Source: Anaerolineaceae bacterium
Lineage (GTDB): Bacteria; Chloroflexota; Anaerolineae; Anaerolineales; Anaerolineaceae
Assembly: GCA_002702705.1 (NCBI GenBank)
Contig: PABH01000035.1
Location: forward strand, 1 to 64,000
Length of the DNA: 64,000 bases
Direction: 5' to 3'
A program made the position numbers and the translations under genes. Positions 1 to 64,000 of this stretch are shown piece after piece (position 1 is the first letter of the stretch; the number at the start of each line of letters is the position of its first letter). The notes under the pieces are model-generated. The model was given only the letters and a program-made list of their open reading frames with translations, searched no databases and was not told the origin of the DNA.

Positions 1-76
1 CGAGTAAATGTACGTTAGGGATACCCTAACCTATATAAGGAAAGAAACAAGGGAGAAATTTTCTAGTTTCTTAGTA

Positions 77-237
77 GCGAAGCGAAGCAATCTGATGCCC
101 TTTGGGTACAGTGTACCCCTTCGGGAATCTAAAATCACAGCTCAATAGATCGCTTCGACCCCGCAAGGGGGCAAGTCCCCGCAAGGGGGCAAGTCCCCAC
201 AAGGGGGCAAGTCCCTGCAAGGGGGTCTTGCGATGAC
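77..237. repeat. Dispersed palindromic repeat family C, copy 1
   Basis: The ends read GCGAAGCGAAGCAA and CTTGCGATGAC. A GTGTACCCCTTCGGG core lies between them. The reverse complement of 39749-39845 carries the same ends, core and AATAGATCGCTTCG block, so the two are copies of one intergenic element in opposite orientation. This copy is longer because of an internal 18-bp tandem expansion. Confidence 0.75.
163..226 (+). repeat. 18-bp tandem repeat (about 3.5 units)
   Basis: The unit GCAAGGGGGCAAGTCCCC repeats at 163-180, 181-198, 199-216 and partly at 217-226, with one or two changes in the later units. It lies inside repeat family C copy 1. The other copy of that family in the window (39749-39845) has no such expansion. 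Confidence 0.9.
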
Positions 238-283
238 AAAAAGAGCTAAACCAAAACTGACGTTAATTTACACCCAATGCGGA

Positions 284-383
284 AAGAGCAGACCTCGAGA
301 TGTAAACTAATGAAGACGGTTATCTTTAATTCTGGCAACACTCGTCCAAATGTCTATTTACTTAACCAAAAATCTCGAGGTCG
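284..383 (+). repeat. MITE-like element family D, copy 1
   Basis: The left end is AAGAGCAGACCTCGAGAT (284-301) and the right end ACCAAAAATCTCGAGGTCG (365-383). Both ends recur in inverse orientation at 19871-19996, with one or two mismatches, around a different interior. The CTCGAG-centred ends form an inverted repeat. This stretch holds no convincing gene. Confidence 0.55.
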
Positions 384-468
384 AAAGGTTCTTGCGGAAG
401 GGGGAATACCTGTGACCGGGGTCGTGAACTTTTATCCTGGCCGTTTGGCTAGTCTTTCAAAAAGGATA

Positions 469-497
469 TTGACAAAGCCTGTTAAGCGCTGTAAACT
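469..497 (+). promoter_or_regulatory. Sigma70-type promoter for the MFS gene
   Basis: TTGACA (469-474), a 17-nt spacer, then TAAACT (492-497). It lies about 100 nt before the MFS start codon with no gene between. Confidence 0.6.
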
Positions 498-556
498 ATT
501 TTTACATTAAAATAAATTTTAGCGATAAAAAAACAAGTAACGAAAAAGGTTTGTCA

Positions 557-572
557 AAGGGTTATAACCCTT
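557..572. promoter_or_regulatory. 16-bp perfect palindrome in the MFS 5' leader
   Basis: AAGGGTTATAACCCTT lies between the promoter at 469-497 and the ribosome binding site (GAGGAGG, about 583-589). The position suits a repressor operator or a small leader hairpin. No regulator gene is adjacent. Confidence 0.45.
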
Positions 573-593
573 CCATGAGTTTGAGGAGGTTTT

Positions 594-1976
594 ATGCAGT
601 CAAGTTCTTCGTCTTCACCCAAAAATATGAAAGCATTTATCACCATTTTAATTGGTGAATTAATTTCCATGCTTGGTTCCGGTTTAACCGGTTTTGCCAT
701 GGGCGTTTGGATTTTTGAAAAAACCGGTCAGGCCACCCCATTTGCGATTACGGTTTTGTTTGCCAGTTTACCACCCATTCTATTGGCTCCTTTTGCTGGT
801 TCCCTGGCAGATCGCTGGAACCGGCGTTTGATTATGATCATTGCAGATACCGGCTCAGCGCTTACCACACTGGCTGCTTTGATATTACTGATCAACGGTG
901 ATTTAAATGTTTGGGCAATCTATATTATTGCCGGCGTTGGCTCAGCTTTTGGTGCGTTTCAGGAAACCGCATTTCAGGCTTCCGTGGTTATGTTGGTTGA
1001 GAAAAAAGATTTGGCCCGAGCAAATGGTATGGCACAAACCATTCAAGCGGTTAGTATGTTGGTAACCCCGGTTTTGGCTGGTGTTTTGTTTGGTGTGATC
1101 GGTTTGCGTGGGGTCATGACGATTGATTTTATTACCTTCTTTGCTGCCATCGCTGCTCTGTTGATTGTTCGCATACCACAACCAAAATTAAAAGAAGAAA
1201 CTGCAGGAAAAGCCAATGCCTGGGAAGATACAAAACTGGGTTGGAACTTTATTCGCACCCGAGCTGGATTGTTGGGTTTAGGTATCTTCTTCATGCTGGT
1301 TAACTTCATGTTGAATTTTTCCGCCGTTCTAACCGGGCCATTAGTGCTTTCCACCCACAACGCCGCCATGTTAGGAACCGTACAAATGTTTGGCGGAGTT
1401 GGTATGCTGCTTGGCAGCCTGGCTGTAAGCACCTTTGGGGCCCCTAAAAAGAGAGTATTAACCATGTTTACAGTGATATTTATTTCCTCTCTTGGTTTGG
1501 GGTTGGCAGGCTTGCGAGATTCCATCATCACCATGTCGATTGGGTTTTTCATCATGATGCTCGTGATCCCCTTTGCATCAGCAAGCAGCCAGGCCATCTT
1601 CCAGGTTAAAGTTCCGGCTGATATGCAGGGACGTGTGTTTGCCATTCGCACCATATTTGCACGGTTGATGATGCCGGTTGCATTTTTGATCTCCGGGCCA
1701 TTGGCGGACAAGGTTTTTGAGCCGTTGATGATGGAGGGAGGCAGCTTGGCACAGAGCTTTTTAGGTCAGTTGCTGGGGGTTGGACCAGGTCGAGGTATTG
1801 GTTTTATGTATCTGATCGGCATGGTCGGTATGTTGTTCGCGATACTAATCTCGTTTGCGAACCCCCGCATTCGTAATGTGGAAACGGAACTACCGGATGT
1901 TATTGAGGAACCGGAGGAAGCACCGCAGAAACCTGAACCGCATGGAGAGCCCATCCCGGTGATGGTAGCGGATTAA
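594..1976 (+). CDS. MFS transporter, MefA/EntS-like drug or siderophore exporter family
   Basis: A 460-residue polytopic membrane protein. It has about 12 hydrophobic segments and the MFS signature GSLADRWNRR at residues 69-78, between TM2 and TM3. The overall pattern resembles the macrolide-efflux/enterobactin-exporter branch, which exports small molecules with proton exchange; the substrate cannot be read from sequence. The last 25 residues are acidic and proline-rich and probably cytoplasmic. The ATG has a strong ribosome binding site (GAGGAGG, 5-nt gap). The gene is monocistronic: its own promoter and palindrome lie upstream and a terminator follows. Confidence 0.85.
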   Translation: MQSSSSSSPKNMKAFITILIGELISMLGSGLTGFAMGVWIFEKTGQATPFAITVLFASLPPILLAPFAGSLADRWNRRLIMIIADTGSALTTLAALILLINGDLNVWAIYIIAGVGSAFGAFQETAFQASVVMLVEKKDLARANGMAQTIQAVSMLVTPVLAGVLFGVIGLRGVMTIDFITFFAAIAALLIVRIPQPKLKEETAGKANAWEDTKLGWNFIRTRAGLLGLGIFFMLVNFMLNFSAVLTGPLVLSTHNAAMLGTVQMFGGVGMLLGSLAVSTFGAPKKRVLTMFTVIFISSLGLGLAGLRDSIITMSIGFFIMMLVIPFASASSQAIFQVKVPADMQGRVFAIRTIFARLMMPVAFLISGPLADKVFEPLMMEGGSLAQSFLGQLLGVGPGRGIGFMYLIGMVGMLFAILISFANPRIRNVETELPDVIEEPEEAPQKPEPHGEPIPVMVAD

Positions 1977-1983
1977 ATTATAG

Positions 1984-2024
1984 AGACCTCGAATTTCAAA
2001 AAGAGAAATCGAGGTCTTTTATTT
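1984..2024 (+). terminator. Rho-independent terminator of the MFS gene
   Basis: The stem AGACCTCGA..TTTC / GAAA..CGAGGTCT has a short A-rich loop and is followed by TTTATTTT, seven bases after the MFS stop codon. Confidence 0.85.
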
Positions 2025-2057
2025 TAAAAATAAGTACAACTACTCAGCGCAAATTCC

Positions 2058-2184
2058 ACCTCTCGTTGGTCAAGCTTCTGACAGGGTTAACGTAAATTTC
2101 ATCAACGGGAGGTATGAAAAAAAACAGCTTCCCGGAGGCTAGACTTTTTGAGATAATAGTCTTTCATCTCACCTCCGGGAGGGA
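2058..2184. repeat. CTCCCG/CGGGAG hairpin repeat cluster (family E)
   Basis: Two inverted repeats lie in tandem: ACCTCTCGTTG (about 2058-2068) with CAACGGGAGGT (2103-2113), and TTCCCGGAGG (about 2130) with CCTCCGGGAGG (about 2173-2183). Similar elements lie at 11731-11785, 60815-60868 and 61025-61080, always between genes. Confidence 0.55.
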
Positions 2185-2257
2185 TTCTGATGAATAGGCT
2201 GAGCAGTTACAAATAAGTTTTGATTAACGATCTTACTATTTAGTAAACACGAGAAAA

Positions 2258-2869
2258 TTATTCAGCCAGGTTCTTAATGGTAAGCAGCATCTTTCGCTCC
2301 ATCACAAAAGCGACTCGATTAAATACTTCCCACATTCCTCCAACCATTGTGCTTCGGGTCCTGGTGATTAACCTTGTAGAACCATCGGGTTGAGGAAGTA
2401 AAACAAATGCCCAAAGTTCGACCCACTTGTCTTCTTCCTTATGACCAAAAATGACCGCCTGATCCGGGATGATTTGGGCTACAATGTAAGGCGGGGGTGC
2501 GAAATCTCCTGCGCACATTTTCATTAAATCCCCTTCTTGTAAGGTTTGCCATTCTGGTCGAATGGTCTCATCTTTTGCCATTTTGCAGCCAACCAGATTT
2601 TCTAACCAGGTATAACTATACATCCCGGCTTTGTCGGCACCGATTTGTAGGATCCAAGGGAATATTTGATTTGGTTTGGCTTGAATGGTCACACCACGAT
2701 TTGCAATCCGGGCAGGATTTGTGAGCAATTCATCTCCGGGAAATGCAGATGTTCGTTCTTCCTCTGTTGTTTTCCAAGAATCCATCCAGGGTGTGAGCAG
2801 GATGGAAAGGAGGACAACTGCCGCGATAATGGCGAAAAAAACAATCAAAATGATTAAAAACTTATTCAT
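2258..2869 (-). CDS. Membrane-anchored SRPBCC-fold protein
   Basis: A 203-residue protein with one N-terminal transmembrane helix (about residues 4-27) and a cytoplasmic or extracytoplasmic domain. That domain carries the pattern of SRPBCC/START-like proteins: residues around 60-95 (ANRGVTIQAKP, then W-x-LQIGADKAGMYSY and WLEN), then a GD at about 117. SRPBCC proteins bind hydrophobic ligands in a deep cavity; the ligand is unknown. The start is supported by AAAGGTG seven bases upstream. It is a single gene between repeat family E and the divergent parA. Confidence 0.6.
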   Translation of the reverse strand: MNKFLIILIVFFAIIAAVVLLSILLTPWMDSWKTTEEERTSAFPGDELLTNPARIANRGVTIQAKPNQIFPWILQIGADKAGMYSYTWLENLVGCKMAKDETIRPEWQTLQEGDLMKMCAGDFAPPPYIVAQIIPDQAVIFGHKEEDKWVELWAFVLLPQPDGSTRLITRTRSTMVGGMWEVFNRVAFVMERKMLLTIKNLAE

Positions 2870-3215
2870 TCAAATCACCTTTTTAATTATTAGAATGGGG
2901 CCTTAAAAATTTGAGAGATGATTAATTATCTTCCCATTTTGTGTTTTTGTACATTTATAATCAAGATGATTTCAGCACTATTCGAAAAGTAACCTCAATT
3001 TTTCTATATACCATGACGGCATTTCTTTTAACTCACTTGGCAAATCACCATGAAAATCGTTTTATTGATTCCACGTTGTAAATGAAATTTTTACCCTAAA
3101 TCAAAAATTTTTATCAAATTTTTATAGCCAAACTTTTTTGCTTTGTTATACTATTTTTAGTCAATGGATAAAATTGGCGATTTATTTAATGGATAGTGGA
3201 ATGGCGAGGAAATGT

Positions 3216-3986
3216 ATGCCAAAAATTGTAGCGATTAGTAATCAAAAAGGTGGGGTGGCGAAAACAACCAGTTGTATTTCGATTGCCGCGGCGTTAGCGG
3301 AAGATGGCAGACAGGTACTAATGCTTGATCTGGACCCGCAGGCAAACTTAACAACGGCCTGTGGTTTTGATCCGGATGAACTGGACTGGACTATCGCGGA
3401 TTTATTAATTCCGGAGGGGTCAGAAGAAATCCCATCGATTACAGAAATCATTCAACATTCTGTAATGGAAGGTTTGGATATTTTACCGGCAGATATGCGT
3501 TTGGCTGCTCTGGAACGCCGAATGTATGATCAGGCCGGTTATGAGAATCGTTTAGAAGAATTGGCAGAATCCTTGTCTGGTTATGAAGTGATCCTGATCG
3601 ACTGCCCACCTTCGATGGGTGCATTAACATTAATGGGTTTGTCAGCGGCTCAGATGGCGGTAGTGCCGGTGCAGTGTGAATATTTTGCTTCCCGTGGGCT
3701 GATGCAGTTGCTTGAAATCGTGAACGTTGTAAAAGATCAAACCAATCCGGAGCTGCGTTTTTATTTATTTGCCAGCATGTATGACCAGCGTAACCTGGTC
3801 TCCCGGCAGGTATTGGAAAGTTTGCAAGAACATTTTTCCGAAAACATGTTTGATACCATCATTCGCATTGATACTCGTATCCGAGAAAGTGCCATGGTGG
3901 GAGAACCGATTCATATGTATGCCCCAAAAACCCGAGCGGCTGATGAGTACCGCGCGTTGGCACAAGAAATTATCACTATTTTATAA
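3216..3986 (+). CDS. ParA/Soj-family ATPase
   Basis: A 256-residue deviant Walker ATPase: KGGVAKTT at residues 11-18, DLDPQAN at 38-44 and IDCPPSMG at 128-135, followed by the alternating pattern typical of ParA. Such ATPases move DNA or protein clusters on the nucleoid. The ATG at 3216 is preferred because GCGAGGAA lies just before it; upstream in-frame starts would add a non-conserved leader. There is no parB; the next gene, 16 nt on, is a CheW-domain protein. This pairing suggests positioning of a chemosensory array, like the ParC/PpfA class, and not chromosome partition. That role is inferred. Confidence 0.85.
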   Translation: MPKIVAISNQKGGVAKTTSCISIAAALAEDGRQVLMLDLDPQANLTTACGFDPDELDWTIADLLIPEGSEEIPSITEIIQHSVMEGLDILPADMRLAALERRMYDQAGYENRLEELAESLSGYEVILIDCPPSMGALTLMGLSAAQMAVVPVQCEYFASRGLMQLLEIVNVVKDQTNPELRFYLFASMYDQRNLVSRQVLESLQEHFSENMFDTIIRIDTRIRESAMVGEPIHMYAPKTRAADEYRALAQEIITIL

Positions 3987-4002
3987 AACGAAGGAAAAAC
4001 GG

Positions 4003-4926
4003 ATGAGTCCAAAACGTAAAAAAGTAGAAGCAGCGCTTAAGAATTTATTTTCAAATCCAACCGCTCCCAAAACAGATCAGACAGCAGCCAGTGAACAAGA
4101 CGGTGAAATCACAAAAGAAGCCAATCAAACGGCAGATAAAGCTGTGGAAAAAGCGGCAGCCAAACCACGCCGCACACGGCAAAAGACAGTATCAACGGCA
4201 AAAAGCAAACCAGCACTGAAAGGGGAAGGTTCGCCCGAAGCAGTTAAAAAAGTGGAACCTGAAAAACCAGCACCACAGGTAGTGGAAAAACCAGAAACAA
4301 AACCGGCTGCCGTATTGGAAAAAACCCCTCTGCAGGAAGAAATAACACAGCAAACAAAAGGCACTGCGGTTTCACCGGTTCAAAAACCACCCCAGGAAGA
4401 AACCGGTATAACAGAAAAAGCCAAACAAACGGATCAGGACAGGAAATCACCTCAAGAACCTAAAAAAGAAACAAAAAAATTACTGGATGAAACCCAGTTG
4501 GTAGTTTTTAAGCTGGCAGATGAGTATTATGGGGTTAAGATTGAATTGGTTGAAAGCATTATTAAAATGCAGCCGTATACAATCGTACCGCATGTACCCA
4601 AATATATTGTGGGTGTTACCAATCTGCGAGGTTATGTTTTACCGATTGTAGATTTGAGGACCCGTTTTGATTTACCTACTCATGAAGAGACTCACAACAC
4701 GCGTGTTATCGTCTTATTAATTAATGGCGAAAAAGTAGGTATGATTGTAGATGAAGTGAATGAAGTAGCTCGAGTTTTAACGGATGATATTGATCCCACA
4801 CCCGCTTTGATTGTTAACATTAATATGGAATTTGTGGATGGAATTGCGAAACTGCGCGAAGAGAACAGTGAAGCGGTACGTTTAGCCATCTTATTAAATT
4901 TGGAAAAAGCGTTAAAGATCAAATAA
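4003..4926 (+). CDS. CheW-domain protein with long disordered N-terminal linker
   Basis: A 307-residue protein. Residues 1-160 are rich in Lys, Ala, Pro, Glu and Thr and low in hydrophobics, so they are probably disordered. Residues 165-307 form a CheW domain, with the signature stretch YIVGVTNLRG followed by LPIVDLR. CheW couples chemoreceptors to CheA. No CheA, receptor or methylesterase is in the window, so this is an orphan CheW co-transcribed with parA (16-nt gap, AAGGA before ATG). The linker may bind ParA, as N-terminal extensions do in other ParA partners. The start at 4003 is chosen because earlier in-frame codons overlap parA. Confidence 0.85.
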   Translation: MSPKRKKVEAALKNLFSNPTAPKTDQTAASEQDGEITKEANQTADKAVEKAAAKPRRTRQKTVSTAKSKPALKGEGSPEAVKKVEPEKPAPQVVEKPETKPAAVLEKTPLQEEITQQTKGTAVSPVQKPPQEETGITEKAKQTDQDRKSPQEPKKETKKLLDETQLVVFKLADEYYGVKIELVESIIKMQPYTIVPHVPKYIVGVTNLRGYVLPIVDLRTRFDLPTHEETHNTRVIVLLINGEKVGMIVDEVNEVARVLTDDIDPTPALIVNINMEFVDGIAKLREENSEAVRLAILLNLEKALKIK

Positions 4927-5097
4927 CTGATTAATATCTTTTGAATTAACATCTTCTCTGAGAAACAGCGACCTTTTTTATATTTCAAAAAAGAGTTGTT
5001 TAATAAATTAACTGTATCTAGTGGAAGAGAGATAAAAAACCGAATAATGAAAAATCCGCTCCGGTTTTAAATTATGTGTAAAAAAACCAGTGTGATA

Positions 5098-5637
5098 TTA
5101 ACCTTTGTACTCACTGATCCGGGGATGAACCCAATCATCCCGCTGGCTTAATAACGCACGTAAGTCCATCCGGATTTCTTCCACAGTGGGGCGGCCGACA
5201 TACCACCAGCCATTATATATTTTATAAATGGTTCGATCACCGTTAAGAATAAAGGTATAAGGGATATAAACTAGCCCATGCACATCATCGGTGTTATCGA
5301 CCATTTCCAATTCGTGTAATAATTTTCGGTCGGTATCAAGTAAAAAAGGCCAATCCGCTGCCAGGGCGTCACGCATTTCATTCGCATTTAATGGATCGTC
5401 TACGGAAACTGTGATCATTTTACAATAATTCACACGAAATTCAGGCTGGAGATGGGTTACATAATTGGTTAATTGACGGCGATCTTTTGGGCAGTAATAA
5501 CCACGTGAAAAGATTAACACACCTGGAAAACCGCGTAAGATTTTGGATAATTTTATATTTTCACCAGTGTGGTCAGGCAGTTCAAAATTTGGAAATTTAT
5601 TTCCGATTTTTAAATCAGTTCGCATGGGGTAGTCCAT
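5098..5637 (-). CDS. Peroxiredoxin/redoxin (AhpC-TSA family)
   Basis: A 179-residue thioredoxin-fold protein. An N-terminal strand pattern (GNKFPNFELPDHTG) is followed by RGYYCPKDRRQL with the probable peroxidatic Cys49. The usual PxxxTxxC is replaced by this RG-x-x-CP form, seen in the AhpC/TSA redoxin branch. A second Cys at 72 could resolve the disulfide. The role would be reduction of peroxides in the cytosol. AGGAG sits seven bases before the start. It is monocistronic and convergent with the CheW gene, with a weak hairpin (5036-5068) between. Confidence 0.75.
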   Translation of the reverse strand: MDYPMRTDLKIGNKFPNFELPDHTGENIKLSKILRGFPGVLIFSRGYYCPKDRRQLTNYVTHLQPEFRVNYCKMITVSVDDPLNANEMRDALAADWPFLLDTDRKLLHELEMVDNTDDVHGLVYIPYTFILNGDRTIYKIYNGWWYVGRPTVEEIRMDLRALLSQRDDWVHPRISEYKG

Positions 5638-5907
5638 GAATTTACTCCTCGTCTATGATTTTATTGTAAAAAAATCTTCTTGATTAAATGGATGATTTAT
5701 AAGGTTTAATGGGTTTAAACCTTCTGGCAAAAATGAGGCCAGCAGAATAGAATCTCCCCGTAAACTTTCTGTGAAAGTTTTCTTAAGACTTAATAAAAAA
5801 AACGAAATATCCAACCATCTTCCCCTATAATGAAACCAGAATATAGCGTATTTCCTAAAAAACGGCATTTTTATTTGTATGTGGGGGGAGCTTGAGCGGG
5901 CTCCATT

Positions 5908-7599
5908 ATGAATAAAAATCAAAATCCAATGCAAAAGGATCGTATGAGCACAGATCAAACTTTAAATTCATTGTTTGCGGAACATTTGCCGGACATCATC
6001 AAAAATATTCAATTTTATAAGGAAACCATCTTTTCCCAGGGTTGGGATTCTCCGGCTGTGGCAGACCTTTATCACCTTACCCATAAACTGGTCGGATCAA
6101 GCGGTGTATTGGGTTATCAACAGATTAGCTTGGCTGCAAAAGTGATTGAAGAAAAAATTGATCCTGAAAATGGGCAGTTTTCAGAAACACTTACGAAAGA
6201 AGCGTTTGAAGGCTATATTAATGCCCTTTTGGAAGCAATTCAAACGGATCAATCCGTTTTAAGAGAACTAAACAAACCAGTCAGTAAATCTCAGATGGGA
6301 AATGTGGAACGGGCCAGTAAGTTGATTTACCTTTTTGAGGATGATGCTATTCAAGCCTTTGACCTGGTGGGACAAATTGAAAATTATGGCTATCGGGTGA
6401 AGGTTTTTGACAACCTGGATCTGGTGGAAGAGGTGGTTCGTCAGCGAAAACCGGCAGCCATCTTAATGGGGATTGATTTTCCGGAAGGACGGATGGCCGG
6501 ACCCAATAAAGTGGCGGACTTAAGAGCACGTGGAGATTTCCGGATTCCGGTTATATTTCTTTCCACCAGTGATCACTTTTCTTTACGGTTAAGTGCGGTG
6601 CGAGCTGGCGGGCAGGCTTATTTTATTAAACCAGTCGATATTATTTCTTTGATTGATGTGTTGGACCGGCTGACCCATTCCGATCAAGAAGAGCCATACC
6701 GTATTCTTTTAATTGAAGACTCCAAATTTCAAGCGGTTTATTATGCCCAAATTTTAGAAAATGAAGGTATGAAAACCATGATCTGTACCCAACCTGCCAA
6801 GGTGTTGGATATTATGTCCGAATTTAACCCGGATTTGATTTTATTGGATATGTATATGCCGGATTGTTCCGGCATGGAATTGGCAAATCTGGTACGTCAG
6901 GTGGAACGATTTGTCAGTATTCCGATTGTGTACCTTTCCGCCGAACAAGATATTGATATTCAATTACGAGCGATGAGTCATGGGGGAGATGACTTTTTAT
7001 CCAAGCCGATTAAACCGGATCATTTATTTGCAGCGGTCAAAACGCGCATTATCCGTTATCGTAAATTACGTTCGTTTATGCTGCGGGATGGATTAACCGG
7101 GTTGTTAAATCACACCACGATTAATGAATATTTGGAGCAAGAATTGGCGCGTGCTCAACGGCAAAAAACGCCCTTGTCCTTTGTAATGATTGACCTGGAT
7201 CTATTTAAACAGGTGAATGACACCTATGGACACCCAGCGGGTGACCGGGTGTTAAAAAGCCTGTCTCGTTTATTAAAACAACGTTTACGACGCGCAGATG
7301 TGGTGGGGCGGTATGGTGGAGAAGAATTTGCTTTGATTTTACCGGATACACCCGGTGATAATGCCCGTTATGTATTAGAAGATATTCGCCGCCGCTTTAA
7401 TAAAATTACTCATTTGGCTGGGGATCAGTTTTTTTCGGTCTCATTCAGCGCCGGGATTGCTTCTTATCCGGAATATGCGACCGCAAATGACTTAAAAGAA
7501 GCCGCTGACCAGGCATTATATCAATCCAAACATGCGGGTAGAGATCGTGTTACTTTGATTAAGCCAGCATTGCCAGAGATATATAAAGCGGAGAAATAA
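5908..7599 (+). CDS. Hpt - pseudo-receiver - receiver - GGDEF diguanylate cyclase
   Basis: A 563-residue signalling protein. Residues 15-115 are an Hpt domain with phosphorylatable His59 (THKLVGSSG). Residues 136-255 are a receiver domain whose phospho-acceptor Asp is Gly188 (ILMGID), so it is probably inert. Residues 265-380 are an intact receiver with Asp314 (ILLDMYMP). Residues 395-550 are a GGDEF domain with the active motif GGEEF (470-474) and an inhibitory I-site RRAD (461-464). It should make cyclic di-GMP under phosphorelay control and feedback inhibition. The next gene, one base away, is a hybrid kinase and its likely partner. Translation may instead start at 5944, where AAAGGA precedes an ATG. 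Confidence 0.85.
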   Translation: MNKNQNPMQKDRMSTDQTLNSLFAEHLPDIIKNIQFYKETIFSQGWDSPAVADLYHLTHKLVGSSGVLGYQQISLAAKVIEEKIDPENGQFSETLTKEAFEGYINALLEAIQTDQSVLRELNKPVSKSQMGNVERASKLIYLFEDDAIQAFDLVGQIENYGYRVKVFDNLDLVEEVVRQRKPAAILMGIDFPEGRMAGPNKVADLRARGDFRIPVIFLSTSDHFSLRLSAVRAGGQAYFIKPVDIISLIDVLDRLTHSDQEEPYRILLIEDSKFQAVYYAQILENEGMKTMICTQPAKVLDIMSEFNPDLILLDMYMPDCSGMELANLVRQVERFVSIPIVYLSAEQDIDIQLRAMSHGGDDFLSKPIKPDHLFAAVKTRIIRYRKLRSFMLRDGLTGLLNHTTINEYLEQELARAQRQKTPLSFVMIDLDLFKQVNDTYGHPAGDRVLKSLSRLLKQRLRRADVVGRYGGEEFALILPDTPGDNARYVLEDIRRRFNKITHLAGDQFFSVSFSAGIASYPEYATANDLKEAADQALYQSKHAGRDRVTLIKPALPEIYKAEK

Positions 7600-7600
7600 A

Positions 7601-9820
7601 ATGGATTCAAAATTTTGGTTAAACCGCCGCACCATCCTGGTTATATTTGTCGTGATACAAATCTTTTTGATTTTTTGGTTGTTTCAAGGATTAAACCAAA
7701 ATGAAACAGTTTACCAGCAAACCTTACTGCTTGAAGCAGCCTTTATATTAATAGTAACTGCGGGATTATTGTTGTTATTTTTTAGGCAGGAAAAATTATA
7801 TAAACAAGAAGAAACCCGCAAGCTGTATCAGGCCGAAATGGAACGAAAACAAACCGAAGATTTCTTAATTAAGGCCAAAGAAGAGGCAGAAGCCGGTGCT
7901 AGAGCAAAATCTCAGTTTTTGGCTTCAATGAGCCATGAAATTCGTACACCGATGAATGCAGTGATTGGAATGACGAGTTTGTTATCTGAAACCCGCTTAA
8001 CGGCCGAACAACGGGAATATGTGGAAACCATTCGTCTGGGTGGAGAGAGTTTATTAACCATTATCAATGATATCCTTGATTTCTCAAAATTAGACTCCGG
8101 GCATTTGGAATTGGATATTCATACCTTTGAATTACAAGCCTGTGTGGAAGAAGCCACGGAGTTATTATCAAACCGGGCTGTCCAAAAAGGGGTGGAATTG
8201 ATCTCTCTGATCGATCCGGGCGTGCCCCGTTTTGTGGAGGGTGATTCAACACGCCTTCGCCAAATTTTGGTTAACCTGATTGGAAATGCAGTAAAATTTA
8301 CGGATCAGGGGGAAGTGTTTGTATCGGTGAAGTTGAGTGGTGACGATCAGATTTTGTTTGAAGTGCGGGATACAGGAATTGGTATTCCAATGGAACGGTT
8401 GAACCGGTTATTTAAACCCTTCACACAGGTTGATGCTTCCACTTCACGCCGATTTGGTGGTACCGGCTTGGGTTTGGCCATCAGCAAACGTCTGGTAGAA
8501 GTTATGGATGGGCAAATCTGGGTAGAGAGTGAGCTCGGACAAGGTTCAAAATTTTCTTTTGAAGTGAGTTTGCCTGCTGTTAAACAAAATGAACTGTTGG
8601 AAGAAAACGATTTTGAAAATGCACTAATGGGAAAACATGTTTTGATTGTGGATGACAATACCAGCAACCGAAAAGTCATCTCTCTCATGTTACGGAATTG
8701 GGGTATTACCAGTGAGTTGTTTTCTTCACCGGCCGAGGCGCTTAAACGCCTGCAGCGTGAACATTTTTTTGATCTCATTATTTTGGATTATCACATGCCG
8801 GAAATGGATGGAATGGGTTTTGCTTCATCGATTAAAGCACTGCCATCTTGTGAGAATACCCCTTTAATTTTGTTAAGTTCATTGGATAACCTGGAAGAAA
8901 TAACAAATTATCAGAAACAATGGTTTGCTGAAATCGTTAACAAACCGGTTCGACAATCCCGCATGTATGATGCCCTGGCAGTTGTTTTGGCCAATGCACC
9001 TCGCCGAGAAAATGGGCAATATCGTGAACAGATCACAACCCTGGATGAACATCTGGGAGAACGCCTGCCTTTGCGGATTTTGGTGGCTGAAGATAATCCG
9101 GTTAACCAACGATTGGCTTTGTTGGTATTACAAAAAATGGGTTACCGGGCAGATGCGGTTGGTAATGGGGCTGAGGTTGTGGAAGCGGTAAAGCGTCAAT
9201 TTTATGACATCATCTTCATGGATGTACAGATGCCGGAATTGGATGGATTGGCAGCAACCCAGGAAATTCTTCAATTGTGGACAGCTGCTGAAGAACGGCC
9301 GCGCATTATCGCCATGACGGCCAACGCCATGCCAAGTGATCACAAAGAATGCCTGTTGGCCGGAATGGATGATTACTTAAGCAAACCAATCCGCCTGGAA
9401 CAGGTACAGATGATGTTAGAGAAATGGGGTGGGGTGCGTGCGCCGCAGGCAGCTATTCAACAGGTCGGTACGAAAATTCTGGATTGGGATACCATTCTGG
9501 ATCAGGAAATTATCAGTATTTTGCACGCCATGGGGCCGGAGGCTTTCGTTTCCCTGCGGGATTTGTTCATCACAGAAGGGCAAGAGATCTTAAAACAACT
9601 TCAATCGGAAATTGCACATGGCTGTTCGGCAGTTATTACACGTTTGGCGCATAGTTTGAAAGGTTCCGCAATGAATATGGGTGCCTTGGATCTATCCGAG
9701 GCAGCGAGGCAGATGGAGATGGCTTCCAAACAGGGAAACGAAGTGGACCTGAGCGGTTTATTAAAAAGAACCACAGTTGAATTTAACCGCACTAAAACAG
9801 CATTGGAAAGTATGGGATAA
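7601..9820 (+). CDS. Hybrid sensor histidine kinase (HisKA-HATPase-REC-REC-Hpt)
   Basis: A 739-residue BarA-like kinase. Two TM helices (about 11-30 and 42-61) enclose a very short external loop, then comes a coiled linker, HisKA with His112 (SHEIRTPMN), and HATPase (N-box at about 226-235, DTGIG 257-261, GGTGLGL 286-292). Two intact receivers follow (Asp396 and Asp541), then a C-terminal Hpt with His684 (AHSLKGSA). The tiny periplasmic loop suggests a membrane or cytoplasmic signal. The start codon lies one base after the previous stop and its GGAG is within the upstream gene, so the two are translationally coupled. The final Hpt could pass phosphate to the intact receiver of the cyclase. 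Confidence 0.9.
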
Positions 9821-9847
9821 CCAAAACCTTCCGGTATAATGAGAGGC

Positions 9848-11598
9848 ATGTCCTCTCGTTTATTGGCCGCCTTACGTGACTTTATCAATCAGGAACAAGA
9901 TACCCAGAACAAACAGGTGATTGAGTTATGGAATCAACCTATTGTTCAAAGGGTGATGTCCGGGGAGGCCATCAATGATATTACTATCCTATCCGTCAGC
10001 CCGTACCAGGCACGGTTAAGTTTCAGGCAGAACTTTTCCAAATTTCGACCGAATGATAACTTAAGGCTCAGTTTTGACGCACCGAATTCCGGTTTTTCCG
10101 TACCGTGTGTATTGGAAGCAGAGGAGGGGGATGAACTGATTGTCTCACCGGGTTTTCGTTCCTCTTTTAACACCTTAACTGAAGGAAATGGTACACCCTC
10201 GACCGTGACAAGGTGGATGTTCGTTTTATTTTGCTGGGTGTGTTGGAGGCGGCGCGGGAAAACCCGGAACGATTAAACCTGTTCGCGGGGATCTTGCAGG
10301 GCAGTGAACAGCCGGATTTTGACTCTGGGCGTTTGGAAAAGGCTGGCCAGTTTTTAGAAGGGCTGGGATTTAATGAAAGCCAAACCGAAGCCTTTCAAAA
10401 AGCTTATGCTGCCAAAAACTACTATCTTATTCAGGGACCGCCGGGGACGGGAAAAACCAGGGTTTTGGCGCAGCTGGCAAAACAACTGGCATCGGAAGGT
10501 CAGCGGGTTTTGGTGACTGCCTTTACGCACCGGGCCATCAATAACGCCTTACGCACGATTGGTCAAAAGACTATGTATCCCCATGTGATTAAGATTGGCT
10601 CTTATAAATACGCGGATGATCTTTCATGGGGTGCCTGGCAGATACCCAATTATGAAAAACTAAACCGCAGTCCCTACCGTCCCAGCTCACGTGGAGTGAT
10701 CATTGGGGCGACAATTTTTTCCCTGCATACTGCTCGTTTACAGGAAATGCAGTTTGATACCGTCATCTTTGATGAAGCGGGACAGGTAACCCTGCCCCTG
10801 GCTCTGGGCGGTTTGCTGCAAGCAGAAAAAGCCATTTTTATTGGCGATCACCAACAAATGGCACCGGTTATCGTGGCAGAACATACTTTGGATTGGGTGA
10901 AAAAATCGATCTTTGAATCCGTTTTTCCGCATGCGCCCGGCACGATGTTGGAAACCACCTACCGGATGAATGAGGCCATCAATGCCTTTCCCAGTACCGC
11001 TTTTTACAGGTGAAAACTGCGGCCCGATATCGGTATCAAGGACCAGCGTCTGGTTTTTACGCAACCCCTACGGCAGTTTACTGAAATCTTAAATCCGGAT
11101 TTGCCGGAAGTGTTTGTGGAAATGGACCACGTGGATAACACCATGCGTTCCCTCGAAGAAGCGCGGTTGGCTGCCCAATTGGCAGCTGAAGCCTTTTTTT
11201 GTGGTGTGCCGGTTGAGGAGATGGCTGTTGTGGCCCCTTTTCGGGCGCAGGGGCGTTTGATTCGCCAATATTTACAAGAGATTGCCAGAGAACAAGACAC
11301 ACCGGCTTTAACAAGGATTGTGGTGGATACGGTTGAGCGTATTCAGGGGCAGGAGCGGGATCTGGTAATTTTATCGCTGGTCACCAGTGATGTGAGTTTT
11401 GCGGCTGAGCGGGCCGATTTTTATTTTCAACCAAACCGTTTAAATGTTGCCATTACCCGTGCCCGTAAAAAGCGCATCATTTTGGGTAACCCTCTTTTGT
11501 TTGAAACCCAACCCCTAGACCCCGCTTTGTTAACCTGGGTACATTTGTTTCGCAACTTATATGAACAAAGCACAGTGGTGAGGGAAGTGAAAAGTTAA
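9848..11598 (+). pseudogene. Dna2/UPF1-like superfamily 1 helicase, frameshift plus in-frame TGA
   Basis: A superfamily 1 helicase reading frame is split in three. All core motifs survive: GPPGTGKTR (motif I), DEAGQ (II), GDHQQMAP (III), a V-DTVERIQGQE stretch (V) and LNVAITRARKK (VI). The frame shifts by -1 near 10188-10195: EGN in one frame joins KWYTLDRDKVD in the next. After FYR an in-frame TGA at 11011-11013 interrupts the frame, which then runs open to 11598. GGA to TGA is the simplest explanation. Without the two lesions the product would be about 580 residues. TGA ends other genes here, so recoding is unlikely. The choice is recent pseudogene or sequence error. The start is uncertain (GAGAGG abuts the ATG). 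Confidence 0.8.
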
Positions 11599-11603
11599 AA
11601 GTA

Positions 11604-11688
11604 AGAAACGAAAAACGAAAAACGAAAAACGAAAAACTAAAAACTAAAAACTAAAAACTAAAAACTAAAAACTAAAAACTAAAAACGA
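11604..11688 (+). repeat. 7-bp tandem repeat (AAAAACG/AAAAACT, about 11-12 units)
   Basis: Directly after the helicase stop the sequence repeats a 7-mer: three AAAAACG units, seven AAAAACT units and one more AAAAACG. It is a simple-sequence block with no coding potential. Confidence 0.9.
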
Positions 11689-11730
11689 ATACCCCTGTGG
11701 GTACAAGCAACTAAAAATTGGGGAATCGCC

Positions 11731-11785
11731 CCTTCGGGAGGGTGAATTAAAAACCCAGCCAAATAAGAATTGACCCTCCCGAAGG
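11731..11785. repeat. CTTCGGGAGGG inverted repeat (family E)
   Basis: CCTTCGGGAGGGT (11731-11743) and ACCCTCCCGAAGG (11773-11785) are perfect 13-bp inverted repeats around 29 bp. The rest of the gene-free stretch 11690-11959 shows nothing further. Confidence 0.7.
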
Positions 11786-11959
11786 TTGAATTTAATTCCA
11801 GCTTATTTGCAAAGTAGATCTTCTGAAAGCTAGAATTGCCTTAAAGTAAGACTTCGCTTAATTATCGATAGAAATCGATATCAGTAAACTGCCCCCCTAA
11901 TGACACTGAAAAAATAAAAACCGGGGTTGAGTTAAATGTTCTCGTCTAGTTTCTTGTTT

Positions 11960-12862
11960 TTATTTTCCTAGATTGTTTATGTTTTGAATAACATCTTGAG
12001 AAATTTCTTCAGCTTGAGATACTTTTAGTGTACGCAAGTTTGCTTGCATCCGTGAGCCATCATCTCTTGTAATCCATTCTTCTGATCTAATTAAGTGACC
12101 TGTTTCCCAGTTGTAATAATGGGTGGTTTCTAGTTTAACCATATTTGCTTCTTCCCATCCGTTAAATGGCATAGGAGATGGAAATTGGAGAATGGAAGTA
12201 ACTGTAACAATTCTAACCCCATCTTCATTAAGATAATCCACATTTGTGCCGGATGAATTAGCTAACGAAATAAGATCATCTAAAAATTTCATCTCCACCA
12301 AAAAGGGAAAATCTAAAGTATTTAATTGGTCTGAATTGATTTCTTTCCATTGTTTTCCATTACTCAATAAAGCTGAATAATACTCTTCTCCATTTGTATT
12401 TTTTCCTTGGGTATAAACAACATCAAAACCAAGTTCTTCATTAACCAGAACCCAATGGCTTAATACATAATCTTCATAAATAACTTGACCCGTTTCAGGA
12501 ACAACCGCATTTTCAACTTCTAAAAATGAAATGTTTTCTTTACGTATCTCAACCCACCCCGGCTTTAGCAGCGTTCCATTTATTTTTTCTCTTAATAAAT
12601 CTCGAACGGTTACTAAATCTGTTGGTTCTTCCTTTTCCACTATGTTTGGTTCAATCGAGCTTGTTCCAGGATTGACATTCTCAGTTACAGTAGAAATTTT
12701 TTCTTCTGTAACTGTACTTATTACAGTAGGTGAAACATCTGCTGTTGATTCTCCATTGACTGATGCAGTAACACTTTCAAACGGCTTGTTTATTACCAAA
12801 ACAATCAAAGTTGCCACTGCAAGGATCAAAATTGTTAAAGTGATTAAGTTTCTTCTTATCAT
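11960..12862 (-). CDS. Conserved hypothetical protein with N-terminal membrane anchor
   Basis: A 300-residue protein not recognised by family. Residues 5-25 form a signal anchor, residues 30-85 a Thr/Ser/Glu/Val-rich low-complexity linker, and residues 85-300 a globular extracytoplasmic part with many aromatic residues and alternating beta pattern. The start is backed by AAAGGGG. It is single, on the same strand as the YceI gene beyond it. Such linker-plus-domain surface proteins recur in the window (13102, 23592, 55414). No function assigned. Confidence 0.6.
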   Translation of the reverse strand: MIRRNLITLTILILAVATLIVLVINKPFESVTASVNGESTADVSPTVISTVTEEKISTVTENVNPGTSSIEPNIVEKEEPTDLVTVRDLLREKINGTLLKPGWVEIRKENISFLEVENAVVPETGQVIYEDYVLSHWVLVNEELGFDVVYTQGKNTNGEEYYSALLSNGKQWKEINSDQLNTLDFPFLVEMKFLDDLISLANSSGTNVDYLNEDGVRIVTVTSILQFPSPMPFNGWEEANMVKLETTHYYNWETGHLIRSEEWITRDDGSRMQANLRTLKVSQAEEISQDVIQNINNLGK

Positions 12863-13101
12863 AATTAATCCCCTTTCTAGGATTTTACAAACCTACAATC
12901 AAATTTATGTGAAGAAAACACATTTGCATTGTAAATAATATTGGACAACGAGTCAATTGATCTTTTTAAAAGGAATGATGGCAAATTCATAGCCAATACC
13001 TGAAAGTAGCTACGTTTGCCATCCAATGAACGTAAAAGGAGACAGAAAGATAAATAGATAGGGATATGACTTTTTTTTAAGTAATAAAGTTCCTCTTTAT
13101 C

Positions 13102-13839
13102 TTATGGTCGGGCAACAAAATCAAAGGTGAGTTTTACCTCGTCTTCGGTATTAAGAATGCCCAAAATGGATATGGGTCCCACGCCAAAATCACTCATCAG
13201 AATGGTGGTTGTTGCAGAGCCAGTCAGGGTATTTTCCGCGAAGGAGGCGGTTACATCAAATGTTACCGGTTTGGTGGTTTCCCGTACCGTTAAGTTACCG
13301 GTTACTGAAAAGGTGTAGGCTTCACCGGGAACGTAGTTTTCCGGCAAGTTGGTGATCTCGGTTGGTTCAAAAGTCGCAATGGGATATTTATCGGATTCCA
13401 ACCATTGTCCGCGAATCGCCCCATCCCGGCGGTTGCTGTCAGATTTAAATTCACTGATATCGATGGTGATGGTGCCAATCTGACTGAGTGGTGGATTGGC
13501 TGGATTAGCAGTAATTTCGCCGTTGATATTACTGGTGACACCAACCGCTACTTGAAAACGGTTGTTTTGATTAATAAAAGTTTCTCCTACTTCATAAGTC
13601 ACCGTTGATTCATCAGGTACGATATTTAACAATATGGTTTCTTCTCCGGTGGTTGGAATGGTTTCAGTGGGAGCGTTTTCGGTAGGTTGTGTGGTTTCGG
13701 TAGAAATGACCACAGTGGGCTCGGTTGGTTCAGCAGGTTCTTCCACGGATAGGGTTGGGACTTCAGTAGTTAAAGCAGGTTGGCAGGCAGCCAAGACCAG
13801 TAAAAATATCACCATCAGTGGGAATATCAATTTTTTCAT
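13102..13839 (-). CDS. YceI-family lipoprotein
   Basis: A 245-residue lipoprotein with lipobox LAAC (Cys19) and then a Thr/Glu/Pro-rich spacer (20-70). A YceI-like domain from about 75 to the end includes the family stretches SNINGEI, WLESDKYPIATFEPTEI, VTGNLTVRETTKPVTFDV and F-G(V)GP. YceI proteins form a lipocalin-like barrel that binds isoprenoid-type lipids. The protein would sit on the outside of the membrane. AGGAG precedes the ATG. Monocistronic. Confidence 0.85.
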   Translation of the reverse strand: MKKLIFPLMVIFLLVLAACQPALTTEVPTLSVEEPAEPTEPTVVISTETTQPTENAPTETIPTTGEETILLNIVPDESTVTYEVGETFINQNNRFQVAVGVTSNINGEITANPANPPLSQIGTITIDISEFKSDSNRRDGAIRGQWLESDKYPIATFEPTEITNLPENYVPGEAYTFSVTGNLTVRETTKPVTFDVTASFAENTLTGSATTTILMSDFGVGPISILGILNTEDEVKLTFDFVARP

Positions 13840-13966
13840 TTTAATCTCCTATGTCGGTTTAATAAGACAAATGTAGTCCGATTATAGTGGGTGTATGAGT
13901 GCAAATTGTTTCGATGTCTAATGTTTTTGTTTTTCATTTTTTATTTTTCACTGCTCTCCTTCGTGA

Positions 13967-14060
13967 TACAATCAACCTTTACAGGATTGGTGGAGGACCA
14001 AACTTGTACTTCATTCCCATCAAACCTGGCCAGGGTTGATATGAATGAGGAGTTTATGCG
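13967..14060 (+). promoter_or_regulatory. gatB promoter -10 and possible structured leader
   Basis: A TACAAT (13967-13972) is followed by a leader in which ATCAACC (13971-13977) can pair with GGTTGAT (14034-14040), and AACCTGGCCAGGGTT (14023-14037) is a local hairpin. No known riboswitch class was recognised. Confidence 0.3.
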
Positions 14061-14072
14061 GTGAGGTGAACG

Positions 14073-15533
14073 ATGAAATATGAAGCTGTGATCGGTCTGG
14101 AAGTTCATGCCGAAATGCAAACCGAATCAAAAATGTTTTGCGGCTGCCCGGTTGTGGACGCAACGACAGCAGAACCCAATACGGCTGTTTGCCCGGTCTG
14201 TTGTGGTATGCCTGGTGTTTTACCTGTGGTGAACCAGAAAGCAGTGGAATATGCCTTGCGGGTGGCGCTGGCCCTGGATTGTGAAATCGCCCATACCAGC
14301 ATTTTTGCACGAAAGAATTATTTTTATCCGGATTTGCCAAAAGGCTATCAGATTTCTCAGTATGAATACCCGCTGGCTCAATTTGGCAAATTAACGATTG
14401 AGACCAGCGCGGGTGAACGTACAATTAATATCACCCGAGTCCATATGGAAGAAGATACCGGAAAATTAACCCATATCACCCCGCCGGAGGGAGACCCATA
14501 CAGCCTTGTGGATTTGAATCGGGCTGGTGTTTCCCTGTTAGAAATTGTTTCAGAGCCCGAGATGCACTCTGCTGAAGAAGCGGTCAGTTATGGCACTTCC
14601 CTGCGGGATATTGTGCGGGCTTTGGGGGTTAATTCCGGTGACATGGAGAAAGGTGTTATTCGTTTTGAAGCAAATGTTTCCATCCGTCCAGTTGGTTCCG
14701 ATGTTCTGGGTACCCGAGTTGAAATAAAAAACCTGAACACCTTCCGCGGCATGGAGCGGGCCATCCAGTATGAAATTGAACGCCAAAGTGCGATCTTAGA
14801 CCAAGGTGGTTTAATTCAACAAGAAACCCTGGGTTGGGACGAAACACGCGGTGAAACGTACTCCCAACGCAGCAAAGAAGAAGCGCATGATTACCGCTAT
14901 TTTCCCGAACCGGACCTGCCACCCCTGGTGGTGGAGACAACCTGGATTGACGAAATTCGAGCCAGCCTACCGGAACTGCCGCGTGCTCGTTATCTCCGGT
15001 TTATGAAAGAATATGACTTAAGTGTGGCCGATGCCAAACAAATCTCTGCTGATCCGGTGACCGCTGCCTATTACGAACAGGCAGTACGGGATGGAAAAAA
15101 TCTTTCTCCGAAAACGATCGCCAATTGGATGACCGGCCCTCTTTTTGCCTGGTTAAACAGCAGCGGTGAAAGAATAACGGAGATTAAAGTTAACCCGGAG
15201 ATGTTGGTAGGTCTGTTAGAAGCTATTGAGGTTGGAAAGATTAACCAACCTACCGCCAAAACAGTCCTCGAAGTTATGTTAAAAACCGGCCAGCATCCAA
15301 CCGATATCATTCGTGAACAAGGCTTGGAACAGGTTTCTGACCAGAGCCAGATTACGGAAATGGTAGCGCAGGTTCTTCGTGACCATCCTACCCAGTTGGA
15401 AGCTTACCTGGCAGGCAAAGAGACATTATCAAACTGGTTTTTCGGACAGGTAATGCGCGCCGCTCAGGGAAAAGCCAATCCTCAGCTTTTGCGACAGGAA
15501 CTTCAACGACAGTTAAAAACCGCTTCTGATTAA
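14073..15533 (+). CDS. gatB: Aspartyl/glutamyl-tRNA amidotransferase subunit B
   Basis: A 486-residue full-length GatB. It begins with the invariant YEAVIGLEVHAE and contains zinc-site cysteines in the stretch CGCP...CPVCCGMPG. The C-terminal third carries the tRNA-binding YqeY/tail domains ending with GKANPQLLRQEL. In complex with GatA and GatC it phosphorylates and amidates misacylated Glu-tRNA(Gln)/Asp-tRNA(Asn). gatC and gatA are 4.6 kb downstream, not adjacent. GAGGTG precedes the ATG. The next gene is glutamate dehydrogenase, separated by a terminator. Confidence 0.95.
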   Translation: MKYEAVIGLEVHAEMQTESKMFCGCPVVDATTAEPNTAVCPVCCGMPGVLPVVNQKAVEYALRVALALDCEIAHTSIFARKNYFYPDLPKGYQISQYEYPLAQFGKLTIETSAGERTINITRVHMEEDTGKLTHITPPEGDPYSLVDLNRAGVSLLEIVSEPEMHSAEEAVSYGTSLRDIVRALGVNSGDMEKGVIRFEANVSIRPVGSDVLGTRVEIKNLNTFRGMERAIQYEIERQSAILDQGGLIQQETLGWDETRGETYSQRSKEEAHDYRYFPEPDLPPLVVETTWIDEIRASLPELPRARYLRFMKEYDLSVADAKQISADPVTAAYYEQAVRDGKNLSPKTIANWMTGPLFAWLNSSGERITEIKVNPEMLVGLLEAIEVGKINQPTAKTVLEVMLKTGQHPTDIIREQGLEQVSDQSQITEMVAQVLRDHPTQLEAYLAGKETLSNWFFGQVMRAAQGKANPQLLRQELQRQLKTASD

Positions 15534-15617
15534 CCACAACTAATTTCATAAAAAGTTGTATGACATTTCACAATGCTTTTGAGATAGAGGTCACGGTGAT
15601 TGTAGATTTTTATCATA

Positions 15618-15646
15618 TTGACGCGGCCCTCTCATTTTGCTAACCT
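15618..15646 (+). promoter_or_regulatory. Promoter upstream of the glutamate dehydrogenase leader
   Basis: TTGACG (15618-15623), 17-nt spacer, TAACCT (15641-15646). Transcription would start near 15653 and meet a terminator at 15712-15748, before the dehydrogenase start at 15822. Confidence 0.45.
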
Positions 15647-15652
15647 ATCCAT

Positions 15653-15748
15653 TAGAAGCGAGAACGTGGAGGATAGAGTGAAGATCCTTATAAACCATCC
15701 CAAAAATTAATAAGCGGATACCAAACCGAGGTATCCGCTTATTCTTTT
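15653..15748 (+). ncRNA. Short terminated leader RNA before glutamate dehydrogenase
   Basis: The stretch runs from the predicted start to a strong terminator and is about 95 nt long. CTATCC (15643-15648) could pair with GGATAG (about 15671-15676), and GGAT/ATCC pairing competes with it. It is either a small RNA or an attenuator for the gene at 15822. No glutamine or other riboswitch signature was recognised. Confidence 0.35.
15712..15748 (+). terminator. Intrinsic terminator between gatB and glutamate dehydrogenase
   Basis: An 11-bp perfect stem AAGCGGATACC/GGTATCCGCTT has a 7-nt loop and is followed by ATTCTTTT. It could end gatB transcripts and also attenuate the downstream gene. Confidence 0.85.
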
Positions 15749-15821
15749 GTAAGGCTGAACTTTATGCTCACATTCGATAGAACCAATCAAAATTATTTCT
15801 TAGATACAGGAGAATTGCTCA

Positions 15822-17108
15822 ATGGCAGCAACAACCAATGCGTTTGAAATGGCGCAAGCCCAGTTTGATCAAGTAGCGGATAAACTTCAGCTCGACCAAG
15901 AAGTACGGGAAATTTTGCGCTGGCCCTTACGCGAATATCACTTCCGCATCCCCGTACGGATGGATGACGGTTCAATCCGTGTGTTTGAAGGTTTCCGAGT
16001 TCAGCATAATGATTCCCGCGGCCCTAACAAGGGTGGTATTCGTTTCCACCCGGCAGAAACCATCGACACGGTTCGTGCCCTGGCTACCTGGATGACCTGG
16101 AAATGCGCTGTGGTGGATATTCCCCTCGGTGGTGGAAAAGGCGGCGTGATCATTGATCCAGCTACTTTATCCATTGGTGAAAAAGAACGTTTGGTGCGCG
16201 GCTGGGTGCAGCAAATGTGGAAAAACATTGGTCCCCGCCAAGATGTTCCGGCTCCGGACGTGGGTACCACCCCACAAATGATGGGTTGGATGATGGATGA
16301 GTACTCTAAACTGGCTGGTCAATATACCCCTGGTGTCATCACCGGTAAACCGGTTGGAAATGGTGGTTCTTTGGGCCGTACCGAAGCTACCGGCTTTGGT
16401 GTAATCTATACCGTGCGCGAAGCTCTCAAACACTTGAAAATTGATCCAAAAACCTGCCGTGCAGCTATCCAAGGCTTTGGTAATGTGGCGCAATATGCAG
16501 CCATTGGCTTTATTGAATTTTTGGACGGCAGTGTGGTTTGTGTTTCTTATTGGGATCGTGAAGATCGTACTTCCTATACGGTTACCAAAGAAGATGGCCT
16601 TGATCCGCATTTCTTGATGTCAATCACCGATCAATATGGATCGATTGATAAAGTAAAAGCGATTGCTGCAGGTTATGTGATTGAACCAGGTGAAGCCTGG
16701 ATTTCCAAAGACGTAGATGTATTGATCCCTTCTGCATTAGAAGGCCAGATTAATGCTGAAACAGTTCACCAAATCAGCGATCGTGTTAAAGTAATTGCGG
16801 AAGGTGCCAACGGACCCACCACCCCCGAAGCAGACAAAGTTTTACAGGAAAAAGGCATCTTTATGATTCCGGATTTCCTTTGTAATGCTGGCGGTGTGAC
16901 TGTTTCTTACTTTGAAGCTGTTCAAAATGATATGAACTTCTACTGGTCCAAGGAAGAAGTTTTACAACGTGAAGATGAAAAAATGACCGCTGCCTTTAAG
17001 GCAGTATTGGATATGTCCTTACGCGAATCCGTTTACATGCGTGATGCAGCCTACATGGTTTCCATCGCCCGTGTTGTAAAAGCAATGGAATTACGCGGCT
17101 GGATCTAA
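15822..17108 (+). CDS. Glu/Leu/Phe/Val dehydrogenase (glutamate dehydrogenase type)
   Basis: A 428-residue hexameric-type amino acid dehydrogenase. The substrate-binding motif is MTWKCAV (Lys94) and the catalytic Lys106 lies in PLGGGKGGV. The DVPAPDVGT and GKP-x-x-NGGSLGR stretches mark glutamate dehydrogenases, and a Rossmann domain begins near QGFGNVAQ. It interconverts glutamate and 2-oxoglutarate plus ammonium. Length matches the family. AGGAG lies before the ATG, and codon use looks like a highly expressed gene. It has its own leader and is followed by a terminator. Confidence 0.92.
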   Translation: MAATTNAFEMAQAQFDQVADKLQLDQEVREILRWPLREYHFRIPVRMDDGSIRVFEGFRVQHNDSRGPNKGGIRFHPAETIDTVRALATWMTWKCAVVDIPLGGGKGGVIIDPATLSIGEKERLVRGWVQQMWKNIGPRQDVPAPDVGTTPQMMGWMMDEYSKLAGQYTPGVITGKPVGNGGSLGRTEATGFGVIYTVREALKHLKIDPKTCRAAIQGFGNVAQYAAIGFIEFLDGSVVCVSYWDREDRTSYTVTKEDGLDPHFLMSITDQYGSIDKVKAIAAGYVIEPGEAWISKDVDVLIPSALEGQINAETVHQISDRVKVIAEGANGPTTPEADKVLQEKGIFMIPDFLCNAGGVTVSYFEAVQNDMNFYWSKEEVLQREDEKMTAAFKAVLDMSLRESVYMRDAAYMVSIARVVKAMELRGWI

Positions 17109-17122
17109 GCTGTGGTGAAAGG

Positions 17123-17160
17123 AAAATAGTACTCCTCAATTTTGGGGAGTACTATTTTCC
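17123..17160 (+). terminator. Terminator of glutamate dehydrogenase
   Basis: AAAATAGTACTCC (17123-17135) pairs with GGAGTACTATTTT (17146-17158); T-rich exit. Confidence 0.85.
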
Positions 17161-17226
17161 CAAAAATCATCTATAATATACTTATTATTTAATCTTGTAA
17201 TTATTCCTCCCAATTTTACCCTGAGA

Positions 17227-17257
17227 GAGCAGAAGTGACTGGACACCACTTCTGCTC
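17227..17257. other. 11-bp intergenic hairpin
   Basis: GAGCAGAAGTG (17227-17237) pairs perfectly with CACTTCTGCTC (17247-17257). A TATAAT lies at 17172-17177, so a short transcript is possible. The run after the stem is CTCGCTTTAAAA, which is weak for a terminator. Confidence 0.4.
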
Positions 17258-17404
17258 CTCGCTTTAAAAAACAGTGAACAACGAAAAGTGAAGAGTGAAA
17301 AGTTTAGAATAAATTCACTTTTCGTTAATTGTTTTTAACGGCTCTTGAAATATGTTATAGTGGAATCAAATTTATACTGTTAATCGTTTAGAGAAAGGGT
17401 ACTC

Positions 17405-17917
17405 ATGACACCCAAAAAATTTTTATCAGTTATCGCCGGGTTTATTCTGGTTTCGGGCCTGGTTGCCATTCTATTATTTATGGTCAGGGACCGGCTTCCC
17501 CAATATCGCGATGATGATACACCGGCTGCGGTGGTGAGTAATTATTTAACAGCCATTCTTCGTGAAGATTATGAAACAGCCTACGATTATCTTGGTGAGT
17601 GGCCGGAAAAACCGGATTATGCTGTCTTTTTAGACCGGGTGAATGGCCTGACTGGCTATCAATTTTGTGTGGAAATTCCGGAATATCCGAGAGCTGATGT
17701 AGAGACAAAAACACCAACCACGGTTTATATCGAATCATACCAGTGTGACTCGGAATGGCAGGTAGATTGGGAAACCTATGATAAGGTTCAAATGGAACCC
17801 TATATTGGACCAAACGAAGCCAGATTAAAAGAGGTGGCTGGTTCCTGGAAGATTGAACAAATGCCGCTGCCATGGTGGGATGAAGCCTGGCTGCCGATAA
17901 ACACGGATAAGGAGTAA
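17405..17917 (+). CDS. Hypothetical membrane-anchored NTF2-like protein
   Basis: A 170-residue protein with one N-terminal helix (about 7-27) and an external domain of about 130 residues. The domain begins TPAAVVSNYLTAILREDYETAYDYL, a pattern typical of NTF2-like/DUF4878 repeats that act as small-ligand or cell-wall-associated modules. Family is tentative. The gene is directly upstream of the DUF5671 protein (2-nt gap), so they form an operon. The ribosome site AAAGGG is moderate. Confidence 0.6.
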   Translation: MTPKKFLSVIAGFILVSGLVAILLFMVRDRLPQYRDDDTPAAVVSNYLTAILREDYETAYDYLGEWPEKPDYAVFLDRVNGLTGYQFCVEIPEYPRADVETKTPTTVYIESYQCDSEWQVDWETYDKVQMEPYIGPNEARLKEVAGSWKIEQMPLPWWDEAWLPINTDKE

Positions 17918-17919
17918 CC

Positions 17920-19839
17920 ATGCGTACCGTCCGCCGAATATATTTTTATCTGGTAACTTTCATCAGTTTACAAGTTGTTCTTTGGGGCAGTATTAACCTG
18001 CTGTATAGTTTTATTCGGAATGACCCCAACACTGATTTTAATGATGTTCTGGCACAAGGGCTGGCCCAAATTGTGGTAGGTCTGCCGATCTTCTTTTTCC
18101 ATTGGTATTTTATTCGCAAAGATGCAGCTACACAACTGGAAGAACGCGATTCCTATATCCGGGCTTTGTTTTTTTACGCACTGCGGCTGACATCTTTGGT
18201 GATCGTTATCATTCATACCTATTCTGTGGTGCAAAATCTGCTTTTTAACTTGATTCAAATTCCGCTCGGGCAGCGTTTCTTTTTTCCGACCAATGATTTT
18301 GCGAAAAATTTGATTACGATTGCTGCCAACTTGTTAATTTGGTATTTATTTGAACGGATTTTGAGAAAAAACTGGCAGCCGAAAGATGCCCAACAGGATT
18401 TCACGGCGTTAAAACAATTTCGGCTTTTGTTTAATTATCTATGGAGTAGTTTTCACCTCTTATTTTGGGTGATTGGATTAACCAATATTTTGCTTTACAT
18501 CATTGCCATTCCGCGGGGATTTAACCAACAATTTATTGTAGAATTCGCAAATGGCTTGTCGATGGTGCTGATCAGCGCACCTTTTTGGATCTTGGCAGAA
18601 AGAAAAATTAACGAAAGCCTAACCGACCCGGAGCATAACCAATCCCTCATCCGGAAAATCTTCACTTATCTCAGTTTATTGATTTTTATAGGGATCGCAT
18701 TGGTTACGCTGGGAACTGTGCTGCGCGAATTGGGTTTGTTGCTATTTAGAGATATCGATACGTGGGCTGATTTCATAAGAAGAAATCAGCAGTTAATGGC
18801 CATCTCCCTGATTGCATTTTTCTTGTGGTTTTATTTTCAACTTAAGATCAAACAGGTTTTTGCCTCTGCCAGGGACGATGAGGAGCGCGCCAGCTTAAAA
18901 CGAATCATTTCCTATATCCTTTCTTTGGCTGGTACGGCGACTACCTATAGTGGGGTATGGTTTGTTTTTCAATTGCTCACCATCTTGATTACATCGACGA
19001 ACAGAACCCAATGGCGAAGTGATCTCAGTACAGCGATTGCACTGCTGGTGATTGGTATTCCATTGTGGCTGTATTATTGGCTGCCGGTTCAACGGGAAAC
19101 CAATCAGGCTAACGAGGTCGGGGACGATAACCGTCGTTCAATCATTCGCAAAATTTACTTGTATCTGATTGTTTTTGCTACCGTGATCGGGGTAATGGCT
19201 TTGGCTGCCGCTCTGGTTTACCGCAATCTGAATCAGTTTTTTGGTAATCCGCAAACCGACTTAGTATACGAAAATATCAATAATATCTTTCGGATATTAA
19301 TTACCAGTGCTTGGTTATGGCTGCATTTGAAACAGTTACGCCGGGATGGACAATTGGCTAACCAGGTCATTCAAAACCGGCATAAGTCGTTTCCTGTTTT
19401 AATTCTGGAAAATGAAACTGATTCGATAGCCCAGCAGTGGGTGGAATTATTTAAAAAACATGCCCCGTTCATTCCAATTCAGACCTTGAATTTTAACGAC
19501 CAACCAATTGTTGAGGGTGAGAATCAAGTGGCATTACTGCTAATGACTGCCGCAGATTATCATCAATCTAGTCCGGTATGGAGAGGCTGGATCGAAAGTT
19601 TTTCAGGTAAGATCATTCTGCTTCCGTTGGATTACGATCATGTTCATTGGAGTGGCGTGGAAACCCAGCAGCGCCATAAACTGATGGAATTGGCTGTTAA
19701 ACAAACAATTCAATTCGCAGAAACTGAAAAAACAAGCACGACCCATCGGAATAGTATTTGGGCTGTTTTGGGTTATGTTTTGATCGGGTTGATTTTGATT
19801 TGGTTGGTGTTTGGTGTGGGATTAAGTTTTATTAGGTAG
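17920..19839 (+). CDS. Polytopic DUF5671-type membrane protein with C-terminal soluble domain
   Basis: A 639-residue membrane protein built from repeated modules. Each starts with a R-[RK]-I-Y-x-Y-L motif (near residues 4, 244 and 408) and holds four or so TM helices, as in DUF5671 proteins; about 14 TM segments in all. Residues 485-610 are soluble, starting with SFPVLILENETDSIAQQW and alternating beta/alpha, before a final TM (615-636). The function of DUF5671 is unknown. The gene follows the 17405 gene by two bases and is last in the operon. The soluble insert has a loose resemblance to TIR/flavodoxin folds, but no catalytic residue is clear. Confidence 0.6.
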   Translation: MRTVRRIYFYLVTFISLQVVLWGSINLLYSFIRNDPNTDFNDVLAQGLAQIVVGLPIFFFHWYFIRKDAATQLEERDSYIRALFFYALRLTSLVIVIIHTYSVVQNLLFNLIQIPLGQRFFFPTNDFAKNLITIAANLLIWYLFERILRKNWQPKDAQQDFTALKQFRLLFNYLWSSFHLLFWVIGLTNILLYIIAIPRGFNQQFIVEFANGLSMVLISAPFWILAERKINESLTDPEHNQSLIRKIFTYLSLLIFIGIALVTLGTVLRELGLLLFRDIDTWADFIRRNQQLMAISLIAFFLWFYFQLKIKQVFASARDDEERASLKRIISYILSLAGTATTYSGVWFVFQLLTILITSTNRTQWRSDLSTAIALLVIGIPLWLYYWLPVQRETNQANEVGDDNRRSIIRKIYLYLIVFATVIGVMALAAALVYRNLNQFFGNPQTDLVYENINNIFRILITSAWLWLHLKQLRRDGQLANQVIQNRHKSFPVLILENETDSIAQQWVELFKKHAPFIPIQTLNFNDQPIVEGENQVALLLMTAADYHQSSPVWRGWIESFSGKIILLPLDYDHVHWSGVETQQRHKLMELAVKQTIQFAETEKTSTTHRNSIWAVLGYVLIGLILIWLVFGVGLSFIR

Positions 19840-19870
19840 CCCCCATCCAGACCTTCTCTTAGACGACACT

Positions 19871-19996
19871 CGATCTCGAGATTTTTTGGTAGAAAAACCT
19901 GTTTATTTATCAAATTAAGTACGAGTCTATCAATCAAGAACAGGCATTTTAAGTTCGCCCTATTCTAAAAGGTGACCAATCTCGAGATCTGCTCTT
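19871..19996 (-). repeat. MITE-like element family D, copy 2
   Basis: The ends CGATCTCGAGATTTTTTGGT (19871-19890) and AATCTCGAGATCTGCTCTT (19978-19996) are, read on the other strand, the ends of the element at 284-383. The interior differs. The remainder of the gene-free stretch 19840-20156 holds only the gatC promoter and leader. Confidence 0.55.
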
Positions 19997-20079
19997 CTGA
20001 TAACCAGTTGGACTTTAAAATCCCAGTTTAAAGTATTGGATCAGGACAGGGTAACTTTTTATAAAATCCAAAACTTCGG

Positions 20080-20147
20080 TATAATCATCTACAACCTGAA
20101 CCCGTGATGAGGAAACGGGAAAAGGCAAGCCTGCCAAAGGATTGGAG
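20080..20147 (+). promoter_or_regulatory. gatC -10 box, leader hairpin and ribosome site
   Basis: TATAAT (20080-20085) is followed by a small hairpin CCCGT (20101-20105)/ACGGG (20115-20119). GGAG (20144-20147) lies nine bases before the ATG at 20157 and decides that start over the TTG at 20142. Confidence 0.45.
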
Positions 20148-20156
20148 AAACCCACC

Positions 20157-20444
20157 ATGAGTCTGACATTACAAGAAGTGGAACATATCGCCGAACTGGC
20201 GCGTTTAACCTTGTCAGAAGCCGAAAAGGAAGAATACCGCGGGCAGTTGTCTGCTATTTTGGATTATGCTCAGCGCCTGCTGGATTTGGATACCGAAGGC
20301 ATTCCGCCCACCTCATCTGTTTTACCACCACAATCGGTTTTACGGAGCGATGAGATAAAACCTTCTTTAGGCCCTGAAACTGTCCTAAAAAACAGTAAAC
20401 ACACCAAAGACAATCAATTTCAAGTGCCGCCGGTGATGGAGTAA
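20157..20444 (+). CDS. gatC: Aspartyl/glutamyl-tRNA amidotransferase subunit C
   Basis: A 95-residue GatC with the family pattern LTLQEVEHIAELARLTLSEAE at the N-terminus and ILDYAQRLLDLDTEGIPPTS in the middle. It wraps GatA and GatB together and is needed for GatA stability. It is followed after three bases by gatA, with the gatA ribosome site (GGAG) inside its 3' end. The start at 20157 is used because the family begins at SLTLQEVE. Confidence 0.93.
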   Translation: MSLTLQEVEHIAELARLTLSEAEKEEYRGQLSAILDYAQRLLDLDTEGIPPTSSVLPPQSVLRSDEIKPSLGPETVLKNSKHTKDNQFQVPPVME

Positions 20445-20447
20445 GCT

Positions 20448-21914
20448 ATGACAGACTTAACCCAACTCACTGTAAAAAGCACTTTGGCGTTATTAAAAAA
20501 CAAACAAGTTTCGAGTTTGGAATTAACCCGTGCCTATCTGGATCGGATCGAGAACCTCGAGCCCCAGGTGCAGGCTTTTATTACCCGTACCCCCGAGTTA
20601 GCCATCCAACAAGCTAAAGCAGCGGATGAAGAACGTGCTCAGGGTAACCTGCACGGAAAAGCGCTGCTCGGGCTTCCGGTGGCTGTTAAAGATGTATTGG
20701 CATTACAAAATGTGCGATGTACCTGTGGTTCTCGAATCCTGGAAGATTTTATACCTCCCTACACAGCCACCAGTGTGCAGCGGCTCTTGGATGCCGGTGT
20801 GGTGGTGCTTGGCAAAACCAATACGGATGAATTCGCAATGGGTTCCTCCACGGAGAATTCGGCTTATCAAACGACCCATAACCCATGGGATTTGGAACGA
20901 GTGCCCGGCGGATCATCCGGTGGTTCAGCTGCCGCTGTTGCCGCCCGTTTGGCACCGGTTGCGATGGGGACGGATACGGGCGGCTCTGTGCGCCAACCCG
21001 CTTCATTATGCGGCGTGACCGGGTTAAAACCAACCTATGGACGGGTTTCCCGTTATGGGCTGGTAGCGTATGGATCTTCGCTGGATTCCGTGGGTTTATT
21101 AGCACAAACTGCTGAGGATATTAGCCTGATGATTAACTACATGGCTGGGTTTGATCCGTTGGATGCAACCAGTGCTGATTTGCCGCTTTCACCGATTGAT
21201 TTACCCCAAGAGGCCAATTTTCAAGGGAAAAGAATTGGGGTGCCAAAGGAATATTTTATCGAAGGCATTCAACCCGAGGTGGAGGAGCAGGTACGGACCG
21301 CGATAACTCATATGGAAAGTTTGGGCGCGGAGGTGATCCCGGTCAGCCTGCCGCACACAGAATATGCCCTGCCGGTGTATTATCTGATTGCCCCTGCGGA
21401 AGCCTCTGCCAATTTGGCGCGTTACGATGGTATTCGTTTTGGATACACCGCCGAAGCGGAAAACTTGTTGGAAAATTACAAAAACAGCCGCGGTACAGCC
21501 TTTGGAGCCGAGGTCAAACGCCGTATCATGTTGGGTACGTATGCCCTTTCTGCGGGTTATTATGATGCCTACTATGGCCAGGCGCAAAAAGTACGCACTC
21601 TTATTAAACGTGATTTTGAAACCGTTTTTGAACAGGTGGATGTGATTGCTACCCCGGTGGCTCCGAACACAGCCTTTAAGATTGGCCAGTTGGCAGACGA
21701 TCCATTGGCAATGTATCTGGAAGATGTGTTTACCCTTCCGATCAACCTGGCTGGGATTCCCGGTTTGGCCTTCCCAGTTGGTTTTGACCACAAAGGTTTG
21801 CCGGTGGGGATGCAGCTGCTTGGACCGCATTTCGGTGAAAACCTGCTGTTGGAGATGGCGCATGCTTACCAGCTCAGCACGGATTGGCATATGCGCGTAC
21901 CGACAGGAATATAA
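20448..21914 (+). CDS. gatA: Aspartyl/glutamyl-tRNA amidotransferase subunit A
   Basis: A 488-residue amidase-signature enzyme. The catalytic triad is visible: Lys81 (VAVKDVL), cis-Ser156 (GGSSGGS) and nucleophile Ser180 (TDTGGS). It releases ammonia from glutamine and channels it to GatB. Full length. In operon with gatC. It is convergent with the PRC-barrel lipoprotein gene downstream. Confidence 0.95.
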   Translation: MTDLTQLTVKSTLALLKNKQVSSLELTRAYLDRIENLEPQVQAFITRTPELAIQQAKAADEERAQGNLHGKALLGLPVAVKDVLALQNVRCTCGSRILEDFIPPYTATSVQRLLDAGVVVLGKTNTDEFAMGSSTENSAYQTTHNPWDLERVPGGSSGGSAAAVAARLAPVAMGTDTGGSVRQPASLCGVTGLKPTYGRVSRYGLVAYGSSLDSVGLLAQTAEDISLMINYMAGFDPLDATSADLPLSPIDLPQEANFQGKRIGVPKEYFIEGIQPEVEEQVRTAITHMESLGAEVIPVSLPHTEYALPVYYLIAPAEASANLARYDGIRFGYTAEAENLLENYKNSRGTAFGAEVKRRIMLGTYALSAGYYDAYYGQAQKVRTLIKRDFETVFEQVDVIATPVAPNTAFKIGQLADDPLAMYLEDVFTLPINLAGIPGLAFPVGFDHKGLPVGMQLLGPHFGENLLLEMAHAYQLSTDWHMRVPTGI

Positions 21915-21982
21915 AATAATCCCGTAGGGCCAATGGCTCTACAGGATTATTTGTTCGTTATTCGTTATTTTTTTGCTTTCCT

Positions 21983-23095
21983 TTATTGGAGATTGCTCCA
22001 ATAGGTTTCAAATTCATCATCCCAACCAGCTTCTGTGGTAACAGGGAATGAATCTTCATCGAAATAGGGAGCATTTCCAAGTAAGTCCGATGAAATTACG
22101 AATGCAACATCATCGTTATAATATGCATATGGCGCATATGGTGCATATAAAGGAACGGGTGCATATCTTGGTGTCATTACATCTATAGCATTTAATTGGA
22201 TCACAAGATAATGCAGGTTGCCAGTTTGCGGATCAACAAAAATATCTGTTAATGTTCCAATGGTCTCATTATCGTTATTATCATCGTTATAGGTGGTATC
22301 AACATCGTTCAATACCTGAAGGCCTATTAATTCACTGGCCAATGTAATTCCATGCAGATTTCGGTTTGCGGGGATATTGACAGTTTCATCCATATCGTTA
22401 TCCATAGTGTTATCCTCATCATTACCCCAGATATTACTCAAATCTAAATCCCAATTCGAAGTGTCCATTTCTTCATCACTTAATCCAGGTAAAACCGCAT
22501 TGTCAAATTCTGGTGCATTTTCAAACATAGCTACATCACCAGCATAAGTAAAGACAGATTCTCTACCTTCGACAAAAAGTGCATCATTTTCCGTTGTTGC
22601 AAGGGTTAATTGTGAAAATGGCACTGCAACTTCTTTTTCACCAATACCTAGGAATCCACCTACATCAACCAAAGCATAATCAATTTTTTGCTTATCCAAA
22701 TCGATAATAAAGTCGTCAATCCCACCTACATCTTCATTATCCATGGTTACAATTTCATAATCCATTAAATTGGTTAATCGTCCTGTATCAACGGAACCCA
22801 TTTTCGGGATTACGTCTGCGCCAGAGAGATCTTTTGTGGCTACGGCTTCGGGAGTATCGGTCATGGTAGTGCCCGTTTCGGGAATAGCGGCAGTTTCTTC
22901 CATATCCATATTATCGTCACCATCATCGGCAACATCACCAAATACCTCATCATCGGTCAGCCCCAAGACGCCATCTGTGGGTGCCATCGTTTCTGCCCCG
23001 TTCATATTGTTATTGTTTGCGTTACACGCAGAAAGTACTAAGGCCAGAATGATGAAAAGACCAAATAGTAAACTCATTTTTTTCATTTTTATCAT
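21983..23095 (-). CDS. Lipoprotein with two PRC-barrel domains
   Basis: A 370-residue lipoprotein with lipobox LSAC (Cys24) and an Asn-rich then acidic Asp/Glu/Thr linker (25-90). A PRC-barrel domain lies at about 95-190 (GRLTNLMDYEIVTMDNEDVG...VDVGGFLGIGEKEVAVP). A second acidic linker and a second PRC-barrel follow (about 255-340). PRC-barrels are small beta modules in RimM and photosynthetic reaction centre H; in secreted proteins their ligand is unknown. AGGAGGAGAAAG precedes the ATG at 23095, so the in-frame extension upstream is not used. Confidence 0.75.
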   Translation of the reverse strand: MIKMKKMSLLFGLFIILALVLSACNANNNNMNGAETMAPTDGVLGLTDDEVFGDVADDGDDNMDMEETAAIPETGTTMTDTPEAVATKDLSGADVIPKMGSVDTGRLTNLMDYEIVTMDNEDVGGIDDFIIDLDKQKIDYALVDVGGFLGIGEKEVAVPFSQLTLATTENDALFVEGRESVFTYAGDVAMFENAPEFDNAVLPGLSDEEMDTSNWDLDLSNIWGNDEDNTMDNDMDETVNIPANRNLHGITLASELIGLQVLNDVDTTYNDDNNDNETIGTLTDIFVDPQTGNLHYLVIQLNAIDVMTPRYAPVPLYAPYAPYAYYNDDVAFVISSDLLGNAPYFDEDSFPVTTEAGWDDEFETYWSNLQ

Positions 23096-23306
23096 CTTTC
23101 TCCTCCTATTGATAAATTTATTAATCCTGTCTCCTGGACAGGGTTTTATCCATATCATAGGTGAAGCTGTTTTTTTTAACAATCCGGTGATTCCCTAAAT
23201 TAATGGTAGGGTTTTCATGTATCTCCCTTTGTTTTTTTGTATTTAATCTGAATATCCGCCCTTTAAGAAGAGATTTTTTTGATAATTGTTCATACATATG
23301 AATCCC

Positions 23307-23509
23307 GTAGGTGGGTTGGTTGCGAGGGAGTATTTGCAAGGAAGCGTAAAAATCACTCCGAATTTGTTTGCACTTCAATCGTTAAAAAATGAAAACGCAA
23401 ACACCCACCGTTGATCATATTGTTTTTTGAGGGTTGTTTGCAGTTAACATTAAACTTGGATTCCCGGCAAATAAAGCGATATATAAAACCGCAAACCAAC
23501 CCACTCTAC
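23307..23509. repeat. REP/BIME-like element A1
   Basis: The outer inverted repeat is GTAGGTGGGTTGGTTGC...GCAAACCAACCCACTCTAC. Inside is a second inverted pair, GCAAACACCCACC...(G)GGTTGTTTGC. About 203 bp. Elements A2 (25166), A3 (26053) and half element A4 (26291) share the sequence, and all are near the transposase at 25384-25941. Confidence 0.85.
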
Positions 23510-23591
23510 AATCACAACAAAATATAAATATTTTCCTTTAAAACGCTATAATGAAGCTATTCAAATAAAAAAAATACGCACAGGGGTAATT

Positions 23592-25079
23592 ATGAAAAAA
23601 ATTCTCAAAATGGGACTTGTTCAAATTTTGATAGGTTTGATTTTGATCACTGTTTTAAGCAGCACAGTAAAGTCTGCTCGTGCGGATATAGCTCCACCCG
23701 GTCCCCCAACCAGTCCCAACCCGGAGCCTGAATTTGAAACGATGGTCCGGATGGTGTCTGAAACTGTCATCATGGAAATTGATGCAGATTCACCCTATGA
23801 TGAAGGGCTTGTCCATGTAAGTGCCGAGTTTACCATGCGCAACCTGGGGGAAAACGAAGAAGAAATGTTAGTGCGGTTTCCGCTTGATCTTGCACCGGGT
23901 GGATGGACTAATTATTGTTCTTCTCCAAGTCCCTTTGGTAGCTCTTTTTCTAATAAAATAACAAATTTTTATGCTTGGATAAACGATTATCCTGTTCCAA
24001 CTTACCAGACAACACATTCTTTTGATTTTGAGTTTGAATTAGGAAAAATCACCAAAATCGTAATTCCCTGTTGGGAAAACTTTACAGTAAAATTTCCCCC
24101 ACAAGAAGATGTCCACATTACTGTAACATACGACGCTTACCCCTATACGGAGTCAGGAAGTGGTCTTTATGATTACAGTTATGTGTTAGAAACTGGGCGA
24201 GGGTGGTACGATACGATTGGTACCGCTGAAATTATCATCCAATTTCCATACAGCTTAGATGAGTTTAATTATTCTAGACCTTACCCTCCCGACTATACTA
24301 TTTCTAACAACCAAATCAAATGGTATTTTGAAAATCTGGAACCAGACCACGAGTCGAATATTAGTGCTTCTGTCTTTCCTCCCTCGCTTTGGCAGCGTGT
24401 GTTAATGGAAACCCAAAAGACACAAGATAACCCCAATGATGGAGAGGCTTGGGGGCGTCTTGGAAAAGCATACAAAGAAGGTATCAGAGGAAGGCGCGGC
24501 TTTCGTTCTGACCCTGAAGATCTTCAACTTTACCTTCGATCCAAAGAAGCTTATCAGCAGGCAATTCAACTTTTACCCTTCGATGCAGATTGGCATTACG
24601 GTTATTCAGAGTTACTCTGCGAGTATGCAGAATGGGGCCATGATACATTGGAGGATTGGAAGGCCTGCATAAATGAATTAAAACAAACCCTCGAGCTTAA
24701 TCCCAATCACGAAAAGGGACTAATAAAAGCCTATGAAATGGCAGAATATTTTCCGGATAAACTCTCTATCAATGAAGGGGAACTGGATTATTTGATATTA
24801 ACACCACAAACTTTGCCAACAATTACCGCCACCACGTCAATCGCCACACCAACCACCATACCTACACAGGTACCCAGTCTAACTCCAACCCAAGCGATAA
24901 CCATTACAACACAACCACCAACAGCAACAGCGATTTCACCCACTCCTTCCATAATTCCGGATCAAGAGAACACCGCTGAAACCCACCCTGCCTTGCCCTG
25001 GTTTACCTTAGCTCTGTTGCCTGTTATTGGATTATTCATCATTTGGTTAATTATTAAAATGAAGAATGTTAATCGATGA
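23592..25079 (+). CDS. Secreted TPR-containing protein with C-terminal membrane anchor
   Basis: A 495-residue protein. It has a signal peptide (1-32) and a beta-rich domain (45-270) with GENEEEMLVRFPL and paired Cys. A TPR-like helical stretch at about 270-400 holds GEAWGRLGKAYKEG, SKEAYQQAIQLLPFD and ELKQTLELNPNHEKG. A Thr/Pro-rich wall-spanning linker (410-465) and a C-terminal TM (470-490) follow, so it is an anchored surface protein. Function unknown. AGGGG precedes the ATG. It lies between REP elements A1 and A2. Confidence 0.65.
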   Translation: MKKILKMGLVQILIGLILITVLSSTVKSARADIAPPGPPTSPNPEPEFETMVRMVSETVIMEIDADSPYDEGLVHVSAEFTMRNLGENEEEMLVRFPLDLAPGGWTNYCSSPSPFGSSFSNKITNFYAWINDYPVPTYQTTHSFDFEFELGKITKIVIPCWENFTVKFPPQEDVHITVTYDAYPYTESGSGLYDYSYVLETGRGWYDTIGTAEIIIQFPYSLDEFNYSRPYPPDYTISNNQIKWYFENLEPDHESNISASVFPPSLWQRVLMETQKTQDNPNDGEAWGRLGKAYKEGIRGRRGFRSDPEDLQLYLRSKEAYQQAIQLLPFDADWHYGYSELLCEYAEWGHDTLEDWKACINELKQTLELNPNHEKGLIKAYEMAEYFPDKLSINEGELDYLILTPQTLPTITATTSIATPTTIPTQVPSLTPTQAITITTQPPTATAISPTPSIIPDQENTAETHPALPWFTLALLPVIGLFIIWLIIKMKNVNR

Positions 25080-25165
25080 GGTTAATTGAGAAGATGCGCA
25101 AAATTCAGAACATCATTGATAGAATAAGCGTTTTTCTTTTCAACACCAATTGTCATCATCGATTG

Positions 25166-25373
25166 GTAGGGTGGGTTGGTTTGCGGGGGATTATTTGCAA
25201 GGCAGCGTAAAAATTACTCCGAAATTTTGTGCCCCTTAACCTTAATAAGAATAAAACTGCAAACAACCCACCGTTTAATCATGTCTTTTTTGGTGGGTTG
25301 TTTGCAGTTAAGGTTGGAGCGGCGTTTTTCGCATTAGTAGGGATTGATTCATCTGCAAACCAACCCACCCTAC
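25166..25373. repeat. REP/BIME-like element A2
   Basis: Bounded by GTAGGGTGGGTTGGTTTGC (25166-25184) and its perfect complement GCAAACCAACCCACCCTAC (25355-25373). It has an inner inverted pair GCAAACAACCCACC / GGTGGGTTGTTTGC. It ends ten bases from the stop codon of the RAYT gene. Confidence 0.9.
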
Positions 25374-25383
25374 TAAGGAATCG

Positions 25384-25941
25384 TTATTCCCATTCACGAT
25401 GTATGTTCAGACTGTTATCGTTAGATTCATTAGTCCAATCAACCGGATACACCCCATTTGTTACATATCGATGAAAACTTGTAAACTCCCAATCGGCAGG
25501 AGACTCTACGTATCCATGTTTAACCGGATTCCAATGAATATAATTCATATACCAGTTATATTCGTTGGTATCACGAATGGTATGCTCCCAAAATCGACGC
25601 TGCCAAATCAAACCTTCTTTTTTTCTTTTCCTCGAATCGGGAGTTTGCACTTGTTTCATAGAATAGATTTTTTGGTACATGTAAGTAAATCGACGTTTTA
25701 TTTCTTTGATTCGCACTGAGTAATCAGAATCCGATTCCGGTAAGGTCCAAATACAATGTAAATGGTCAGGTAAGAGACAAAATACTTCTGATGTAAATGG
25801 TTTTTGTTTTTGAACCTCTAGGTAGATATGCCAAAATAGTTTTTTTGCTTCATTATTTTTAAAAATCGGTTTTCGATTATAAGTTACCATTGTGAAAAAA
25901 TAAGTGCCACCTGGAATGAAATTTCTTCGGTAATTTGACAT
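25384..25941 (-). CDS. REP-associated tyrosine transposase (RAYT 1, Y1/HUH family)
   Basis: A 185-residue Y1_Tnp protein of the IS200/REP-associated class. The HUH metal motif is DHLHCIW (His60, His62). The C-terminal helix YMNYIHWNPVKHGYVESPADW carries the candidate nucleophile Tyr131 or Tyr134, and the RRFWEHTI stretch is typical of RAYTs. Such enzymes cut and join single-stranded REP hairpins but do not mobilise themselves as an IS. It is flanked by palindromic elements A2 and A3, its presumed substrates. No ribosome site better than AGGG at -9. Intact. Confidence 0.9.
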   Translation of the reverse strand: MSNYRRNFIPGGTYFFTMVTYNRKPIFKNNEAKKLFWHIYLEVQKQKPFTSEVFCLLPDHLHCIWTLPESDSDYSVRIKEIKRRFTYMYQKIYSMKQVQTPDSRKRKKEGLIWQRRFWEHTIRDTNEYNWYMNYIHWNPVKHGYVESPADWEFTSFHRYVTNGVYPVDWTNESNDNSLNIHREWE

Positions 25942-26052
25942 TATCCCTCCTTGAATATTTGTAGTTTAGCAGAAAATTCATTTTTGTTTAAACTGGATTT
26001 TCCTTCTTATGGTTAATTTCATGTCATTTTTTTGGATCAAGAATTAATTCTG

Positions 26053-26261
26053 GTAGGGTGGGTTGGTTTGTGTGGGATTATTTGCAAGGAAGCGTAATAA
26101 TACATCAGGTTCTCTTTGAAATTTAACCCTTTTGAGAAAAGAACGCAACCAACCCAACGTTTATCCATATTATTTTATTGGTGGGTTGTTTGCAGTTAAC
26201 GATAATCAAAAATTCCCGGCACCTCAGACGATTTGTTATTCCGCAAACCAACCCACCCTAC
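26053..26261. repeat. REP/BIME-like element A3
   Basis: GTAGGGTGGGTTGGTTTG (26053) to GCAAACCAACCCACCCTAC (26243-26261), with the same inner hairpin as A2. It lies 112 bp upstream of the RAYT 1 start codon. Confidence 0.9.
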
Positions 26262-26290
26262 AAGGAATTGGTATGGGTTTGTTTATGATT

Positions 26291-26407
26291 TAAAACGCAA
26301 ACAACCCAGTTTAATCATGTCTTTTTTTGTGGGTTGTTTGCAGTTAACATTAAACTTGGATTCCCGGTAAATAAAGCGATATATAAATCCGCAAACCAAC
26401 CCCACCC
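26291..26407. repeat. REP/BIME-like half element A4
   Basis: Only the right half of the element is present, from the inner GCAAACAACCCA to the outer GCAAACCAACCCCACCC. It follows A3 by about 30 bp. The TTAACATTAAACTTGG segment is identical to that in A1. Confidence 0.8.
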
Positions 26408-26503
26408 ATATTTTTAAAATATTGCAACCTTTTTGTAATTCTTGCGTATATAATATTGAATGTAAGTAAATTACATGGATAATTAGTCGTAGAAAGGATA
26501 AAA

Positions 26504-26941
26504 ATGTCCACACAAACTGTTCGTTATGAGCAAGAAAAAGGTCCTGGTTTATTAATTCGGGCGATCTACTTTATTTTTGTAGGTTTATGGTTGGGCGGCA
26601 TCTGGACAACTGTTGCTTGGATCTTAGTTGTATCCATCATCGGTTTGCCGATTGGACTGATCATGTTAAATCGGATACCCCAGATTATGACTCTTAAACC
26701 GGTGCGTACCAATCGTTATATGCAAAACGTGAATGGTCGTTGGGTGATGCGGGAATCGAACCAACCACAGGCTTCTTTCCTGGCACGCGCTTTGTATTTC
26801 ATCCTAATTGGTTGGTGGTTCAGTGCTTTATGGCTGGGAGCTGCCTGGGCGATCTCTGGTATTACGCTCGGGTTGGGTTTGCCCTTATCCTTCTGGATGT
26901 TTGACCGCGTACCAGCAATTACCACCCTCTCGCGATTTTAA
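26504..26941 (+). CDS. YccF-domain membrane protein
   Basis: A 145-residue protein with two copies of a two-helix YccF (DUF307) unit. The first is L-I-R-A-I-Y-F-I-F-V-G then IIGLPIGLIMLNRIPQI, the second RALYFILIGWWFSALWLG then GLPLSFWMFDRVPAI. YccF proteins are small inner-membrane proteins of unknown function. GAAAGGAT precedes the ATG. Followed by a terminator. Confidence 0.8.
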   Translation: MSTQTVRYEQEKGPGLLIRAIYFIFVGLWLGGIWTTVAWILVVSIIGLPIGLIMLNRIPQIMTLKPVRTNRYMQNVNGRWVMRESNQPQASFLARALYFILIGWWFSALWLGAAWAISGITLGLGLPLSFWMFDRVPAITTLSRF

Positions 26942-26972
26942 GCAATTCCAGCGGAAAAGCCGCTGTTTGATT

Positions 26973-27001
26973 CCGCCGCAATTTTGCGGCGGTTTTATTT
27001 T
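26973..27001 (+). terminator. Terminator of the YccF gene
   Basis: CCGCCGCA/TGCGGCGG 8-bp stem with a 4-nt loop, followed by TTTTATTTTT. Confidence 0.9.
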
Positions 27002-27082
27002 TATCTCCTTACGAAATCCGACCCAGGTATGGTATCATCCTGTTTGTAAGAAACAAACTGCAGCTCAACGTCGCGGAGTTTT

Positions 27083-27847
27083 ATGCCAGAACTGACAATA
27101 CCTACCATATTAATTTTATTTGCCGGCGGTTTGTTAGCCGGTTTTGTTGATTCAATTGCCGGCGGTGGGGGAATTATTTCGGTACCGGTGCTTTTATCGG
27201 TTGGGCTGCCACCCCATTTTGCTCTGGGCACCAATAAGTTACAATCCAGTTTTGGCAGTTTTACCGCGGCATTAAACTATACCCGCAGTGGGTTGGTTAA
27301 ATTTAAAGAAGTATTATTTGGTATCCTTTTTACAGCGATTGGTGCTGCTACCGGAACGTTAACCATTCAGCAGCTGCCGCAAGATATTCTACAGTACATC
27401 ATTCCGGTTATGCTGCTGGCAGTTTTTTTGTTTATGTTATTTTCCAAAGAACTGGGCATGTACGACCAGGCTGCTCGTTGGAAACCAAGAGTGTTTTTTT
27501 TGGTGTTTGGATTAACACTCGGTTTTTATGATGGTTTTTTTGGACCGGGCACAGGCAATTTTTGGATGCTGGCGTATGTGCTTCTACTTGGATTTAACCT
27601 TAAAAAAGCGACAGCTTATACGAAATGGGTTAACTTTACCAGTAATATCGTGGCTTTAACATTTTTTGCAATTGGGGGCAAGATACTGGTAGTGCCGGGT
27701 TTGATTATGGCAGTGGGCCAGTTCAGCGGTGCGTTTTTAGGTTCGCGTTTGGTGGTGCGCAGCGGAACAAAATTTATCCGTATCTTTTTCCTGATTGTAA
27801 CGGGAGCTACCATTATCCGTTTGGTTTATACTTCGTTTTTTGGATGA
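27083..27847 (+). CDS. TauE/SafE (TSUP) family anion exporter, YfcA-like
   Basis: A 254-residue membrane protein with about eight TM helices and the TSUP hallmark AGFVDSIAGGGGIISVPVLL near the N-terminus, repeated more weakly as GFYDGFFGPGTGNF in the second half. TSUP proteins move sulfite, sulfonates or other organic anions out of the cell. This copy is monocistronic and not linked to the sugar cluster, unlike the TSUP gene at 51075. GCGGAG precedes the ATG. Confidence 0.85.
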   Translation: MPELTIPTILILFAGGLLAGFVDSIAGGGGIISVPVLLSVGLPPHFALGTNKLQSSFGSFTAALNYTRSGLVKFKEVLFGILFTAIGAATGTLTIQQLPQDILQYIIPVMLLAVFLFMLFSKELGMYDQAARWKPRVFFLVFGLTLGFYDGFFGPGTGNFWMLAYVLLLGFNLKKATAYTKWVNFTSNIVALTFFAIGGKILVVPGLIMAVGQFSGAFLGSRLVVRSGTKFIRIFFLIVTGATIIRLVYTSFFG

Positions 27848-28081
27848 TTCAAAAGTTCAATTTGATAACTACTTGAATCTCATTTCAAAAAACGTTAAGA
27901 TTAAGATACCCAAAACATCATAATATAATGACAAACCACTGCTGATTCACAGATATCTTTGGAGCATCGTTCAACATTTCACATTGCAGTATTTTCAATG
28001 TCCCCGGCAAACTTTTTGGTATATTTCTCACACGCTAAATCAACTTAATTTTTGCATAACGGAACCAAATAGGAGGAGAAT

Positions 28082-28525
28082 ATGTTAAAAGTGAAGGAAT
28101 TACTTAAGTTTAAGGGAAAAAAACTTTGGTCTATTCATCCGCAAGCAACCATCCTGAACGCTTTGCAATTGATGTCCAATAAGGATGTGGGTGCCTTGCC
28201 CGTGATTGATGAAATGGGTCTGGTGGGGATCATATCCGAACGTGATTTTCTTCATATGACTGCCAAAGCGAAACATTTGGATCTGGATTCTACCATCAGC
28301 CAATATATGACAAAAAAAGTAATTACAACCACACCGGATACAACTTTGGAAGAGTGTATGCAAATTATGACCGAGAACTATATTCGCCACTTGCCGGTCA
28401 TGGAAGATAACCAATTGATCGGTTTGGTTTCCATTGGGGATGTGGTGCGCGCGTGTGTGGAAAGCCGTGATCAAAAGATCAACCAATTGGAAGACTATAT
28501 TGAGGGGCGAGGTTATAATCGCTAA
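28082..28525 (+). CDS. Stand-alone CBS-pair protein
   Basis: A 147-residue protein made of two CBS motifs. The first covers about 10-65 (VGALPVIDEMGLVGIISERDFL) and the second about 78-130 (IRHLPVMEDNQLIGLVSIGDVV). CBS pairs bind adenosyl compounds and regulate partner proteins. A close paralogue, with the same opening MLKVK and layout, lies at 35419-35853 on the other strand. GGAGGAG precedes the ATG. Followed by a very strong hairpin. Confidence 0.88.
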   Translation: MLKVKELLKFKGKKLWSIHPQATILNALQLMSNKDVGALPVIDEMGLVGIISERDFLHMTAKAKHLDLDSTISQYMTKKVITTTPDTTLEECMQIMTENYIRHLPVMEDNQLIGLVSIGDVVRACVESRDQKINQLEDYIEGRGYNR

Positions 28526-28539
28526 TTTTATTCAAGAAT

Positions 28540-28580
28540 AAATCAAAATTCGCCAGTTATCTGGCGAATTTTGATTTAAT
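28540..28580. terminator. Strong terminator of the CBS gene
   Basis: A 17-bp perfect stem (28540-28556 with 28561-28577) and TTAT loop. The outer A/T part makes it work on either strand. Confidence 0.85.
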
Positions 28581-28645
28581 TTGCCTTTTTAAGCAAAAAG
28601 GTTCGTTTATAATAAGGTAAGCTCTTAAAAAATTAATTGAATTGA

Positions 28646-29596
28646 ATGGAGATAATGCAGAGGTCAAAGTTAGCAGTTTTAATCCCATGTTATAACGAAG
28701 CCCCTACGATAAAGAAAGTGGTGCAAGATTTTAAAGACGTTCTTCCGGAAGCCGCGATCTTTGTGTTTGATAACAACAGTACAGATCATTCTGATAGGTT
28801 GGCAGAAGAAGCCGGGGCCGTTGTAATCAAAGAGAAAAAACAAGGCAAAGGATTTGTGGTCGCATCAATGTTGACAATGGTAGATGCTGACTACTATCTA
28901 ATGGTTGATGCAGATGATACTTACCCGGCGGATCAAGCACGTTCTCTGCTTTTACCCCTTATGCAAGAGAAAGCGGATATGGTGGTTGGCAAACGACTTA
29001 GTAATTTTACCTCCGATGCCTTTCGTCCATTGCATATTTTTGGTAACAAACTGGTTTGCCGTCTAATTAATTTAGTTTTTGATACCAATCTTACGGATCC
29101 CATGTCCGGATACCGTTCTTTTACCAGGGAAGTGGCGCAGTCTTTGCCGGTTGTGGCGGGCGGATTTGATATCGAAACTGAAATGACTTTGCAGCTTCTT
29201 TACCGGCATTTTATCATCCATGAGGTTGATATCACTTATCGTAATCGCCCGCATGGCAGTGTTTCCAAATTGAACACGGTTCATGATGGATTCAAAGTAC
29301 TGTTAAAGATTCTGACCTTATTTCGTGCTTATAAACCCTTCACTTTTTTCGGTATGATTTCGTTATTTTTAATCCTGATTGGTGGAACCGTAGGTATTTT
29401 TCCAATCATTGAATATATTCGTTTTCAATATGTATACAGCGTGCCAAAGGCTATCCTTGCCAGTGGAATCATGATTCTAGCGGCATTGTCTTTTACGATA
29501 GGTATCATTTTAGATTCGATTAATTTGCGAATTTTGGAACTTAATAATGTCCTTTCTAAACAAATTCGATACAACAAAAATAACAAAAGCGGTTAA
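28646..29596 (+). CDS. Family 2 glycosyltransferase, dolichol-phosphate mannose synthase-like
   Basis: A 316-residue protein. A GT-A domain (1-215) has the opening VLIPCYNEAPTI, DNNSTD, the metal-binding DADDTYP, GKRLSNF, and DPMSGYR. Two C-terminal TM helices follow (about 238-262 and 272-295), as in GtrB-like polyprenyl-phosphate glycosyltransferases. It probably loads a sugar onto a lipid carrier. The next gene overlaps its end by 50 nt and encodes a large membrane glycosyltransferase-like protein that could use that lipid-linked sugar. The start may be 28646 or 28655 (GGAGA lies between). Confidence 0.85.
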   Translation: MEIMQRSKLAVLIPCYNEAPTIKKVVQDFKDVLPEAAIFVFDNNSTDHSDRLAEEAGAVVIKEKKQGKGFVVASMLTMVDADYYLMVDADDTYPADQARSLLLPLMQEKADMVVGKRLSNFTSDAFRPLHIFGNKLVCRLINLVFDTNLTDPMSGYRSFTREVAQSLPVVAGGFDIETEMTLQLLYRHFIIHEVDITYRNRPHGSVSKLNTVHDGFKVLLKILTLFRAYKPFTFFGMISLFLILIGGTVGIFPIIEYIRFQYVYSVPKAILASGIMILAALSFTIGIILDSINLRILELNNVLSKQIRYNKNNKSG

Positions 29597-31697
29597 ACGT
29601 GAATGGGTAAGCGTTTTCGCAGCTGTTTTTTTGGGATTTAATCTAGCTGCCACGATTTATTTTTATTTTATCCAAACTGGTCTTTTCAGCGAAAAACAAA
29701 TTTTGCTGGCTGTTTTGTTAATGGTTGCTTTTTCTATCCTGTTCACGTTTTTAATTCTCATTTGGAAAAAGTATGTTTTTTTAAAGTTAGATCATAAGAA
29801 AAAATATGGTTTGGCGGTGCTTAGTCTGGTTATTGGTATATTGTGGAGTTTTTCCATTTATCCTCATCAGGAAAATTTTTTCCTTTTGCCCACCCAGCAA
29901 ATAAAAATTGAAGCAGTTTCGCGAACCAAAAGTACAAACAGCGAAGACAAGGTTGTTATCACCTGGTTCGATATCGCCTTTGGACAGGCATCTTACAGCC
30001 AATTTCAAGATATTCAAGGTTGGACACGTGAAGGAAGCCGTTTTTACCTTTCTCAGCACCCTCCTGCATCTTTCAGCTGGCAAGGAAAGCCCGGCACCAC
30101 GGTCACGTTTAAATTTGAGCGTGGTCCAGCAATGGGAAAAATAAAGATTAATTGGGGGAATAACAATCTGGAAACAATTGATCTTTATAACATTTCAGAA
30201 ACAGAAGATCTGGTTGTATCCCATACCTATGATATCCCCTGGTATAGTGCTTTTTCTGTATGGATTTTTGCGGGAATTTTCACTTCCTTTGTTTTATACT
30301 TGTTGTTCACTCTCTGGTTGGTTTGGCAGCCTCGGAAAACATCTTCAAAACAGGTTTGGATTTGGTATGCGCTGCCTTCTTTTATTAGTTGGAGTATTGT
30401 TTTATTGGCGTATTGGCCGGGTATATTAACGCCTGATTCGATTTCACATTGGACACAGATACACAGCGGTTTATATAATGATTGGCACTCCGTTTTTTAT
30501 AGTCTTCTATTATGGGTTTTGACGAGAATCATTGACCATCCCGCGTTCATTGGGTTTATCCAAATCACACTTTTAAGTATCAGTAGTGCGTGGGGCTTGG
30601 GTGAGATGCAAAAATGGGGTATCAGGCCAATTTATTTATGGGGTATTGCTATTGTGCAAGCATTATCCTTTCAAAATATGGTTACGGTCATCAGTATTTG
30701 GAAAGATATTCCCTACAGTGTGTGTTTGTTACTGCTTACGATCCAGGTAATAAAGGTTATTCGAACTCGAGGCATGTGGCTGCGCTCGATAAAAAATGTG
30801 GTTGGCATTGTGTTGGTGATGTGTGGTTTACTGCTGTTCCGAAAGAATGGTTTGTTTGTGGTGTTTGGAACATTTTTTTTGTGGTTCGTTTTTTATACGC
30901 AAAGCTGGCGTTATCTAACCCGTGCGCTGGTGTTAACCGTTCTTATCTGGCAGGGTTTTAACCTGGTTGTTGTGCCGGCACTGCATGTCCAAATTAACAG
31001 TGGCAAAGGGGTTAGCATTCTACTCCATCATATAATTGCGCATTTTGATGCAGGCACTGAGATTTCCCCGGAGCAAAAAAGACATCTGGATTCAATGCTT
31101 CCCCTTGAAGAATGGCACTATAACTGTGGGGTTGTGAACACAGTCTTATGGCATTCGGATTTTGACCGGGCTTATTATGAAAAAACACTTGATCAAACCA
31201 CCCAGTTGTTTTTTGATACTCTCAAAAAAGATCCGTGGGTGAATATCAGGCATCAACTTTGTGCCAGTGAACTGGTATGGCGGCTGTACCCAACTACCTA
31301 CACCTTTACGAATGATTTTGGCCATATTGGTCAAACCGATGAATACATTTGGATCTCTGAAAATGAGTATGGCATTCGGGAAGCTCCTAAACTCCCCGAC
31401 CTCAATCGAGTCATGATGAAATACTTCTTCTGGTCACAGGATCATACCCTGGTTTACGTTCTTACCTGGCGTCCTGCTCTTTATCTTTATCTCAGTATCA
31501 TAAGTATCACTATGTTTGCCTGGAAATGGCATTTGAAACGATTTCTTCTGGTCGCAGCACCCCTTATCCTACAATCAGCGACCCTGATGTTGGTTAATCT
31601 TGCCCAAGATTTCCGTTACCAATATGGGGTGGTCTTGATCGGTTTCTTCTGTCTGTCTCTATGGTTTAGTAACCCAAAAGTCGACCAAGAGGATTAA
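29547..31697 (+). CDS. Large polytopic membrane protein, DUF6020/GT-C-like
   Basis: A 716-residue protein. Three N-terminal TM helices precede an extracytoplasmic beta-rich domain (about 105-220). Eight or more further TM helices follow, with the loop motif YWPGILTPDSISHW, then another soluble loop (about 485-600) and final TM helices with QDFRYQYG. The layout matches DUF6020 proteins and is reminiscent of GT-C glycosyltransferases that take sugars from lipid phosphate. Overlap of 50 nt with the GT2 gene argues for a coupled pair in surface glycan synthesis. Exact function unknown. Confidence 0.6.
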   Translation: MSFLNKFDTTKITKAVKREWVSVFAAVFLGFNLAATIYFYFIQTGLFSEKQILLAVLLMVAFSILFTFLILIWKKYVFLKLDHKKKYGLAVLSLVIGILWSFSIYPHQENFFLLPTQQIKIEAVSRTKSTNSEDKVVITWFDIAFGQASYSQFQDIQGWTREGSRFYLSQHPPASFSWQGKPGTTVTFKFERGPAMGKIKINWGNNNLETIDLYNISETEDLVVSHTYDIPWYSAFSVWIFAGIFTSFVLYLLFTLWLVWQPRKTSSKQVWIWYALPSFISWSIVLLAYWPGILTPDSISHWTQIHSGLYNDWHSVFYSLLLWVLTRIIDHPAFIGFIQITLLSISSAWGLGEMQKWGIRPIYLWGIAIVQALSFQNMVTVISIWKDIPYSVCLLLLTIQVIKVIRTRGMWLRSIKNVVGIVLVMCGLLLFRKNGLFVVFGTFFLWFVFYTQSWRYLTRALVLTVLIWQGFNLVVVPALHVQINSGKGVSILLHHIIAHFDAGTEISPEQKRHLDSMLPLEEWHYNCGVVNTVLWHSDFDRAYYEKTLDQTTQLFFDTLKKDPWVNIRHQLCASELVWRLYPTTYTFTNDFGHIGQTDEYIWISENEYGIREAPKLPDLNRVMMKYFFWSQDHTLVYVLTWRPALYLYLSIISITMFAWKWHLKRFLLVAAPLILQSATLMLVNLAQDFRYQYGVVLIGFFCLSLWFSNPKVDQED

Positions 31698-31736
31698 CCA
31701 TTTTCAACAGGGATTACCATCCTGCATTTGGGATAA

Positions 31737-32441
31737 TTAACGCACCCATAAAACCGCCGACCCGATTGGCTGCCGCGCCTCTCTTAATGTCATTTGTACA
31801 CCACATTTCGGGCAAAAAGGTGCTTCTTTTTCTGTGGTTGGATTTTCACTTGCAGGAACTGGTGGGTTGGCTTGAGCCCTGGTTTCATTTTGTGTATTTG
31901 CTTTATTAGCTGTCTGAATAGCTTGATAATTCCGACTGCGTGATAATGCCTGCTTAAAAACAATCCCCAAATCTTGTTGATTGTAGGTATGTTGAGCTGG
32001 TATATGTATTAATGGAAGTTCTGCCTGAGCAAAAACCGTGTCTACAAATCGATCACGTTCACGGCGGTTTTCTTTTTGATGACTTTTATCATCAAGCTCA
32101 ATTGCAAATAATGGCAGCATTTTTAGTGGATCACAAATTACAAAATCCACGTGTTTCCGGTTGATACGATTATAGGCAGCCATATTTTTTTGCGGGTGCG
32201 TAACATAAAACAAATCCGACAAAGATACTTTTGGACAAATCACAAAATATTCTTTCATTAAACTTTTCGCGACTTTATAAAAAGAAAATTCTGCAGGAGA
32301 TAAAAAATCGTCACGTAAGCGATATATATCTTCAGGTTGTAGTTTGTTAGATTTCGAGCGGTCAGAAAGAGAATGATTGGTTTGTTGTTTGTCTAAAAAT
32401 GGAAAAATTGAAGATAAACACCCTTTTTGTTCTTTTGACAT
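31737..32441 (-). CDS. DUF2726 protein with zinc ribbon cut by a frameshift
   Basis: A 234-residue protein. Residues 45-165 form a DUF2726 domain (FLSPAEFSFY...NRKHVDFVICDP...LFAIELDDKSHQ), a putative restriction-endonuclease-like fold with the D-x(n)-E-x-D pattern. Residues 205-220 begin a topoisomerase-type zinc ribbon (FCPKCGVQMTLREA). The frame then ends GSAVLWVR. A one-base shift at about 31755-31760 would instead read RFYGCVNYPKCR and run on to a stop at 31694, restoring the missing CxxxxxC half of the ribbon. So the C-terminus is probably frameshifted, in the genome or in the assembly. Role likely in DNA or RNA metabolism. Confidence 0.75.
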   Translation of the reverse strand: MSKEQKGCLSSIFPFLDKQQTNHSLSDRSKSNKLQPEDIYRLRDDFLSPAEFSFYKVAKSLMKEYFVICPKVSLSDLFYVTHPQKNMAAYNRINRKHVDFVICDPLKMLPLFAIELDDKSHQKENRRERDRFVDTVFAQAELPLIHIPAQHTYNQQDLGIVFKQALSRSRNYQAIQTANKANTQNETRAQANPPVPASENPTTEKEAPFCPKCGVQMTLREARQPIGSAVLWVR

Positions 32442-32551
32442 AATGGTCGATAACCTCCCTAAGCGATGATGTAAATCTATTGTAACTTATAATGCAAAAA
32501 AATACCCTTGCATCGGTATTGTTATATAATGAAAAATCTCAGGAGCTAATA

Positions 32552-33463
32552 ATGAAAAAATTCACTTTCTTGCTTTGGATGTGTTTGCCTTTTTTATCCG
32601 CATGTACTCCGTTTAATTCCTTACTCTACCAACCACTGCAAACTCCCATAGATTGGTTAAATCACCAACCTTTTCGTGTGATAAGCATTGGTGATGGAGC
32701 GTTTATTCTGATGCAGCCGAGTTCTACCTTTTTTGTTTATCTCTTGGGTTTTTTAACCATAGGTTTTGGTTTATTTTTTATGAACAAAACGAACAAACAA
32801 AAATCGAAACAATGGTGGGGAGTAGCTTTGTTATTATGGGGAATTGGTGCTTTACTGGCAGGAACCAGTTACCAGGCTTTTAGTTATGAAATTAAATGTG
32901 CCGGAAAGGAATTTTGCTTATGGACAAGTTGGTGGGAGATTTTTTACATGATTTTTTCGGTTGCGAGCGTAAATGCCATGATTGTGGCTGTTTCTTACGC
33001 TAGTGCTATTGGAAAATTACGTAAAAGTCTAACCGTATATGCCATCGTAAATTTCACTTTTTACACTTTCATAATTATGATTGGCTCTTTTCTTCCTGTT
33101 AAATTTTTGATTTCTTTTGAATTGATGCTATTGTTTTTGGCACCGGGTATTATCTTTTTATTTGGTCTGAATTTAAGGCGGTATCTTAAATATAAATTGG
33201 CTCTGGAACGCAGTTTGTCCATCACCTGGGTTTGGTTGGGGAGCACTCTCGTGATTTATTTTCTCTATCTCATGTTGGATGTTACGCCTTTTTTATGGGC
33301 ACAGGGAATCTGGTTTTCCGAGAATGATGTGCTCCATATTGGTTTGATAACATGGATGCTTTATATTACATTTGGACTAGGAAAAACCATTCAAGATCGC
33401 CCGGTCCAAGGTCTAAAAATTGAACAACAGGATAATTTGTTTTCGGAAAAGAATACCGTATAA
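32552..33463 (+). CDS. Polytopic membrane protein with lipobox-like leader, unknown
   Basis: A 303-residue protein starting at the ATG after AGGAG. A leader with LSAC at residues 14-17 would make it a lipoprotein or just TM1. Seven further hydrophobic helices follow, with short loops. The last contains DVLHIGLITWML, a His in a late helix seen in DUF6962/CREST-type membrane hydrolases. Other CREST residues are not clear, so the family is a guess. It lies between the DUF2726 gene (divergent) and a methyltransferase. Confidence 0.5.
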   Translation: MKKFTFLLWMCLPFLSACTPFNSLLYQPLQTPIDWLNHQPFRVISIGDGAFILMQPSSTFFVYLLGFLTIGFGLFFMNKTNKQKSKQWWGVALLLWGIGALLAGTSYQAFSYEIKCAGKEFCLWTSWWEIFYMIFSVASVNAMIVAVSYASAIGKLRKSLTVYAIVNFTFYTFIIMIGSFLPVKFLISFELMLLFLAPGIIFLFGLNLRRYLKYKLALERSLSITWVWLGSTLVIYFLYLMLDVTPFLWAQGIWFSENDVLHIGLITWMLYITFGLGKTIQDRPVQGLKIEQQDNLFSEKNTV

Positions 33464-33529
33464 TAAAAATACGGTTCTAAGCCGCGCCCGTCTTCCCTTT
33501 TCCCCTAAAAAGTACGATTGGAGCAATGC

Positions 33530-34246
33530 ATGGAGCCAGTTACCCAAATACTGCACAACCTTCACGGAGGAAATGTGCTGGATATAGCCACCGGCAGCGG
33601 TGGCTTTTTGATTGATCTGTCTAACAAAATTCCTGGTTTTAAAAACGGTGTGGGGGTGGATAATAACCCATTTTCAATTAAAACCGCAGTTAAAAACAAT
33701 CAGGATCAACGTTTCAGTTACTGCCTGATGGATGCTGCTTGTTTATCATTTCATGATGATGAATTTGACGTTGTCAGCATCAGTAATTCTTTACATCACA
33801 TGCCGGAAGTGCATAACACGCTTAAAGAAATGCTTCGCGTGGTTAAACCCGGTGGGACTGTTATTATCCAGGAAATGATGAGCGACTCTCTTACGGAGAC
33901 GCAGCAAACGCACCGTGATTTGCATCACTGGTGGGCGGCTGTTGACCGGGGTTGTGGTATCAGCCATGGCAATACGTATTCCCGAGAGGAAATCATGGCT
34001 TTGATTAATGAAGTTGATTTAATTAACCATCAGATTATTGAACTGTCTGATCTGGAAAGTGACTCATTGGACCTGGAACTTCAAAAAACATTAGAACCTG
34101 TCTTTTCCCGTTACTTTAACCGCTTATCCACCCTGCCTGATGCAAATGATTTGTTAGCTCAAGGCGAGGCTTTAAGAAAACGCTTAAAGACCGTTGGTTT
34201 ACACTCAGCTACCGCCTTATATGTTGTTGCCAATAAACCAGGTTAA
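33530..34246 (+). CDS. Class I SAM-dependent methyltransferase
   Basis: A 238-residue Methyltransf_11-type enzyme. Motif I is VLDIATGSGGF, motif II is near GVDNNPF, motif IV is DVVSISNSLHHMPE, and the later RVVKPGGTVIIQEM is the usual post-IV stretch. It transfers a methyl group from S-adenosylmethionine; the acceptor is unknown. The start is placed at 33530 because GGAG lies six bases before it, rather than at the TTG at 33518. The N-terminus is short, so some catalytic cap may be missing. Confidence 0.8.
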   Translation: MEPVTQILHNLHGGNVLDIATGSGGFLIDLSNKIPGFKNGVGVDNNPFSIKTAVKNNQDQRFSYCLMDAACLSFHDDEFDVVSISNSLHHMPEVHNTLKEMLRVVKPGGTVIIQEMMSDSLTETQQTHRDLHHWWAAVDRGCGISHGNTYSREEIMALINEVDLINHQIIELSDLESDSLDLELQKTLEPVFSRYFNRLSTLPDANDLLAQGEALRKRLKTVGLHSATALYVVANKPG

Positions 34247-34348
34247 TCTCCAAAAATTTTTTTACAAATCTTTTATTCCCTTAAACCGCTTCTTTATGGT
34301 AAAAATAAGTACGGACGAATAGAGTGAACTCAAAAAGGAGCGTTAATA

Positions 34349-34795
34349 ATGGTAGAGTTACGTCCGGTAACAAAAAAGAATTTTGAAGCGATTATCAACT
34401 TAGAAGTCAGCCAGATTCAACAGAAGTATGTTGCCAGTAATCTGTTTTCGATTGCTGAATCAAAAATTTATCCCGAGTGTATTCCGCTCGGGATTTATGT
34501 AAATGATACACCTGTTGGATTCTTAATGTATGCCTTTAATGCGGATGATGAAAGTTACTGGGTTTGCCGCCTGATGGTTGACCGTTATTTTCAGGGAAAA
34601 GGATATGGTAAACAAGCGTTAAAGCTGGTGATGGATGAAATCAGGAAACGACCTACGTGTAACCATATTAAACTAAGCATTGAGCCCGGTAATATGAGTG
34701 CCCAAAAAATCTACGAAAGCCTGGGATTTAAAAAAACAGGTGAACTGGTAGAAGGTGAAGAAGTGATGCGGCTCGATTTTGATGTAGAAGATTAA
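34349..34795 (+). CDS. GNAT acetyltransferase, spermidine N-acetyltransferase-like
   Basis: A 148-residue GNAT enzyme. The acetyl-CoA loop is DRYFQGKGYGKQAL and the C-terminal motif is NMSAQKIYESLGFKKTGE. The YVASN and WVCRLMVD positions resemble BltD/PaiA-type polyamine acetyltransferases. The substrate is inferred only. It is followed after 15 bases by a second GNAT gene. AGGAG precedes the ATG. Confidence 0.82.
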   Translation: MVELRPVTKKNFEAIINLEVSQIQQKYVASNLFSIAESKIYPECIPLGIYVNDTPVGFLMYAFNADDESYWVCRLMVDRYFQGKGYGKQALKLVMDEIRKRPTCNHIKLSIEPGNMSAQKIYESLGFKKTGELVEGEEVMRLDFDVED

Positions 34796-34810
34796 AAACA
34801 CGGAGATTCT

Positions 34811-35335
34811 GTGTCTCACAATCTCGAAATAATTCAATTAACTACACCCCGATTAGAAATATTTCCGCTGAAAGAAAACCAAATCCGGACTTATTTGGAG
34901 CATCCGGCAGCGTTGGAAATCGAATTAGGTTATCCGATCTCTCGAGATATCCTAGATACCAACGTACGCCGTGCACTGCGAATCAAGTTGATTCGGATGG
35001 TAGATACGCCGGTTGAAGATCACCGGTGGTTAACCTATTGGCTGATCAAGATCAAAGCTGAAACGTTCGGGGCTGGGCTGATTGGTTTTAAAGGTGTGCC
35101 CGATCAAAATGGCTGGACAGAGATCGGGTATGGGATTGACCCCGCCTATTGGAACCAGGGGTACATGACCGAAGCTGCCGGTGTAATGGTAAAATGGGCG
35201 TTAACCCAACCAGAATGCACAAAAGTTACTGCGAATGAAACAAAAAATCCGGCATCCTACCGGGTTTTACAAAAGATCGGTTTTACACTGGTATCCGAAA
35301 ATGAAAACGGAACAACCTGGCATAAACCGGCTTAA
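34811..35335 (+). CDS. GNAT acetyltransferase, RimJ/RimL-like
   Basis: A 174-residue GNAT of the Acetyltransf_3 group (LTTPRLEIFPL at the start, IGYGIDPAYWNQGYMTEA as CoA loop, NPASYRVLQKIGFT near the end). The start is GTG with CGGAG upstream. Second gene of the GNAT pair; a terminator follows. Substrate unknown. Confidence 0.8.
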   Translation: MSHNLEIIQLTTPRLEIFPLKENQIRTYLEHPAALEIELGYPISRDILDTNVRRALRIKLIRMVDTPVEDHRWLTYWLIKIKAETFGAGLIGFKGVPDQNGWTEIGYGIDPAYWNQGYMTEAAGVMVKWALTQPECTKVTANETKNPASYRVLQKIGFTLVSENENGTTWHKPA

Positions 35336-35342
35336 CCTTATA

Positions 35343-35373
35343 AAAACCACCCATCATCACGGGTGGTTTTTTT
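35343..35373 (+). terminator. Terminator of the GNAT pair
   Basis: AAAACCACCC/GGGTGGTTTT 10-bp stem, 8-nt loop, T-run. Confidence 0.88.
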
Positions 35374-35386
35374 GACGGAAAATAAA

Positions 35387-35416
35387 CTTTTAACGAAAAC
35401 GTGTTTTCGTTAAAAG
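35387..35416 (-). terminator. Terminator of the second CBS gene
   Basis: CTTTTAACGAAAAC (35387-35400) and GTTTTCGTTAAAAG (35403-35416) are perfect inverted repeats just after the CBS stop on the minus strand. TTTATTTTCC follows in that direction. Confidence 0.75.
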
Positions 35417-35418
35417 CG

Positions 35419-35853
35419 TTACCGTTTGCCGACAATATAATTTTCCAGGTCAGTGATCAAAGCATCTCGTTGAGTTAAAAGCACCCTAACCAGATCACGA
35501 ATGGAAAGCAAGCCTACCAACCCATCTCCGGAAATAACAGGTAGATGGCGAAAATTTTCATCAATCATCATTTGCATACATTCTTCGAGGGTCGTATCGG
35601 GGGTGGCTGTGAACACGTGTTTGGTCATGTGTTTTTTTACAGGTTCGTCAAAGGAACATTCTGCTTCTTCTGCTACCACGCGGGCCATATCGCGTTCGGT
35701 GATAATGCCGACAACCTGTTTGTTTTCCATTACCGGCACAGCGCCGATTTTCTTTTCAGTCATTAGTTTTAACGCAGCCATGATGGTCGTATCCGGATCG
35801 ACACAGTAAACCGTGCTGCCTTTTAATCTGATCAAATCTTTTACTTTTAACAT
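35419..35853 (-). CDS. Stand-alone CBS-pair protein (paralogue of 28082)
   Basis: A 144-residue protein with two CBS motifs (KIGAVPVMENKQVVGIITERDMA and FRHLPVISGDGLVGLLSIRDLV). It is nearly co-linear with the CBS protein at 28082-28525. AAGGAG lies 6 nt before the second of two adjacent ATGs, so 35853 is preferred. Role: small nucleotide-sensing regulator; partner unknown. Confidence 0.87.
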   Translation of the reverse strand: MLKVKDLIRLKGSTVYCVDPDTTIMAALKLMTEKKIGAVPVMENKQVVGIITERDMARVVAEEAECSFDEPVKKHMTKHVFTATPDTTLEECMQMMIDENFRHLPVISGDGLVGLLSIRDLVRVLLTQRDALITDLENYIVGKR

Positions 35854-36039
35854 CATGTACTCCTTCTAAACAAGCTGGTGAATCCAAATTCCAGTTTTAT
35901 GTTAATCCTAAATTAATAGTATCGATTTTGTGACCATTAATCAACCAGAGAGTATTTACGTTATTTTTTTCACAAAAAATAGTACAATCAATTAATTAAA
36001 TCCCAGGGAAAAAGAATTTCAGAAATAACAGCGTATCAG

Positions 36040-36375
36040 ATTTTTTTTGAGAACACCGCTGAATGGTCTGTTTTTAAACGAATAGGTGCCTGCCCGGCTC
36101 GCGGGGAAAACCTGGCGTTAGCTCAGGCGGCAGCCCAACTGGTATTCCGTTGCGTTTTTTGAAACCTGTTTGGATTGGGATACAAACCAAACACCTGAAA
36201 ACACGCCCGAATGTTTTGTGTATTTCTGTGGAGTGTTGCCATTGTGTATCATTTTCAAATTGGGAAAGCCTATTTTGAAAATTTAGTCCTAGACACAAAC
36301 CCCGATGTTCGTTGGATCGTTAAAGAAAATCTCAAAAAGAAACGACTTGAACGTTTGGATGGGAATGGGTTTTAA
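36040..36375 (+). pseudogene. Decayed HEAT-repeat / DNA-alkylation-repeat protein remnant
   Basis: Protein-like pieces appear in successive frames. ENTAEWSVFKRIGACPARGEN and QAAAQL are followed by ETCLDWDTNQTPENTPECF in another frame. A clear C-terminal tail then reads SVAIVYHFQIGKAYFENL, NPDVRWIVKENLKKKRL and a stop at 36373-36375. The DVRWI-KENLKK-RL ending is typical of HEAT-repeat proteins. At least two frameshifts make it non-functional, and no start or ribosome site is visible. The stretch 35857-36039 shows nothing else. Confidence 0.55.
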
Positions 36376-36408
36376 AACTGAAGCAGATGGTGGTTTAACA
36401 CTCATTGG

Positions 36409-36840
36409 TTAATCATCAAATCGGTCGAATGAATCAAAATCGAGGGTGAACTGGACCCGTAAGTAGGGTAATAACTGAACTCGGATGACGCGCCCCGGCA
36501 GTGTATCGCTGAAGAATACCAACACAGCCTGGTCTTGCTCTACACCGTTTGGAAACTGCAGCGTTTCGTGGAGAAATTTTACCTCCCGGATTCGGAGTGG
36601 TTGGATTTGTAAACGTTCTTTTCCGTTTTGACTCCAGGAGAGGGCAAAGGTATTGACGGTATCACAATCCAGGATGAGTTTGTTTCCCAGATCAATTTCA
36701 GCCCAACGTTCGAGGGGTGTAATATCAACATCCAGTCCATCATCCATCTCTTCGAGTAAAAAATGAGCAAAACCATCCTCGTCCAGAGCCGGGGTCTGGT
36801 TAAAGAATTTACACATATATTCATACAGTTGAAAATCCAT
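36409..36840 (-). CDS. Hypothetical protein
   Basis: A 143-residue acidic cytosolic protein, no family recognised. It has an N-terminal helical stretch (DFQLYEYMCKFFNQTPALDEDGFAHFLLEEMDDG) and then a beta-rich part with RIREVKFLHETLQFPNGVEQDQAVLVFF. No signal peptide or TM. GGAG lies eight bases before the ATG. Divergent from the DsrE gene. Confidence 0.5.
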   Translation of the reverse strand: MDFQLYEYMCKFFNQTPALDEDGFAHFLLEEMDDGLDVDITPLERWAEIDLGNKLILDCDTVNTFALSWSQNGKERLQIQPLRIREVKFLHETLQFPNGVEQDQAVLVFFSDTLPGRVIRVQLLPYLRVQFTLDFDSFDRFDD

Positions 36841-36951
36841 TTAGAACTCCATTGATTAAAATTCAAATCCAATTGTACCGTAAAGTATAGGCCTTGTTTC
36901 ACCAAAATTAAACCGCTACAATTTATCCAAAGAAATTACATGGAGGAATAT

Positions 36952-37296
36952 ATGACGACAGAAAATAAAATTTGTCTGGTTTGGGTAAATGGTGACCGGG
37001 AGGCCGCCTTAAATATGTTGTTTATGTATGCTTATAACAGCAAATTACAAGGTTGGTGGGATGAGGTACGGCTGATTGTGTGGGGGCCAAGTGCAAAAAC
37101 GCTCTCCGTTGATATTGAATTACAGGCGGAAATTAAACAAATGGCAGAGGCTGGGGTGCAGGTGTGGGCTTGCAAAGCCTGTGCTGACCGGTACGGCGTC
37201 AGTGCAACACTGGAAGAAAAAGGTGTTTTGGTGCGTTATACGGGGGATCCTTTTACCCAAATGTTACAGTCGGATTGGAAGGTGTTAACGATTTGA
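36952..37296 (+). CDS. DsrE-family protein
   Basis: A 114-residue DsrE/TusD-fold protein: VWVNGDREAALNMLFMYA, DEVRLIVWGPS, and the Cys-containing stretch VQVWACKACADRYGV, whose Cys residues sit where DsrE-type sulfur carriers have their active Cys. Proposed role is sulfur or thiol handling. The ATG at 36952 follows GGAGGA. Its stop overlaps the TTG start of the M28 peptidase (TTGA), so the two are coupled. Confidence 0.75.
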   Translation: MTTENKICLVWVNGDREAALNMLFMYAYNSKLQGWWDEVRLIVWGPSAKTLSVDIELQAEIKQMAEAGVQVWACKACADRYGVSATLEEKGVLVRYTGDPFTQMLQSDWKVLTI

Positions 37297-38372
37297 TTTC
37301 TGTTTTTTTGGTTCGTCTGCGTCAGGTGATTTTATTGGTTTTGGCATTGGTTTTGATGGCCTTACCCAAAGGATCAGCCAGCGCTTTGGCACCGGTCTTT
37401 GTATGTGAAACAAATTCGGTTACCACAACCCTGATTAGCCAGACAAACCAAACCATGTGGGCCGATTGGATTCGGAAACTATCCGGTGAAGCGGTTGTAT
37501 TGATCAGTGGGGAGGAACACACTATCACCAGCCGGTATAGCGTTTCCATGTTTGACGGCAGTCCAAATGCACGTGCTTATGATTTTGTTTTAGAAACCCT
37601 GCGTGCTTGGTATCCTGAGACTCAAATTGAACAGGACCCTTTTCAATCTAACTTGGGAACAACCTGGAAAAACCTGATTTTGACTATTCCCGGCAGCAGC
37701 CGTCCCGAAGAAATTATCATCATGAGCGCACACCTGGATAGTACCTCCCGCACAAGCCCAACCTTGTCTGCACCCGGTGCGGAGGATAATGCCAGCGGCA
37801 GTGCAGCGTTGTTGGAAGCGGCTCGGTTGTTACAGGGTCAGCAATTGGCCCGTACGATCCAGTTGATTTGGTTCACGGGTGAAGAACAGGGTTTATATGG
37901 CAGCCGTGCTTATGTAAATGATCACGATTTAAGCGGTGTGTTGGGCGTGCTGAATCTGGATATGTATGGTTACGACAGCGATGACGACGGCTGTTTTGAA
38001 CTGCATGTGGGTGAATTGGAAGCCTCAGCACCGGTTGGTTTGTGTATGGTCGAGAGTATTGCTGCGTATGAAATTCCGCTGACGTTTGATTATTTCACCA
38101 CCGGCGCAACCACTGCTTCGGATCACTCTTCGTTTTGGGCAAAGGAAATTGGCGCGGTGGAGATTGGTGAAAATTTTGAATTCAATAATTTTCCGGATGG
38201 CTGCGTTGGTAGTGATTTAAACCCAAACTACCATACCGCTGATGATACGATTGATAAACTGAATCTGCCGGTTGGGTTTAATATCACTAAAGCCGCCCTG
38301 GCTACTTTGTTTAATATGGCAGGTGAACCACCACCGAATTACCCCGTCTATTTGCCGGTTTTGGTGAAGTAA
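37293..38372 (+). CDS. Secreted M28-family zinc metallopeptidase
   Basis: A 359-residue exopeptidase-type protein. A signal peptide (1-31) precedes the M28 domain. Probable zinc ligands are His in MSAHLDST, Asp in EDNASGS, Glu in GEEQGLYGS, Asp in NLDMYGYD and His in NPNYHTADD. M28 enzymes are aminopeptidases or carboxypeptidases. The start is TTG at 37293, inside the DsrE stop codon, with GGAAGGTG 7 nt upstream. Ends with a short YPVYLPVLVK tail common in Anaerolineae secreted proteins. Confidence 0.82.
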   Translation: MISVFLVRLRQVILLVLALVLMALPKGSASALAPVFVCETNSVTTTLISQTNQTMWADWIRKLSGEAVVLISGEEHTITSRYSVSMFDGSPNARAYDFVLETLRAWYPETQIEQDPFQSNLGTTWKNLILTIPGSSRPEEIIIMSAHLDSTSRTSPTLSAPGAEDNASGSAALLEAARLLQGQQLARTIQLIWFTGEEQGLYGSRAYVNDHDLSGVLGVLNLDMYGYDSDDDGCFELHVGELEASAPVGLCMVESIAAYEIPLTFDYFTTGATTASDHSSFWAKEIGAVEIGENFEFNNFPDGCVGSDLNPNYHTADDTIDKLNLPVGFNITKAALATLFNMAGEPPPNYPVYLPVLVK

Positions 38373-38481
38373 CTTTGGTTATTGCGTGGGTAATTTGTTC
38401 ATCACACAGAAATTCAGAAACACAGAAAAAGAAGTTAAGAAACTAAATCGGAAAGTGTTTTTTCGGTATTGACCAATTAAC

Positions 38482-38506
38482 AAAAAAAGGCGGGGAAGAC
38501 CCCGCC
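38482..38506 (-). terminator. Terminator of the aminotransferase
   Basis: GGCGGGG/CCCCGCC stem, 4-nt loop; the A7 run (38482-38488) gives seven U in the minus-strand transcript. Lies 13 bases beyond the aminotransferase stop. Confidence 0.9.
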
Positions 38507-38518
38507 CGTTTCGATTGA

Positions 38519-39679
38519 TTACAGCCGATTTACATACCGTTCGATCCGGCGTAGTGCTTCTTCCAGTTTTTCATACGATGTGGCGTACGAGCAGCGGCAG
38601 AAGCCTTCTCCACCCGCGCCAAAGGCGGAACCCGGGACGATGGCTACTTTTTCTTCTTGCAGTAAACCTTCAGCAAATGCTTCGTCGTCCAGGCCCGTCA
38701 CGCTCACTTTAGGGAAGGCATAAAATGCGCCTTTTGGTTCAAAGGTGGGCAAACCAATGCGGTTTAATTCACTGACCACCATTTTTCGGCGGCGGTCGTA
38801 TTCTTCCACCATCATGCCTACCGCTTCATCGCGGTCTTCTAACGCAGCCACCGCCGCTATCTGGGCAATGGTAGGTGCGGACATGACGGTATATTGGTGA
38901 ATGCGTACCAATCCCTGGATCAAATCTTTTGGTCCAAGAGCATATCCAATGCGCCAGCCTGTCATGGCATAATCTTTTGAAAAACCGCCTAAGAGCAGGG
39001 TGCGTTCGTGCATATTGGGCAAGGTGGAGAAACAGATATGCTGGTGACCGCTGTACACCAGGCGGTCATAAATTTCATCAGAGATGACGATTAAATTGTG
39101 TTTTTCCGCGATACGGGCAATTTCCAGCAGGCGTTCCCGGGTGGCAACTGCGCCGGTGGGATTACTGGGGTAACCAATTAAAATGGCGCGGGTTTTACTG
39201 GTAATGGCTGCTTCGATGGCCTGCGGGTTAACGTCAAAATTATCTTCCATACGGCTGGGAATTTCAACCGGAATACCGCCAGCTAAAACAACCTGTGCCT
39301 GATAGGATACAAAACAAGGAGTCGGGATAATGACCTCGTCGCCGGGATCCAACAAGGCGGTGGCGGAGAGATATAAGGCTTCCGAGCCGCCCACGGTGAT
39401 CAACGCTTCGCTTGGATCGTACTTTGCCCCATACATGCGGTCTAAATGCCCCGTCAGTTTGGTGCGTAATTCCGTGATGCCTGCATTGGATGTATAGTGC
39501 GTATGTCCCTCTTCCAAAGCCTTGATACCAGCCTGGATTACACTGGTTGGTGAGTCAAAATCCGGTTCACCAATCCCTAATGAAATCACATTATCCATTG
39601 TCGCGGCAATGTCAAAAAATTTTCGGATCCCTGAAGCTTTTAATCCGGCAACACGCTGGGAAAGATAGGATTTGGTCAT
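38519..39679 (-). CDS. PLP-dependent class I/II aminotransferase
   Basis: A 386-residue fold-type I aminotransferase. The PLP lysine is Lys235 in GGFSKDYAMTGWRIGY, with YPSNPTG at 170-176 and DEIYD at 201-205. The closest pattern is the AspC/MetC-like group that transfers amino groups between aspartate or aromatic amino acids and 2-oxoglutarate. Exact substrate not readable. AAGGAG precedes the ATG. Monocistronic with a terminator. Confidence 0.88.
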   Translation of the reverse strand: MTKSYLSQRVAGLKASGIRKFFDIAATMDNVISLGIGEPDFDSPTSVIQAGIKALEEGHTHYTSNAGITELRTKLTGHLDRMYGAKYDPSEALITVGGSEALYLSATALLDPGDEVIIPTPCFVSYQAQVVLAGGIPVEIPSRMEDNFDVNPQAIEAAITSKTRAILIGYPSNPTGAVATRERLLEIARIAEKHNLIVISDEIYDRLVYSGHQHICFSTLPNMHERTLLLGGFSKDYAMTGWRIGYALGPKDLIQGLVRIHQYTVMSAPTIAQIAAVAALEDRDEAVGMMVEEYDRRRKMVVSELNRIGLPTFEPKGAFYAFPKVSVTGLDDEAFAEGLLQEEKVAIVPGSAFGAGGEGFCRCSYATSYEKLEEALRRIERYVNRL

Positions 39680-39748
39680 TAATACTCCTTAAGGTTTTGT
39701 TTTATGGTTTAATTGCTATTTAATGTCGATTTAGTTATTGGCTTATTT

Positions 39749-39845
39749 GTCATCGCGAGAACCCTTGGGGGGCGAAGCGATCTATTTACCTTTCATATTA
39801 GATACCCGAAGGGGTACACTGTTGCTTCGCTTCGCTCGCAATGAC
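39749..39845. repeat. Dispersed palindromic repeat family C, copy 2
   Basis: Starts GTCATCGCGAGAACCC and ends TTCGCTTCGCTCGCAATGAC. The GATACCCGAAGGGGTACAC core and GCGAAGCGATCTATT block match copy 1 at 77-237 in reverse. It lies between the aminotransferase and nucleotidyltransferase genes. Confidence 0.75.
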
Positions 39846-39878
39846 TGTAATCGATTTTGTTAGAGAGAATGCTAGTTT

Positions 39879-40892
39879 TTACGCTTTGATCGAGGCATTA
39901 TCACCCAGGTTAAGCTGCTGCGATTTCCCGGAAACCTGCACATTTTTGCCCAATAAGGTGCTTTCCAGGATGAGAGCTTTCACTTCGGTGTTTGAATCCA
40001 AAACGGAATCCCGGATGATGGCATCTTCGATGACGCAGTTTGCACCAATCGAAGCATGGGGGCCAATCACCGAGGATTTGATTTTTGCGGTTTCATGGAT
40101 AAAGACGGGCGGGATAATGTTTACACCAGCAGCCTGGAAATCCGAACCATTATCATGTCCATGATCCAGCAAGTAGCGGTTGGTTTCCAAAACGGCTTCC
40201 GGCAAACCTGCGTCTAACCAGGCCTGCACTTTTTGGGTGCCCATTTTGATCCCTTTTTCGAGCATGATATTGACGGCATCGGCCAGGAAAAACTCACCTT
40301 TTAATGTTAGCTTTCGTTCTTGCTGTTCCTCAATGGCTGCGATCAGGTCACTGCCATTTTCAAAATAGTAAAATCCGACAACAACCAGGTTGTTTTCCAT
40401 ACTGTCCGGTTTTTCAACCAGTTTGGTTACCCAACCGTCTTCGTTGGTTACCGCCACGCCAAAGCGGCGTGGATCGGGCACGGGACGCACCCAGGCGGCT
40501 GCTTGAAAAGCAGGATCGGCTAAAACACCCAGATCGGTTTCGATCAGTGTGTCAGAAAAGGTCATCAAAACCGGGCTGTCCAGCAAGTGGTCTTTGGCCT
40601 GGTAGAGTGCATTGGACTGGCCGAGCATCTCTTCCTGCACCACAAAATGACAGGTTAAGTCGGGGTAGTTGTCCTTCATATATTGGCTGACCTGTTCAAG
40701 CTGGTAAGAGCCGACAATGAAGATATATTCTTTTTCAATACCTTTGGGTAACGTCTTAAATTGTTCAAGTACATAATCCAAGACGGTGCGGCCAGCTACT
40801 GCAACAAGCGGTTTTGCTTTGCTCCAGGTATGCGGACGCATCCGGGTACCAAATCCGGCCATTGGTATGGCAATTTTAAGAGTCTTGTTCAA
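39879..40892 (-). CDS. Sugar-nucleotidyltransferase with left-handed beta-helix tail
   Basis: A 337-residue protein with the nucleotide-binding opening PMAGFGTRMRPHT...KPLVAVAGR, DTLIETD and an EKP stretch. A C-terminal hexapeptide-type repeat region follows (HETAKIKSSVIGPHASIGANCVIEDAIIRDS). It is like glucose-1-phosphate thymidylyl/uridylyltransferases and makes an NDP-sugar. The start is TTG at 40892, directly after GGGAGG, rather than any upstream codon. It may supply the dTDP-sugar used by the 61392 dehydratase, though the two are 20 kb apart. Confidence 0.85.
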   Translation of the reverse strand: MNKTLKIAIPMAGFGTRMRPHTWSKAKPLVAVAGRTVLDYVLEQFKTLPKGIEKEYIFIVGSYQLEQVSQYMKDNYPDLTCHFVVQEEMLGQSNALYQAKDHLLDSPVLMTFSDTLIETDLGVLADPAFQAAAWVRPVPDPRRFGVAVTNEDGWVTKLVEKPDSMENNLVVVGFYYFENGSDLIAAIEEQQERKLTLKGEFFLADAVNIMLEKGIKMGTQKVQAWLDAGLPEAVLETNRYLLDHGHDNGSDFQAAGVNIIPPVFIHETAKIKSSVIGPHASIGANCVIEDAIIRDSVLDSNTEVKALILESTLLGKNVQVSGKSQQLNLGDNASIKA

Positions 40893-40953
40893 AGGATACC
40901 TCCCTTTATGGGTTGGGGTCTGTTCCTTATTGTAACAAAACAATTGGATTAAA

Positions 40954-40977
40954 GGCTAGGGAGGGTTTTCCCTAGCC
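40954..40977. terminator. Intergenic hairpin near the nucleotidyltransferase
   Basis: GGCTAGGGA/TCCCTAGCC 9-bp stem with a 6-nt loop, between the PPOX-like gene stop (41088) and the nucleotidyltransferase start. It probably ends the PPOX transcript, though the U-run is poor. Confidence 0.45.
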
Positions 40978-41087
40978 TGTATTATCTTTGTCCCCCATCA
41001 TTCAATCTATTTAACAAAAAATAGGAGCACACAAAAGTATAGAAATACGGATGCTAAAAAGGGTAGAATTGGCGTGAAAATGGATTG

Positions 41088-41471
41088 TTACGCGGTCAGG
41101 TGAATTTCAAATGCGCCAGATTGGTCGCCGCGCAGTTTACCCATCACATCAAACATGCGTTTCATCGCACCATATTTTTTATTTAAGAGTTGGTTTACTT
41201 TATCGTTTTGATCTTCGTCCTTAATGATGTGCGCTTCTGCATCAACCCAATCTCCCTTTAAGCCACCGCGGGAATCACAGGGGGCAACCCGGACCCGGCT
41301 GAAATTTTTCAGGCGTTTCATTTTGCCCGAGTTTTTCACCGTACGGACGTAAAGTACATCACCATCTTTCACGAACCAGACCGGGGTCTTTACGCCAGCC
41401 CCGCTCTTGCGAAAGGTTTCCACGTTGATATATTGTTGACCGTTAAATTGTTCTAAAAGGGTTTTGTCCAT
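41088..41471 (-). CDS. PPOX-class F420/FMN-dependent protein
   Basis: A 127-residue split-barrel flavoprotein. It opens with YINVETFRKSGAGVKTPVWFV, typical of PPOX-class F420-dependent enzymes, then RLKNFSRVRVAPCDSRG. It probably binds F420 or FMN and reduces a small substrate. The start at 41471 is chosen because GAGGTTAAG precedes it and the family begins near this Met. Confidence 0.75.
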   Translation of the reverse strand: MDKTLLEQFNGQQYINVETFRKSGAGVKTPVWFVKDGDVLYVRTVKNSGKMKRLKNFSRVRVAPCDSRGGLKGDWVDAEAHIIKDEDQNDKVNQLLNKKYGAMKRMFDVMGKLRGDQSGAFEIHLTA

Positions 41472-41620
41472 CTTAACCTCGTTTTTGTTTTGATGATAAT
41501 TTTTCGCCCAATGAAAATAAATAATTTGTACAAACTTTGTATAAATTACTGTAGGGAGAAAGTGTACATAGATGGTTGGAAACACGTGGAAAGCGGAAAG
41601 CCGAAAAATTGGGAGATTCA

Positions 41621-41830
41621 TAGAAGCCGGGATTTTTTAGAAAAACGATCTCTTTACGAAAAGCGTATATGATTTCATGGTAGTTTTTTGTGCATGTATA
41701 TAGCCCGAATTCTGATCTTTGAAGACCAAACCTCGGGCTATTTCCTTGTTTAATGATCCGGGTTGCTGACGGTCAAGCCTTGCAAAACGGGCAGATTCGG
41801 AGATCAAAATCCCGAGGTTGGCTAGCCTGC
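41621..41830. repeat. Solo copy of RAYT 2 repeat family B
   Basis: AGAAGCCGGGATTTTTT (about 41623-41639) and 41701-41830 (TAGCCCGAATTCTGATCTTT, AAACCTCGGGCTAT, AATCCCGAGGTTGG) match the repeats around 51.8-53.4 kb. AGCCCG (41702) and CGGGCT (about 41734) form a hairpin. It lies just upstream of the ROK-regulator promoter and 10 kb from the main array. Confidence 0.8.
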
Positions 41831-41856
41831 AGACCATTTTTCACTGCCTTTTTCTC

Positions 41857-41885
41857 TTGACTCAAAGAGGGGGTTTTTGTACAAT
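41857..41885 (+). promoter_or_regulatory. Sigma70-type promoter of the ROK regulator / sugar cluster
   Basis: TTGACT (41857-41862), 17-nt spacer, TACAAT (41880-41885). The match to consensus is near-ideal in an A+T-rich region. Confidence 0.75.
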
Positions 41886-41920
41886 TGAATTAATTAATTC
41901 ATTTGATTAATTAATTCAAA
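41885..41920. promoter_or_regulatory. Operator-like inverted repeat, probable ROK site
   Basis: TTGAATTAATTAATTCA (41885-41901) and TTGATTAATTAATTCAA (41903-41919) are inverted copies. They overlap the -10 box and transcription start, just before the ROK start codon at 41933. Good candidate for autorepression. Confidence 0.6.
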
Positions 41921-41932
41921 CGGAGTCCCCCC

Positions 41933-43144
41933 TTGGGCAGTAACCACACCTTCCTTAAAACACAAAACATGCAGTCCATCTTAAAAGCCCTGCTGCGGTA
42001 TGGGCAGATTACCCGTTTGCGCCTGGCGCAGTTAACCGGATTAACCACGGCCACGATCACCAACCTGATTACGGAATTGATCAACCAGGGTGTGGTTAAG
42101 GAAGAGGGTATTTTGCAGGTTAACCAACCGAAGGTCGGGCGTCCGCAAATGGTTTTGCAGTTGAATCCGATGGCCCGCATGGCGATTGGGGTGCATATTG
42201 GGGTTGGATTGTTTCGCGTTTCCCTGTGTGATTTGCTGGCTAATCCGTTAGAAACGATTGAAGAACCGTTTGCAGTGGAAGACAGCCCGGAAGAGGTTTT
42301 TGACCGGATTCAATCCGCGATTCATCAGATTGTGGATTCCAATCAGGTCGATAAAACCTCCATTATTGGCATTGGGGTTGGTGCTTCCGGCCTGGTAGAC
42401 CAACATACAGGGGAAAATGTACATGCGCCTAATCTGGGTTGGCGCCATGTCCAAATCCGAGAGATGTTAAGCGCCGCTTTTCCATATCCCGTGGCGGTGG
42501 ATAACAATGTGCGGGTGATGGCCCTGGCAGAAGCCCGTTTTGGTATGGGCAAAGACTGCTACGGTGTATCTTTTGTGTATGCCCGTAAGGGGGTTGGTGC
42601 GGGTTATTTTGTGCATGGTTATTTATATCGCGGTGTAGCTGCTGGCGCTGGTGAAATTGGCCACATGATCATCCAGCCCGATGGCGGGCAGTCCTGCCGC
42701 TGTGGTAACAGTGGCTGTTTGGAAACGTTGGTATCCGAACCGGTTATTCTGGCAATGGCGGAAGAAATCCGGCAAAACGAACCGGATGGTTTGCTTGCCC
42801 AACTTTCTCAAACCCGTGTTTTTGATATTGACCTGATCTTTGATGCCGCCCGCCAGGGAGATGAGTCCGTGTTATCCATGCTGAAATCACGGGCACGTTA
42901 TATGGGGATCGCGTTAGCCAATTTGGTAAATATGTTAAACCCGCCCATGATTGTTTTGGGTGGTTTGTTGTACCAGGGGCAGGATATTCTTTTGCCTACC
43001 ATTGAATCCACCATGCGCAGCTGCGCCTTCAGCAGCTTAGGTGAACAAGTAGATTTGCGGGTAACCAGTTTTGGGCACCTGACTGGGGTCATTGGGGCTG
43101 CTGCCCTGGCACTGACCACCTTCTTTTATGAAAAGTATGAATAA
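41933..43144 (+). CDS. ROK-family transcriptional regulator
   Basis: A 403-residue NagC/XylR-type regulator. The winged HTH at 14-62 (ALLRYGQITRLRLAQLTGLTTATITNLITELI) comes before the ROK sugar-binding part (80-400). Asp190 in VDNN, EIGH (241-244) and the zinc motif CRCGNSGC (255-262) are intact, so it should bind a sugar or sugar derivative. The start is TTG with CGGAG upstream, unless 41969 ATG is used. It is the first gene of the sugar cluster, faces the same way and sits on a palindrome. So it probably represses the cluster until inducer is present. Confidence 0.88.
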   Translation: MGSNHTFLKTQNMQSILKALLRYGQITRLRLAQLTGLTTATITNLITELINQGVVKEEGILQVNQPKVGRPQMVLQLNPMARMAIGVHIGVGLFRVSLCDLLANPLETIEEPFAVEDSPEEVFDRIQSAIHQIVDSNQVDKTSIIGIGVGASGLVDQHTGENVHAPNLGWRHVQIREMLSAAFPYPVAVDNNVRVMALAEARFGMGKDCYGVSFVYARKGVGAGYFVHGYLYRGVAAGAGEIGHMIIQPDGGQSCRCGNSGCLETLVSEPVILAMAEEIRQNEPDGLLAQLSQTRVFDIDLIFDAARQGDESVLSMLKSRARYMGIALANLVNMLNPPMIVLGGLLYQGQDILLPTIESTMRSCAFSSLGEQVDLRVTSFGHLTGVIGAAALALTTFFYEKYE

Positions 43145-43170
43145 AAATCCAATAATTCGATTGAAATGAA

Positions 43171-44505
43171 ATGAAAAAAACAATAAGCTTATTCCCGATT
43201 GCACGTACCACTTTTGATTTGACATTGGCAAATGATATGTTTGCCCGGATGAAAACCAGTTTAACCAATGCTGGTTATCAGTTGATTGGACCGCAGGAAT
43301 TAATCACGGATCAAGCCATGTTAGAAAAAGCGGTTTTAGAAACCGATTTTTCGGAGGCGGATGTGCTGCTTGTATTTCAGGCCACCTTTGCCGATGCGGG
43401 TATGGTTAAATATCTGGGACAAACGGTGAATGTGCCGCTGGTATTATGGGCAGTACATGAGGAACCGAATGGTGATCGCCTGCGTTTAAATTCGTTTTGC
43501 GGCATCAATCTGGCTGGGCATGCCCTGCACCGTGCCGGAAAAAAATATGGTTATATTTATGCCATGCCGGAATCAACCGAGGCGATGGAAAAATTGGGTC
43601 GTTATGCTGCCGCTGGAAAGGTGCGCCGTGTATTAAGCCAATCCAAAATTGGGCGAATTGGGGAACATCCGGCTGGTTTTGACAGCTGTCAATTAAATGA
43701 AAGCGGCTTGAAAGAAACATTTGGTATTTCGGTGCACCAGGTTCAACTGGATCAATTTTTCAAGCGGGTTTCTGCTGTTCAACCGGAAACCGTGGAACCG
43801 GTTTATCAAAAAGTTTCCGAAAAAGTGGAAGGTCTGGCTGAATTGGATCAGACTGCCTTACGCGGCACATTGAGTTCTTATGTCGTGATGGACGAACTTC
43901 AGCAGGAAAAACAATTGTCCGGGTATGCTGTTCGCTGTTGGCCGGAATTTTTTACCGAAATGGGCTGCGCGGCCTGTGGAGCAATGTCGATGATGAGCGA
44001 CAAAATGGTGCCTACCAGCTGCGAGGTGGATATGAACGGCACCGTCACCCAATTGATGCTGCAAACCCTGAGTGGGGCACCGGCTTTTGGCAGCGACCTG
44101 GTACATATTGACTTTGAAAAACAGGAAGCGGTGTTATGGCACTGTGGTCTGGCGCCGCTTTCGATGGCAAACCCCAACGACCAGCCGCGCGGAATTGTGC
44201 ACACCAACCGCAAACTGCCCTTTTTGATGGAGTTTACCCTGAAACCCGGTGTGGTGACGTTGGCACGTTTGAGCGAAGCCAGCGGCGAATTCCGGCTGGT
44301 GATCGGACGGGGTGAAGTGCTGGAGGCGCCAAAGAGTTTTTCTGGCACCTCCGGGGTGTTGCGTTTTGATCGTGACCATCAGGCTGTGTTTGAAACGATT
44401 TTAAGCGAGGGTTTGGAACACCATGTTTCGTTAACCTATGGTGATTACACCGCTGAACTGGAATTATTGGCCGAGATGTTGGATTTACCAGTCATCCATT
44501 TATAA
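43171..44505 (+). CDS. L-fucose/arabinose-isomerase-like sugar isomerase
   Basis: A 444-residue protein with the FucI/AraA three-domain layout. An N-terminal Rossmann-like part ends with VPLVLWAVHEEP and FCGINLAGHAL. A central and C-terminal part follows with SCEVDMNGTVTQLML and VLWHCGLAP, which hold the acidic and His ligands expected for the Mn2+ site. It should interconvert an aldose and a ketose. In a transketolase-based sulfoglycolysis this position is taken by the sulfoquinovose isomerase. It is 17 bases before the transketolase genes, one operon. The ribosome site is poor. Confidence 0.78.
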   Translation: MKKTISLFPIARTTFDLTLANDMFARMKTSLTNAGYQLIGPQELITDQAMLEKAVLETDFSEADVLLVFQATFADAGMVKYLGQTVNVPLVLWAVHEEPNGDRLRLNSFCGINLAGHALHRAGKKYGYIYAMPESTEAMEKLGRYAAAGKVRRVLSQSKIGRIGEHPAGFDSCQLNESGLKETFGISVHQVQLDQFFKRVSAVQPETVEPVYQKVSEKVEGLAELDQTALRGTLSSYVVMDELQQEKQLSGYAVRCWPEFFTEMGCAACGAMSMMSDKMVPTSCEVDMNGTVTQLMLQTLSGAPAFGSDLVHIDFEKQEAVLWHCGLAPLSMANPNDQPRGIVHTNRKLPFLMEFTLKPGVVTLARLSEASGEFRLVIGRGEVLEAPKSFSGTSGVLRFDRDHQAVFETILSEGLEHHVSLTYGDYTAELELLAEMLDLPVIHL

Positions 44506-44521
44506 AAAATGAGAGGAAAAT

Positions 44522-45337
44522 ATGCAATCTGTTGATTATCCATTTTTAATTGAAAAAGCCAGACAAATCCGAAAGATGACGATTGAAAGTATTGGTTACC
44601 TGGGCGTGGGCCATATTGGCGGTGCCATGTCCGTTGTGGAAGTATTAACTGTTTTGAATTACAAACATATCCATCGTGATGCAGATGACCCGAATAACCC
44701 GGATCGTGAGCGCTTGGTATTATCGAAGGGGCATGCCGGCCCGACATTGTATAGCATTTTGGCTGATCAGGAATTTTTCCCGATGGATTGGTTACACACC
44801 TTAAACAAAGGCGGCACCCATCTGCCCAGCCACTGCGACCGCAATCTGACCCCGGGTATTGACATGACAACCGGCTCGTTAGGACAGGGACTTTCCGCCG
44901 CAGTTGGCATCGCATTGGGCAACCGCCTGGATGGTATCGACCGGCCTGTTTATTGTTTGATTGGTGATGGCGAAACCAATGAAGGCCAAAATTGGGAAGC
45001 CGCCATGAGTGCTGCTCAATTTAAACTAAATAAACTGATCGCGTTCACCGACTTTAACAAAATCCAGTTAGATGGGTTTATGGTGGATGTGATGGGGATT
45101 GAAGACCTGGGTGCAAAATGGGAAAGTTTTGGCTGGTTTGTACAGCGCATTGATGGACATGATGTAAAACAAATTGATGAAGCCATTCTCCGTGCCCAAC
45201 AAGAGCAAACCCGCCCCAGTATGATCATTTTGGATACCATCAAAGGTAAGGGTGTTGATTTTGCCGAAAATCGTGCGGATAACCACAACATGAAAATTGA
45301 TTATCAAACGGCGTTAGAAGTGATCGGCCGGATATAG
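44522..45337 (+). CDS. Transketolase, N-terminal (TPP) subunit
   Basis: A 271-residue split transketolase. The TPP/metal motif GDG at 148-150 (GDGETNEGQNWEA) through DFNK is complete, and HAGPTLY and TTGSLGQGL (about 116-124) are intact. It works with the next gene's product as one enzyme transferring a two-carbon unit. GAGGAAA precedes the ATG, and the partner gene starts 16 nt after its stop. Split transketolases occur in central metabolism, but here it lies in a sugar-specific cluster. Confidence 0.93.
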   Translation: MQSVDYPFLIEKARQIRKMTIESIGYLGVGHIGGAMSVVEVLTVLNYKHIHRDADDPNNPDRERLVLSKGHAGPTLYSILADQEFFPMDWLHTLNKGGTHLPSHCDRNLTPGIDMTTGSLGQGLSAAVGIALGNRLDGIDRPVYCLIGDGETNEGQNWEAAMSAAQFKLNKLIAFTDFNKIQLDGFMVDVMGIEDLGAKWESFGWFVQRIDGHDVKQIDEAILRAQQEQTRPSMIILDTIKGKGVDFAENRADNHNMKIDYQTALEVIGRI

Positions 45338-45353
45338 GATGGATGAGGATAAG

Positions 45354-46316
45354 ATGTCAAATTATGAAAATGTAGAAATGCGTGCCGTCTATACTCAAAC
45401 GCTGATTGAATTGGCGGAACAGAATGACCGGATTGTATTGTTGGAAGCAGATTTAATGCGTGCTACCGGAACACAGCCATTTATGGATAAGTTTCCACAG
45501 CGTACCTTTAATGTGGGTGTGGCAGAAGCCAACATGGTAGGTGTTGCAGCCGGTTTATCATCCACGGGCAAAATTCCTTTCGCGAATACATTCGCCAGTT
45601 TTGCTGCCCGGCGTACCTATGACCAGTTTTTTATTTCTGCCAATTACGCCCGCCTGAATGTAAAGCTGGTAGGGTCCGATCCCGGGATTACTGCCTTATA
45701 TAACGGCGGAACCCATATGCCTTTTGAAGATTTGGGCCTGATGCGAAATATCCCCGGATTAACCATCTTCGAACCCAGTGATGCGGTTTCATTAAAAAAA
45801 CTGGTAAAGCAGGCCTCGGAATTTTATGGTTGTACCTACATGCGGCTTAACCGCCGGGTATCGCCCGTGATCTACGCGGAAGATGCAGACCTTCAGTTAG
45901 GAAAGGGTTACGTCTTACGAGACGGAGATGATGTGGCCATCTTTGCAATTGGGGCAGTGATGGTGAATGAAGCCCTGGCGGCGGCAGATGTTTTGGGAAT
46001 GCAGGGCATTTCCGCAGCGGTCATTGATATGCATACGTTAAAACCATTGGATAAAGAGCTGGTGTTATCGTATGCACAAAAAACCAAAGCGATTGTGACC
46101 TGCGAAAATCATCAGGTCATCAATGGCCTGGGTTCAGCCATCGCTGAATATTTAAGTGAAGTTCAACCAACCTTAATGCGGCGTGTGGGCGTGATGGATG
46201 AATTTGGTGAAGTGGGTGACCTGGATTATTTAATGAAACGATTTGGGATGACAGCCGAAAATATTACGCAGCAAACCCTGGCTTTATTAAAACAAAAAGA
46301 AAAAGAACTCGTTTAA
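45354..46316 (+). CDS. Transketolase, C-terminal (Pyr/C) subunit
   Basis: A 320-residue partner of the upstream subunit. It has ERTFNVGVAEANMVGVAAGL-type pyrimidine-binding residues (Glu in VAEANM), SDPGITALYNGGTHMPFEDLGLMRNIPGL, and a C-terminal domain (195-320) with DMHTLKPLD. The ATG at 45339 is possible, but GAGGA just before 45354 favours that start. Same operon. Confidence 0.92.
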   Translation: MSNYENVEMRAVYTQTLIELAEQNDRIVLLEADLMRATGTQPFMDKFPQRTFNVGVAEANMVGVAAGLSSTGKIPFANTFASFAARRTYDQFFISANYARLNVKLVGSDPGITALYNGGTHMPFEDLGLMRNIPGLTIFEPSDAVSLKKLVKQASEFYGCTYMRLNRRVSPVIYAEDADLQLGKGYVLRDGDDVAIFAIGAVMVNEALAAADVLGMQGISAAVIDMHTLKPLDKELVLSYAQKTKAIVTCENHQVINGLGSAIAEYLSEVQPTLMRRVGVMDEFGEVGDLDYLMKRFGMTAENITQQTLALLKQKEKELV

Positions 46317-46329
46317 GAAGGAGAATCCT

Positions 46330-46827
46330 GTGACTGACAAAATTAAACTGGCAATTGCTTCCGACCTTTCCGGCTTTCCGTTAAAACAAGCTATTGTGGA
46401 ACACCTTTCGAACCGAGAGGATATTGAACTGATCGACTTTGGCATTGAATCAGCAGATGCACCAAAACCCTATTTTGAGCAGGCTCCCAAAGTGGCGAAA
46501 GCCGTACAAAAAGGTGAAGCGGATAAGGGTATTTTGATCTGCGGCACCGGTCAGGGTATGGCAATTGTGGCCAACAAACATAAAGGGGTGTATGCCTGCG
46601 TGGTAGATGATATCTTTTCCGGTGAACGTGCCAAGATCATCAATAACGCCAATGTTATTACGATGGGCGGGTGGATCACAGCCCCATTTTTAGGGACCCA
46701 AATTGTGGACGCCTGGTTGAGTATGGCTTTCACTCAAAAAATGGAATTTAAACGGGAATTCCTAACCAATGCTTTCCAACAGGTACAGAAGCTGGAAGAA
46801 GAAACGTTTGGACCGTCTGCTGACTAA
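46330..46827 (+). CDS. RpiB/LacAB-family isomerase, atypical phosphate site
   Basis: A 165-residue RpiB-fold isomerase with catalytic Cys71 in CGTGQGMAIVANK and TMGG at the C-terminal side. Two family features are missing. The early DHAG is SDLSG, with Leu in place of His. The C-terminal GRHxxR motif that binds the sugar phosphate is absent; the region reads MEFKREFLTN. So a non-phosphorylated substrate is likely. In sulfo-TK pathways an RpiB-like enzyme (SqwI) isomerises 4-deoxy-4-sulfoerythrose to its ketose. The start is GTG with AAGGAG upstream. Confidence 0.82.
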   Translation: MTDKIKLAIASDLSGFPLKQAIVEHLSNREDIELIDFGIESADAPKPYFEQAPKVAKAVQKGEADKGILICGTGQGMAIVANKHKGVYACVVDDIFSGERAKIINNANVITMGGWITAPFLGTQIVDAWLSMAFTQKMEFKREFLTNAFQQVQKLEEETFGPSAD

Positions 46828-46967
46828 TTTTGATTCGTTTTTCCGATGGGTGTATTTTGTTCAGTGCAACGTTTTCCAACCATTGGAGAGGATCAACTTT
46901 AACAGACTTTAGGTTAAAAGCGACAGGCCATACAATAATTGGTTAATCTTTCCAGGGAGATTCAAAA

Positions 46968-49130
46968 ATGAGTGAATATTTTAATCTTGAAAACTTAAAC
47001 GTTCAGCGTGGGTTTAACCGTTTGGCGTCCATCAAACCGGACCAGCCCATTCCGGGGGGTATGCGTTTTTTAAGTCAGGCGGGGAAATTGGATATTGTTT
47101 TTTACCAACCCGGAATCATTCGAATGCGGTTAAATCATAAACCTGTTAATGATTATGGATTACTGGTTGGTGAACAAGTGGAGGTGCCGGTAGAAATTAA
47201 AACCGGAACACAAAGTGTCAGTTTGATTTCTGAGGATGTGGAATTTGAGGTTTTTCCATCTCCGATTGCTTTCCGCTTAAAAAAAGGCGGAAAGGTAATT
47301 TTAGAGACCACCACAGACCGTTCGATGGAAAATACGGAACGGTTTTTTCCATTTGCCAAAACCGATCACGGGGATTGGCAAATGGCCTGGGCGTTAAAGA
47401 GTGATGAAGCCGTGTATGGGCTGGGAGAAAAATTCGGCCGCTTAAACCACCGTGGAGAATTAATCACATCTTGGGATTATGATGCCTTATCTGTCAACTC
47501 AGAGCGTTCTTATAAAAACGTACCCTTTGCCTGGTCTCCGAAAGGATGGGGAATGTTTGTGCATACCCCCGGCCGGGTAAAACATGCGGTTGGTTTTTCG
47601 GTCTGGTCACATCGTAATTATGTCCTCCAAATTGAAGATCAGAACCTGGATGTATTTTTATTTGCAGTGGATTCTCCGGCTGAAGTGATTAAAAAATATA
47701 CTGTACTGACTGGCTGCAGCCCGGAGTTACCTGATTGGAGTTATGGGGTATGGATGGCTCGCGGTTATTATCATACCGCCGAGGAATTGATGGAGGCCGT
47801 GCAGGGTATGCGGGATCGTAATATCCCGCTGGATGTTATTCTGCTGGATGGGCAGGCCTGGCATAAAAGAGAGACCCGCTTTGATTTTACCTGGGATCCG
47901 GATCGTTATCCTGATCCGCCTGCCTTTGTGCAACATCTAAAAGACTTGAACGTTCGCCTATGTTTGTGGGAATATACCTATATTTCCACATTTAACCCCC
48001 TATTCCATGAGTTAGCAGATAAAAATTATTTATTAAAAACTACGGATGGTGAGCCCTATATTCACCGTTGGATGCCGGAACCCTACGATATGGCCATGCC
48101 GCAGTTAATGCCAAGCGGAATTATCGACCTCACCAATCCGGATGCGTATGCCTGGTTCCGTGACCAGCACAAACCACTATTTGAGATGGGTGTGGCTGTG
48201 ATGAAGACCGATTTTGGGGAAGCCGTGCCGGAACATGTTGTTGCTTTTAATGGGGATTCGGGCAAACGATTACATAATGTTTACCCCATCTTATATAACC
48301 GTTGTGTTTATGAGGCGGCTGAACTATATGGTGAGGGCAAACCGTTGGTGTGGGGGCGTTCCGGTTGGATTGGCAGCCAGCGTTACCCGATTCAATGGGG
48401 CGGTGATCCGCAAACCGATTGGGAGGGTTTGGCAGCCAGTATTCGCGGCGGACAGGCCTGGGGATTGAGCGGTAACCCGTTTTATGCGCATGATATTGGT
48501 GGTTTTTATGGTGACCAACCCGGTGCGGAATTGTTTGTGCGCTGGACACAGGCCGGTGTTTTTACTTCTCACACTCGTTTTCATGGCCGCGGCCCGCGGG
48601 AACCCTGGCATTGGGGAGAAGCGATGCAGCTGATTATTTGTAAATGGATCAATTTCCGTTACCGCCTGCTGCCTTATTTAAAAATTTGTGAAAAACAAGC
48701 CGTTCAAGAATCCATGCCAGTGATGCGAGCCATGGTGTTGGCCTTCCCGGAAGATCGGGCTGCCTGGGCGTTTGAACAGCAGTATATGTTTGGTCCGTCC
48801 TTACTGGTTGCGCCGATTACTGAGCCTGGTGGTGAAAAATGTGTTTATTTACCGCATGGGGATTGGTATGATATCTGGCATGGTCAAAAATTTGAAGGCG
48901 GCCAGGTGATTCAATTGGAAAACTTCCCTCTGGATGAAATTCCCGTGTTTGGGCGTGCTGGAACCAGCCTGCCCCTGGGGCCCGAAATTCAGCACACCAA
49001 TCAGCTTGAAGGAAAACTCCAGGTTAATGAAATCTGGCAGTTTGGTGAATCACAGATGGATCTTGTTAAGGATTGGCTGGATGCTGATGTGGTGGAGGAA
49101 AAGTCTGTCGTTGTCAAAAAATTTGATTGA
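46968..49130 (+). CDS. GH31 glycosidase (alpha-xylosidase- or sulfoquinovosidase-type)
   Basis: A 720-residue GH31 enzyme. An N-terminal beta-sandwich (1-240) precedes a (beta/alpha)8 barrel with nucleophile Asp415 in MKTDFGE and acid/base Asp480 in WGGDPQTDW. The 65-residue spacing is close to that in alpha-xylosidase YicI (66). KTDFGE and HDIGGF look xylosidase-like. Known sulfoquinovosidases have a Tyr after IGG; here Phe512-Phe513 stands with Tyr514. No signal peptide, so it works on an imported glycoside. There is a 140-nt gap before it. Specificity unresolved. Confidence 0.85.
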   Translation: MSEYFNLENLNVQRGFNRLASIKPDQPIPGGMRFLSQAGKLDIVFYQPGIIRMRLNHKPVNDYGLLVGEQVEVPVEIKTGTQSVSLISEDVEFEVFPSPIAFRLKKGGKVILETTTDRSMENTERFFPFAKTDHGDWQMAWALKSDEAVYGLGEKFGRLNHRGELITSWDYDALSVNSERSYKNVPFAWSPKGWGMFVHTPGRVKHAVGFSVWSHRNYVLQIEDQNLDVFLFAVDSPAEVIKKYTVLTGCSPELPDWSYGVWMARGYYHTAEELMEAVQGMRDRNIPLDVILLDGQAWHKRETRFDFTWDPDRYPDPPAFVQHLKDLNVRLCLWEYTYISTFNPLFHELADKNYLLKTTDGEPYIHRWMPEPYDMAMPQLMPSGIIDLTNPDAYAWFRDQHKPLFEMGVAVMKTDFGEAVPEHVVAFNGDSGKRLHNVYPILYNRCVYEAAELYGEGKPLVWGRSGWIGSQRYPIQWGGDPQTDWEGLAASIRGGQAWGLSGNPFYAHDIGGFYGDQPGAELFVRWTQAGVFTSHTRFHGRGPREPWHWGEAMQLIICKWINFRYRLLPYLKICEKQAVQESMPVMRAMVLAFPEDRAAWAFEQQYMFGPSLLVAPITEPGGEKCVYLPHGDWYDIWHGQKFEGGQVIQLENFPLDEIPVFGRAGTSLPLGPEIQHTNQLEGKLQVNEIWQFGESQMDLVKDWLDADVVEEKSVVVKKFD

Positions 49131-49162
49131 TTGTATATCGTAGAGGGAAAGATCCCTCATTC

Positions 49163-49192
49163 AAACCTTCTTCCCGCCCGGTGAGAAGGTTT
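49163..49192 (+). other. Stem-loop between the GH31 and AOR genes
   Basis: AAACCTTCT (49163-49171)/AGAAGGTTT (49184-49192), 9-bp stem, 12-nt loop, no T-run. It may be a processing site that sets relative expression of the flanking genes. Confidence 0.35.
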
Positions 49193-49220
49193 AAACAAAA
49201 TTTGGAAATGATGGTATTGT

Positions 49221-51056
49221 ATGAATATGACTGGTCGTTTTTTTCGGATTAACTTAACCACCCGGGAAATTACAAAAGAAACCATTTCAGAGGAAATGAT
49301 CCGGCGTTATCTGTTGGGCAGCGGTTATGCCGCTTATCTCTATCATCAGGAGATGGATCCCATGATTGGCGCCTTAGACCCGAACAATGCTCTGTACGTC
49401 TTTAACGGTTTGCTTTCCGGTTATACAGCACCGACAGGCTGCCGTTCTTCCTGGTGTGGGCGTTCACCGTTATCCGGCATCTGGAATGAAGCCAATATGG
49501 GGGGGCATTTTGGCGGAGAATTAAGAAAAACGGGCTGGGATGGATTTGTGGCTACGGGACGTGCCGAAAAGCCGGTTTATCTATACATCCAAGACGATCA
49601 AATCGAAGTGCGCTCTGCGGAACACCTGTGGGGCAAGGATACCTTTGAAACGTACGACCAGTTAATTAACGAAACGGATCCGAAAGCCCGAGCGGCGGTG
49701 ATTGGACCTGCCGGAGAAAACCAGGTTTTGTTCGCCGCGGTCGTGCAGGGCGGTTCCACACACAGCCGGGCTGCCGGGCGGGGCGGCATGGGCGCTGTGA
49801 TGGGCAGCAAAAATTTAAAGGGGGTTGTGGTACGCGGCACAAGCAAACCCGATGTGTTTGATACCTCTGGTTTCCGTAGTTATGTTAAAGAAACCAATAA
49901 AACTATTCAGGCTGCCAGTAAAGGGCTTTCTGCCTATGGTACGGCGGGCGGGGTTGAAGGAGCGGAAGCAGTAGGTGATTTACCAATCCGCAACTGGGCA
50001 GCCGGCTCATGGGAAGACGGCGCCACGGCCATCGCCGGGCAGACCATGCAGGAAAAATACCCTGTCAAACAGGCTTTTTGTTTTGCCTGTCCGATTGGCT
50101 GCGGCAAACAGGTCACGACTGAAAACGAAGACGGTACTTTATTTAAACGGGAAGCACCGGAATATGAAACCCTGGCCGGTTTTGGCGGTTTATTGGAAAT
50201 TGATGATATTGATACCGTGATTGCCGCCAATGATTACTGCAACCGGATGGGTTTGGATACCATGAGCACATCCACTGTGGCGGCTTTTGCCTATGAAGCC
50301 TATCAAAATGGTTTGATTTCAACCGAGGCAGTAGGCGGGTATGATCTGACCTGGGGTAATAAGGAAGCGCTGCCGCCGCTGCTGGACCGGATCACCTATC
50401 GTTCTGGGGCTGGGGCTTACCTGGCGGATGGGGTGCGCCTGGCGGCTGAATTTTTGGGGCATGATTCGGAAAAATATGCCATCCATGTGAAGGGGCTCGA
50501 GCTGGCCAATCATGATCCGAGAGCCATCAACTCGATGGCGGTTGGTTATGCCACCGCGAACCGCGGCGGCTGCCATCTGGAAACCTTATCGTACTGGACC
50601 ATTTACGGCTTAAAACCACCCTGGTCAACTGTCGAAATTAAAAACCGGTTTGAACCGGAAAACGCAGCCCAGCAGGCAGTCGATTTTCAGAATTATTTTT
50701 CGGCTTACAACCCCTTGGGGTTGTGTAAGTTTATTTCCAAATCACGTTTAAGTGCCGAAGATATAGCAGAATATGTGGCCCTGTTAACCGGCTGGGAGTT
50801 TTCGGGTGAGGAATATACCCTGATTGGAGAACGTCTGTTTAACTTAAAACGGCTGATTAACCAAAAATTAGGTGTAAACCGGAAGGATGATACCTTACCG
50901 CCGCGCATCTTAACCGAGGCTCGCCCGGATGGTATGTCGGCGGGCAAACTGCCGGATTTACCCTTATTACTAAATACCTATTATGAAATCCGTGGGTGGG
51001 ATTCGGAAGGGGTTCCCCTGCAGGAAACACTTTCTCGATTATCGTTAGAATTATAA
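49221..51056 (+). CDS. Tungsten-type aldehyde:ferredoxin oxidoreductase (AOR family)
   Basis: A 611-residue AOR. The N-terminal part holds the tungstopterin motifs (GCRSSWCGRSPLSG, RAAGRGGMGAVMGSKNLK). The [4Fe-4S] ligands Cys287, Cys290, Cys294 and Cys502 are present (CFACPIGC and NPLGLC). EAPEYETL (311-318), GLDTMSTS, HVKGLELANHDPR and RGGCHLETL are canonical. It oxidises an aldehyde to an acid and reduces ferredoxin. No tungsten/molybdenum cofactor genes are in the window. In this cluster the natural substrate could be sulfoacetaldehyde; other aldehydes are possible. It is in the same orientation as GH31 and 19 bases before a TSUP exporter. Confidence 0.9.
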   Translation: MNMTGRFFRINLTTREITKETISEEMIRRYLLGSGYAAYLYHQEMDPMIGALDPNNALYVFNGLLSGYTAPTGCRSSWCGRSPLSGIWNEANMGGHFGGELRKTGWDGFVATGRAEKPVYLYIQDDQIEVRSAEHLWGKDTFETYDQLINETDPKARAAVIGPAGENQVLFAAVVQGGSTHSRAAGRGGMGAVMGSKNLKGVVVRGTSKPDVFDTSGFRSYVKETNKTIQAASKGLSAYGTAGGVEGAEAVGDLPIRNWAAGSWEDGATAIAGQTMQEKYPVKQAFCFACPIGCGKQVTTENEDGTLFKREAPEYETLAGFGGLLEIDDIDTVIAANDYCNRMGLDTMSTSTVAAFAYEAYQNGLISTEAVGGYDLTWGNKEALPPLLDRITYRSGAGAYLADGVRLAAEFLGHDSEKYAIHVKGLELANHDPRAINSMAVGYATANRGGCHLETLSYWTIYGLKPPWSTVEIKNRFEPENAAQQAVDFQNYFSAYNPLGLCKFISKSRLSAEDIAEYVALLTGWEFSGEEYTLIGERLFNLKRLINQKLGVNRKDDTLPPRILTEARPDGMSAGKLPDLPLLLNTYYEIRGWDSEGVPLQETLSRLSLEL

Positions 51057-51074
51057 ATAAAGGAACCATCCAAT

Positions 51075-51815
51075 ATGGGTTTTGAATTTAATATCATTTA
51101 TGTTTACATTGCCCTGATCGTGTTTTTTGCGACCATGACCCGGGCCGCGATCGGTTTTGGCGGTGCCTTGATTGCGATGCCCCTGCTGACCTTGCTGCTG
51201 CCGATTAAAGAGACCTCCCCGCTGGTGGCCTTGATGACCAATACCAATGCCATTTTTATTTTGTTGGGCAGCTGGCGTGAAGTGCGGGTCAAAAGTGCCT
51301 GGCGGTTAATTCTAGCTTCGTTGGTGGGTATTCCGATTGGTGTGGTAATCCTCAGCCAGGCTTACCAGGGTTTGGTAACGGGTTTGTTGGGGGTAATCAT
51401 TATTTTGTTTGCAGGGTATAGTTTGTTTAATCCGGAAATTAAAGTGAAGGTGAATGAAAACACGGCTTTTTTGTTTGGCTTTTTTGCCGGAATTTTGGGC
51501 GGCGCTTATAATGCCAACGGACCCCTGGTGGTGATTTATGCTACCATGCGGAAATGGCCTGCCGAAAAATTCCGCGCCACCTTGCAGGGATATTTTTTCC
51601 CCATCGGGTTGGTGATTATTTTCGGTTATGTCTTATCCGGCTTATATACCCGTACTGTGTTTTTGTATTACCTGTATGCCGCTTTACCGGCAACCTTTTT
51701 GGGTTATTTAACGGGGAATCTGATCCATCACCGCATTCCGCAGAATTTATTTAAGCAGATGGTTTATTTGCTGCTGATTGCGGTGGGTGTGTCGTTGATC
51801 ATCAAGGTTTTTTAA
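51075..51815 (+). CDS. TauE/SafE (TSUP) family exporter of the sugar cluster
   Basis: A 246-residue protein of about eight TM helices with the TSUP pattern RAAIGFGGALIAMPLLTLLLP in the first half and GILGGAYNANGPLVVIYATM in the second. TSUP exporters release sulfite, sulfoacetate, sulfolactate and other anions. It follows the AOR gene by 19 bases with AAAGGA before the ATG, and it is the last gene of the cluster. That position suits export of an acid product such as sulfoacetate. Confidence 0.85.
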   Translation: MGFEFNIIYVYIALIVFFATMTRAAIGFGGALIAMPLLTLLLPIKETSPLVALMTNTNAIFILLGSWREVRVKSAWRLILASLVGIPIGVVILSQAYQGLVTGLLGVIIILFAGYSLFNPEIKVKVNENTAFLFGFFAGILGGAYNANGPLVVIYATMRKWPAEKFRATLQGYFFPIGLVIIFGYVLSGLYTRTVFLYYLYAALPATFLGYLTGNLIHHRIPQNLFKQMVYLLLIAVGVSLIIKVF

Positions 51816-51841
51816 GAGCAACCTGGATGAGAGCCGTGCCG

Positions 51842-52475
51842 AAGCCGGGATTGTTGCGAAGAATGGTCTTGGAATGTGGGTTTTGAATGATAAGGAAAAT
51901 TGATTATTAAGCCAAACTCAAACCCGGATTCTGTTTTAAGAACAAACCTCGGGCTATATCCTTCCAAATGATCCAGTCTGCTGGTGAGTTTGCTTTGCTA
52001 ACGGTGCAGCTTCAGAGATCATAATCCCGAGGTTGGGTAGGCTTGCCGAAGCCGGGATTGTTGTGATGAAGGCTCTCAGAATGTGGAGTTTGAATGATAA
52101 GGAGAATTGATATTAAGCCAAACTCAAGCCCGGATTCTGATCTTTTAAGAGCAAACCTCGGGCTATATCCTTCCAAATGAACCGGTCTGCTGGTGAGTTT
52201 GTTTTGCCAACGGTGTAGCTTCGGAGATTATAATCCCGAGTTTGGGGGCATGCGGAATCCGGGATTGTTGCGAAGAATGGTCTTGGAATGTGGGTTTTGA
52301 ATGATAAGGAAAATTGATTATTAAGCCAAACTCAAGCCCGGATTCTGTTTTAAGAACAAACCTCGGGCTATATCCTTCCAAATAATCCGGATTGCTGGTG
52401 AGTTTGTTTTGCTAAAGTTGTTGCTTCGGAGATCATAATCCCGAAGTTGGGTAGGCTTGCCGAAGCCGGGATTTT
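51842..52475. repeat. RAYT 2 repeat array, left part (family B, about 3 units of ~207 bp)
   Basis: The unit has AAGCCCGGATTCTG, AAACCTCGGGCTATATCCTTCC, ATAATCCCGAGGTTGGG and GAAGCCGGGATTGTTG, ending in GTGGGTTTTGAATGATAAGG. The CCCGG landmark lies at 51923, 52129 and 52337, a spacing of 206 and 208. Each unit holds two hairpins, AGCCCG/CGGGCT and AATCCCG/CGGGATT. No genes. Confidence 0.88.
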
Positions 52476-52476
52476 T

Positions 52477-53004
52477 TCAATTAGAATTTTCCACAAAGTC
52501 CCGGTAATTTTCTATTTCTGCAAAATTGTCCAAAACCAAATCTTTCTTCAAATTATCCCCGGTTCTTTCACCAATATAATCCAAATAACTTGAGTAAGCC
52601 CAATCTTTTGGGGAACGAACCAAACCAGCTTTTACTGGATTTAAATGGATATACCGTGATACATAAACTAATTCTTCCGAGGTTGTTATTTGTTTGAATT
52701 TATACGATCCTTGGAATATAGGACCTACCCGATGCTCTTGATTGTTGATGGCTTTTGTATAGGCGGTGCTGAAGGGCAAAATCACTTTTATACCAAAATC
52801 TTGACAAAGGACATTTACCAACAGATGGTAATGGTTTGGCATCAAACAATATGCCAGTATTTCTGCATATGGGGATCGAAAATATTGGAACGTTTTATAA
52901 AGGAAATAGTCCCAATTCTTTTCTTTAAAAAAAATCGGTTCCCGGTTAACACCTCGATTATAAATATGATAGATTTGGTTTTGTTGAATTTGTGGTTTTT
53001 GCAT
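52477..53004 (-). CDS. REP-associated tyrosine transposase (RAYT 2, Y1/HUH family)
   Basis: A 175-residue Y1_Tnp protein of a different subgroup from the 25384 gene. HIYNRGVNREPIFF is at the start, the HUH motif is MPNHYHLLV, GPIFQGSYKFKQI is near 94-106, and the helix YVSRYIHLNPVKAGLVRSPKDW carries the candidate catalytic Tyr. The two transposases align only in these motifs. Family B repeats end two bases from its stop codon and resume 40 bases before its start, so it sits inside its own array. Intact. Confidence 0.9.
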   Translation of the reverse strand: MQKPQIQQNQIYHIYNRGVNREPIFFKEKNWDYFLYKTFQYFRSPYAEILAYCLMPNHYHLLVNVLCQDFGIKVILPFSTAYTKAINNQEHRVGPIFQGSYKFKQITTSEELVYVSRYIHLNPVKAGLVRSPKDWAYSSYLDYIGERTGDNLKKDLVLDNFAEIENYRDFVENSN

Positions 53005-53039
53005 GGTACATATTAATTATAGAATCAGTTTTTTAAAAT

Positions 53040-53385
53040 GGGTCAGGTTTTTAAGAGCAAACCTCGGGCTAAATCCTTGCAAATGATCCGGATTTCTGGT
53101 GAGTTTGCTTTGCTAACGGTGCAGCTTCGGAGACGATAATCCCGAGGTTGGGGGACGCGTAGAAGCCGGGATTGTTGTGAAGAATGGTCTTGGAATGTGG
53201 GTTTTGAATGATAGGGAGAATCGATTTTAAAGCCAAGGATCAAGCCCGGATTCTGTTTTTAAAGAACAAACCTCGGGCTATCTCCTTCCAAATGTCCGTT
53301 CTGCTAGTGAAATTGCTTTGCTAACGGTGCAGCTTCGGAGACGATAATCCCGAGGTTGGGGGACGCGCAGAAGCCGGGATTGTTT
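53040..53385. repeat. RAYT 2 repeat array, right part (family B, about 2 units)
   Basis: Copies at 53051-53175 and 53240-53385 carry the same landmarks (AAACCTCGGGCTA, ACGATAATCCCGAGGTTGGGGG, AGAAGCCGGGATTG). They face the same way as the left part. The array continues across the RAYT gene, as if the gene sits in it. Confidence 0.85.
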
Positions 53386-53495
53386 CCCCCCATACCTGTG
53401 CCAAAGGATAGGTGTGATTTATCCAGAATACGGATGTACTTCTCATGATTTGGTTTACACTTAAAGTGTACGTTGTTGTATTTGTGGAGGTAAGG

Positions 53496-54560
53496 ATGAA
53501 AATTTTAGTGATTGGTGCGGGTGTATTGGGGTCATTATATGCGGCTCGTTTGCAAAATAGCGGGCAGGATGTGACGGTTCTGGCACGTGGAAAACGGCTT
53601 ACCCAACTCCGTGAAAATGGGATTGTTTTAACGAATGAATCCGGCCACGAAAAATCAATTACTCCGATGCGGGTAATTGAAGCAATTGATCCGGAAGAAT
53701 TTTTTGATTTTGCCTTGGTGTTGGTTCGCAAAAACCAGATGAAAGAAGTTCTGCCCTTGCTTCGTGATAATGTTGGTGTTCAATCTTTCGTATTTATGAG
53801 TAATAATGCGGTCGGCCCGGTTGAATATATTCAAACCGTTGGAAACGAACGGGTCCTATTGGGCTTCCCCGGCGCAGGCGGCAGCCGCGATGAAAACGGT
53901 GAAGTAACTTACTCGATTGTTCCCGGAGAAATCCAATCGACCACGATCGGTGAATTAAACGGTCAGCGGACGGAACGGGTGGAGCAATTAAGTCGATTAT
54001 TAAACCAGGCTGGTTTCCCGACAGTGATCAGCGAGAATATGGATGCCTGGTTAAAGACTCATGTGGCATTGGTCAGTCCGGTAGCAAATGCCATTTATTT
54101 GGCGGCGGGAGATCCCTATCGTCTGGCAAATACCCGGGATGGGTTGGTGCTGATGGTACGCGCCATTCGGGAAGGACTGCATGTATTGGATCACTTAGGG
54201 GTGCCAATAACACCCAAAAAATACAAATTAATCCGGTGGGTACCGGAAGGAATTTTGGTGCCGATCTTGCAAAAGGGATTTGCAACCCCCCAGGCCGAGT
54301 TGGTTTTGGCACGGCATGCCCGATCTGCGCGGGACGAAATGCAGCAATTGGGTTTAGAGTTTCAACAATTAACCCTTGATGCCGGAGTGCCGACGCCAAA
54401 TATTGATAACCTGATGTTATTTGCCACCTCCACTGAACGCGTTTTACCCTCCGGCAGCCAAAAACTACGGTATTGTTACCAGGATTGGGTGCCAGTGGTA
54501 ATGGGTGTGACGTTGGCTGGTCTTCTGATGGGAATCATTTTCCGCAGAAAAAGAAAGTAA
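53496..54560 (+). CDS. Ketopantoate reductase-like (ApbA/PanE family) with C-terminal TM
   Basis: A 354-residue NADPH-binding protein. The Rossmann motif is VIGAGVLGSLYAARL at the N-terminus, KSITPMRV then FDFALVLVRKNQ follow, and the catalytic Lys-type region is MDAWLKTHVALV. Residues 330-350 add a hydrophobic helix followed by RRKRK, so it may be membrane-tethered, unusual for PanE. It may reduce ketopantoate or a related 2-oxo acid. Start at 53496: GGAGGTAAGG precedes it. Confidence 0.8.
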   Translation: MKILVIGAGVLGSLYAARLQNSGQDVTVLARGKRLTQLRENGIVLTNESGHEKSITPMRVIEAIDPEEFFDFALVLVRKNQMKEVLPLLRDNVGVQSFVFMSNNAVGPVEYIQTVGNERVLLGFPGAGGSRDENGEVTYSIVPGEIQSTTIGELNGQRTERVEQLSRLLNQAGFPTVISENMDAWLKTHVALVSPVANAIYLAAGDPYRLANTRDGLVLMVRAIREGLHVLDHLGVPITPKKYKLIRWVPEGILVPILQKGFATPQAELVLARHARSARDEMQQLGLEFQQLTLDAGVPTPNIDNLMLFATSTERVLPSGSQKLRYCYQDWVPVVMGVTLAGLLMGIIFRRKRK

Positions 54561-54596
54561 ACTTACATATACAGATCATAGGAACAACAGGAAAAA

Positions 54597-54639
54597 TTTA
54601 CAGGTTCTTCATAAGTTCTTCACAACTCCCCGATATGAT
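54597..54639 (+). promoter_or_regulatory. Tandem 11-bp boxes and TATGAT -10 (response-regulator promoter)
   Basis: TTTACAGGTTC (54597-54607), TTCATAAGTTC (54608-54618) and TTCACAACTCC (54619-54629) share TTYAYA with period 11. Four bases later comes TATGAT (54634-54639). This is the layout of PhoB/PhoP-type activator sites replacing the -35. The gene at 59975-60544 has the same arrangement. Confidence 0.6.
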
Positions 54640-54690
54640 TAGTACAGATCAAAAAAATACATTCGTTTTAGAACGAAAGGAGTTGTAACA

Positions 54691-55179
54691 ATGAAAAACA
54701 AATTAGTCGTAGGTTTACTAACAGTCGTAATGGTAGCGGCAGTGGCCGTAACGGGTGCAGTGTATGCACAATCTCCCGATCCGGGAACACCAGCCCCAGG
54801 CAGTGGGTATGGATACCAGTCTCAAATGACCGAAGATGGTCTTGGTTTATACCATGAAGATACATTGGCTGCTTTTTCCGAAGCGTTAGGGATCTCGGTA
54901 GAAGAACTGGAAGTCCGCATTGCAGCTGGTGAAAACCTGGTGCAGATTGCCTTGGCCGAAGGATTGACCGTTGAAGAAATTCAAGCCCTCAAACCCGTTG
55001 GCATGTACATGGGCGGACGCGGCGGCGCACAAATGGGCCGAGGAGCCGGTAACGTTGATGGTTTGCATCAATATTGTGACGGATCCTGTCTCGTGGACGG
55101 TGAATATGTACCGCAGTACTTGCAGCAGCAACAAGGCACGACCCGCGGCAGCCGTGGTGGTGGCCGCGCAGGCCGGTAA
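54691..55179 (+). CDS. Small secreted protein, Gly/Gln/Arg-rich C-terminus
   Basis: A 162-residue exported protein. A signal peptide (1-26, VYAQ site) is followed by a Pro/Gly linker and a helical module of about 35 residues (ALGISVEELEVRIAAGENL, VQIALAEGLTVEEIQAL). Then come MYMGGRGGAQMGRG and a short Cys pair (YCDGSCLVDGEYVP), and it ends GSRGGGRAGR. The 35-residue module recurs in the protein at 59975-60544. Function unknown; possibly metal or envelope-stress related. A GAAAGGAG site and terminator frame the gene. Confidence 0.7.
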   Translation: MKNKLVVGLLTVVMVAAVAVTGAVYAQSPDPGTPAPGSGYGYQSQMTEDGLGLYHEDTLAAFSEALGISVEELEVRIAAGENLVQIALAEGLTVEEIQALKPVGMYMGGRGGAQMGRGAGNVDGLHQYCDGSCLVDGEYVPQYLQQQQGTTRGSRGGGRAGR

Positions 55180-55199
55180 GATCAGTTGAGTAGAAAGAA

Positions 55200-55228
55200 G
55201 GCTGGGCTTTTACGCCCAGCCTTTTTTG
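55200..55228 (+). terminator. Terminator of the small secreted protein gene
   Basis: GGCTGGGC/GCCCAGCC 8-bp stem with a 6-nt loop and six T. Confidence 0.92.
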
Positions 55229-55376
55229 TTTTAATTATTAATAACAGTATAGCCACTCAAGGATTGGAAAATGACATATTGACGGTGATATTGGGGAATG
55301 TTACAGCAATATCCATCTTATTATGAGTTTTGTAAAATTTCGCTTGGGCAAAATTTATAAATCATTCTGTTTTCCA

Positions 55377-55406
55377 CTATAATTAATTAACACTGGAAAA
55401 GGTGGG
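55377..55406 (+). promoter_or_regulatory. Shared promoter element, copy 1
   Basis: The sequence CTATAATTAATTAACACTG (55377-55395), then GAAAAGGTGGG, recurs at 56761. TATAAT at 55378-55383 acts as -10. The same 19 bases start the next gene's leader. Confidence 0.5.
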
Positions 55407-55413
55407 AAAAGAA

Positions 55414-56628
55414 ATGGATCAGTCACTCAAGAAATTAATGTTCGTTGTAATTTTCTTAATGATTTTATTGGTTGCATGCCAACCGAAAATCACCAATCAG
55501 TCAAACGTAAACCACTTATTACAATCAACCGAAATTCTTATACCTTCGATTAAACCAAGTTCGGTGGTCAGTGAAACTTCAACTATGGCTACTCCTGATG
55601 TTATGCATGAACCCACACAAATGAAAGAGAGTAGGCCAATTCCTACTTTGATAGAAAGATTCTCAAAATCCTCTTCATTAAGAGGAAAACTAATTATTAA
55701 AGATGAACAAAGTCATTTTATGCTCGATTTTGATCAAGGTGAGATTCTAAATCTACATAGTAGTAATGATTGTGATATTTACCAATATGATTCTAATGTG
55801 GTTTGTTTGAGTAATGGTACGCTTATTCATTTTCGAGAAAACCAATCTTTAACCACTTTATTAAGTGGAAGTTTTACAAAAAAACATTTAAACTCAGATT
55901 TTTTGGCGTTATTTGAAAATTTAGAGAATTATAAAACGAATATCTATGCCTATTCATTAGTTGACGATACACTCCAAAAAATCTATTCATTAGACCTACT
56001 AAAAGAAAGCTGGTTGGTATTGCCAAAACTCTCCAATAACATAATGAAAATAGCTGGAGTAAAATATATTGGTCCTTGGAACAATGAATTATCCTTGCTC
56101 GATTTGCAAAATAATGAAGAGTACAGGATGAATACTCAGCCGCCTTTTTTTATGACCTATAATGTGACTTGGTCTCCAACAGATAAATATATTTTGGTTG
56201 GTGCTTCCGATGTACATACTGAAATCGGCTTCTGTAGTAATCGCTTGATTGTATATGAAACCAATGAATTTTCAAAAATATATGATTTTATTAATAAAGA
56301 AATAAAATGTTTTGATGATTTCGATAAGTATGCATATTTAATCTCTTCTTCGATTTGGTCACCGGATGAAACAAAACTTGCCTTGGTTGCAGACAATCAA
56401 TATCTTTGTATTGGAGATTTACCTAACCAATCCATACCATGTATGAATATGGGAAATCAGGTATTAAGTGTGGCATGGTCACTTGACATGAAATATGTTG
56501 CCGTCCTTACAGAGAATACCGATAAACAAATTGTCATATTAGATATAGAAACAAAAGAAATAGTCTTTACCTACTTAATAGAGAATGAATTGACAGGTAA
56601 ACGGTTCGCAATGGATTGGCAAAAATGA
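55414..56628 (+). CDS. Lipoprotein with WD40/TolB-like beta-propeller
   Basis: A 404-residue lipoprotein with lipobox LVAC (near residue 22) and a Ser/Thr/Pro linker. At least three propeller blades follow, with TWSPTDKYILVGASD, SIWSPDETKLALVADN and AWSLDMKYVAVLTEN. These repeats are protein- or ligand-binding scaffolds outside the membrane. Partner unknown. The start at 55414 is favoured over the GTG at 55402 by GGTGGG. Low GC compared with nearby genes. Confidence 0.65.
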   Translation: MDQSLKKLMFVVIFLMILLVACQPKITNQSNVNHLLQSTEILIPSIKPSSVVSETSTMATPDVMHEPTQMKESRPIPTLIERFSKSSSLRGKLIIKDEQSHFMLDFDQGEILNLHSSNDCDIYQYDSNVVCLSNGTLIHFRENQSLTTLLSGSFTKKHLNSDFLALFENLENYKTNIYAYSLVDDTLQKIYSLDLLKESWLVLPKLSNNIMKIAGVKYIGPWNNELSLLDLQNNEEYRMNTQPPFFMTYNVTWSPTDKYILVGASDVHTEIGFCSNRLIVYETNEFSKIYDFINKEIKCFDDFDKYAYLISSSIWSPDETKLALVADNQYLCIGDLPNQSIPCMNMGNQVLSVAWSLDMKYVAVLTENTDKQIVILDIETKEIVFTYLIENELTGKRFAMDWQK

Positions 56629-56738
56629 TCTTTTATATAAATAGAATTAAGCTGATTGGAATATTATCAAAAAGTATTGCAATATCTGGGTGAAAAACAA
56701 TAAAAAAGGGAATTGTATGGTCAAAAAACAAAACGGTT

Positions 56739-56790
56739 TTGTTAAAAATATGATTTACCCCTATAATTAATTAACACTGCAAAAAGTGGG
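56739..56790 (+). promoter_or_regulatory. Shared promoter element, copy 2
   Basis: TTGTTA (56739-56744), 17-nt spacer, TATAAT (56762-56767), within CTATAATTAATTAACACTG (56761-56779), then CAAAAAGTGGG. Identical over 19 bases to 55377-55395. Confidence 0.55.
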
Positions 56791-56820
56791 GTTATAAATA
56801 TTAGAATTGGAATCATTAAC

Positions 56821-57921
56821 TTGAACTATAAAAAAATCGTTTTAATCCTATTGTTTTTAATTCTTGTTTTTTTCGTGGGCAAAAATCTGTTATATAAAGA
56901 TGCTAATTCTGAACCATACCACGAAATTTGGAGAATAAACCTTAAAGAAATAATTACGAAAAATCCTGTTGTAGATGGGGAATTTGTTTATGTTCAAACA
57001 TTCACCCAACTTTTTAAGATAAACAAAGATGGAAACGTGGTATGGAAACAAGAAATAAAAACAAATCGGAGTTTTGTTTCACCAGTAGTTAGTCAAAATT
57101 TACTTATCGTAGTGGATAATATTGGCGCTATTTATGCATTTGATAAAAATAATGGTAGTTTGATTTGGCGTCATGCGGAGAAGAATTTTACAGGAGAATC
57201 TACCGTAACTGTTGATCAGGTTTCCGTTTTTGGGGACAGTGTTTATGTTGTTTATTTTAGTTTGAATATTAAAGCATTCGATTTAAAAACAGGTTCTGAG
57301 AAATGGTTAATATCTGTTCCAGGAAGATCTTCTCCAGATATGGATGTAAATGAGGATTATATTGTTTTTGATACTTATAATGATGATGCCATTAATTTTC
57401 ATGATCCAAAAACCGGTGAGTTTATAAAGAAAGAACCATATGAAGAAAAGTATGTTGTTAGGGATTTGATTGTAAATGAAGATTCGTTATTAATATTGTT
57501 TAAAGATTATTCGAACAACTGGAAACTAACCGCATATGATCTCAATACTTATGAAGAGACATTTAATAAATATTTAGAAAGTGATCAATTTAAGTGCTTA
57601 ACTACTCACAATGGGGAATTGTATGTGTTTGGTGAAAGTAGTTATAAGATAAATTTTGAAACCAATGAGATTTTGTGGAAAAATGAAATTGTTTTGGAAA
57701 CCTGTCCTGTTTTTGTAAATGAAAAAATTCTATTATCGAAAAATGATTTTGGTCGTGGCGTGATTATTGACCGACGGACAGGCAAATTAATTGAAAAACT
57801 TTCTTATCCTGTTTTTCCACTAAATTTTTTAATAATCGATAAAGTTAATGCTGTCAAATTTCAAGAAAACGTATTGTTTCCTTATCATTCAAAATTGGTT
57901 TTGTTGGACTTGAATAACTGA
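56821..57921 (+). CDS. Secreted PQQ-like beta-propeller protein
   Basis: A 366-residue protein. A signal anchor (5-24) precedes repeating beta-propeller blades with the pattern G-x-L-I-W / G-x-x-x-W (GNVVWKQEIK, NGSLIWRHAEK, GSEKWLISVPG), as in PQQ enzyme repeat/BamB-like proteins. No PQQ catalytic residues are apparent. It starts at a TTG and has no clear ribosome site. Base composition is A+T-rich, like its neighbour at 55414. They look like a pair but are not obvious duplicates. Confidence 0.65.
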   Translation: MNYKKIVLILLFLILVFFVGKNLLYKDANSEPYHEIWRINLKEIITKNPVVDGEFVYVQTFTQLFKINKDGNVVWKQEIKTNRSFVSPVVSQNLLIVVDNIGAIYAFDKNNGSLIWRHAEKNFTGESTVTVDQVSVFGDSVYVVYFSLNIKAFDLKTGSEKWLISVPGRSSPDMDVNEDYIVFDTYNDDAINFHDPKTGEFIKKEPYEEKYVVRDLIVNEDSLLILFKDYSNNWKLTAYDLNTYEETFNKYLESDQFKCLTTHNGELYVFGESSYKINFETNEILWKNEIVLETCPVFVNEKILLSKNDFGRGVIIDRRTGKLIEKLSYPVFPLNFLIIDKVNAVKFQENVLFPYHSKLVLLDLNN

Positions 57922-58034
57922 GATTAACTTTGAGGTTAGATTTAATGGTCTTATAAGAGGTCTGTTCTGAAAAATTTCGCGATTATATGGACCTTAATTT
58001 AATTCATTTTGATTCATATTTTCTTTTGACAAAC

Positions 58035-59165
58035 TCACCCCATAACTGGCACCGTAAACCGGAAAACACTCCCTTTACCCAGCCCTTCACTGAAAGCCTG
58101 GATCTGCCCGCCGTGGGCTTCGACCAGGTGTTTGGCGATGGTCAGGCCGATGCCGCTGCCGCCTTCCGAACGGGCACGGGCACGGTCAGCGCGATAAAAA
58201 CGGGTGAAGATGTGGGGCAGGTGTTCGGGGGCGATCCCGGCGCCGGTATCCCGGATTTCGACCTGAAGGTTATTGTTTTTTAACATGGTATGAATGGAGA
58301 CCTCACCACCAGCCGGGGTATGGCGCAGGGCATTGGTCAGCAGGTTGAGCAAAATCTGTTCCAAACGGTCTGGGTCAGCGGAAAGTTGGGGCAGGTCTTG
58401 TGTGCTGTGATTCAGCAGGCTGACGCCTTTTTCGTCAAACACGGGGGTCAGGCGTTGGCAGATAGCCTGACTGAGTTGGTTAAAAGAAACGGGTTTGCGT
58501 TCCAGGGTAAAGGCACCACCTTCGATGCGGCTGAGTTCCTGCAAGTCATCCACCAGGCGCTCTAAACGAGCGGCTTCGTGGTAAATTTGCTGGTAGGTGG
58601 TTTCATCGGCGGGTAAGACCCCATCGATTAACCCTTCCATCGAGCCTTTGATGGTGGTCAGAGGTGTGCGTAATTCGTGGGAGATGTCACCGATCAGCTG
58701 CCGGCGTTTGGTTTCGGTTTCTTCCAAGCTGGCGGCCATGTGGTTAAATCCGGCTGCCATACGTAACAGGTCGTCCATATTTTCTTCGGGTTGGTTTTTG
58801 GGCAGGGGAATGCGTTTTTGATAATCCCCGCTGGCGATGCCCTGGGCAGCATGAAAGATCTGGCGGGCCGGGGCGGTTACCAGACGGCTGATGATCCAAC
58901 TGGCGATGAGGGTGATCAGCAGGGCAATTGGGACTGCGATCCATAAAGCCTCATTCACGGAGATGTTTAACAGGTCATATAATTGGGTGGTCATCATATG
59001 CCCACCCATCCCACCGCCCATCATGACCGAGCGCATGGCGTCCATGTGGTTGTCAAAGGCGTTTGGCAAGGACAGTCTTAAGGTCAGAATCAACATAAAA
59101 AAGCTGATGACAACCACCAGGGTAATGGCGATAAAGATTTTCCAGAAAAAATTGATCCGCTGCAT
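58035..59165 (-). CDS. Sensor histidine kinase with Met/His-rich external loop
   Basis: A 376-residue kinase. TM1 is 9-30, a short external loop 31-74, TM2 75-96, then HAMP (98-150), HisKA with His163 (SHELRTPLTT) and HATPase with LLNLLTNALRHTP, DTGAGI and GGSGIGL. The loop holds seven Met and two His between residues 40 and 58, reminiscent of copper or silver sensing. Operon with the response regulator upstream: 4 nt between TAA and ATG, GGAG before the ATG. Start at 59165, because codons upstream lie inside the regulator gene. Confidence 0.88.
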   Translation of the reverse strand: MQRINFFWKIFIAITLVVVISFFMLILTLRLSLPNAFDNHMDAMRSVMMGGGMGGHMMTTQLYDLLNISVNEALWIAVPIALLITLIASWIISRLVTAPARQIFHAAQGIASGDYQKRIPLPKNQPEENMDDLLRMAAGFNHMAASLEETETKRRQLIGDISHELRTPLTTIKGSMEGLIDGVLPADETTYQQIYHEAARLERLVDDLQELSRIEGGAFTLERKPVSFNQLSQAICQRLTPVFDEKGVSLLNHSTQDLPQLSADPDRLEQILLNLLTNALRHTPAGGEVSIHTMLKNNNLQVEIRDTGAGIAPEHLPHIFTRFYRADRARARSEGGSGIGLTIAKHLVEAHGGQIQAFSEGLGKGSVFRFTVPVMG

Positions 59166-59169
59166 GAGG

Positions 59170-59841
59170 TTAACTCCGATCTTCAAAGCGGTATCCGATG
59201 CCGCGCACAGTGCTGATAAAGCGGTTGTCCAGTTTGCGGCGGATATTGCCAACATGAACGTCCACCACACGGGTTTCACCAAAATAGGAGGTTCCCCAGA
59301 CCTGTTCCAGCAGCTGCTCCCGGCTGAGGACCTGACCATGATGGCGTAAAAAGGTTAACAGCAGGTCAAATTCGAGGGTAGTTAAATCCAGCGGCTGGTT
59401 TTCCAACCAAACCTGGCGGCTGTCGGGGTCCAGGCGCAGATGTTGGGTGGTGAGCGGGCTGTTTTTGAGACTGGGAGACTGTAAACGCCGAAGCACGGCT
59501 TTAATGCGGGCTACCAGTTCACGCGGACTGAAAGGTTTGGTGAGGTAATCATCCCCACCGACCGAAAGACCGATCACCTTATCGGTTTCTTCGTTTTTGG
59601 CAGTCAAAAGGATGACATATACATCCGATTCGCGGCGTAAATGGCTTAACACTTCCAGACCATCCAAACCAGGCAGCATGATGTCCAGCAGGATGATATC
59701 CGGCTTAAAAGAGCGGGCGGCTTGCAGGGCTTTGAGGCCATCGTCCGCTTCGTAGATCTGGTAACCTTCTTTCCGCAGGTAAGCACTGATCAGGTTCCGG
59801 ATGCCGGGTTCATCATCAACGATCAAAATTTTTGCTGTCAT
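59170..59841 (-). CDS. OmpR/PhoB-family response regulator
   Basis: A 223-residue regulator. The receiver domain has VDDE, the phospho-acceptor in LLDIMLPG and KPF (about residue 101), and the winged-helix DNA-binding domain (about 128-220) has the VVDVHVGNIRRKL recognition stretch and RGIGYRF. OmpR/PhoB proteins bind direct repeats with an 11-bp period, which fits the sites at 54597-54629 and 60590-60611. Upstream gene of the kinase pair. AGAAAGGAAAA lies before the ATG. Confidence 0.92.
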   Translation of the reverse strand: MTAKILIVDDEPGIRNLISAYLRKEGYQIYEADDGLKALQAARSFKPDIILLDIMLPGLDGLEVLSHLRRESDVYVILLTAKNEETDKVIGLSVGGDDYLTKPFSPRELVARIKAVLRRLQSPSLKNSPLTTQHLRLDPDSRQVWLENQPLDLTTLEFDLLLTFLRHHGQVLSREQLLEQVWGTSYFGETRVVDVHVGNIRRKLDNRFISTVRGIGYRFEDRS

Positions 59842-59921
59842 GGCTGGGATTGTTTTCCTTTCTGTTTAAATTTTATCGTAGCATATTTAAGCAGGTTGGT
59901 AAATAAAAGGTCTTTAATCAC

Positions 59922-59949
59922 CAAACCGGCCAGTGAAAGCCGGTTTGGG
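59922..59949 (-). terminator. Possible terminator of the 59975 gene
   Basis: CCAAACCGGC (59922-59931)/GCCGGTTTGG (59940-59949) 10-bp stem between the small secreted protein gene and the regulator gene. The following sequence is only moderately T-rich. Confidence 0.5.
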
Positions 59950-59974
59950 TTGTACTTTAGGAAAATATCAACTG

Positions 59975-60544
59975 CTAAAAATCGGATCGATCCCAGAACA
60001 TACCGGGGCCAAAATCGCCACCATGGCAGCCCTGACCATATCCTGGCGTTTCACCGTCTGACCAATTTCCGTGCATTCGACCGTAAGGCATACCCTGGAA
60101 ACCTTCAGCACCGTTTTCACCCCAGAAAGATTCATGAACCTGTTCCATCAGGGTTTGTAAATCTTCTTCGGTTAATCCAGCGTCAAGGGCGATTTCAAAA
60201 TGGTGTTCACCATCAGCCAATCGTTGGTTAATTTCTTCCACCGATAAACCGGTTGCATCAGCTAAAGCCTGTGTCATCGTGTCGTGCATGGGGCCAAACT
60301 CACCGTCTCCGGCAAATCCGGGGCATTCGCCGTTTTCACTAAAACGACCAAAACCCATCATGCCTCCGTGACCATAACCCCTCATACCGCCGCGGCCAAA
60401 CCAGCCGTTTTGTTCGCTATTGAATCCGGGGCAGGTGGTTTCACCCGCGGGTGGATTGTTATTTTGTGCGTTGACCACAAAGGCGGTTCCGGCAATGGCC
60501 AGTACGGCGATAAATATTCCTAAAAATAAAAATGCTTTTTTCAT
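59975..60544 (-). CDS. Small secreted Gly/Met/His-rich protein, paralogue of 54691
   Basis: A 189-residue exported protein. A signal peptide (1-27, VVNAQ) is followed by a region rich in Gly, His, Met and Phe (GRGGMRGYGHGGMMGFGRF). Next is the shared helical module TGLSVEEINQRLADGEHHFEIALDAGLTEE (split here as TGLSVEEINQRLADGE and FEIALDAGLTEEDLQTL), then a His/Gly/Trp-rich tail (MHGNWSDG, GQGCHGGDFGPG). Probably binds metal or responds to envelope stress. Its promoter has the 11-bp boxes, so it should be controlled by the regulator encoded next to it. Confidence 0.7.
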   Translation of the reverse strand: MKKAFLFLGIFIAVLAIAGTAFVVNAQNNNPPAGETTCPGFNSEQNGWFGRGGMRGYGHGGMMGFGRFSENGECPGFAGDGEFGPMHDTMTQALADATGLSVEEINQRLADGEHHFEIALDAGLTEEDLQTLMEQVHESFWGENGAEGFQGMPYGRMHGNWSDGETPGYGQGCHGGDFGPGMFWDRSDF

Positions 60545-60579
60545 ACATCAACTCCTGTTTTGTAACTTGATCTATTCTT

Positions 60580-60611
60580 ATCATAATGGATGTATGTAAA
60601 GGAATTGTAAA
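60580..60611 (-). promoter_or_regulatory. Tandem 11-bp boxes and TATGAT -10 for the 59975 gene
   Basis: On the minus strand: TTTACAATTCC (60611-60601), TTTACATACAT (60600-60590), four bases, then TATGAT (60585-60580). Period and spacing equal those at 54597-54639. A degenerate third box (TTTTGATAATC) may lie before them. Confidence 0.6.
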
Positions 60612-60814
60612 GATTATCAAAAGAAAGATAAAAGAAAATCGTTTTAGATTGTTTCAGTCGCTTCGATTGGAAAATTGTAGTGTATCAGGCAAAATAAGCT
60701 AAAATCGCTCCTTCGTTATGACAGAAAAAGTTGAAACCGAATGGATGTTTTGAGTGACTTGCCGAAACCTTTGAAAAGTTTTATTTTGAGGATCATGCTG
60801 CTTCGAGCCCCAAC

Positions 60815-60868
60815 TCCGGGAGGCGGGGTTCTTCATTTGGACCGGTTTGCTCATCACCTCCCGGAGGA
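60815..60868. repeat. CTCCGGGAGG hairpin repeat (family E)
   Basis: ACTCCGGGAGG (about 60814) and CCTCCCGGAG (60859) are inverted around 35 bp. Same family as 2058-2184. Between 60612 and 60815, and from 60870 to 61020, nothing else stands out. Confidence 0.55.
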
Positions 60869-61024
60869 GTCACGATTCCCGTTAGGGATTGTCAAATTGT
60901 CCTACTTGTAAAACGTAATCCATTAGATGATTATTTTGAAAACCGATTTGTAATTAATAAAACCTTCGAGAGAAGCACTGTTTATTTTGGCAGGACTTCA
61001 AACAACCTTCCGAAGGAAAACCCT

Positions 61025-61080
61025 CCCTCCCGTTGGTGATTGTTAAGGTATCTTTGTTTTGAGTCTACCCAACGGGAGGG
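61025..61080. repeat. CCCTCCCGTTGG hairpin repeat (family E)
   Basis: CCCTCCCGTTGG (61025-61036) and CCAACGGGAGGG (61069-61080) are a perfect 12-bp inverted pair around 32 bp. Confidence 0.7.
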
Positions 61081-61188
61081 TTGTTAAAATTCCACCGGCC
61101 CATATTTTGTCCTTGGCTGATACTCTTTCTCTAAAAGACTCCTATAAAAATGGCGTGAATAAAACATAGTATTTCTTTTATAAATTTG

Positions 61189-61302
61189 CTAGAATAAAAA
61201 AACTTAATTTAAGGATTTTACGCACCACGGTTGATTCGGGTTCAATCCAGTGCGTATTTTCTCCTCATTTTTTTCGGGCGGATCATGAAAGTGATCCGCC
61301 CG
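61189..61302 (+). promoter_or_regulatory. Structured leader upstream of the dehydratase-like gene
   Basis: TAGAAT near 61189-61194 serves as a possible -10. Two hairpins follow: ACGCAC (about 61220) with GTGCGT (about 61250), with inner GGTTGA/TCAATCC and the trailing ATTTTCTCC, and CGGGCGGATCA (61275-61285)/TGATCCGCCCG (61292-61302). The first could act as an attenuator. Confidence 0.4.
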
Positions 61303-61391
61303 CACAGTTTCGGGTGATATTTTGGATTGACTTCACCCCCTGGCTCGGGCATAATCAAAACGATCACATGAATTTTCCAGGAGGAAACCCG

Positions 61392-62411
61392 ATGGCAAAA
61401 CTCTTCGTAACCGGCGGCGCTGGTTTTATTGGTTCAAATTTTATCCGGTATTGGTTGGAAAAATATCCGGAAGATGAGATCATTAATTATGATGTGTTAA
61501 CCTATTCCGGTAATTTGGCCAACCTGTTTGATGTGGAAGAAAAATTTGGCGACCGTTATTTGTTCGTACGGGGTGATATCGGTAACTACCTTTTTGCCCG
61601 TCATTTGTTTGATCAATACCACCCGGATATGATTGTTAATTTTGCGGCAGAGTCGCACAATAGTTATGCCATCACCAACCCCGGTATCTTTTTTGAAACG
61701 AATGTGGTTGGTACCCAGCGTTTATTACAAGCTGCCCTGGATGCAAAAGTACCGCGTTTTCATCACATCTCCACCTGTGAAGTTTATGGTGATCTGCCGC
61801 TGGATTCGGACCGTACCTTTAAAGAAGGCGATGCTTTTCATGCGCGCACCCCTTATAATGCTGCCAAAGCGGGCTCCGACCTGGCGGTGCGGGCTTATTT
61901 TGAAACCTTTCATCTACCGGTCACCATTTCGAACTGTTCCAATAACTATGGTCCATATCAATTCCCGGAAAAAGTTATTCCTTATTTTGCGGCTTTGTTA
62001 ATGGATAACAAACCAATGACCCTTTATAAAAACAGCAAAAACAGGCGGGAGTGGCTGCATGTTTTGGATCACTGCCGGGCAATTGACCTGGTTTTGAAAA
62101 AAGGAAAAATCGGGGAAACCTACCATGTTGGCAGCGGCCTGGAAGTGGATGTGGAAGAAATTGCGGACCGGTTGTTAAATATTTTTGGATTGGATCATTC
62201 TTATAAACAATATATTCCTGACCGTCCGGGTCATGACAGGCGATATCTGTTAGATTCCAGTAAGATTCGGGAGGAATTGGGTTGGCAGTCCCAGGTTGAA
62301 TTTGAATCCGGCTTCGCGGAAACCATTCAGTGGTATCGTGACCATGAAGATTGGTGGCGGCCGTTAATGGGGCGTTCTCCGGTTAAGGAAGATTCCTGGA
62401 AGACGGCGTAA
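61392..62411 (+). CDS. dTDP-glucose 4,6-dehydratase-like NAD-dependent epimerase/dehydratase
   Basis: A 339-residue SDR protein. The NAD motif is VTGGAGFIGSNF (6-17), with AAESHNSYA and PYNAAKAGSD (the YxxxK pair). STCEVYGDLPLD stands where RmlB has STDEVYG, so the acidic Asp is Cys. The family SHVDRSI is SHNSYAI here. Both changes fit a divergent subfamily with possibly altered chemistry on a dTDP- or other NDP-sugar. The start at 61392 is set by GGAGGA 7 nt before. It is followed 25 bases later by a dehydrogenase gene. Confidence 0.78.
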   Translation: MAKLFVTGGAGFIGSNFIRYWLEKYPEDEIINYDVLTYSGNLANLFDVEEKFGDRYLFVRGDIGNYLFARHLFDQYHPDMIVNFAAESHNSYAITNPGIFFETNVVGTQRLLQAALDAKVPRFHHISTCEVYGDLPLDSDRTFKEGDAFHARTPYNAAKAGSDLAVRAYFETFHLPVTISNCSNNYGPYQFPEKVIPYFAALLMDNKPMTLYKNSKNRREWLHVLDHCRAIDLVLKKGKIGETYHVGSGLEVDVEEIADRLLNIFGLDHSYKQYIPDRPGHDRRYLLDSSKIREELGWQSQVEFESGFAETIQWYRDHEDWWRPLMGRSPVKEDSWKTA

Positions 62412-62436
62412 AAATCTTTCCGATCACAGGGTTTTC

Positions 62437-63420
62437 ATGAATGTTCATTACCTGCATCCACCCAGCGAGCCTGGTTTATTAAGTCAGTTTATAGATGATC
62501 TGTCTTCTTGCATTCAGTTAACCACCGGAGAAGATAACCCGGCTCGGTTTGATTGTGATGTATTAATTGAGGGCAGGCCGCCGGATGAACTTCTGGCTGG
62601 TAATCCGCATTTAAAAGCGGTGGTTATTCCGTTTGCCGGTTTGCCGCCAGTTACCCGCGAACGATGTCAACGGTATCCCAACCTGTCTGTTTATAATCTG
62701 CATCATAACGCCATCATTACGGCCGAGATGGCGATCACATTAATGCTTTCCGCAGCCCGTTTTGTGGTGCGGTATGATCGCGGCATCCGAAACCATGATT
62801 GGTCGCTTCGTTATCAAGATGAACGACCTTCTCTTCTTTTACACGGTAAAAAGGTGGTATTGCTCGGGTACGGCGCGATCGGAAAACATGTGGCGAGGGT
62901 CTGCCTGGCATTGGGGATGCAAGTAGAAGCTATTAAACGGCATGTCGTTACAGAAGGAGAAGCGTTTGATGGCATTCCCTGTTTTTCAACGGCGCAATTG
63001 GAACAGCGCCTGGTGGACGCTGCTGTGATGATGGTGGTTTGTCCGCTGACCGATGAAACAAGGGGTTTAATCGGGGAAAAACAACTGCAAATGATGCCCG
63101 CTGGTGGGGTTTTGGTAAATGTTGGGCGGGCAGAAATCGTGGATCAGGAAGCTTTATATCGGGTTTTATCCAGCGGTCACCTGGCAGCCGCCGGGTTGGA
63201 TGTCTGGTACAACTATCCTGAAACAAAAACCGACCGGGTCAATACCAAACCAGCAGACTTTCCATTTTGGGAGATGGATCAGGTTATTCTCAGTCCGCAC
63301 CGTGGGGGACATACACAAGAAACGGAATTACTGCGCATGCAGCACCTGGCGGTCTTGTTAAACCAGCTTGCGGAAGGGCAAGATCTCATTCAGCCAATCA
63401 ATTTATCACTTGGCTATTAA
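62437..63420 (+). CDS. D-isomer-specific 2-hydroxyacid dehydrogenase
   Basis: A 327-residue NAD-dependent dehydrogenase. It has the VLLGYGAIGKHVARV Rossmann motif, PLTDETRGLIGEKQLQMM, NVGRAEIVDQEAL (the Arg motif), LDVWYNYP and a catalytic His near SPHRGGH. It would reduce a 2-oxo acid. Adjacent to the sugar dehydratase, so it may act on a sugar-derived acid or serve a general role. Moderate AGGG ribosome site. Confidence 0.85.
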   Translation: MNVHYLHPPSEPGLLSQFIDDLSSCIQLTTGEDNPARFDCDVLIEGRPPDELLAGNPHLKAVVIPFAGLPPVTRERCQRYPNLSVYNLHHNAIITAEMAITLMLSAARFVVRYDRGIRNHDWSLRYQDERPSLLLHGKKVVLLGYGAIGKHVARVCLALGMQVEAIKRHVVTEGEAFDGIPCFSTAQLEQRLVDAAVMMVVCPLTDETRGLIGEKQLQMMPAGGVLVNVGRAEIVDQEALYRVLSSGHLAAAGLDVWYNYPETKTDRVNTKPADFPFWEMDQVILSPHRGGHTQETELLRMQHLAVLLNQLAEGQDLIQPINLSLGY

Positions 63421-63723
63421 TATGTAGAATTTGTCAGGTTGTTACCGCAGGGGGGAAACTACTTATATGGGATATGGATTTTCCCCATTGTTGGTTAAGG
63501 TTAAGTTCATTAATATTAACTTTAGTCGATTGGGATGATTTATTAAAAATTTTGGTTTTATACCAATGAAGGGTTCTCTTTTGAACTGGTTTTTTTATGA
63601 GATTACCTGTTTCAGCCAGATGAAATTCATTTATGGGAAATGGATATCCCTAAAAATAATTGGAAATAAGGCACAAGAAATCAAATCGAATCAAAAAAAG
63701 TGAAAAACAATAAATTTGTTAAT

Positions 63724-63822
63724 AAAGAGCTGAGTCTGCGAGAGGACAAACATGGGGGAGAACAGCAGGAATGTTTTACCATCGGGGAACAGGTATAAAC
63801 ACCGGACTCAGCTCTTTTCTGG
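63724..63822 (+). ncRNA. Candidate structured RNA
   Basis: AAAGAGCTGAGTC (63724-63736) pairs perfectly with GACTCAGCTCTTT (63805-63817) around 68 nt. Inside, AAACAT/ATGTTT and TACC/GGTA can form two arms, giving a possible three-way junction. T-rich exit (CTCTTTTCT). No known RNA family was recognised. The stretch 63421-63723 holds nothing else. Confidence 0.35.
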
Positions 63823-63850
63823 GGGAAATTATTTATCCAAAAAATTAAAA

Positions 63851-63884
63851 AACCCAACCCGAGAGAATTCTCTCGGGTTGGGTT
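63851..63884 (-). terminator. 34-bp palindromic terminator of the 3'-partial gene
   Basis: Perfect palindrome from 63851 (AACCCAACCCGAGAGA) to 63884 around AATT. In the minus-strand direction it is followed by TTTTAATTTT. Confidence 0.85.
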
Positions 63885-63911
63885 ACGTTTGTAATCAAAT
63901 CCCTTTGTTAA

Positions 63912-64000
63912 TTAGCGGCGGAAAAGCCCCACGATGAATAATAACACCACGGCACCACCAATTGCGACCAGCAGACTGTATAAGTTGAAACCAGTAAAGC
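63912..64000 (-). CDS. GlsB/YeaQ/YmgE family stress protein, C-terminal part (partial)
   Basis: The last 28 residues, running off the window edge, read FTGFNLYSLLVAIGGAVVLL then FIVGLFRR and a stop. This matches the final TM helix of the small YeaQ/YmgE/GlsB membrane proteins, about 80 residues when full length. A terminator lies 28 bp beyond the stop. Confidence 0.7.
   Translation of the reverse strand, partial: FTGFNLYSLLVAIGGAVVLLFIVGLFRR

Follow-up and report, generated by a model that had tools for sequence, protein, structure and literature searches.

A probable sulfo-transketolase operon in Anaerolineaceae with a proposed aldehyde:ferredoxin oxidoreductase last step

Described pathways and related oxidoreductases

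The sulfo-transketolase (sulfo-TK) pathway is already known, and what would be new in the operon described here is the proposed last step, assigned to an aldehyde:ferredoxin oxidoreductase (AOR). The isethionate variant of the pathway (Clostridium sp. MSTE9, SqvD-SqwGH-SqwI-SqwF-SqwE) shares a sulfoquinovose isomerase homologue, a split transketolase, an RpiB-type isomerase and an exporter with the operon in the window, by which we mean the whole 64,000-nucleotide stretch of DNA that was analyzed. The window operon differs in having an AOR instead of SqwF (PF00465) and in its host phylum, Chloroflexota, which is unlisted for sulfo-TK in the review consulted. With the sulfoacetate variant (Acholeplasma type, SqwD and SqwKL) the common element is exported sulfoacetate, as proposed for the window, and in one genome of the window genus (G005) a SauS-like gene adjoins the AOR operon. 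In contrast to this variant, one ferredoxin-linked step would replace both the CoA-acylating dehydrogenase and the ADP-forming ligase, and would yield low-potential electrons rather than ATP. Extended sulfo-TAL loci with SuyAB (Chloroflexi, Thermotogae) have an isomerase orthologue and an ABC importer in common with the window and, in some cases, a GH31 or GH4-family hydrolase; those of family f64 carry a sister AOR. The window has a transketolase rather than a transaldolase, a C2 rather than a C3 sulfonate, and no SuyAB.

An AOR gene also lies beside sulfonate-oxidizing genes in the DHPS pathway of Desulfovibrio sp. DF1, which is otherwise a different pathway. This AOR (protein 130621) is induced by DHPS, is encoded beside the pathway genes and was proposed as a second sulfolactaldehyde oxidase; the protein made in E. 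coli was inactive with sulfolactaldehyde, lactaldehyde and acetaldehyde (PMC6278857). This result counts against a sulfoaldehyde role for the window AOR, tempered by the production in E. coli. The earlier note had called AOR plus TSUP an undescribed last step from sulfoacetaldehyde to exported sulfoacetate. No proposal of an AOR for sulfoacetaldehyde was found in the literature searched, to the extent that its text was available. The note had, however, overlooked the earlier suggestion of an AOR for a sulfonate pathway and its unsuccessful test (PMC6278857).

Operon layout and gene assignments

The eight genes of the run are given in Table 1. The AOR and TSUP open reading frames reported by the earlier note within 49221-51815 were both borne out by ORF coordinates and domain matches, and are the last two of the run, with the remaining genes upstream on the same strand and intergenic gaps of 1 to 140 nt. 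The gap between these two measures 18 nt, not 19 nt as first given. The same note had seen none of the known last-step genes. This was confirmed for the ten main ORFs scanned (41933-55179): the operon has no SqwF-, SqwD- or SqwKL-type gene, and none of these ORFs encodes an alcohol dehydrogenase of PF00465, a CoA-acylating dehydrogenase or a CoA ligase.

Table 1. Genes of the proposed sulfo-TK operon in the window
Gene product	Coordinates	Strand	Basis
ROK-family regulator, 403 aa	41933..43144	+	PF00480 and winged HTH; first gene in conserved order
Sulfoquinovose isomerase homologue (SqvD/SftI type), 444 aa	43171..44505	+	NF048012, 345 bits
Transketolase N-terminal half (SqwG-like)	44522..45337	+	PF00456
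Transketolase C-terminal half (SqwH-like)	45339..46316	+	PF02779 and PF02780
RpiB-type isomerase (SqwI-like)	46330..46827	+	PF02502
GH31 glycosidase, putative sugar specificity	46968..49130	+	PF01055
AOR (aldehyde:ferredoxin oxidoreductase), 611 aa; proposed sulfoacetaldehyde oxidase	49221..51056	+	AFOR_N/AFOR_C, 1AOR match, clade
TauE/TSUP-family protein, 246 aa; proposed sulfoacetate exporter	51075..51815	+	PF01925

Gene content suggests a sulfo-TK operon whose substrate is probably sulfoquinovose, a plant sulfosugar. The only NCBIfam match of the isomerase is to the sulfoquinovose isomerase model, below its cut-off of 700 bits. Orthologues of this isomerase (E≤1e-80, 45-56% identity) occur in 50 of the 395 other genomes of the class that were searched, and 25 of the 49 such loci fetched also contain transaldolase or SuyAB-type genes. 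The transketolase is split as in SqwGH and would putatively act on sulfofructose. The RpiB-type isomerase (79-82% identity across four genus members) belongs to the family of SqwI, an agreement at the level of family only. The closest NCBIfam model for the GH31 protein is alpha-xylosidase (484 bits versus a cut-off of 606). An assignment as a YihQ-type sulfoquinovosidase was rejected: in an alignment to MG1655 yihQ, where the R301 column is uncertain owing to a gap, the residue set that we assume for that enzyme (Q262, Q288, R301, W304, Y508) is incomplete.

The AOR is full length, spanning AFOR_N 1-199/199 and AFOR_C 3-385/385, and is a full-length homologue of Pyrococcus furiosus AOR (1AOR, E=5e-127), with which its Cys motif aligns and with which it shares the same Fe-S cysteines and active-site E/H. 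Across the window AOR and seven close relatives, residues C287, C290, C294, C502, E316 and H452 do not vary; after 1AOR, we presume the cysteines to be Fe-S ligands and E316 and H452 to be active-site residues. The four cysteines, E and H are thus all present, in agreement with an earlier description of the Fe-S motif as complete. A match to WtpA (tungstate-binding) is above cut-off in the same genome. The protein is likely a tungsten-type enzyme, with ferredoxin-linked aldehyde oxidation predicted.

The AOR could instead be a glyceraldehyde-3-phosphate:ferredoxin oxidoreductase with a role in the lower pathway, glyceraldehyde-3-phosphate being the acceptor of the pathway according to reviews. 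This assignment is scarcely credible: the corresponding model (NF040818) gives 36 bits versus a cut-off of 1300, over the N-terminus only, oxidation of the acceptor would oppose the transketolase steps, and close relatives of the AOR lie in SuyAB-type loci.

Conservation and genomic context of the AOR clade

The order ROK-isomerase-TKN-TKC-RpiB-GH31-AOR-TSUP is also found in four of the seven other genomes of the genus (G005, G004, G007 and G006, the last with its locus spread over two contigs). AOR identity among genus members is 58-61%, and TSUP follows AOR in four of them. Although the window genome has 8 AFOR_C matches, this recurrence of one gene order in four more genomes makes chance a poor explanation of the AOR placement. 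In the other three genomes (G001-G003), the isomerase orthologue and an AOR of the window type are both absent. Every genus member found with the sulfo-TK locus has the AOR in it. The pairing of AOR with sqwGH-like genes, for which a search across Anaerolineae had been suggested, is kept within the window genus but not throughout the class: two other Anaerolineae sulfo-TK loci (L244 in G339, L245 in G326) have TSUP and no AOR or ALDH in the stretch examined, and the last step can thus be encoded otherwise. Note that all five cases of transketolase with AOR are from one genus and may represent a single event.

In G005 (L039/L163) the gene next beyond TSUP, convergent on the opposite strand, is SauS-like, scoring 576 bits against a cut-off of 600 for acylating sulfoacetaldehyde dehydrogenase; the G005 AOR may therefore be redundant or have another job. 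No such gene was seen beside any other AOR locus within the stretches examined. In the window genome, an unlinked acylating dehydrogenase of the acetaldehyde type reaches 291 of the 600 bits for the SauS model.

The exported compound might instead be sulfite or isethionate, with an unlinked enzyme reducing or desulfonating sulfoacetaldehyde. PF01925 is named for sulfite export, TSUP is present in L244 and L245 where no AOR was seen, and an ApbA/PanE-family reductase ORF (53445-54560) lies 1.6 kb downstream of the window operon. We judge this to be unlikely, since the operon is missing a SqwF-type reductase, the ApbA/PanE-family ORF has no counterpart in 19 loci compared, and Xsc (TIGR03457) reaches at best 298 bits versus a cut-off of 676 in the window genome. 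SafD (NF047626) gives at best 225 bits versus 700, and the Xsc and SafD readings of the last step find no support, with both models below cut-off genome-wide. Such a cargo could also hold together with a scavenging AOR.

For the context tree, 111 AORs were used after removing near-copies and pieces under 450 aa; the support tree contained the 12 clade rows and 40 others picked by hand. The window AOR falls in a 12-member clade (UFBoot/SH-aLRT 100/100) with five members in transketolase loci (TK subclade, 95/94) and seven beside SuyAB-type genes (C3 subclade, 100/99). A sulfosugar or SuyAB-type context was found for 11/11 clade relatives of the window AOR versus 0/97 other AORs, L248 and L261 being excluded from the latter count since it was the isomerase that led to their retrieval. 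Among the best 80 AOR loci of the genome collection, as far as the flanks examined extend, 11/11 AORs of at least 55% identity had a sulfo-TK locus around them or SuyAB-type genes next to them, versus 0/69 below 55%; L127 was included in the 11 on the basis of its GH31-AOR-TSUP and ABC genes. The scan of the collection was based on two peptide patterns and also found AORs in many other phyla. Within the flanks examined, no recognized sulfosugar locus surrounds any of the latter, L203 having only a 25% transketolase-like match. Most SuyAB-type loci with a sister AOR also hold a transaldolase. The position immediately after the ABC genes is taken by the AOR in L133 and G286 and by an aldehyde dehydrogenase in L134, L137, L263 and L268.

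From this match of clade to context, the clade AORs appear to be dedicated to sulfoaldehydes. AORs often accept a broad range of aldehydes, and the window AOR could be a general scavenger, co-transcribed with sulfosugar genes and protecting against several reactive aldehydes. Its active-site motifs are common to a wider Anaerolineae AOR group, no neighbor besides the AOR is common to more than 5 of 40 clustered loci, and the acylating dehydrogenase homologue beside the G005 operon is consistent with such a role. We nevertheless regard a scavenger as unlikely given the confinement of the clade, window included, to sulfosugar or SuyAB-type loci and its occurrence in two pathway types and in the dehydrogenase slot.

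The earlier proposal that the AOR acts on sulfoacetaldehyde is supported by context, but had missed that the same clade occurs in C3 (SuyAB-type) loci. There the natural substrate would be sulfolactaldehyde, and the window AOR might likewise act on this or another sulfo-intermediate such as 4-deoxy-4-sulfoerythrose. This is very unlikely: neither a transaldolase orthologue (best 33 bits) nor SuyB (no match) for C3 compounds was found in the window genome, and SqwI isomerizes sulfoerythrose in the known pathway, as described in two reviews (PMC12890257, PMC9594981).

Residues distinguishing the clade include basic or polar ones. Alignment column 576 is K/R in 12/12 clade rows versus V or N in 44/47 others; column 257 is H in 11/12 clade rows (R in the window AOR) and column 124 is H in 10/11 (Q in the window AOR). 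Column 97 is W in 45/47 sister AORs, F in 5/5 TK rows and, as aligned, in P. furiosus AOR, and I in all 6 C3 rows having a letter there. Comparing clade residues with the 47 sister AORs in this alignment established no sulfonate-binding residue. AlphaFold2 run on the 8-row AOR alignment gave a model too poor to use (mean pLDDT 43, pTM 0.34), and no sulfonate-binding signature is claimed because residue distances from the active site need a usable structure model.

Proposed route and its meaning

In the proposed route, sulfoquinovose would be isomerized to sulfofructose, from which the split transketolase and RpiB-type isomerase would transfer two C2 units to glyceraldehyde-3-phosphate, so that sulfoacetaldehyde remains. 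These steps are known chemistry, assigned to the window genes by homology. The AOR would then oxidize sulfoacetaldehyde to sulfoacetate in a step that needs no CoA, NAD or ATP and gives two electrons to ferredoxin. Export of the product would fall to the TSUP protein. AOR substrate, direction, electron acceptor and exporter cargo are all read from gene context and homology, and on that footing we consider a sulfo-TK operon with this new last step reasonably probable. In SuyAB-type loci, the sister subclade would convert sulfolactaldehyde to sulfolactate.

The clade is a defined enzyme set with two predicted substrates, and the claim is therefore directly testable. Which sulfidogens are fed depends on whether anaerobic breakdown of sulfoquinovose releases its sulfur in isethionate, sulfoacetate, DHPS or sulfite. 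The balance tips slightly in favor of a broader reading, in which this AOR clade is dedicated to sulfonated aldehydes and used at both C2 and C3 branch points, a second, distant AOR subfamily (L248, L261) having entered C3 loci independently, and in which the clade would feed reduced ferredoxin to the energy metabolism of anaerobic Chloroflexota.

Operon architecture and conservation in the genus

The plus-strand run encodes a ROK regulator, a homologue of sulfoquinovose isomerase ("isomerase" below), transketolase N and C halves (TKN and TKC), an RpiB-type isomerase, a GH31 enzyme, the aldehyde:ferredoxin oxidoreductase (AOR) and a TauE-family exporter (TSUP), with intergenic gaps of 26, 16, 1, 13, 140, 90 and 18 nt in that order. 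The earlier note placed TSUP 19 nt after the AOR; the order is borne out and the spacing is corrected to 18 nt. The AOR spans both AOR domains in full (Pfam profile match), and its closest solved relative is the P. furiosus AOR (E=5e-127). C287, C290, C294, C502, E316 and H452 are unvarying in an alignment with seven close relatives, and the Cys set upholds the claim of a complete FeS motif. The reported absence of a sulfoacetaldehyde reductase and of a CoA-acylating dehydrogenase and ligase likewise stands, as no SqwF-family alcohol dehydrogenase, CoA-acylating dehydrogenase or CoA ligase was found among the ten main ORFs scanned at the locus. Against the sulfoquinovose isomerase model the isomerase reaches 345 of 700 bits, and a residue check found the YihQ set incomplete in the GH31 protein; we therefore infer the substrate sugar, sulfoquinovose, only from the pathway. 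Past a Y1 (IS200-like) transposase-family ORF convergent to TSUP lies an ApbA/PanE-family reductase ORF with no counterpart in the 19 loci compared.

Coordinates of features in the window and in the loci compared
Feature	Location	Coordinates	Strand	Remark
AOR	window	49221-51056	+	611 aa; penultimate gene of run
TauE/TSUP	window	51075-51815	+	246 aa; last gene of run
Y1 transposase-family ORF	window	52477-53004	-	downstream of operon
ApbA/PanE-family reductase ORF	window	53445-54560		downstream of operon
Second sugar operon of window genome	L045	876-10757		G000:C10, ~81-91 kb
Second G005 cluster	L039 / L163	10173-15998 / 10173-18586		opposite strand to AOR operon
Gfo/Idh/MocA-type dehydrogenase	L090	12321-13538		directly after SuyAB
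Gfo/Idh/MocA-type dehydrogenase	L133	14267-15481		directly after SuyAB
Gfo/Idh/MocA-type dehydrogenase	L292	3759-4973		directly after SuyAB
AOR of different subfamily	L248	4658-6361
AOR of different subfamily	L261	3936-5675
LarA (lactate-racemase family)	L261	1181-2455
LarA (lactate-racemase family)	L263	2060-3385
PF03601 protein	L248	885-2204
GH4-family protein (PF02056/PF11975)	L251	7889-9340
GH4-family protein (PF02056/PF11975)	L245	7462-8871

As the window genome has 8 AFOR_C matches in 5.9 Mb, the presence of an AOR says little, and its conserved operon position is what counts. An isomerase orthologue (at least 54% identity) occurs in five of the eight genus genomes, window included, and the same five carry an AOR of the clade described below (58-61% identity, window versus others). 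Both genes are missing from G001, G002 and G003: isomerase relatives in G001 and G003 reach only 26-27%, and G001 has an AOR at 40%. The full order ROK-isomerase-TKN-TKC-RpiB-GH31-AOR-TSUP recurs in G005, G004 and G007, and in G006 it is spread over two contigs, ROK to GH31 (L040) and GH31-AOR-TSUP (L293). In G004, G006 and G007 the operon is followed on the opposite strand by an ABC sugar importer with relatives in other sulfosugar loci of Anaerolineae; the window genome's homologue, with a ROK gene, sits on a different contig. AORs of at least 59% identity were confined to these five genomes when 400 genomes of the order were searched.

According to the available text of three papers, the transketolase (sulfo-TK) route yields sulfoacetaldehyde (PMC12890257; PMC9594981; PMC11659671). 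In the window genome the locus transaldolase has no orthologue (best match 33 bits), Xsc and SafD both stay below cut-off, and a search run without a positive control gave no SuyB match, a weak negative; tungstate-binding WtpA is present. Sulfoacetaldehyde is accordingly the proposed substrate of the window AOR. For the AOR family in general it is established that ferredoxin serves as acceptor and that aldehyde oxidation can drive its reduction.

A CoA route must be weighed in G005. Beyond TSUP, on the opposite strand, this genome encodes a 463-aa protein scoring 576 of 600 bits for SauS (acylating sulfoacetaldehyde dehydrogenase). Its gene belongs to a second cluster, which continues on that strand with an RpiB-family isomerase gene, split transketolase genes (40-41% to those of the window) and genes for an IolG-like dehydrogenase, a sugar transporter of the MFS/GPH family and a TPP enzyme; this cluster may encode a distinct pathway, for a sulfonate or of inositol type, that leads to sulfoacetyl-CoA. 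The SauS-like neighbour fits with sulfoacetaldehyde being processed around this locus, and as a CoA route it makes it less likely that the AOR alone performs the last step in G005. No SauS-like gene was found in the window or in the examined stretches of other AOR loci. An unlinked acylating dehydrogenase of the window genome (L298), 33% identical to the G005 protein, scores 560 of 620 bits as acetaldehyde type versus 291 of 600 as SauS.

A clade of AORs in sulfosugar loci

A class-wide search of 396 genomes gave an AOR match at E<=1e-140 in 68; the four best outside the window genome belong to one family (f64), and all adjoin galactarate-dehydratase/SuyAB-family genes, split or fused. A collection holding one genome per species (84,980 species) was scanned with two peptide patterns from the AOR alignment, and the best 80 of 259 relatives were retained. 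Among these 80, all 11 with at least 55% identity lie in sulfo-TK loci or adjoin SuyAB-type genes, with L128, L129, L163 and L127 apparently contigs of G004, G007, G005 and G006, not independent of the genus set, and L127 being a contig that shows only GH31, AOR, TSUP and ABC genes. Flanks of the 69 below 55% yielded no such locus or neighbour.

In a tree of 111 AORs, five transketolase-locus and seven SuyAB-locus sequences form one clade with no other members, and a careful 52-row tree supports this clade (100/100), its TK subclade (95/94) and its C3 subclade (100/99). All 11 relatives of the window AOR within the clade adjoin sulfosugar core genes, versus 0 of 97 other AORs (median total flanks 13.3 and 11.9 kb), a comparison in which L293 has TSUP as the sole core gene on its contig, the window genome's AOR paralogues have flanks of at most ~1.5 kb per side, and L248 and L261, retrieved via the isomerase, are omitted. 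The clade looks dedicated to sulfoaldehydes.

The sister C3 loci

L134 and L137 have the order ROK-isomerase-three ABC genes-aldehyde dehydrogenase-AOR-transaldolase-SuyAB-Gfo/Idh. The dehydrogenase is missing from L133 and from G286 (contigs L265 and L292), where the AOR comes straight after the ABC genes; L263 and L268 have a dehydrogenase in that slot and no AOR. From these gene orders, the AOR thus takes the slot of sulfolactaldehyde oxidation to sulfolactate, beside or in place of the dehydrogenase. A transaldolase is present in 5 of 7 C3 loci, L088 and L091 being short contigs with SuyAB-type genes only. Note that "SuyAB-type" rests on family, split form and context, the top NCBIfam match being galactarate dehydratase, far below cut-off. 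Chloroflexi transaldolase clusters with SuyAB were already known, as the available text of one review states (PMC9594981).

Transaldolase or SuyAB-type genes occur in 25 of 49 isomerase loci (the window's and G431's apart), 11 of these 25 also having an aldehyde dehydrogenase. A clade AOR lies on the stretch itself in one of the 49 (L265), and 5 of the 51 isomerase-bearing genomes have one, so that only a minority of isomerase loci use the AOR. Conversely, five of six clade genomes of the class sample have the isomerase; the sixth, G406, is 69% complete, with its AOR on a 4.4 kb contig.

Several further genes were recorded. A Gfo/Idh/MocA-type dehydrogenase is conserved after SuyAB in C3-type AOR loci. 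L248 and L261, sulfosugar transaldolase loci without aldehyde dehydrogenase, carry AORs 27-28% identical to the window's, which suggests a second, independent recruitment. The second sugar operon of the window genome encodes GH31, enolase-superfamily and class II aldolase-like proteins, a PfkB kinase, an Fe-ADH, an isomerase (26% to the window's) and an AOR (44% to that of L261); its gene content suggests that a deoxy- or sulfo-sugar is broken down to a lactaldehyde. LarA genes near sulfosugar transaldolase loci are candidate sulfolactate racemases, and the PF03601 protein adjoining SuyAB-type genes in L248 is a candidate exporter of the sulfite set free. GH4-family proteins of Anaerolineae sulfosugar loci, assigned in L247, L248 and L254 by similar N-termini, may be GH188-like sulfoquinovosidases.

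Other endings of the sulfo-TK pathway

Two further sulfo-TK loci were found among the 49 isomerase loci, L244 (G339) and L245 (G326), both with TSUP. No AOR or aldehyde dehydrogenase was seen in either, the L244 contig stopping 150 nt past GH31; eight further L245 ORFs gave no oxidoreductase by Pfam. G339 (88% complete) has no AOR match at E<=1e-140, and the 49% AOR of G326 lies on another contig and outside the clade in the 111-AOR tree. The pairing of AOR with sqwGH-type genes that the earlier note proposed to seek in Anaerolineae therefore holds in 5 of 7 sulfo-TK loci seen, all five from one genus, and is not seen in L244 and L245.

A published case also counts against the reading: Desulfovibrio DF1 has a DHPS-inducible AOR, encoded next to the pathway genes, for which a role as second sulfolactaldehyde oxidase was proposed, and the recombinant protein was inactive (PMC6278857, available part). 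That protein was made in E. coli and, in our own reading, may have lacked tungsten.

In the available text of two reviews (PMC12890257, PMC9594981), the sulfo-TK pathway ends with SqwF, giving isethionate, or with SqwD and SqwKL, giving sulfoacetate, the same two endings from which the note had started; a word search of that text found no mention of ferredoxin. One of the two lists the pathway in Clostridia, Spirochaetes and Thermotogae (Firmicutes, Spirochaetes and Thermotogae in its table). No proposal of an AOR for sulfoacetaldehyde was found in the portions searched of the literature on AOR with sulfoacetaldehyde or sulfoquinovose, in keeping with the claim that the last step is undescribed. 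On these two grounds, the endings reviewed and the lack of such a proposal, we rate as new the proposed AOR-type ending within an otherwise known sulfo-TK pathway.
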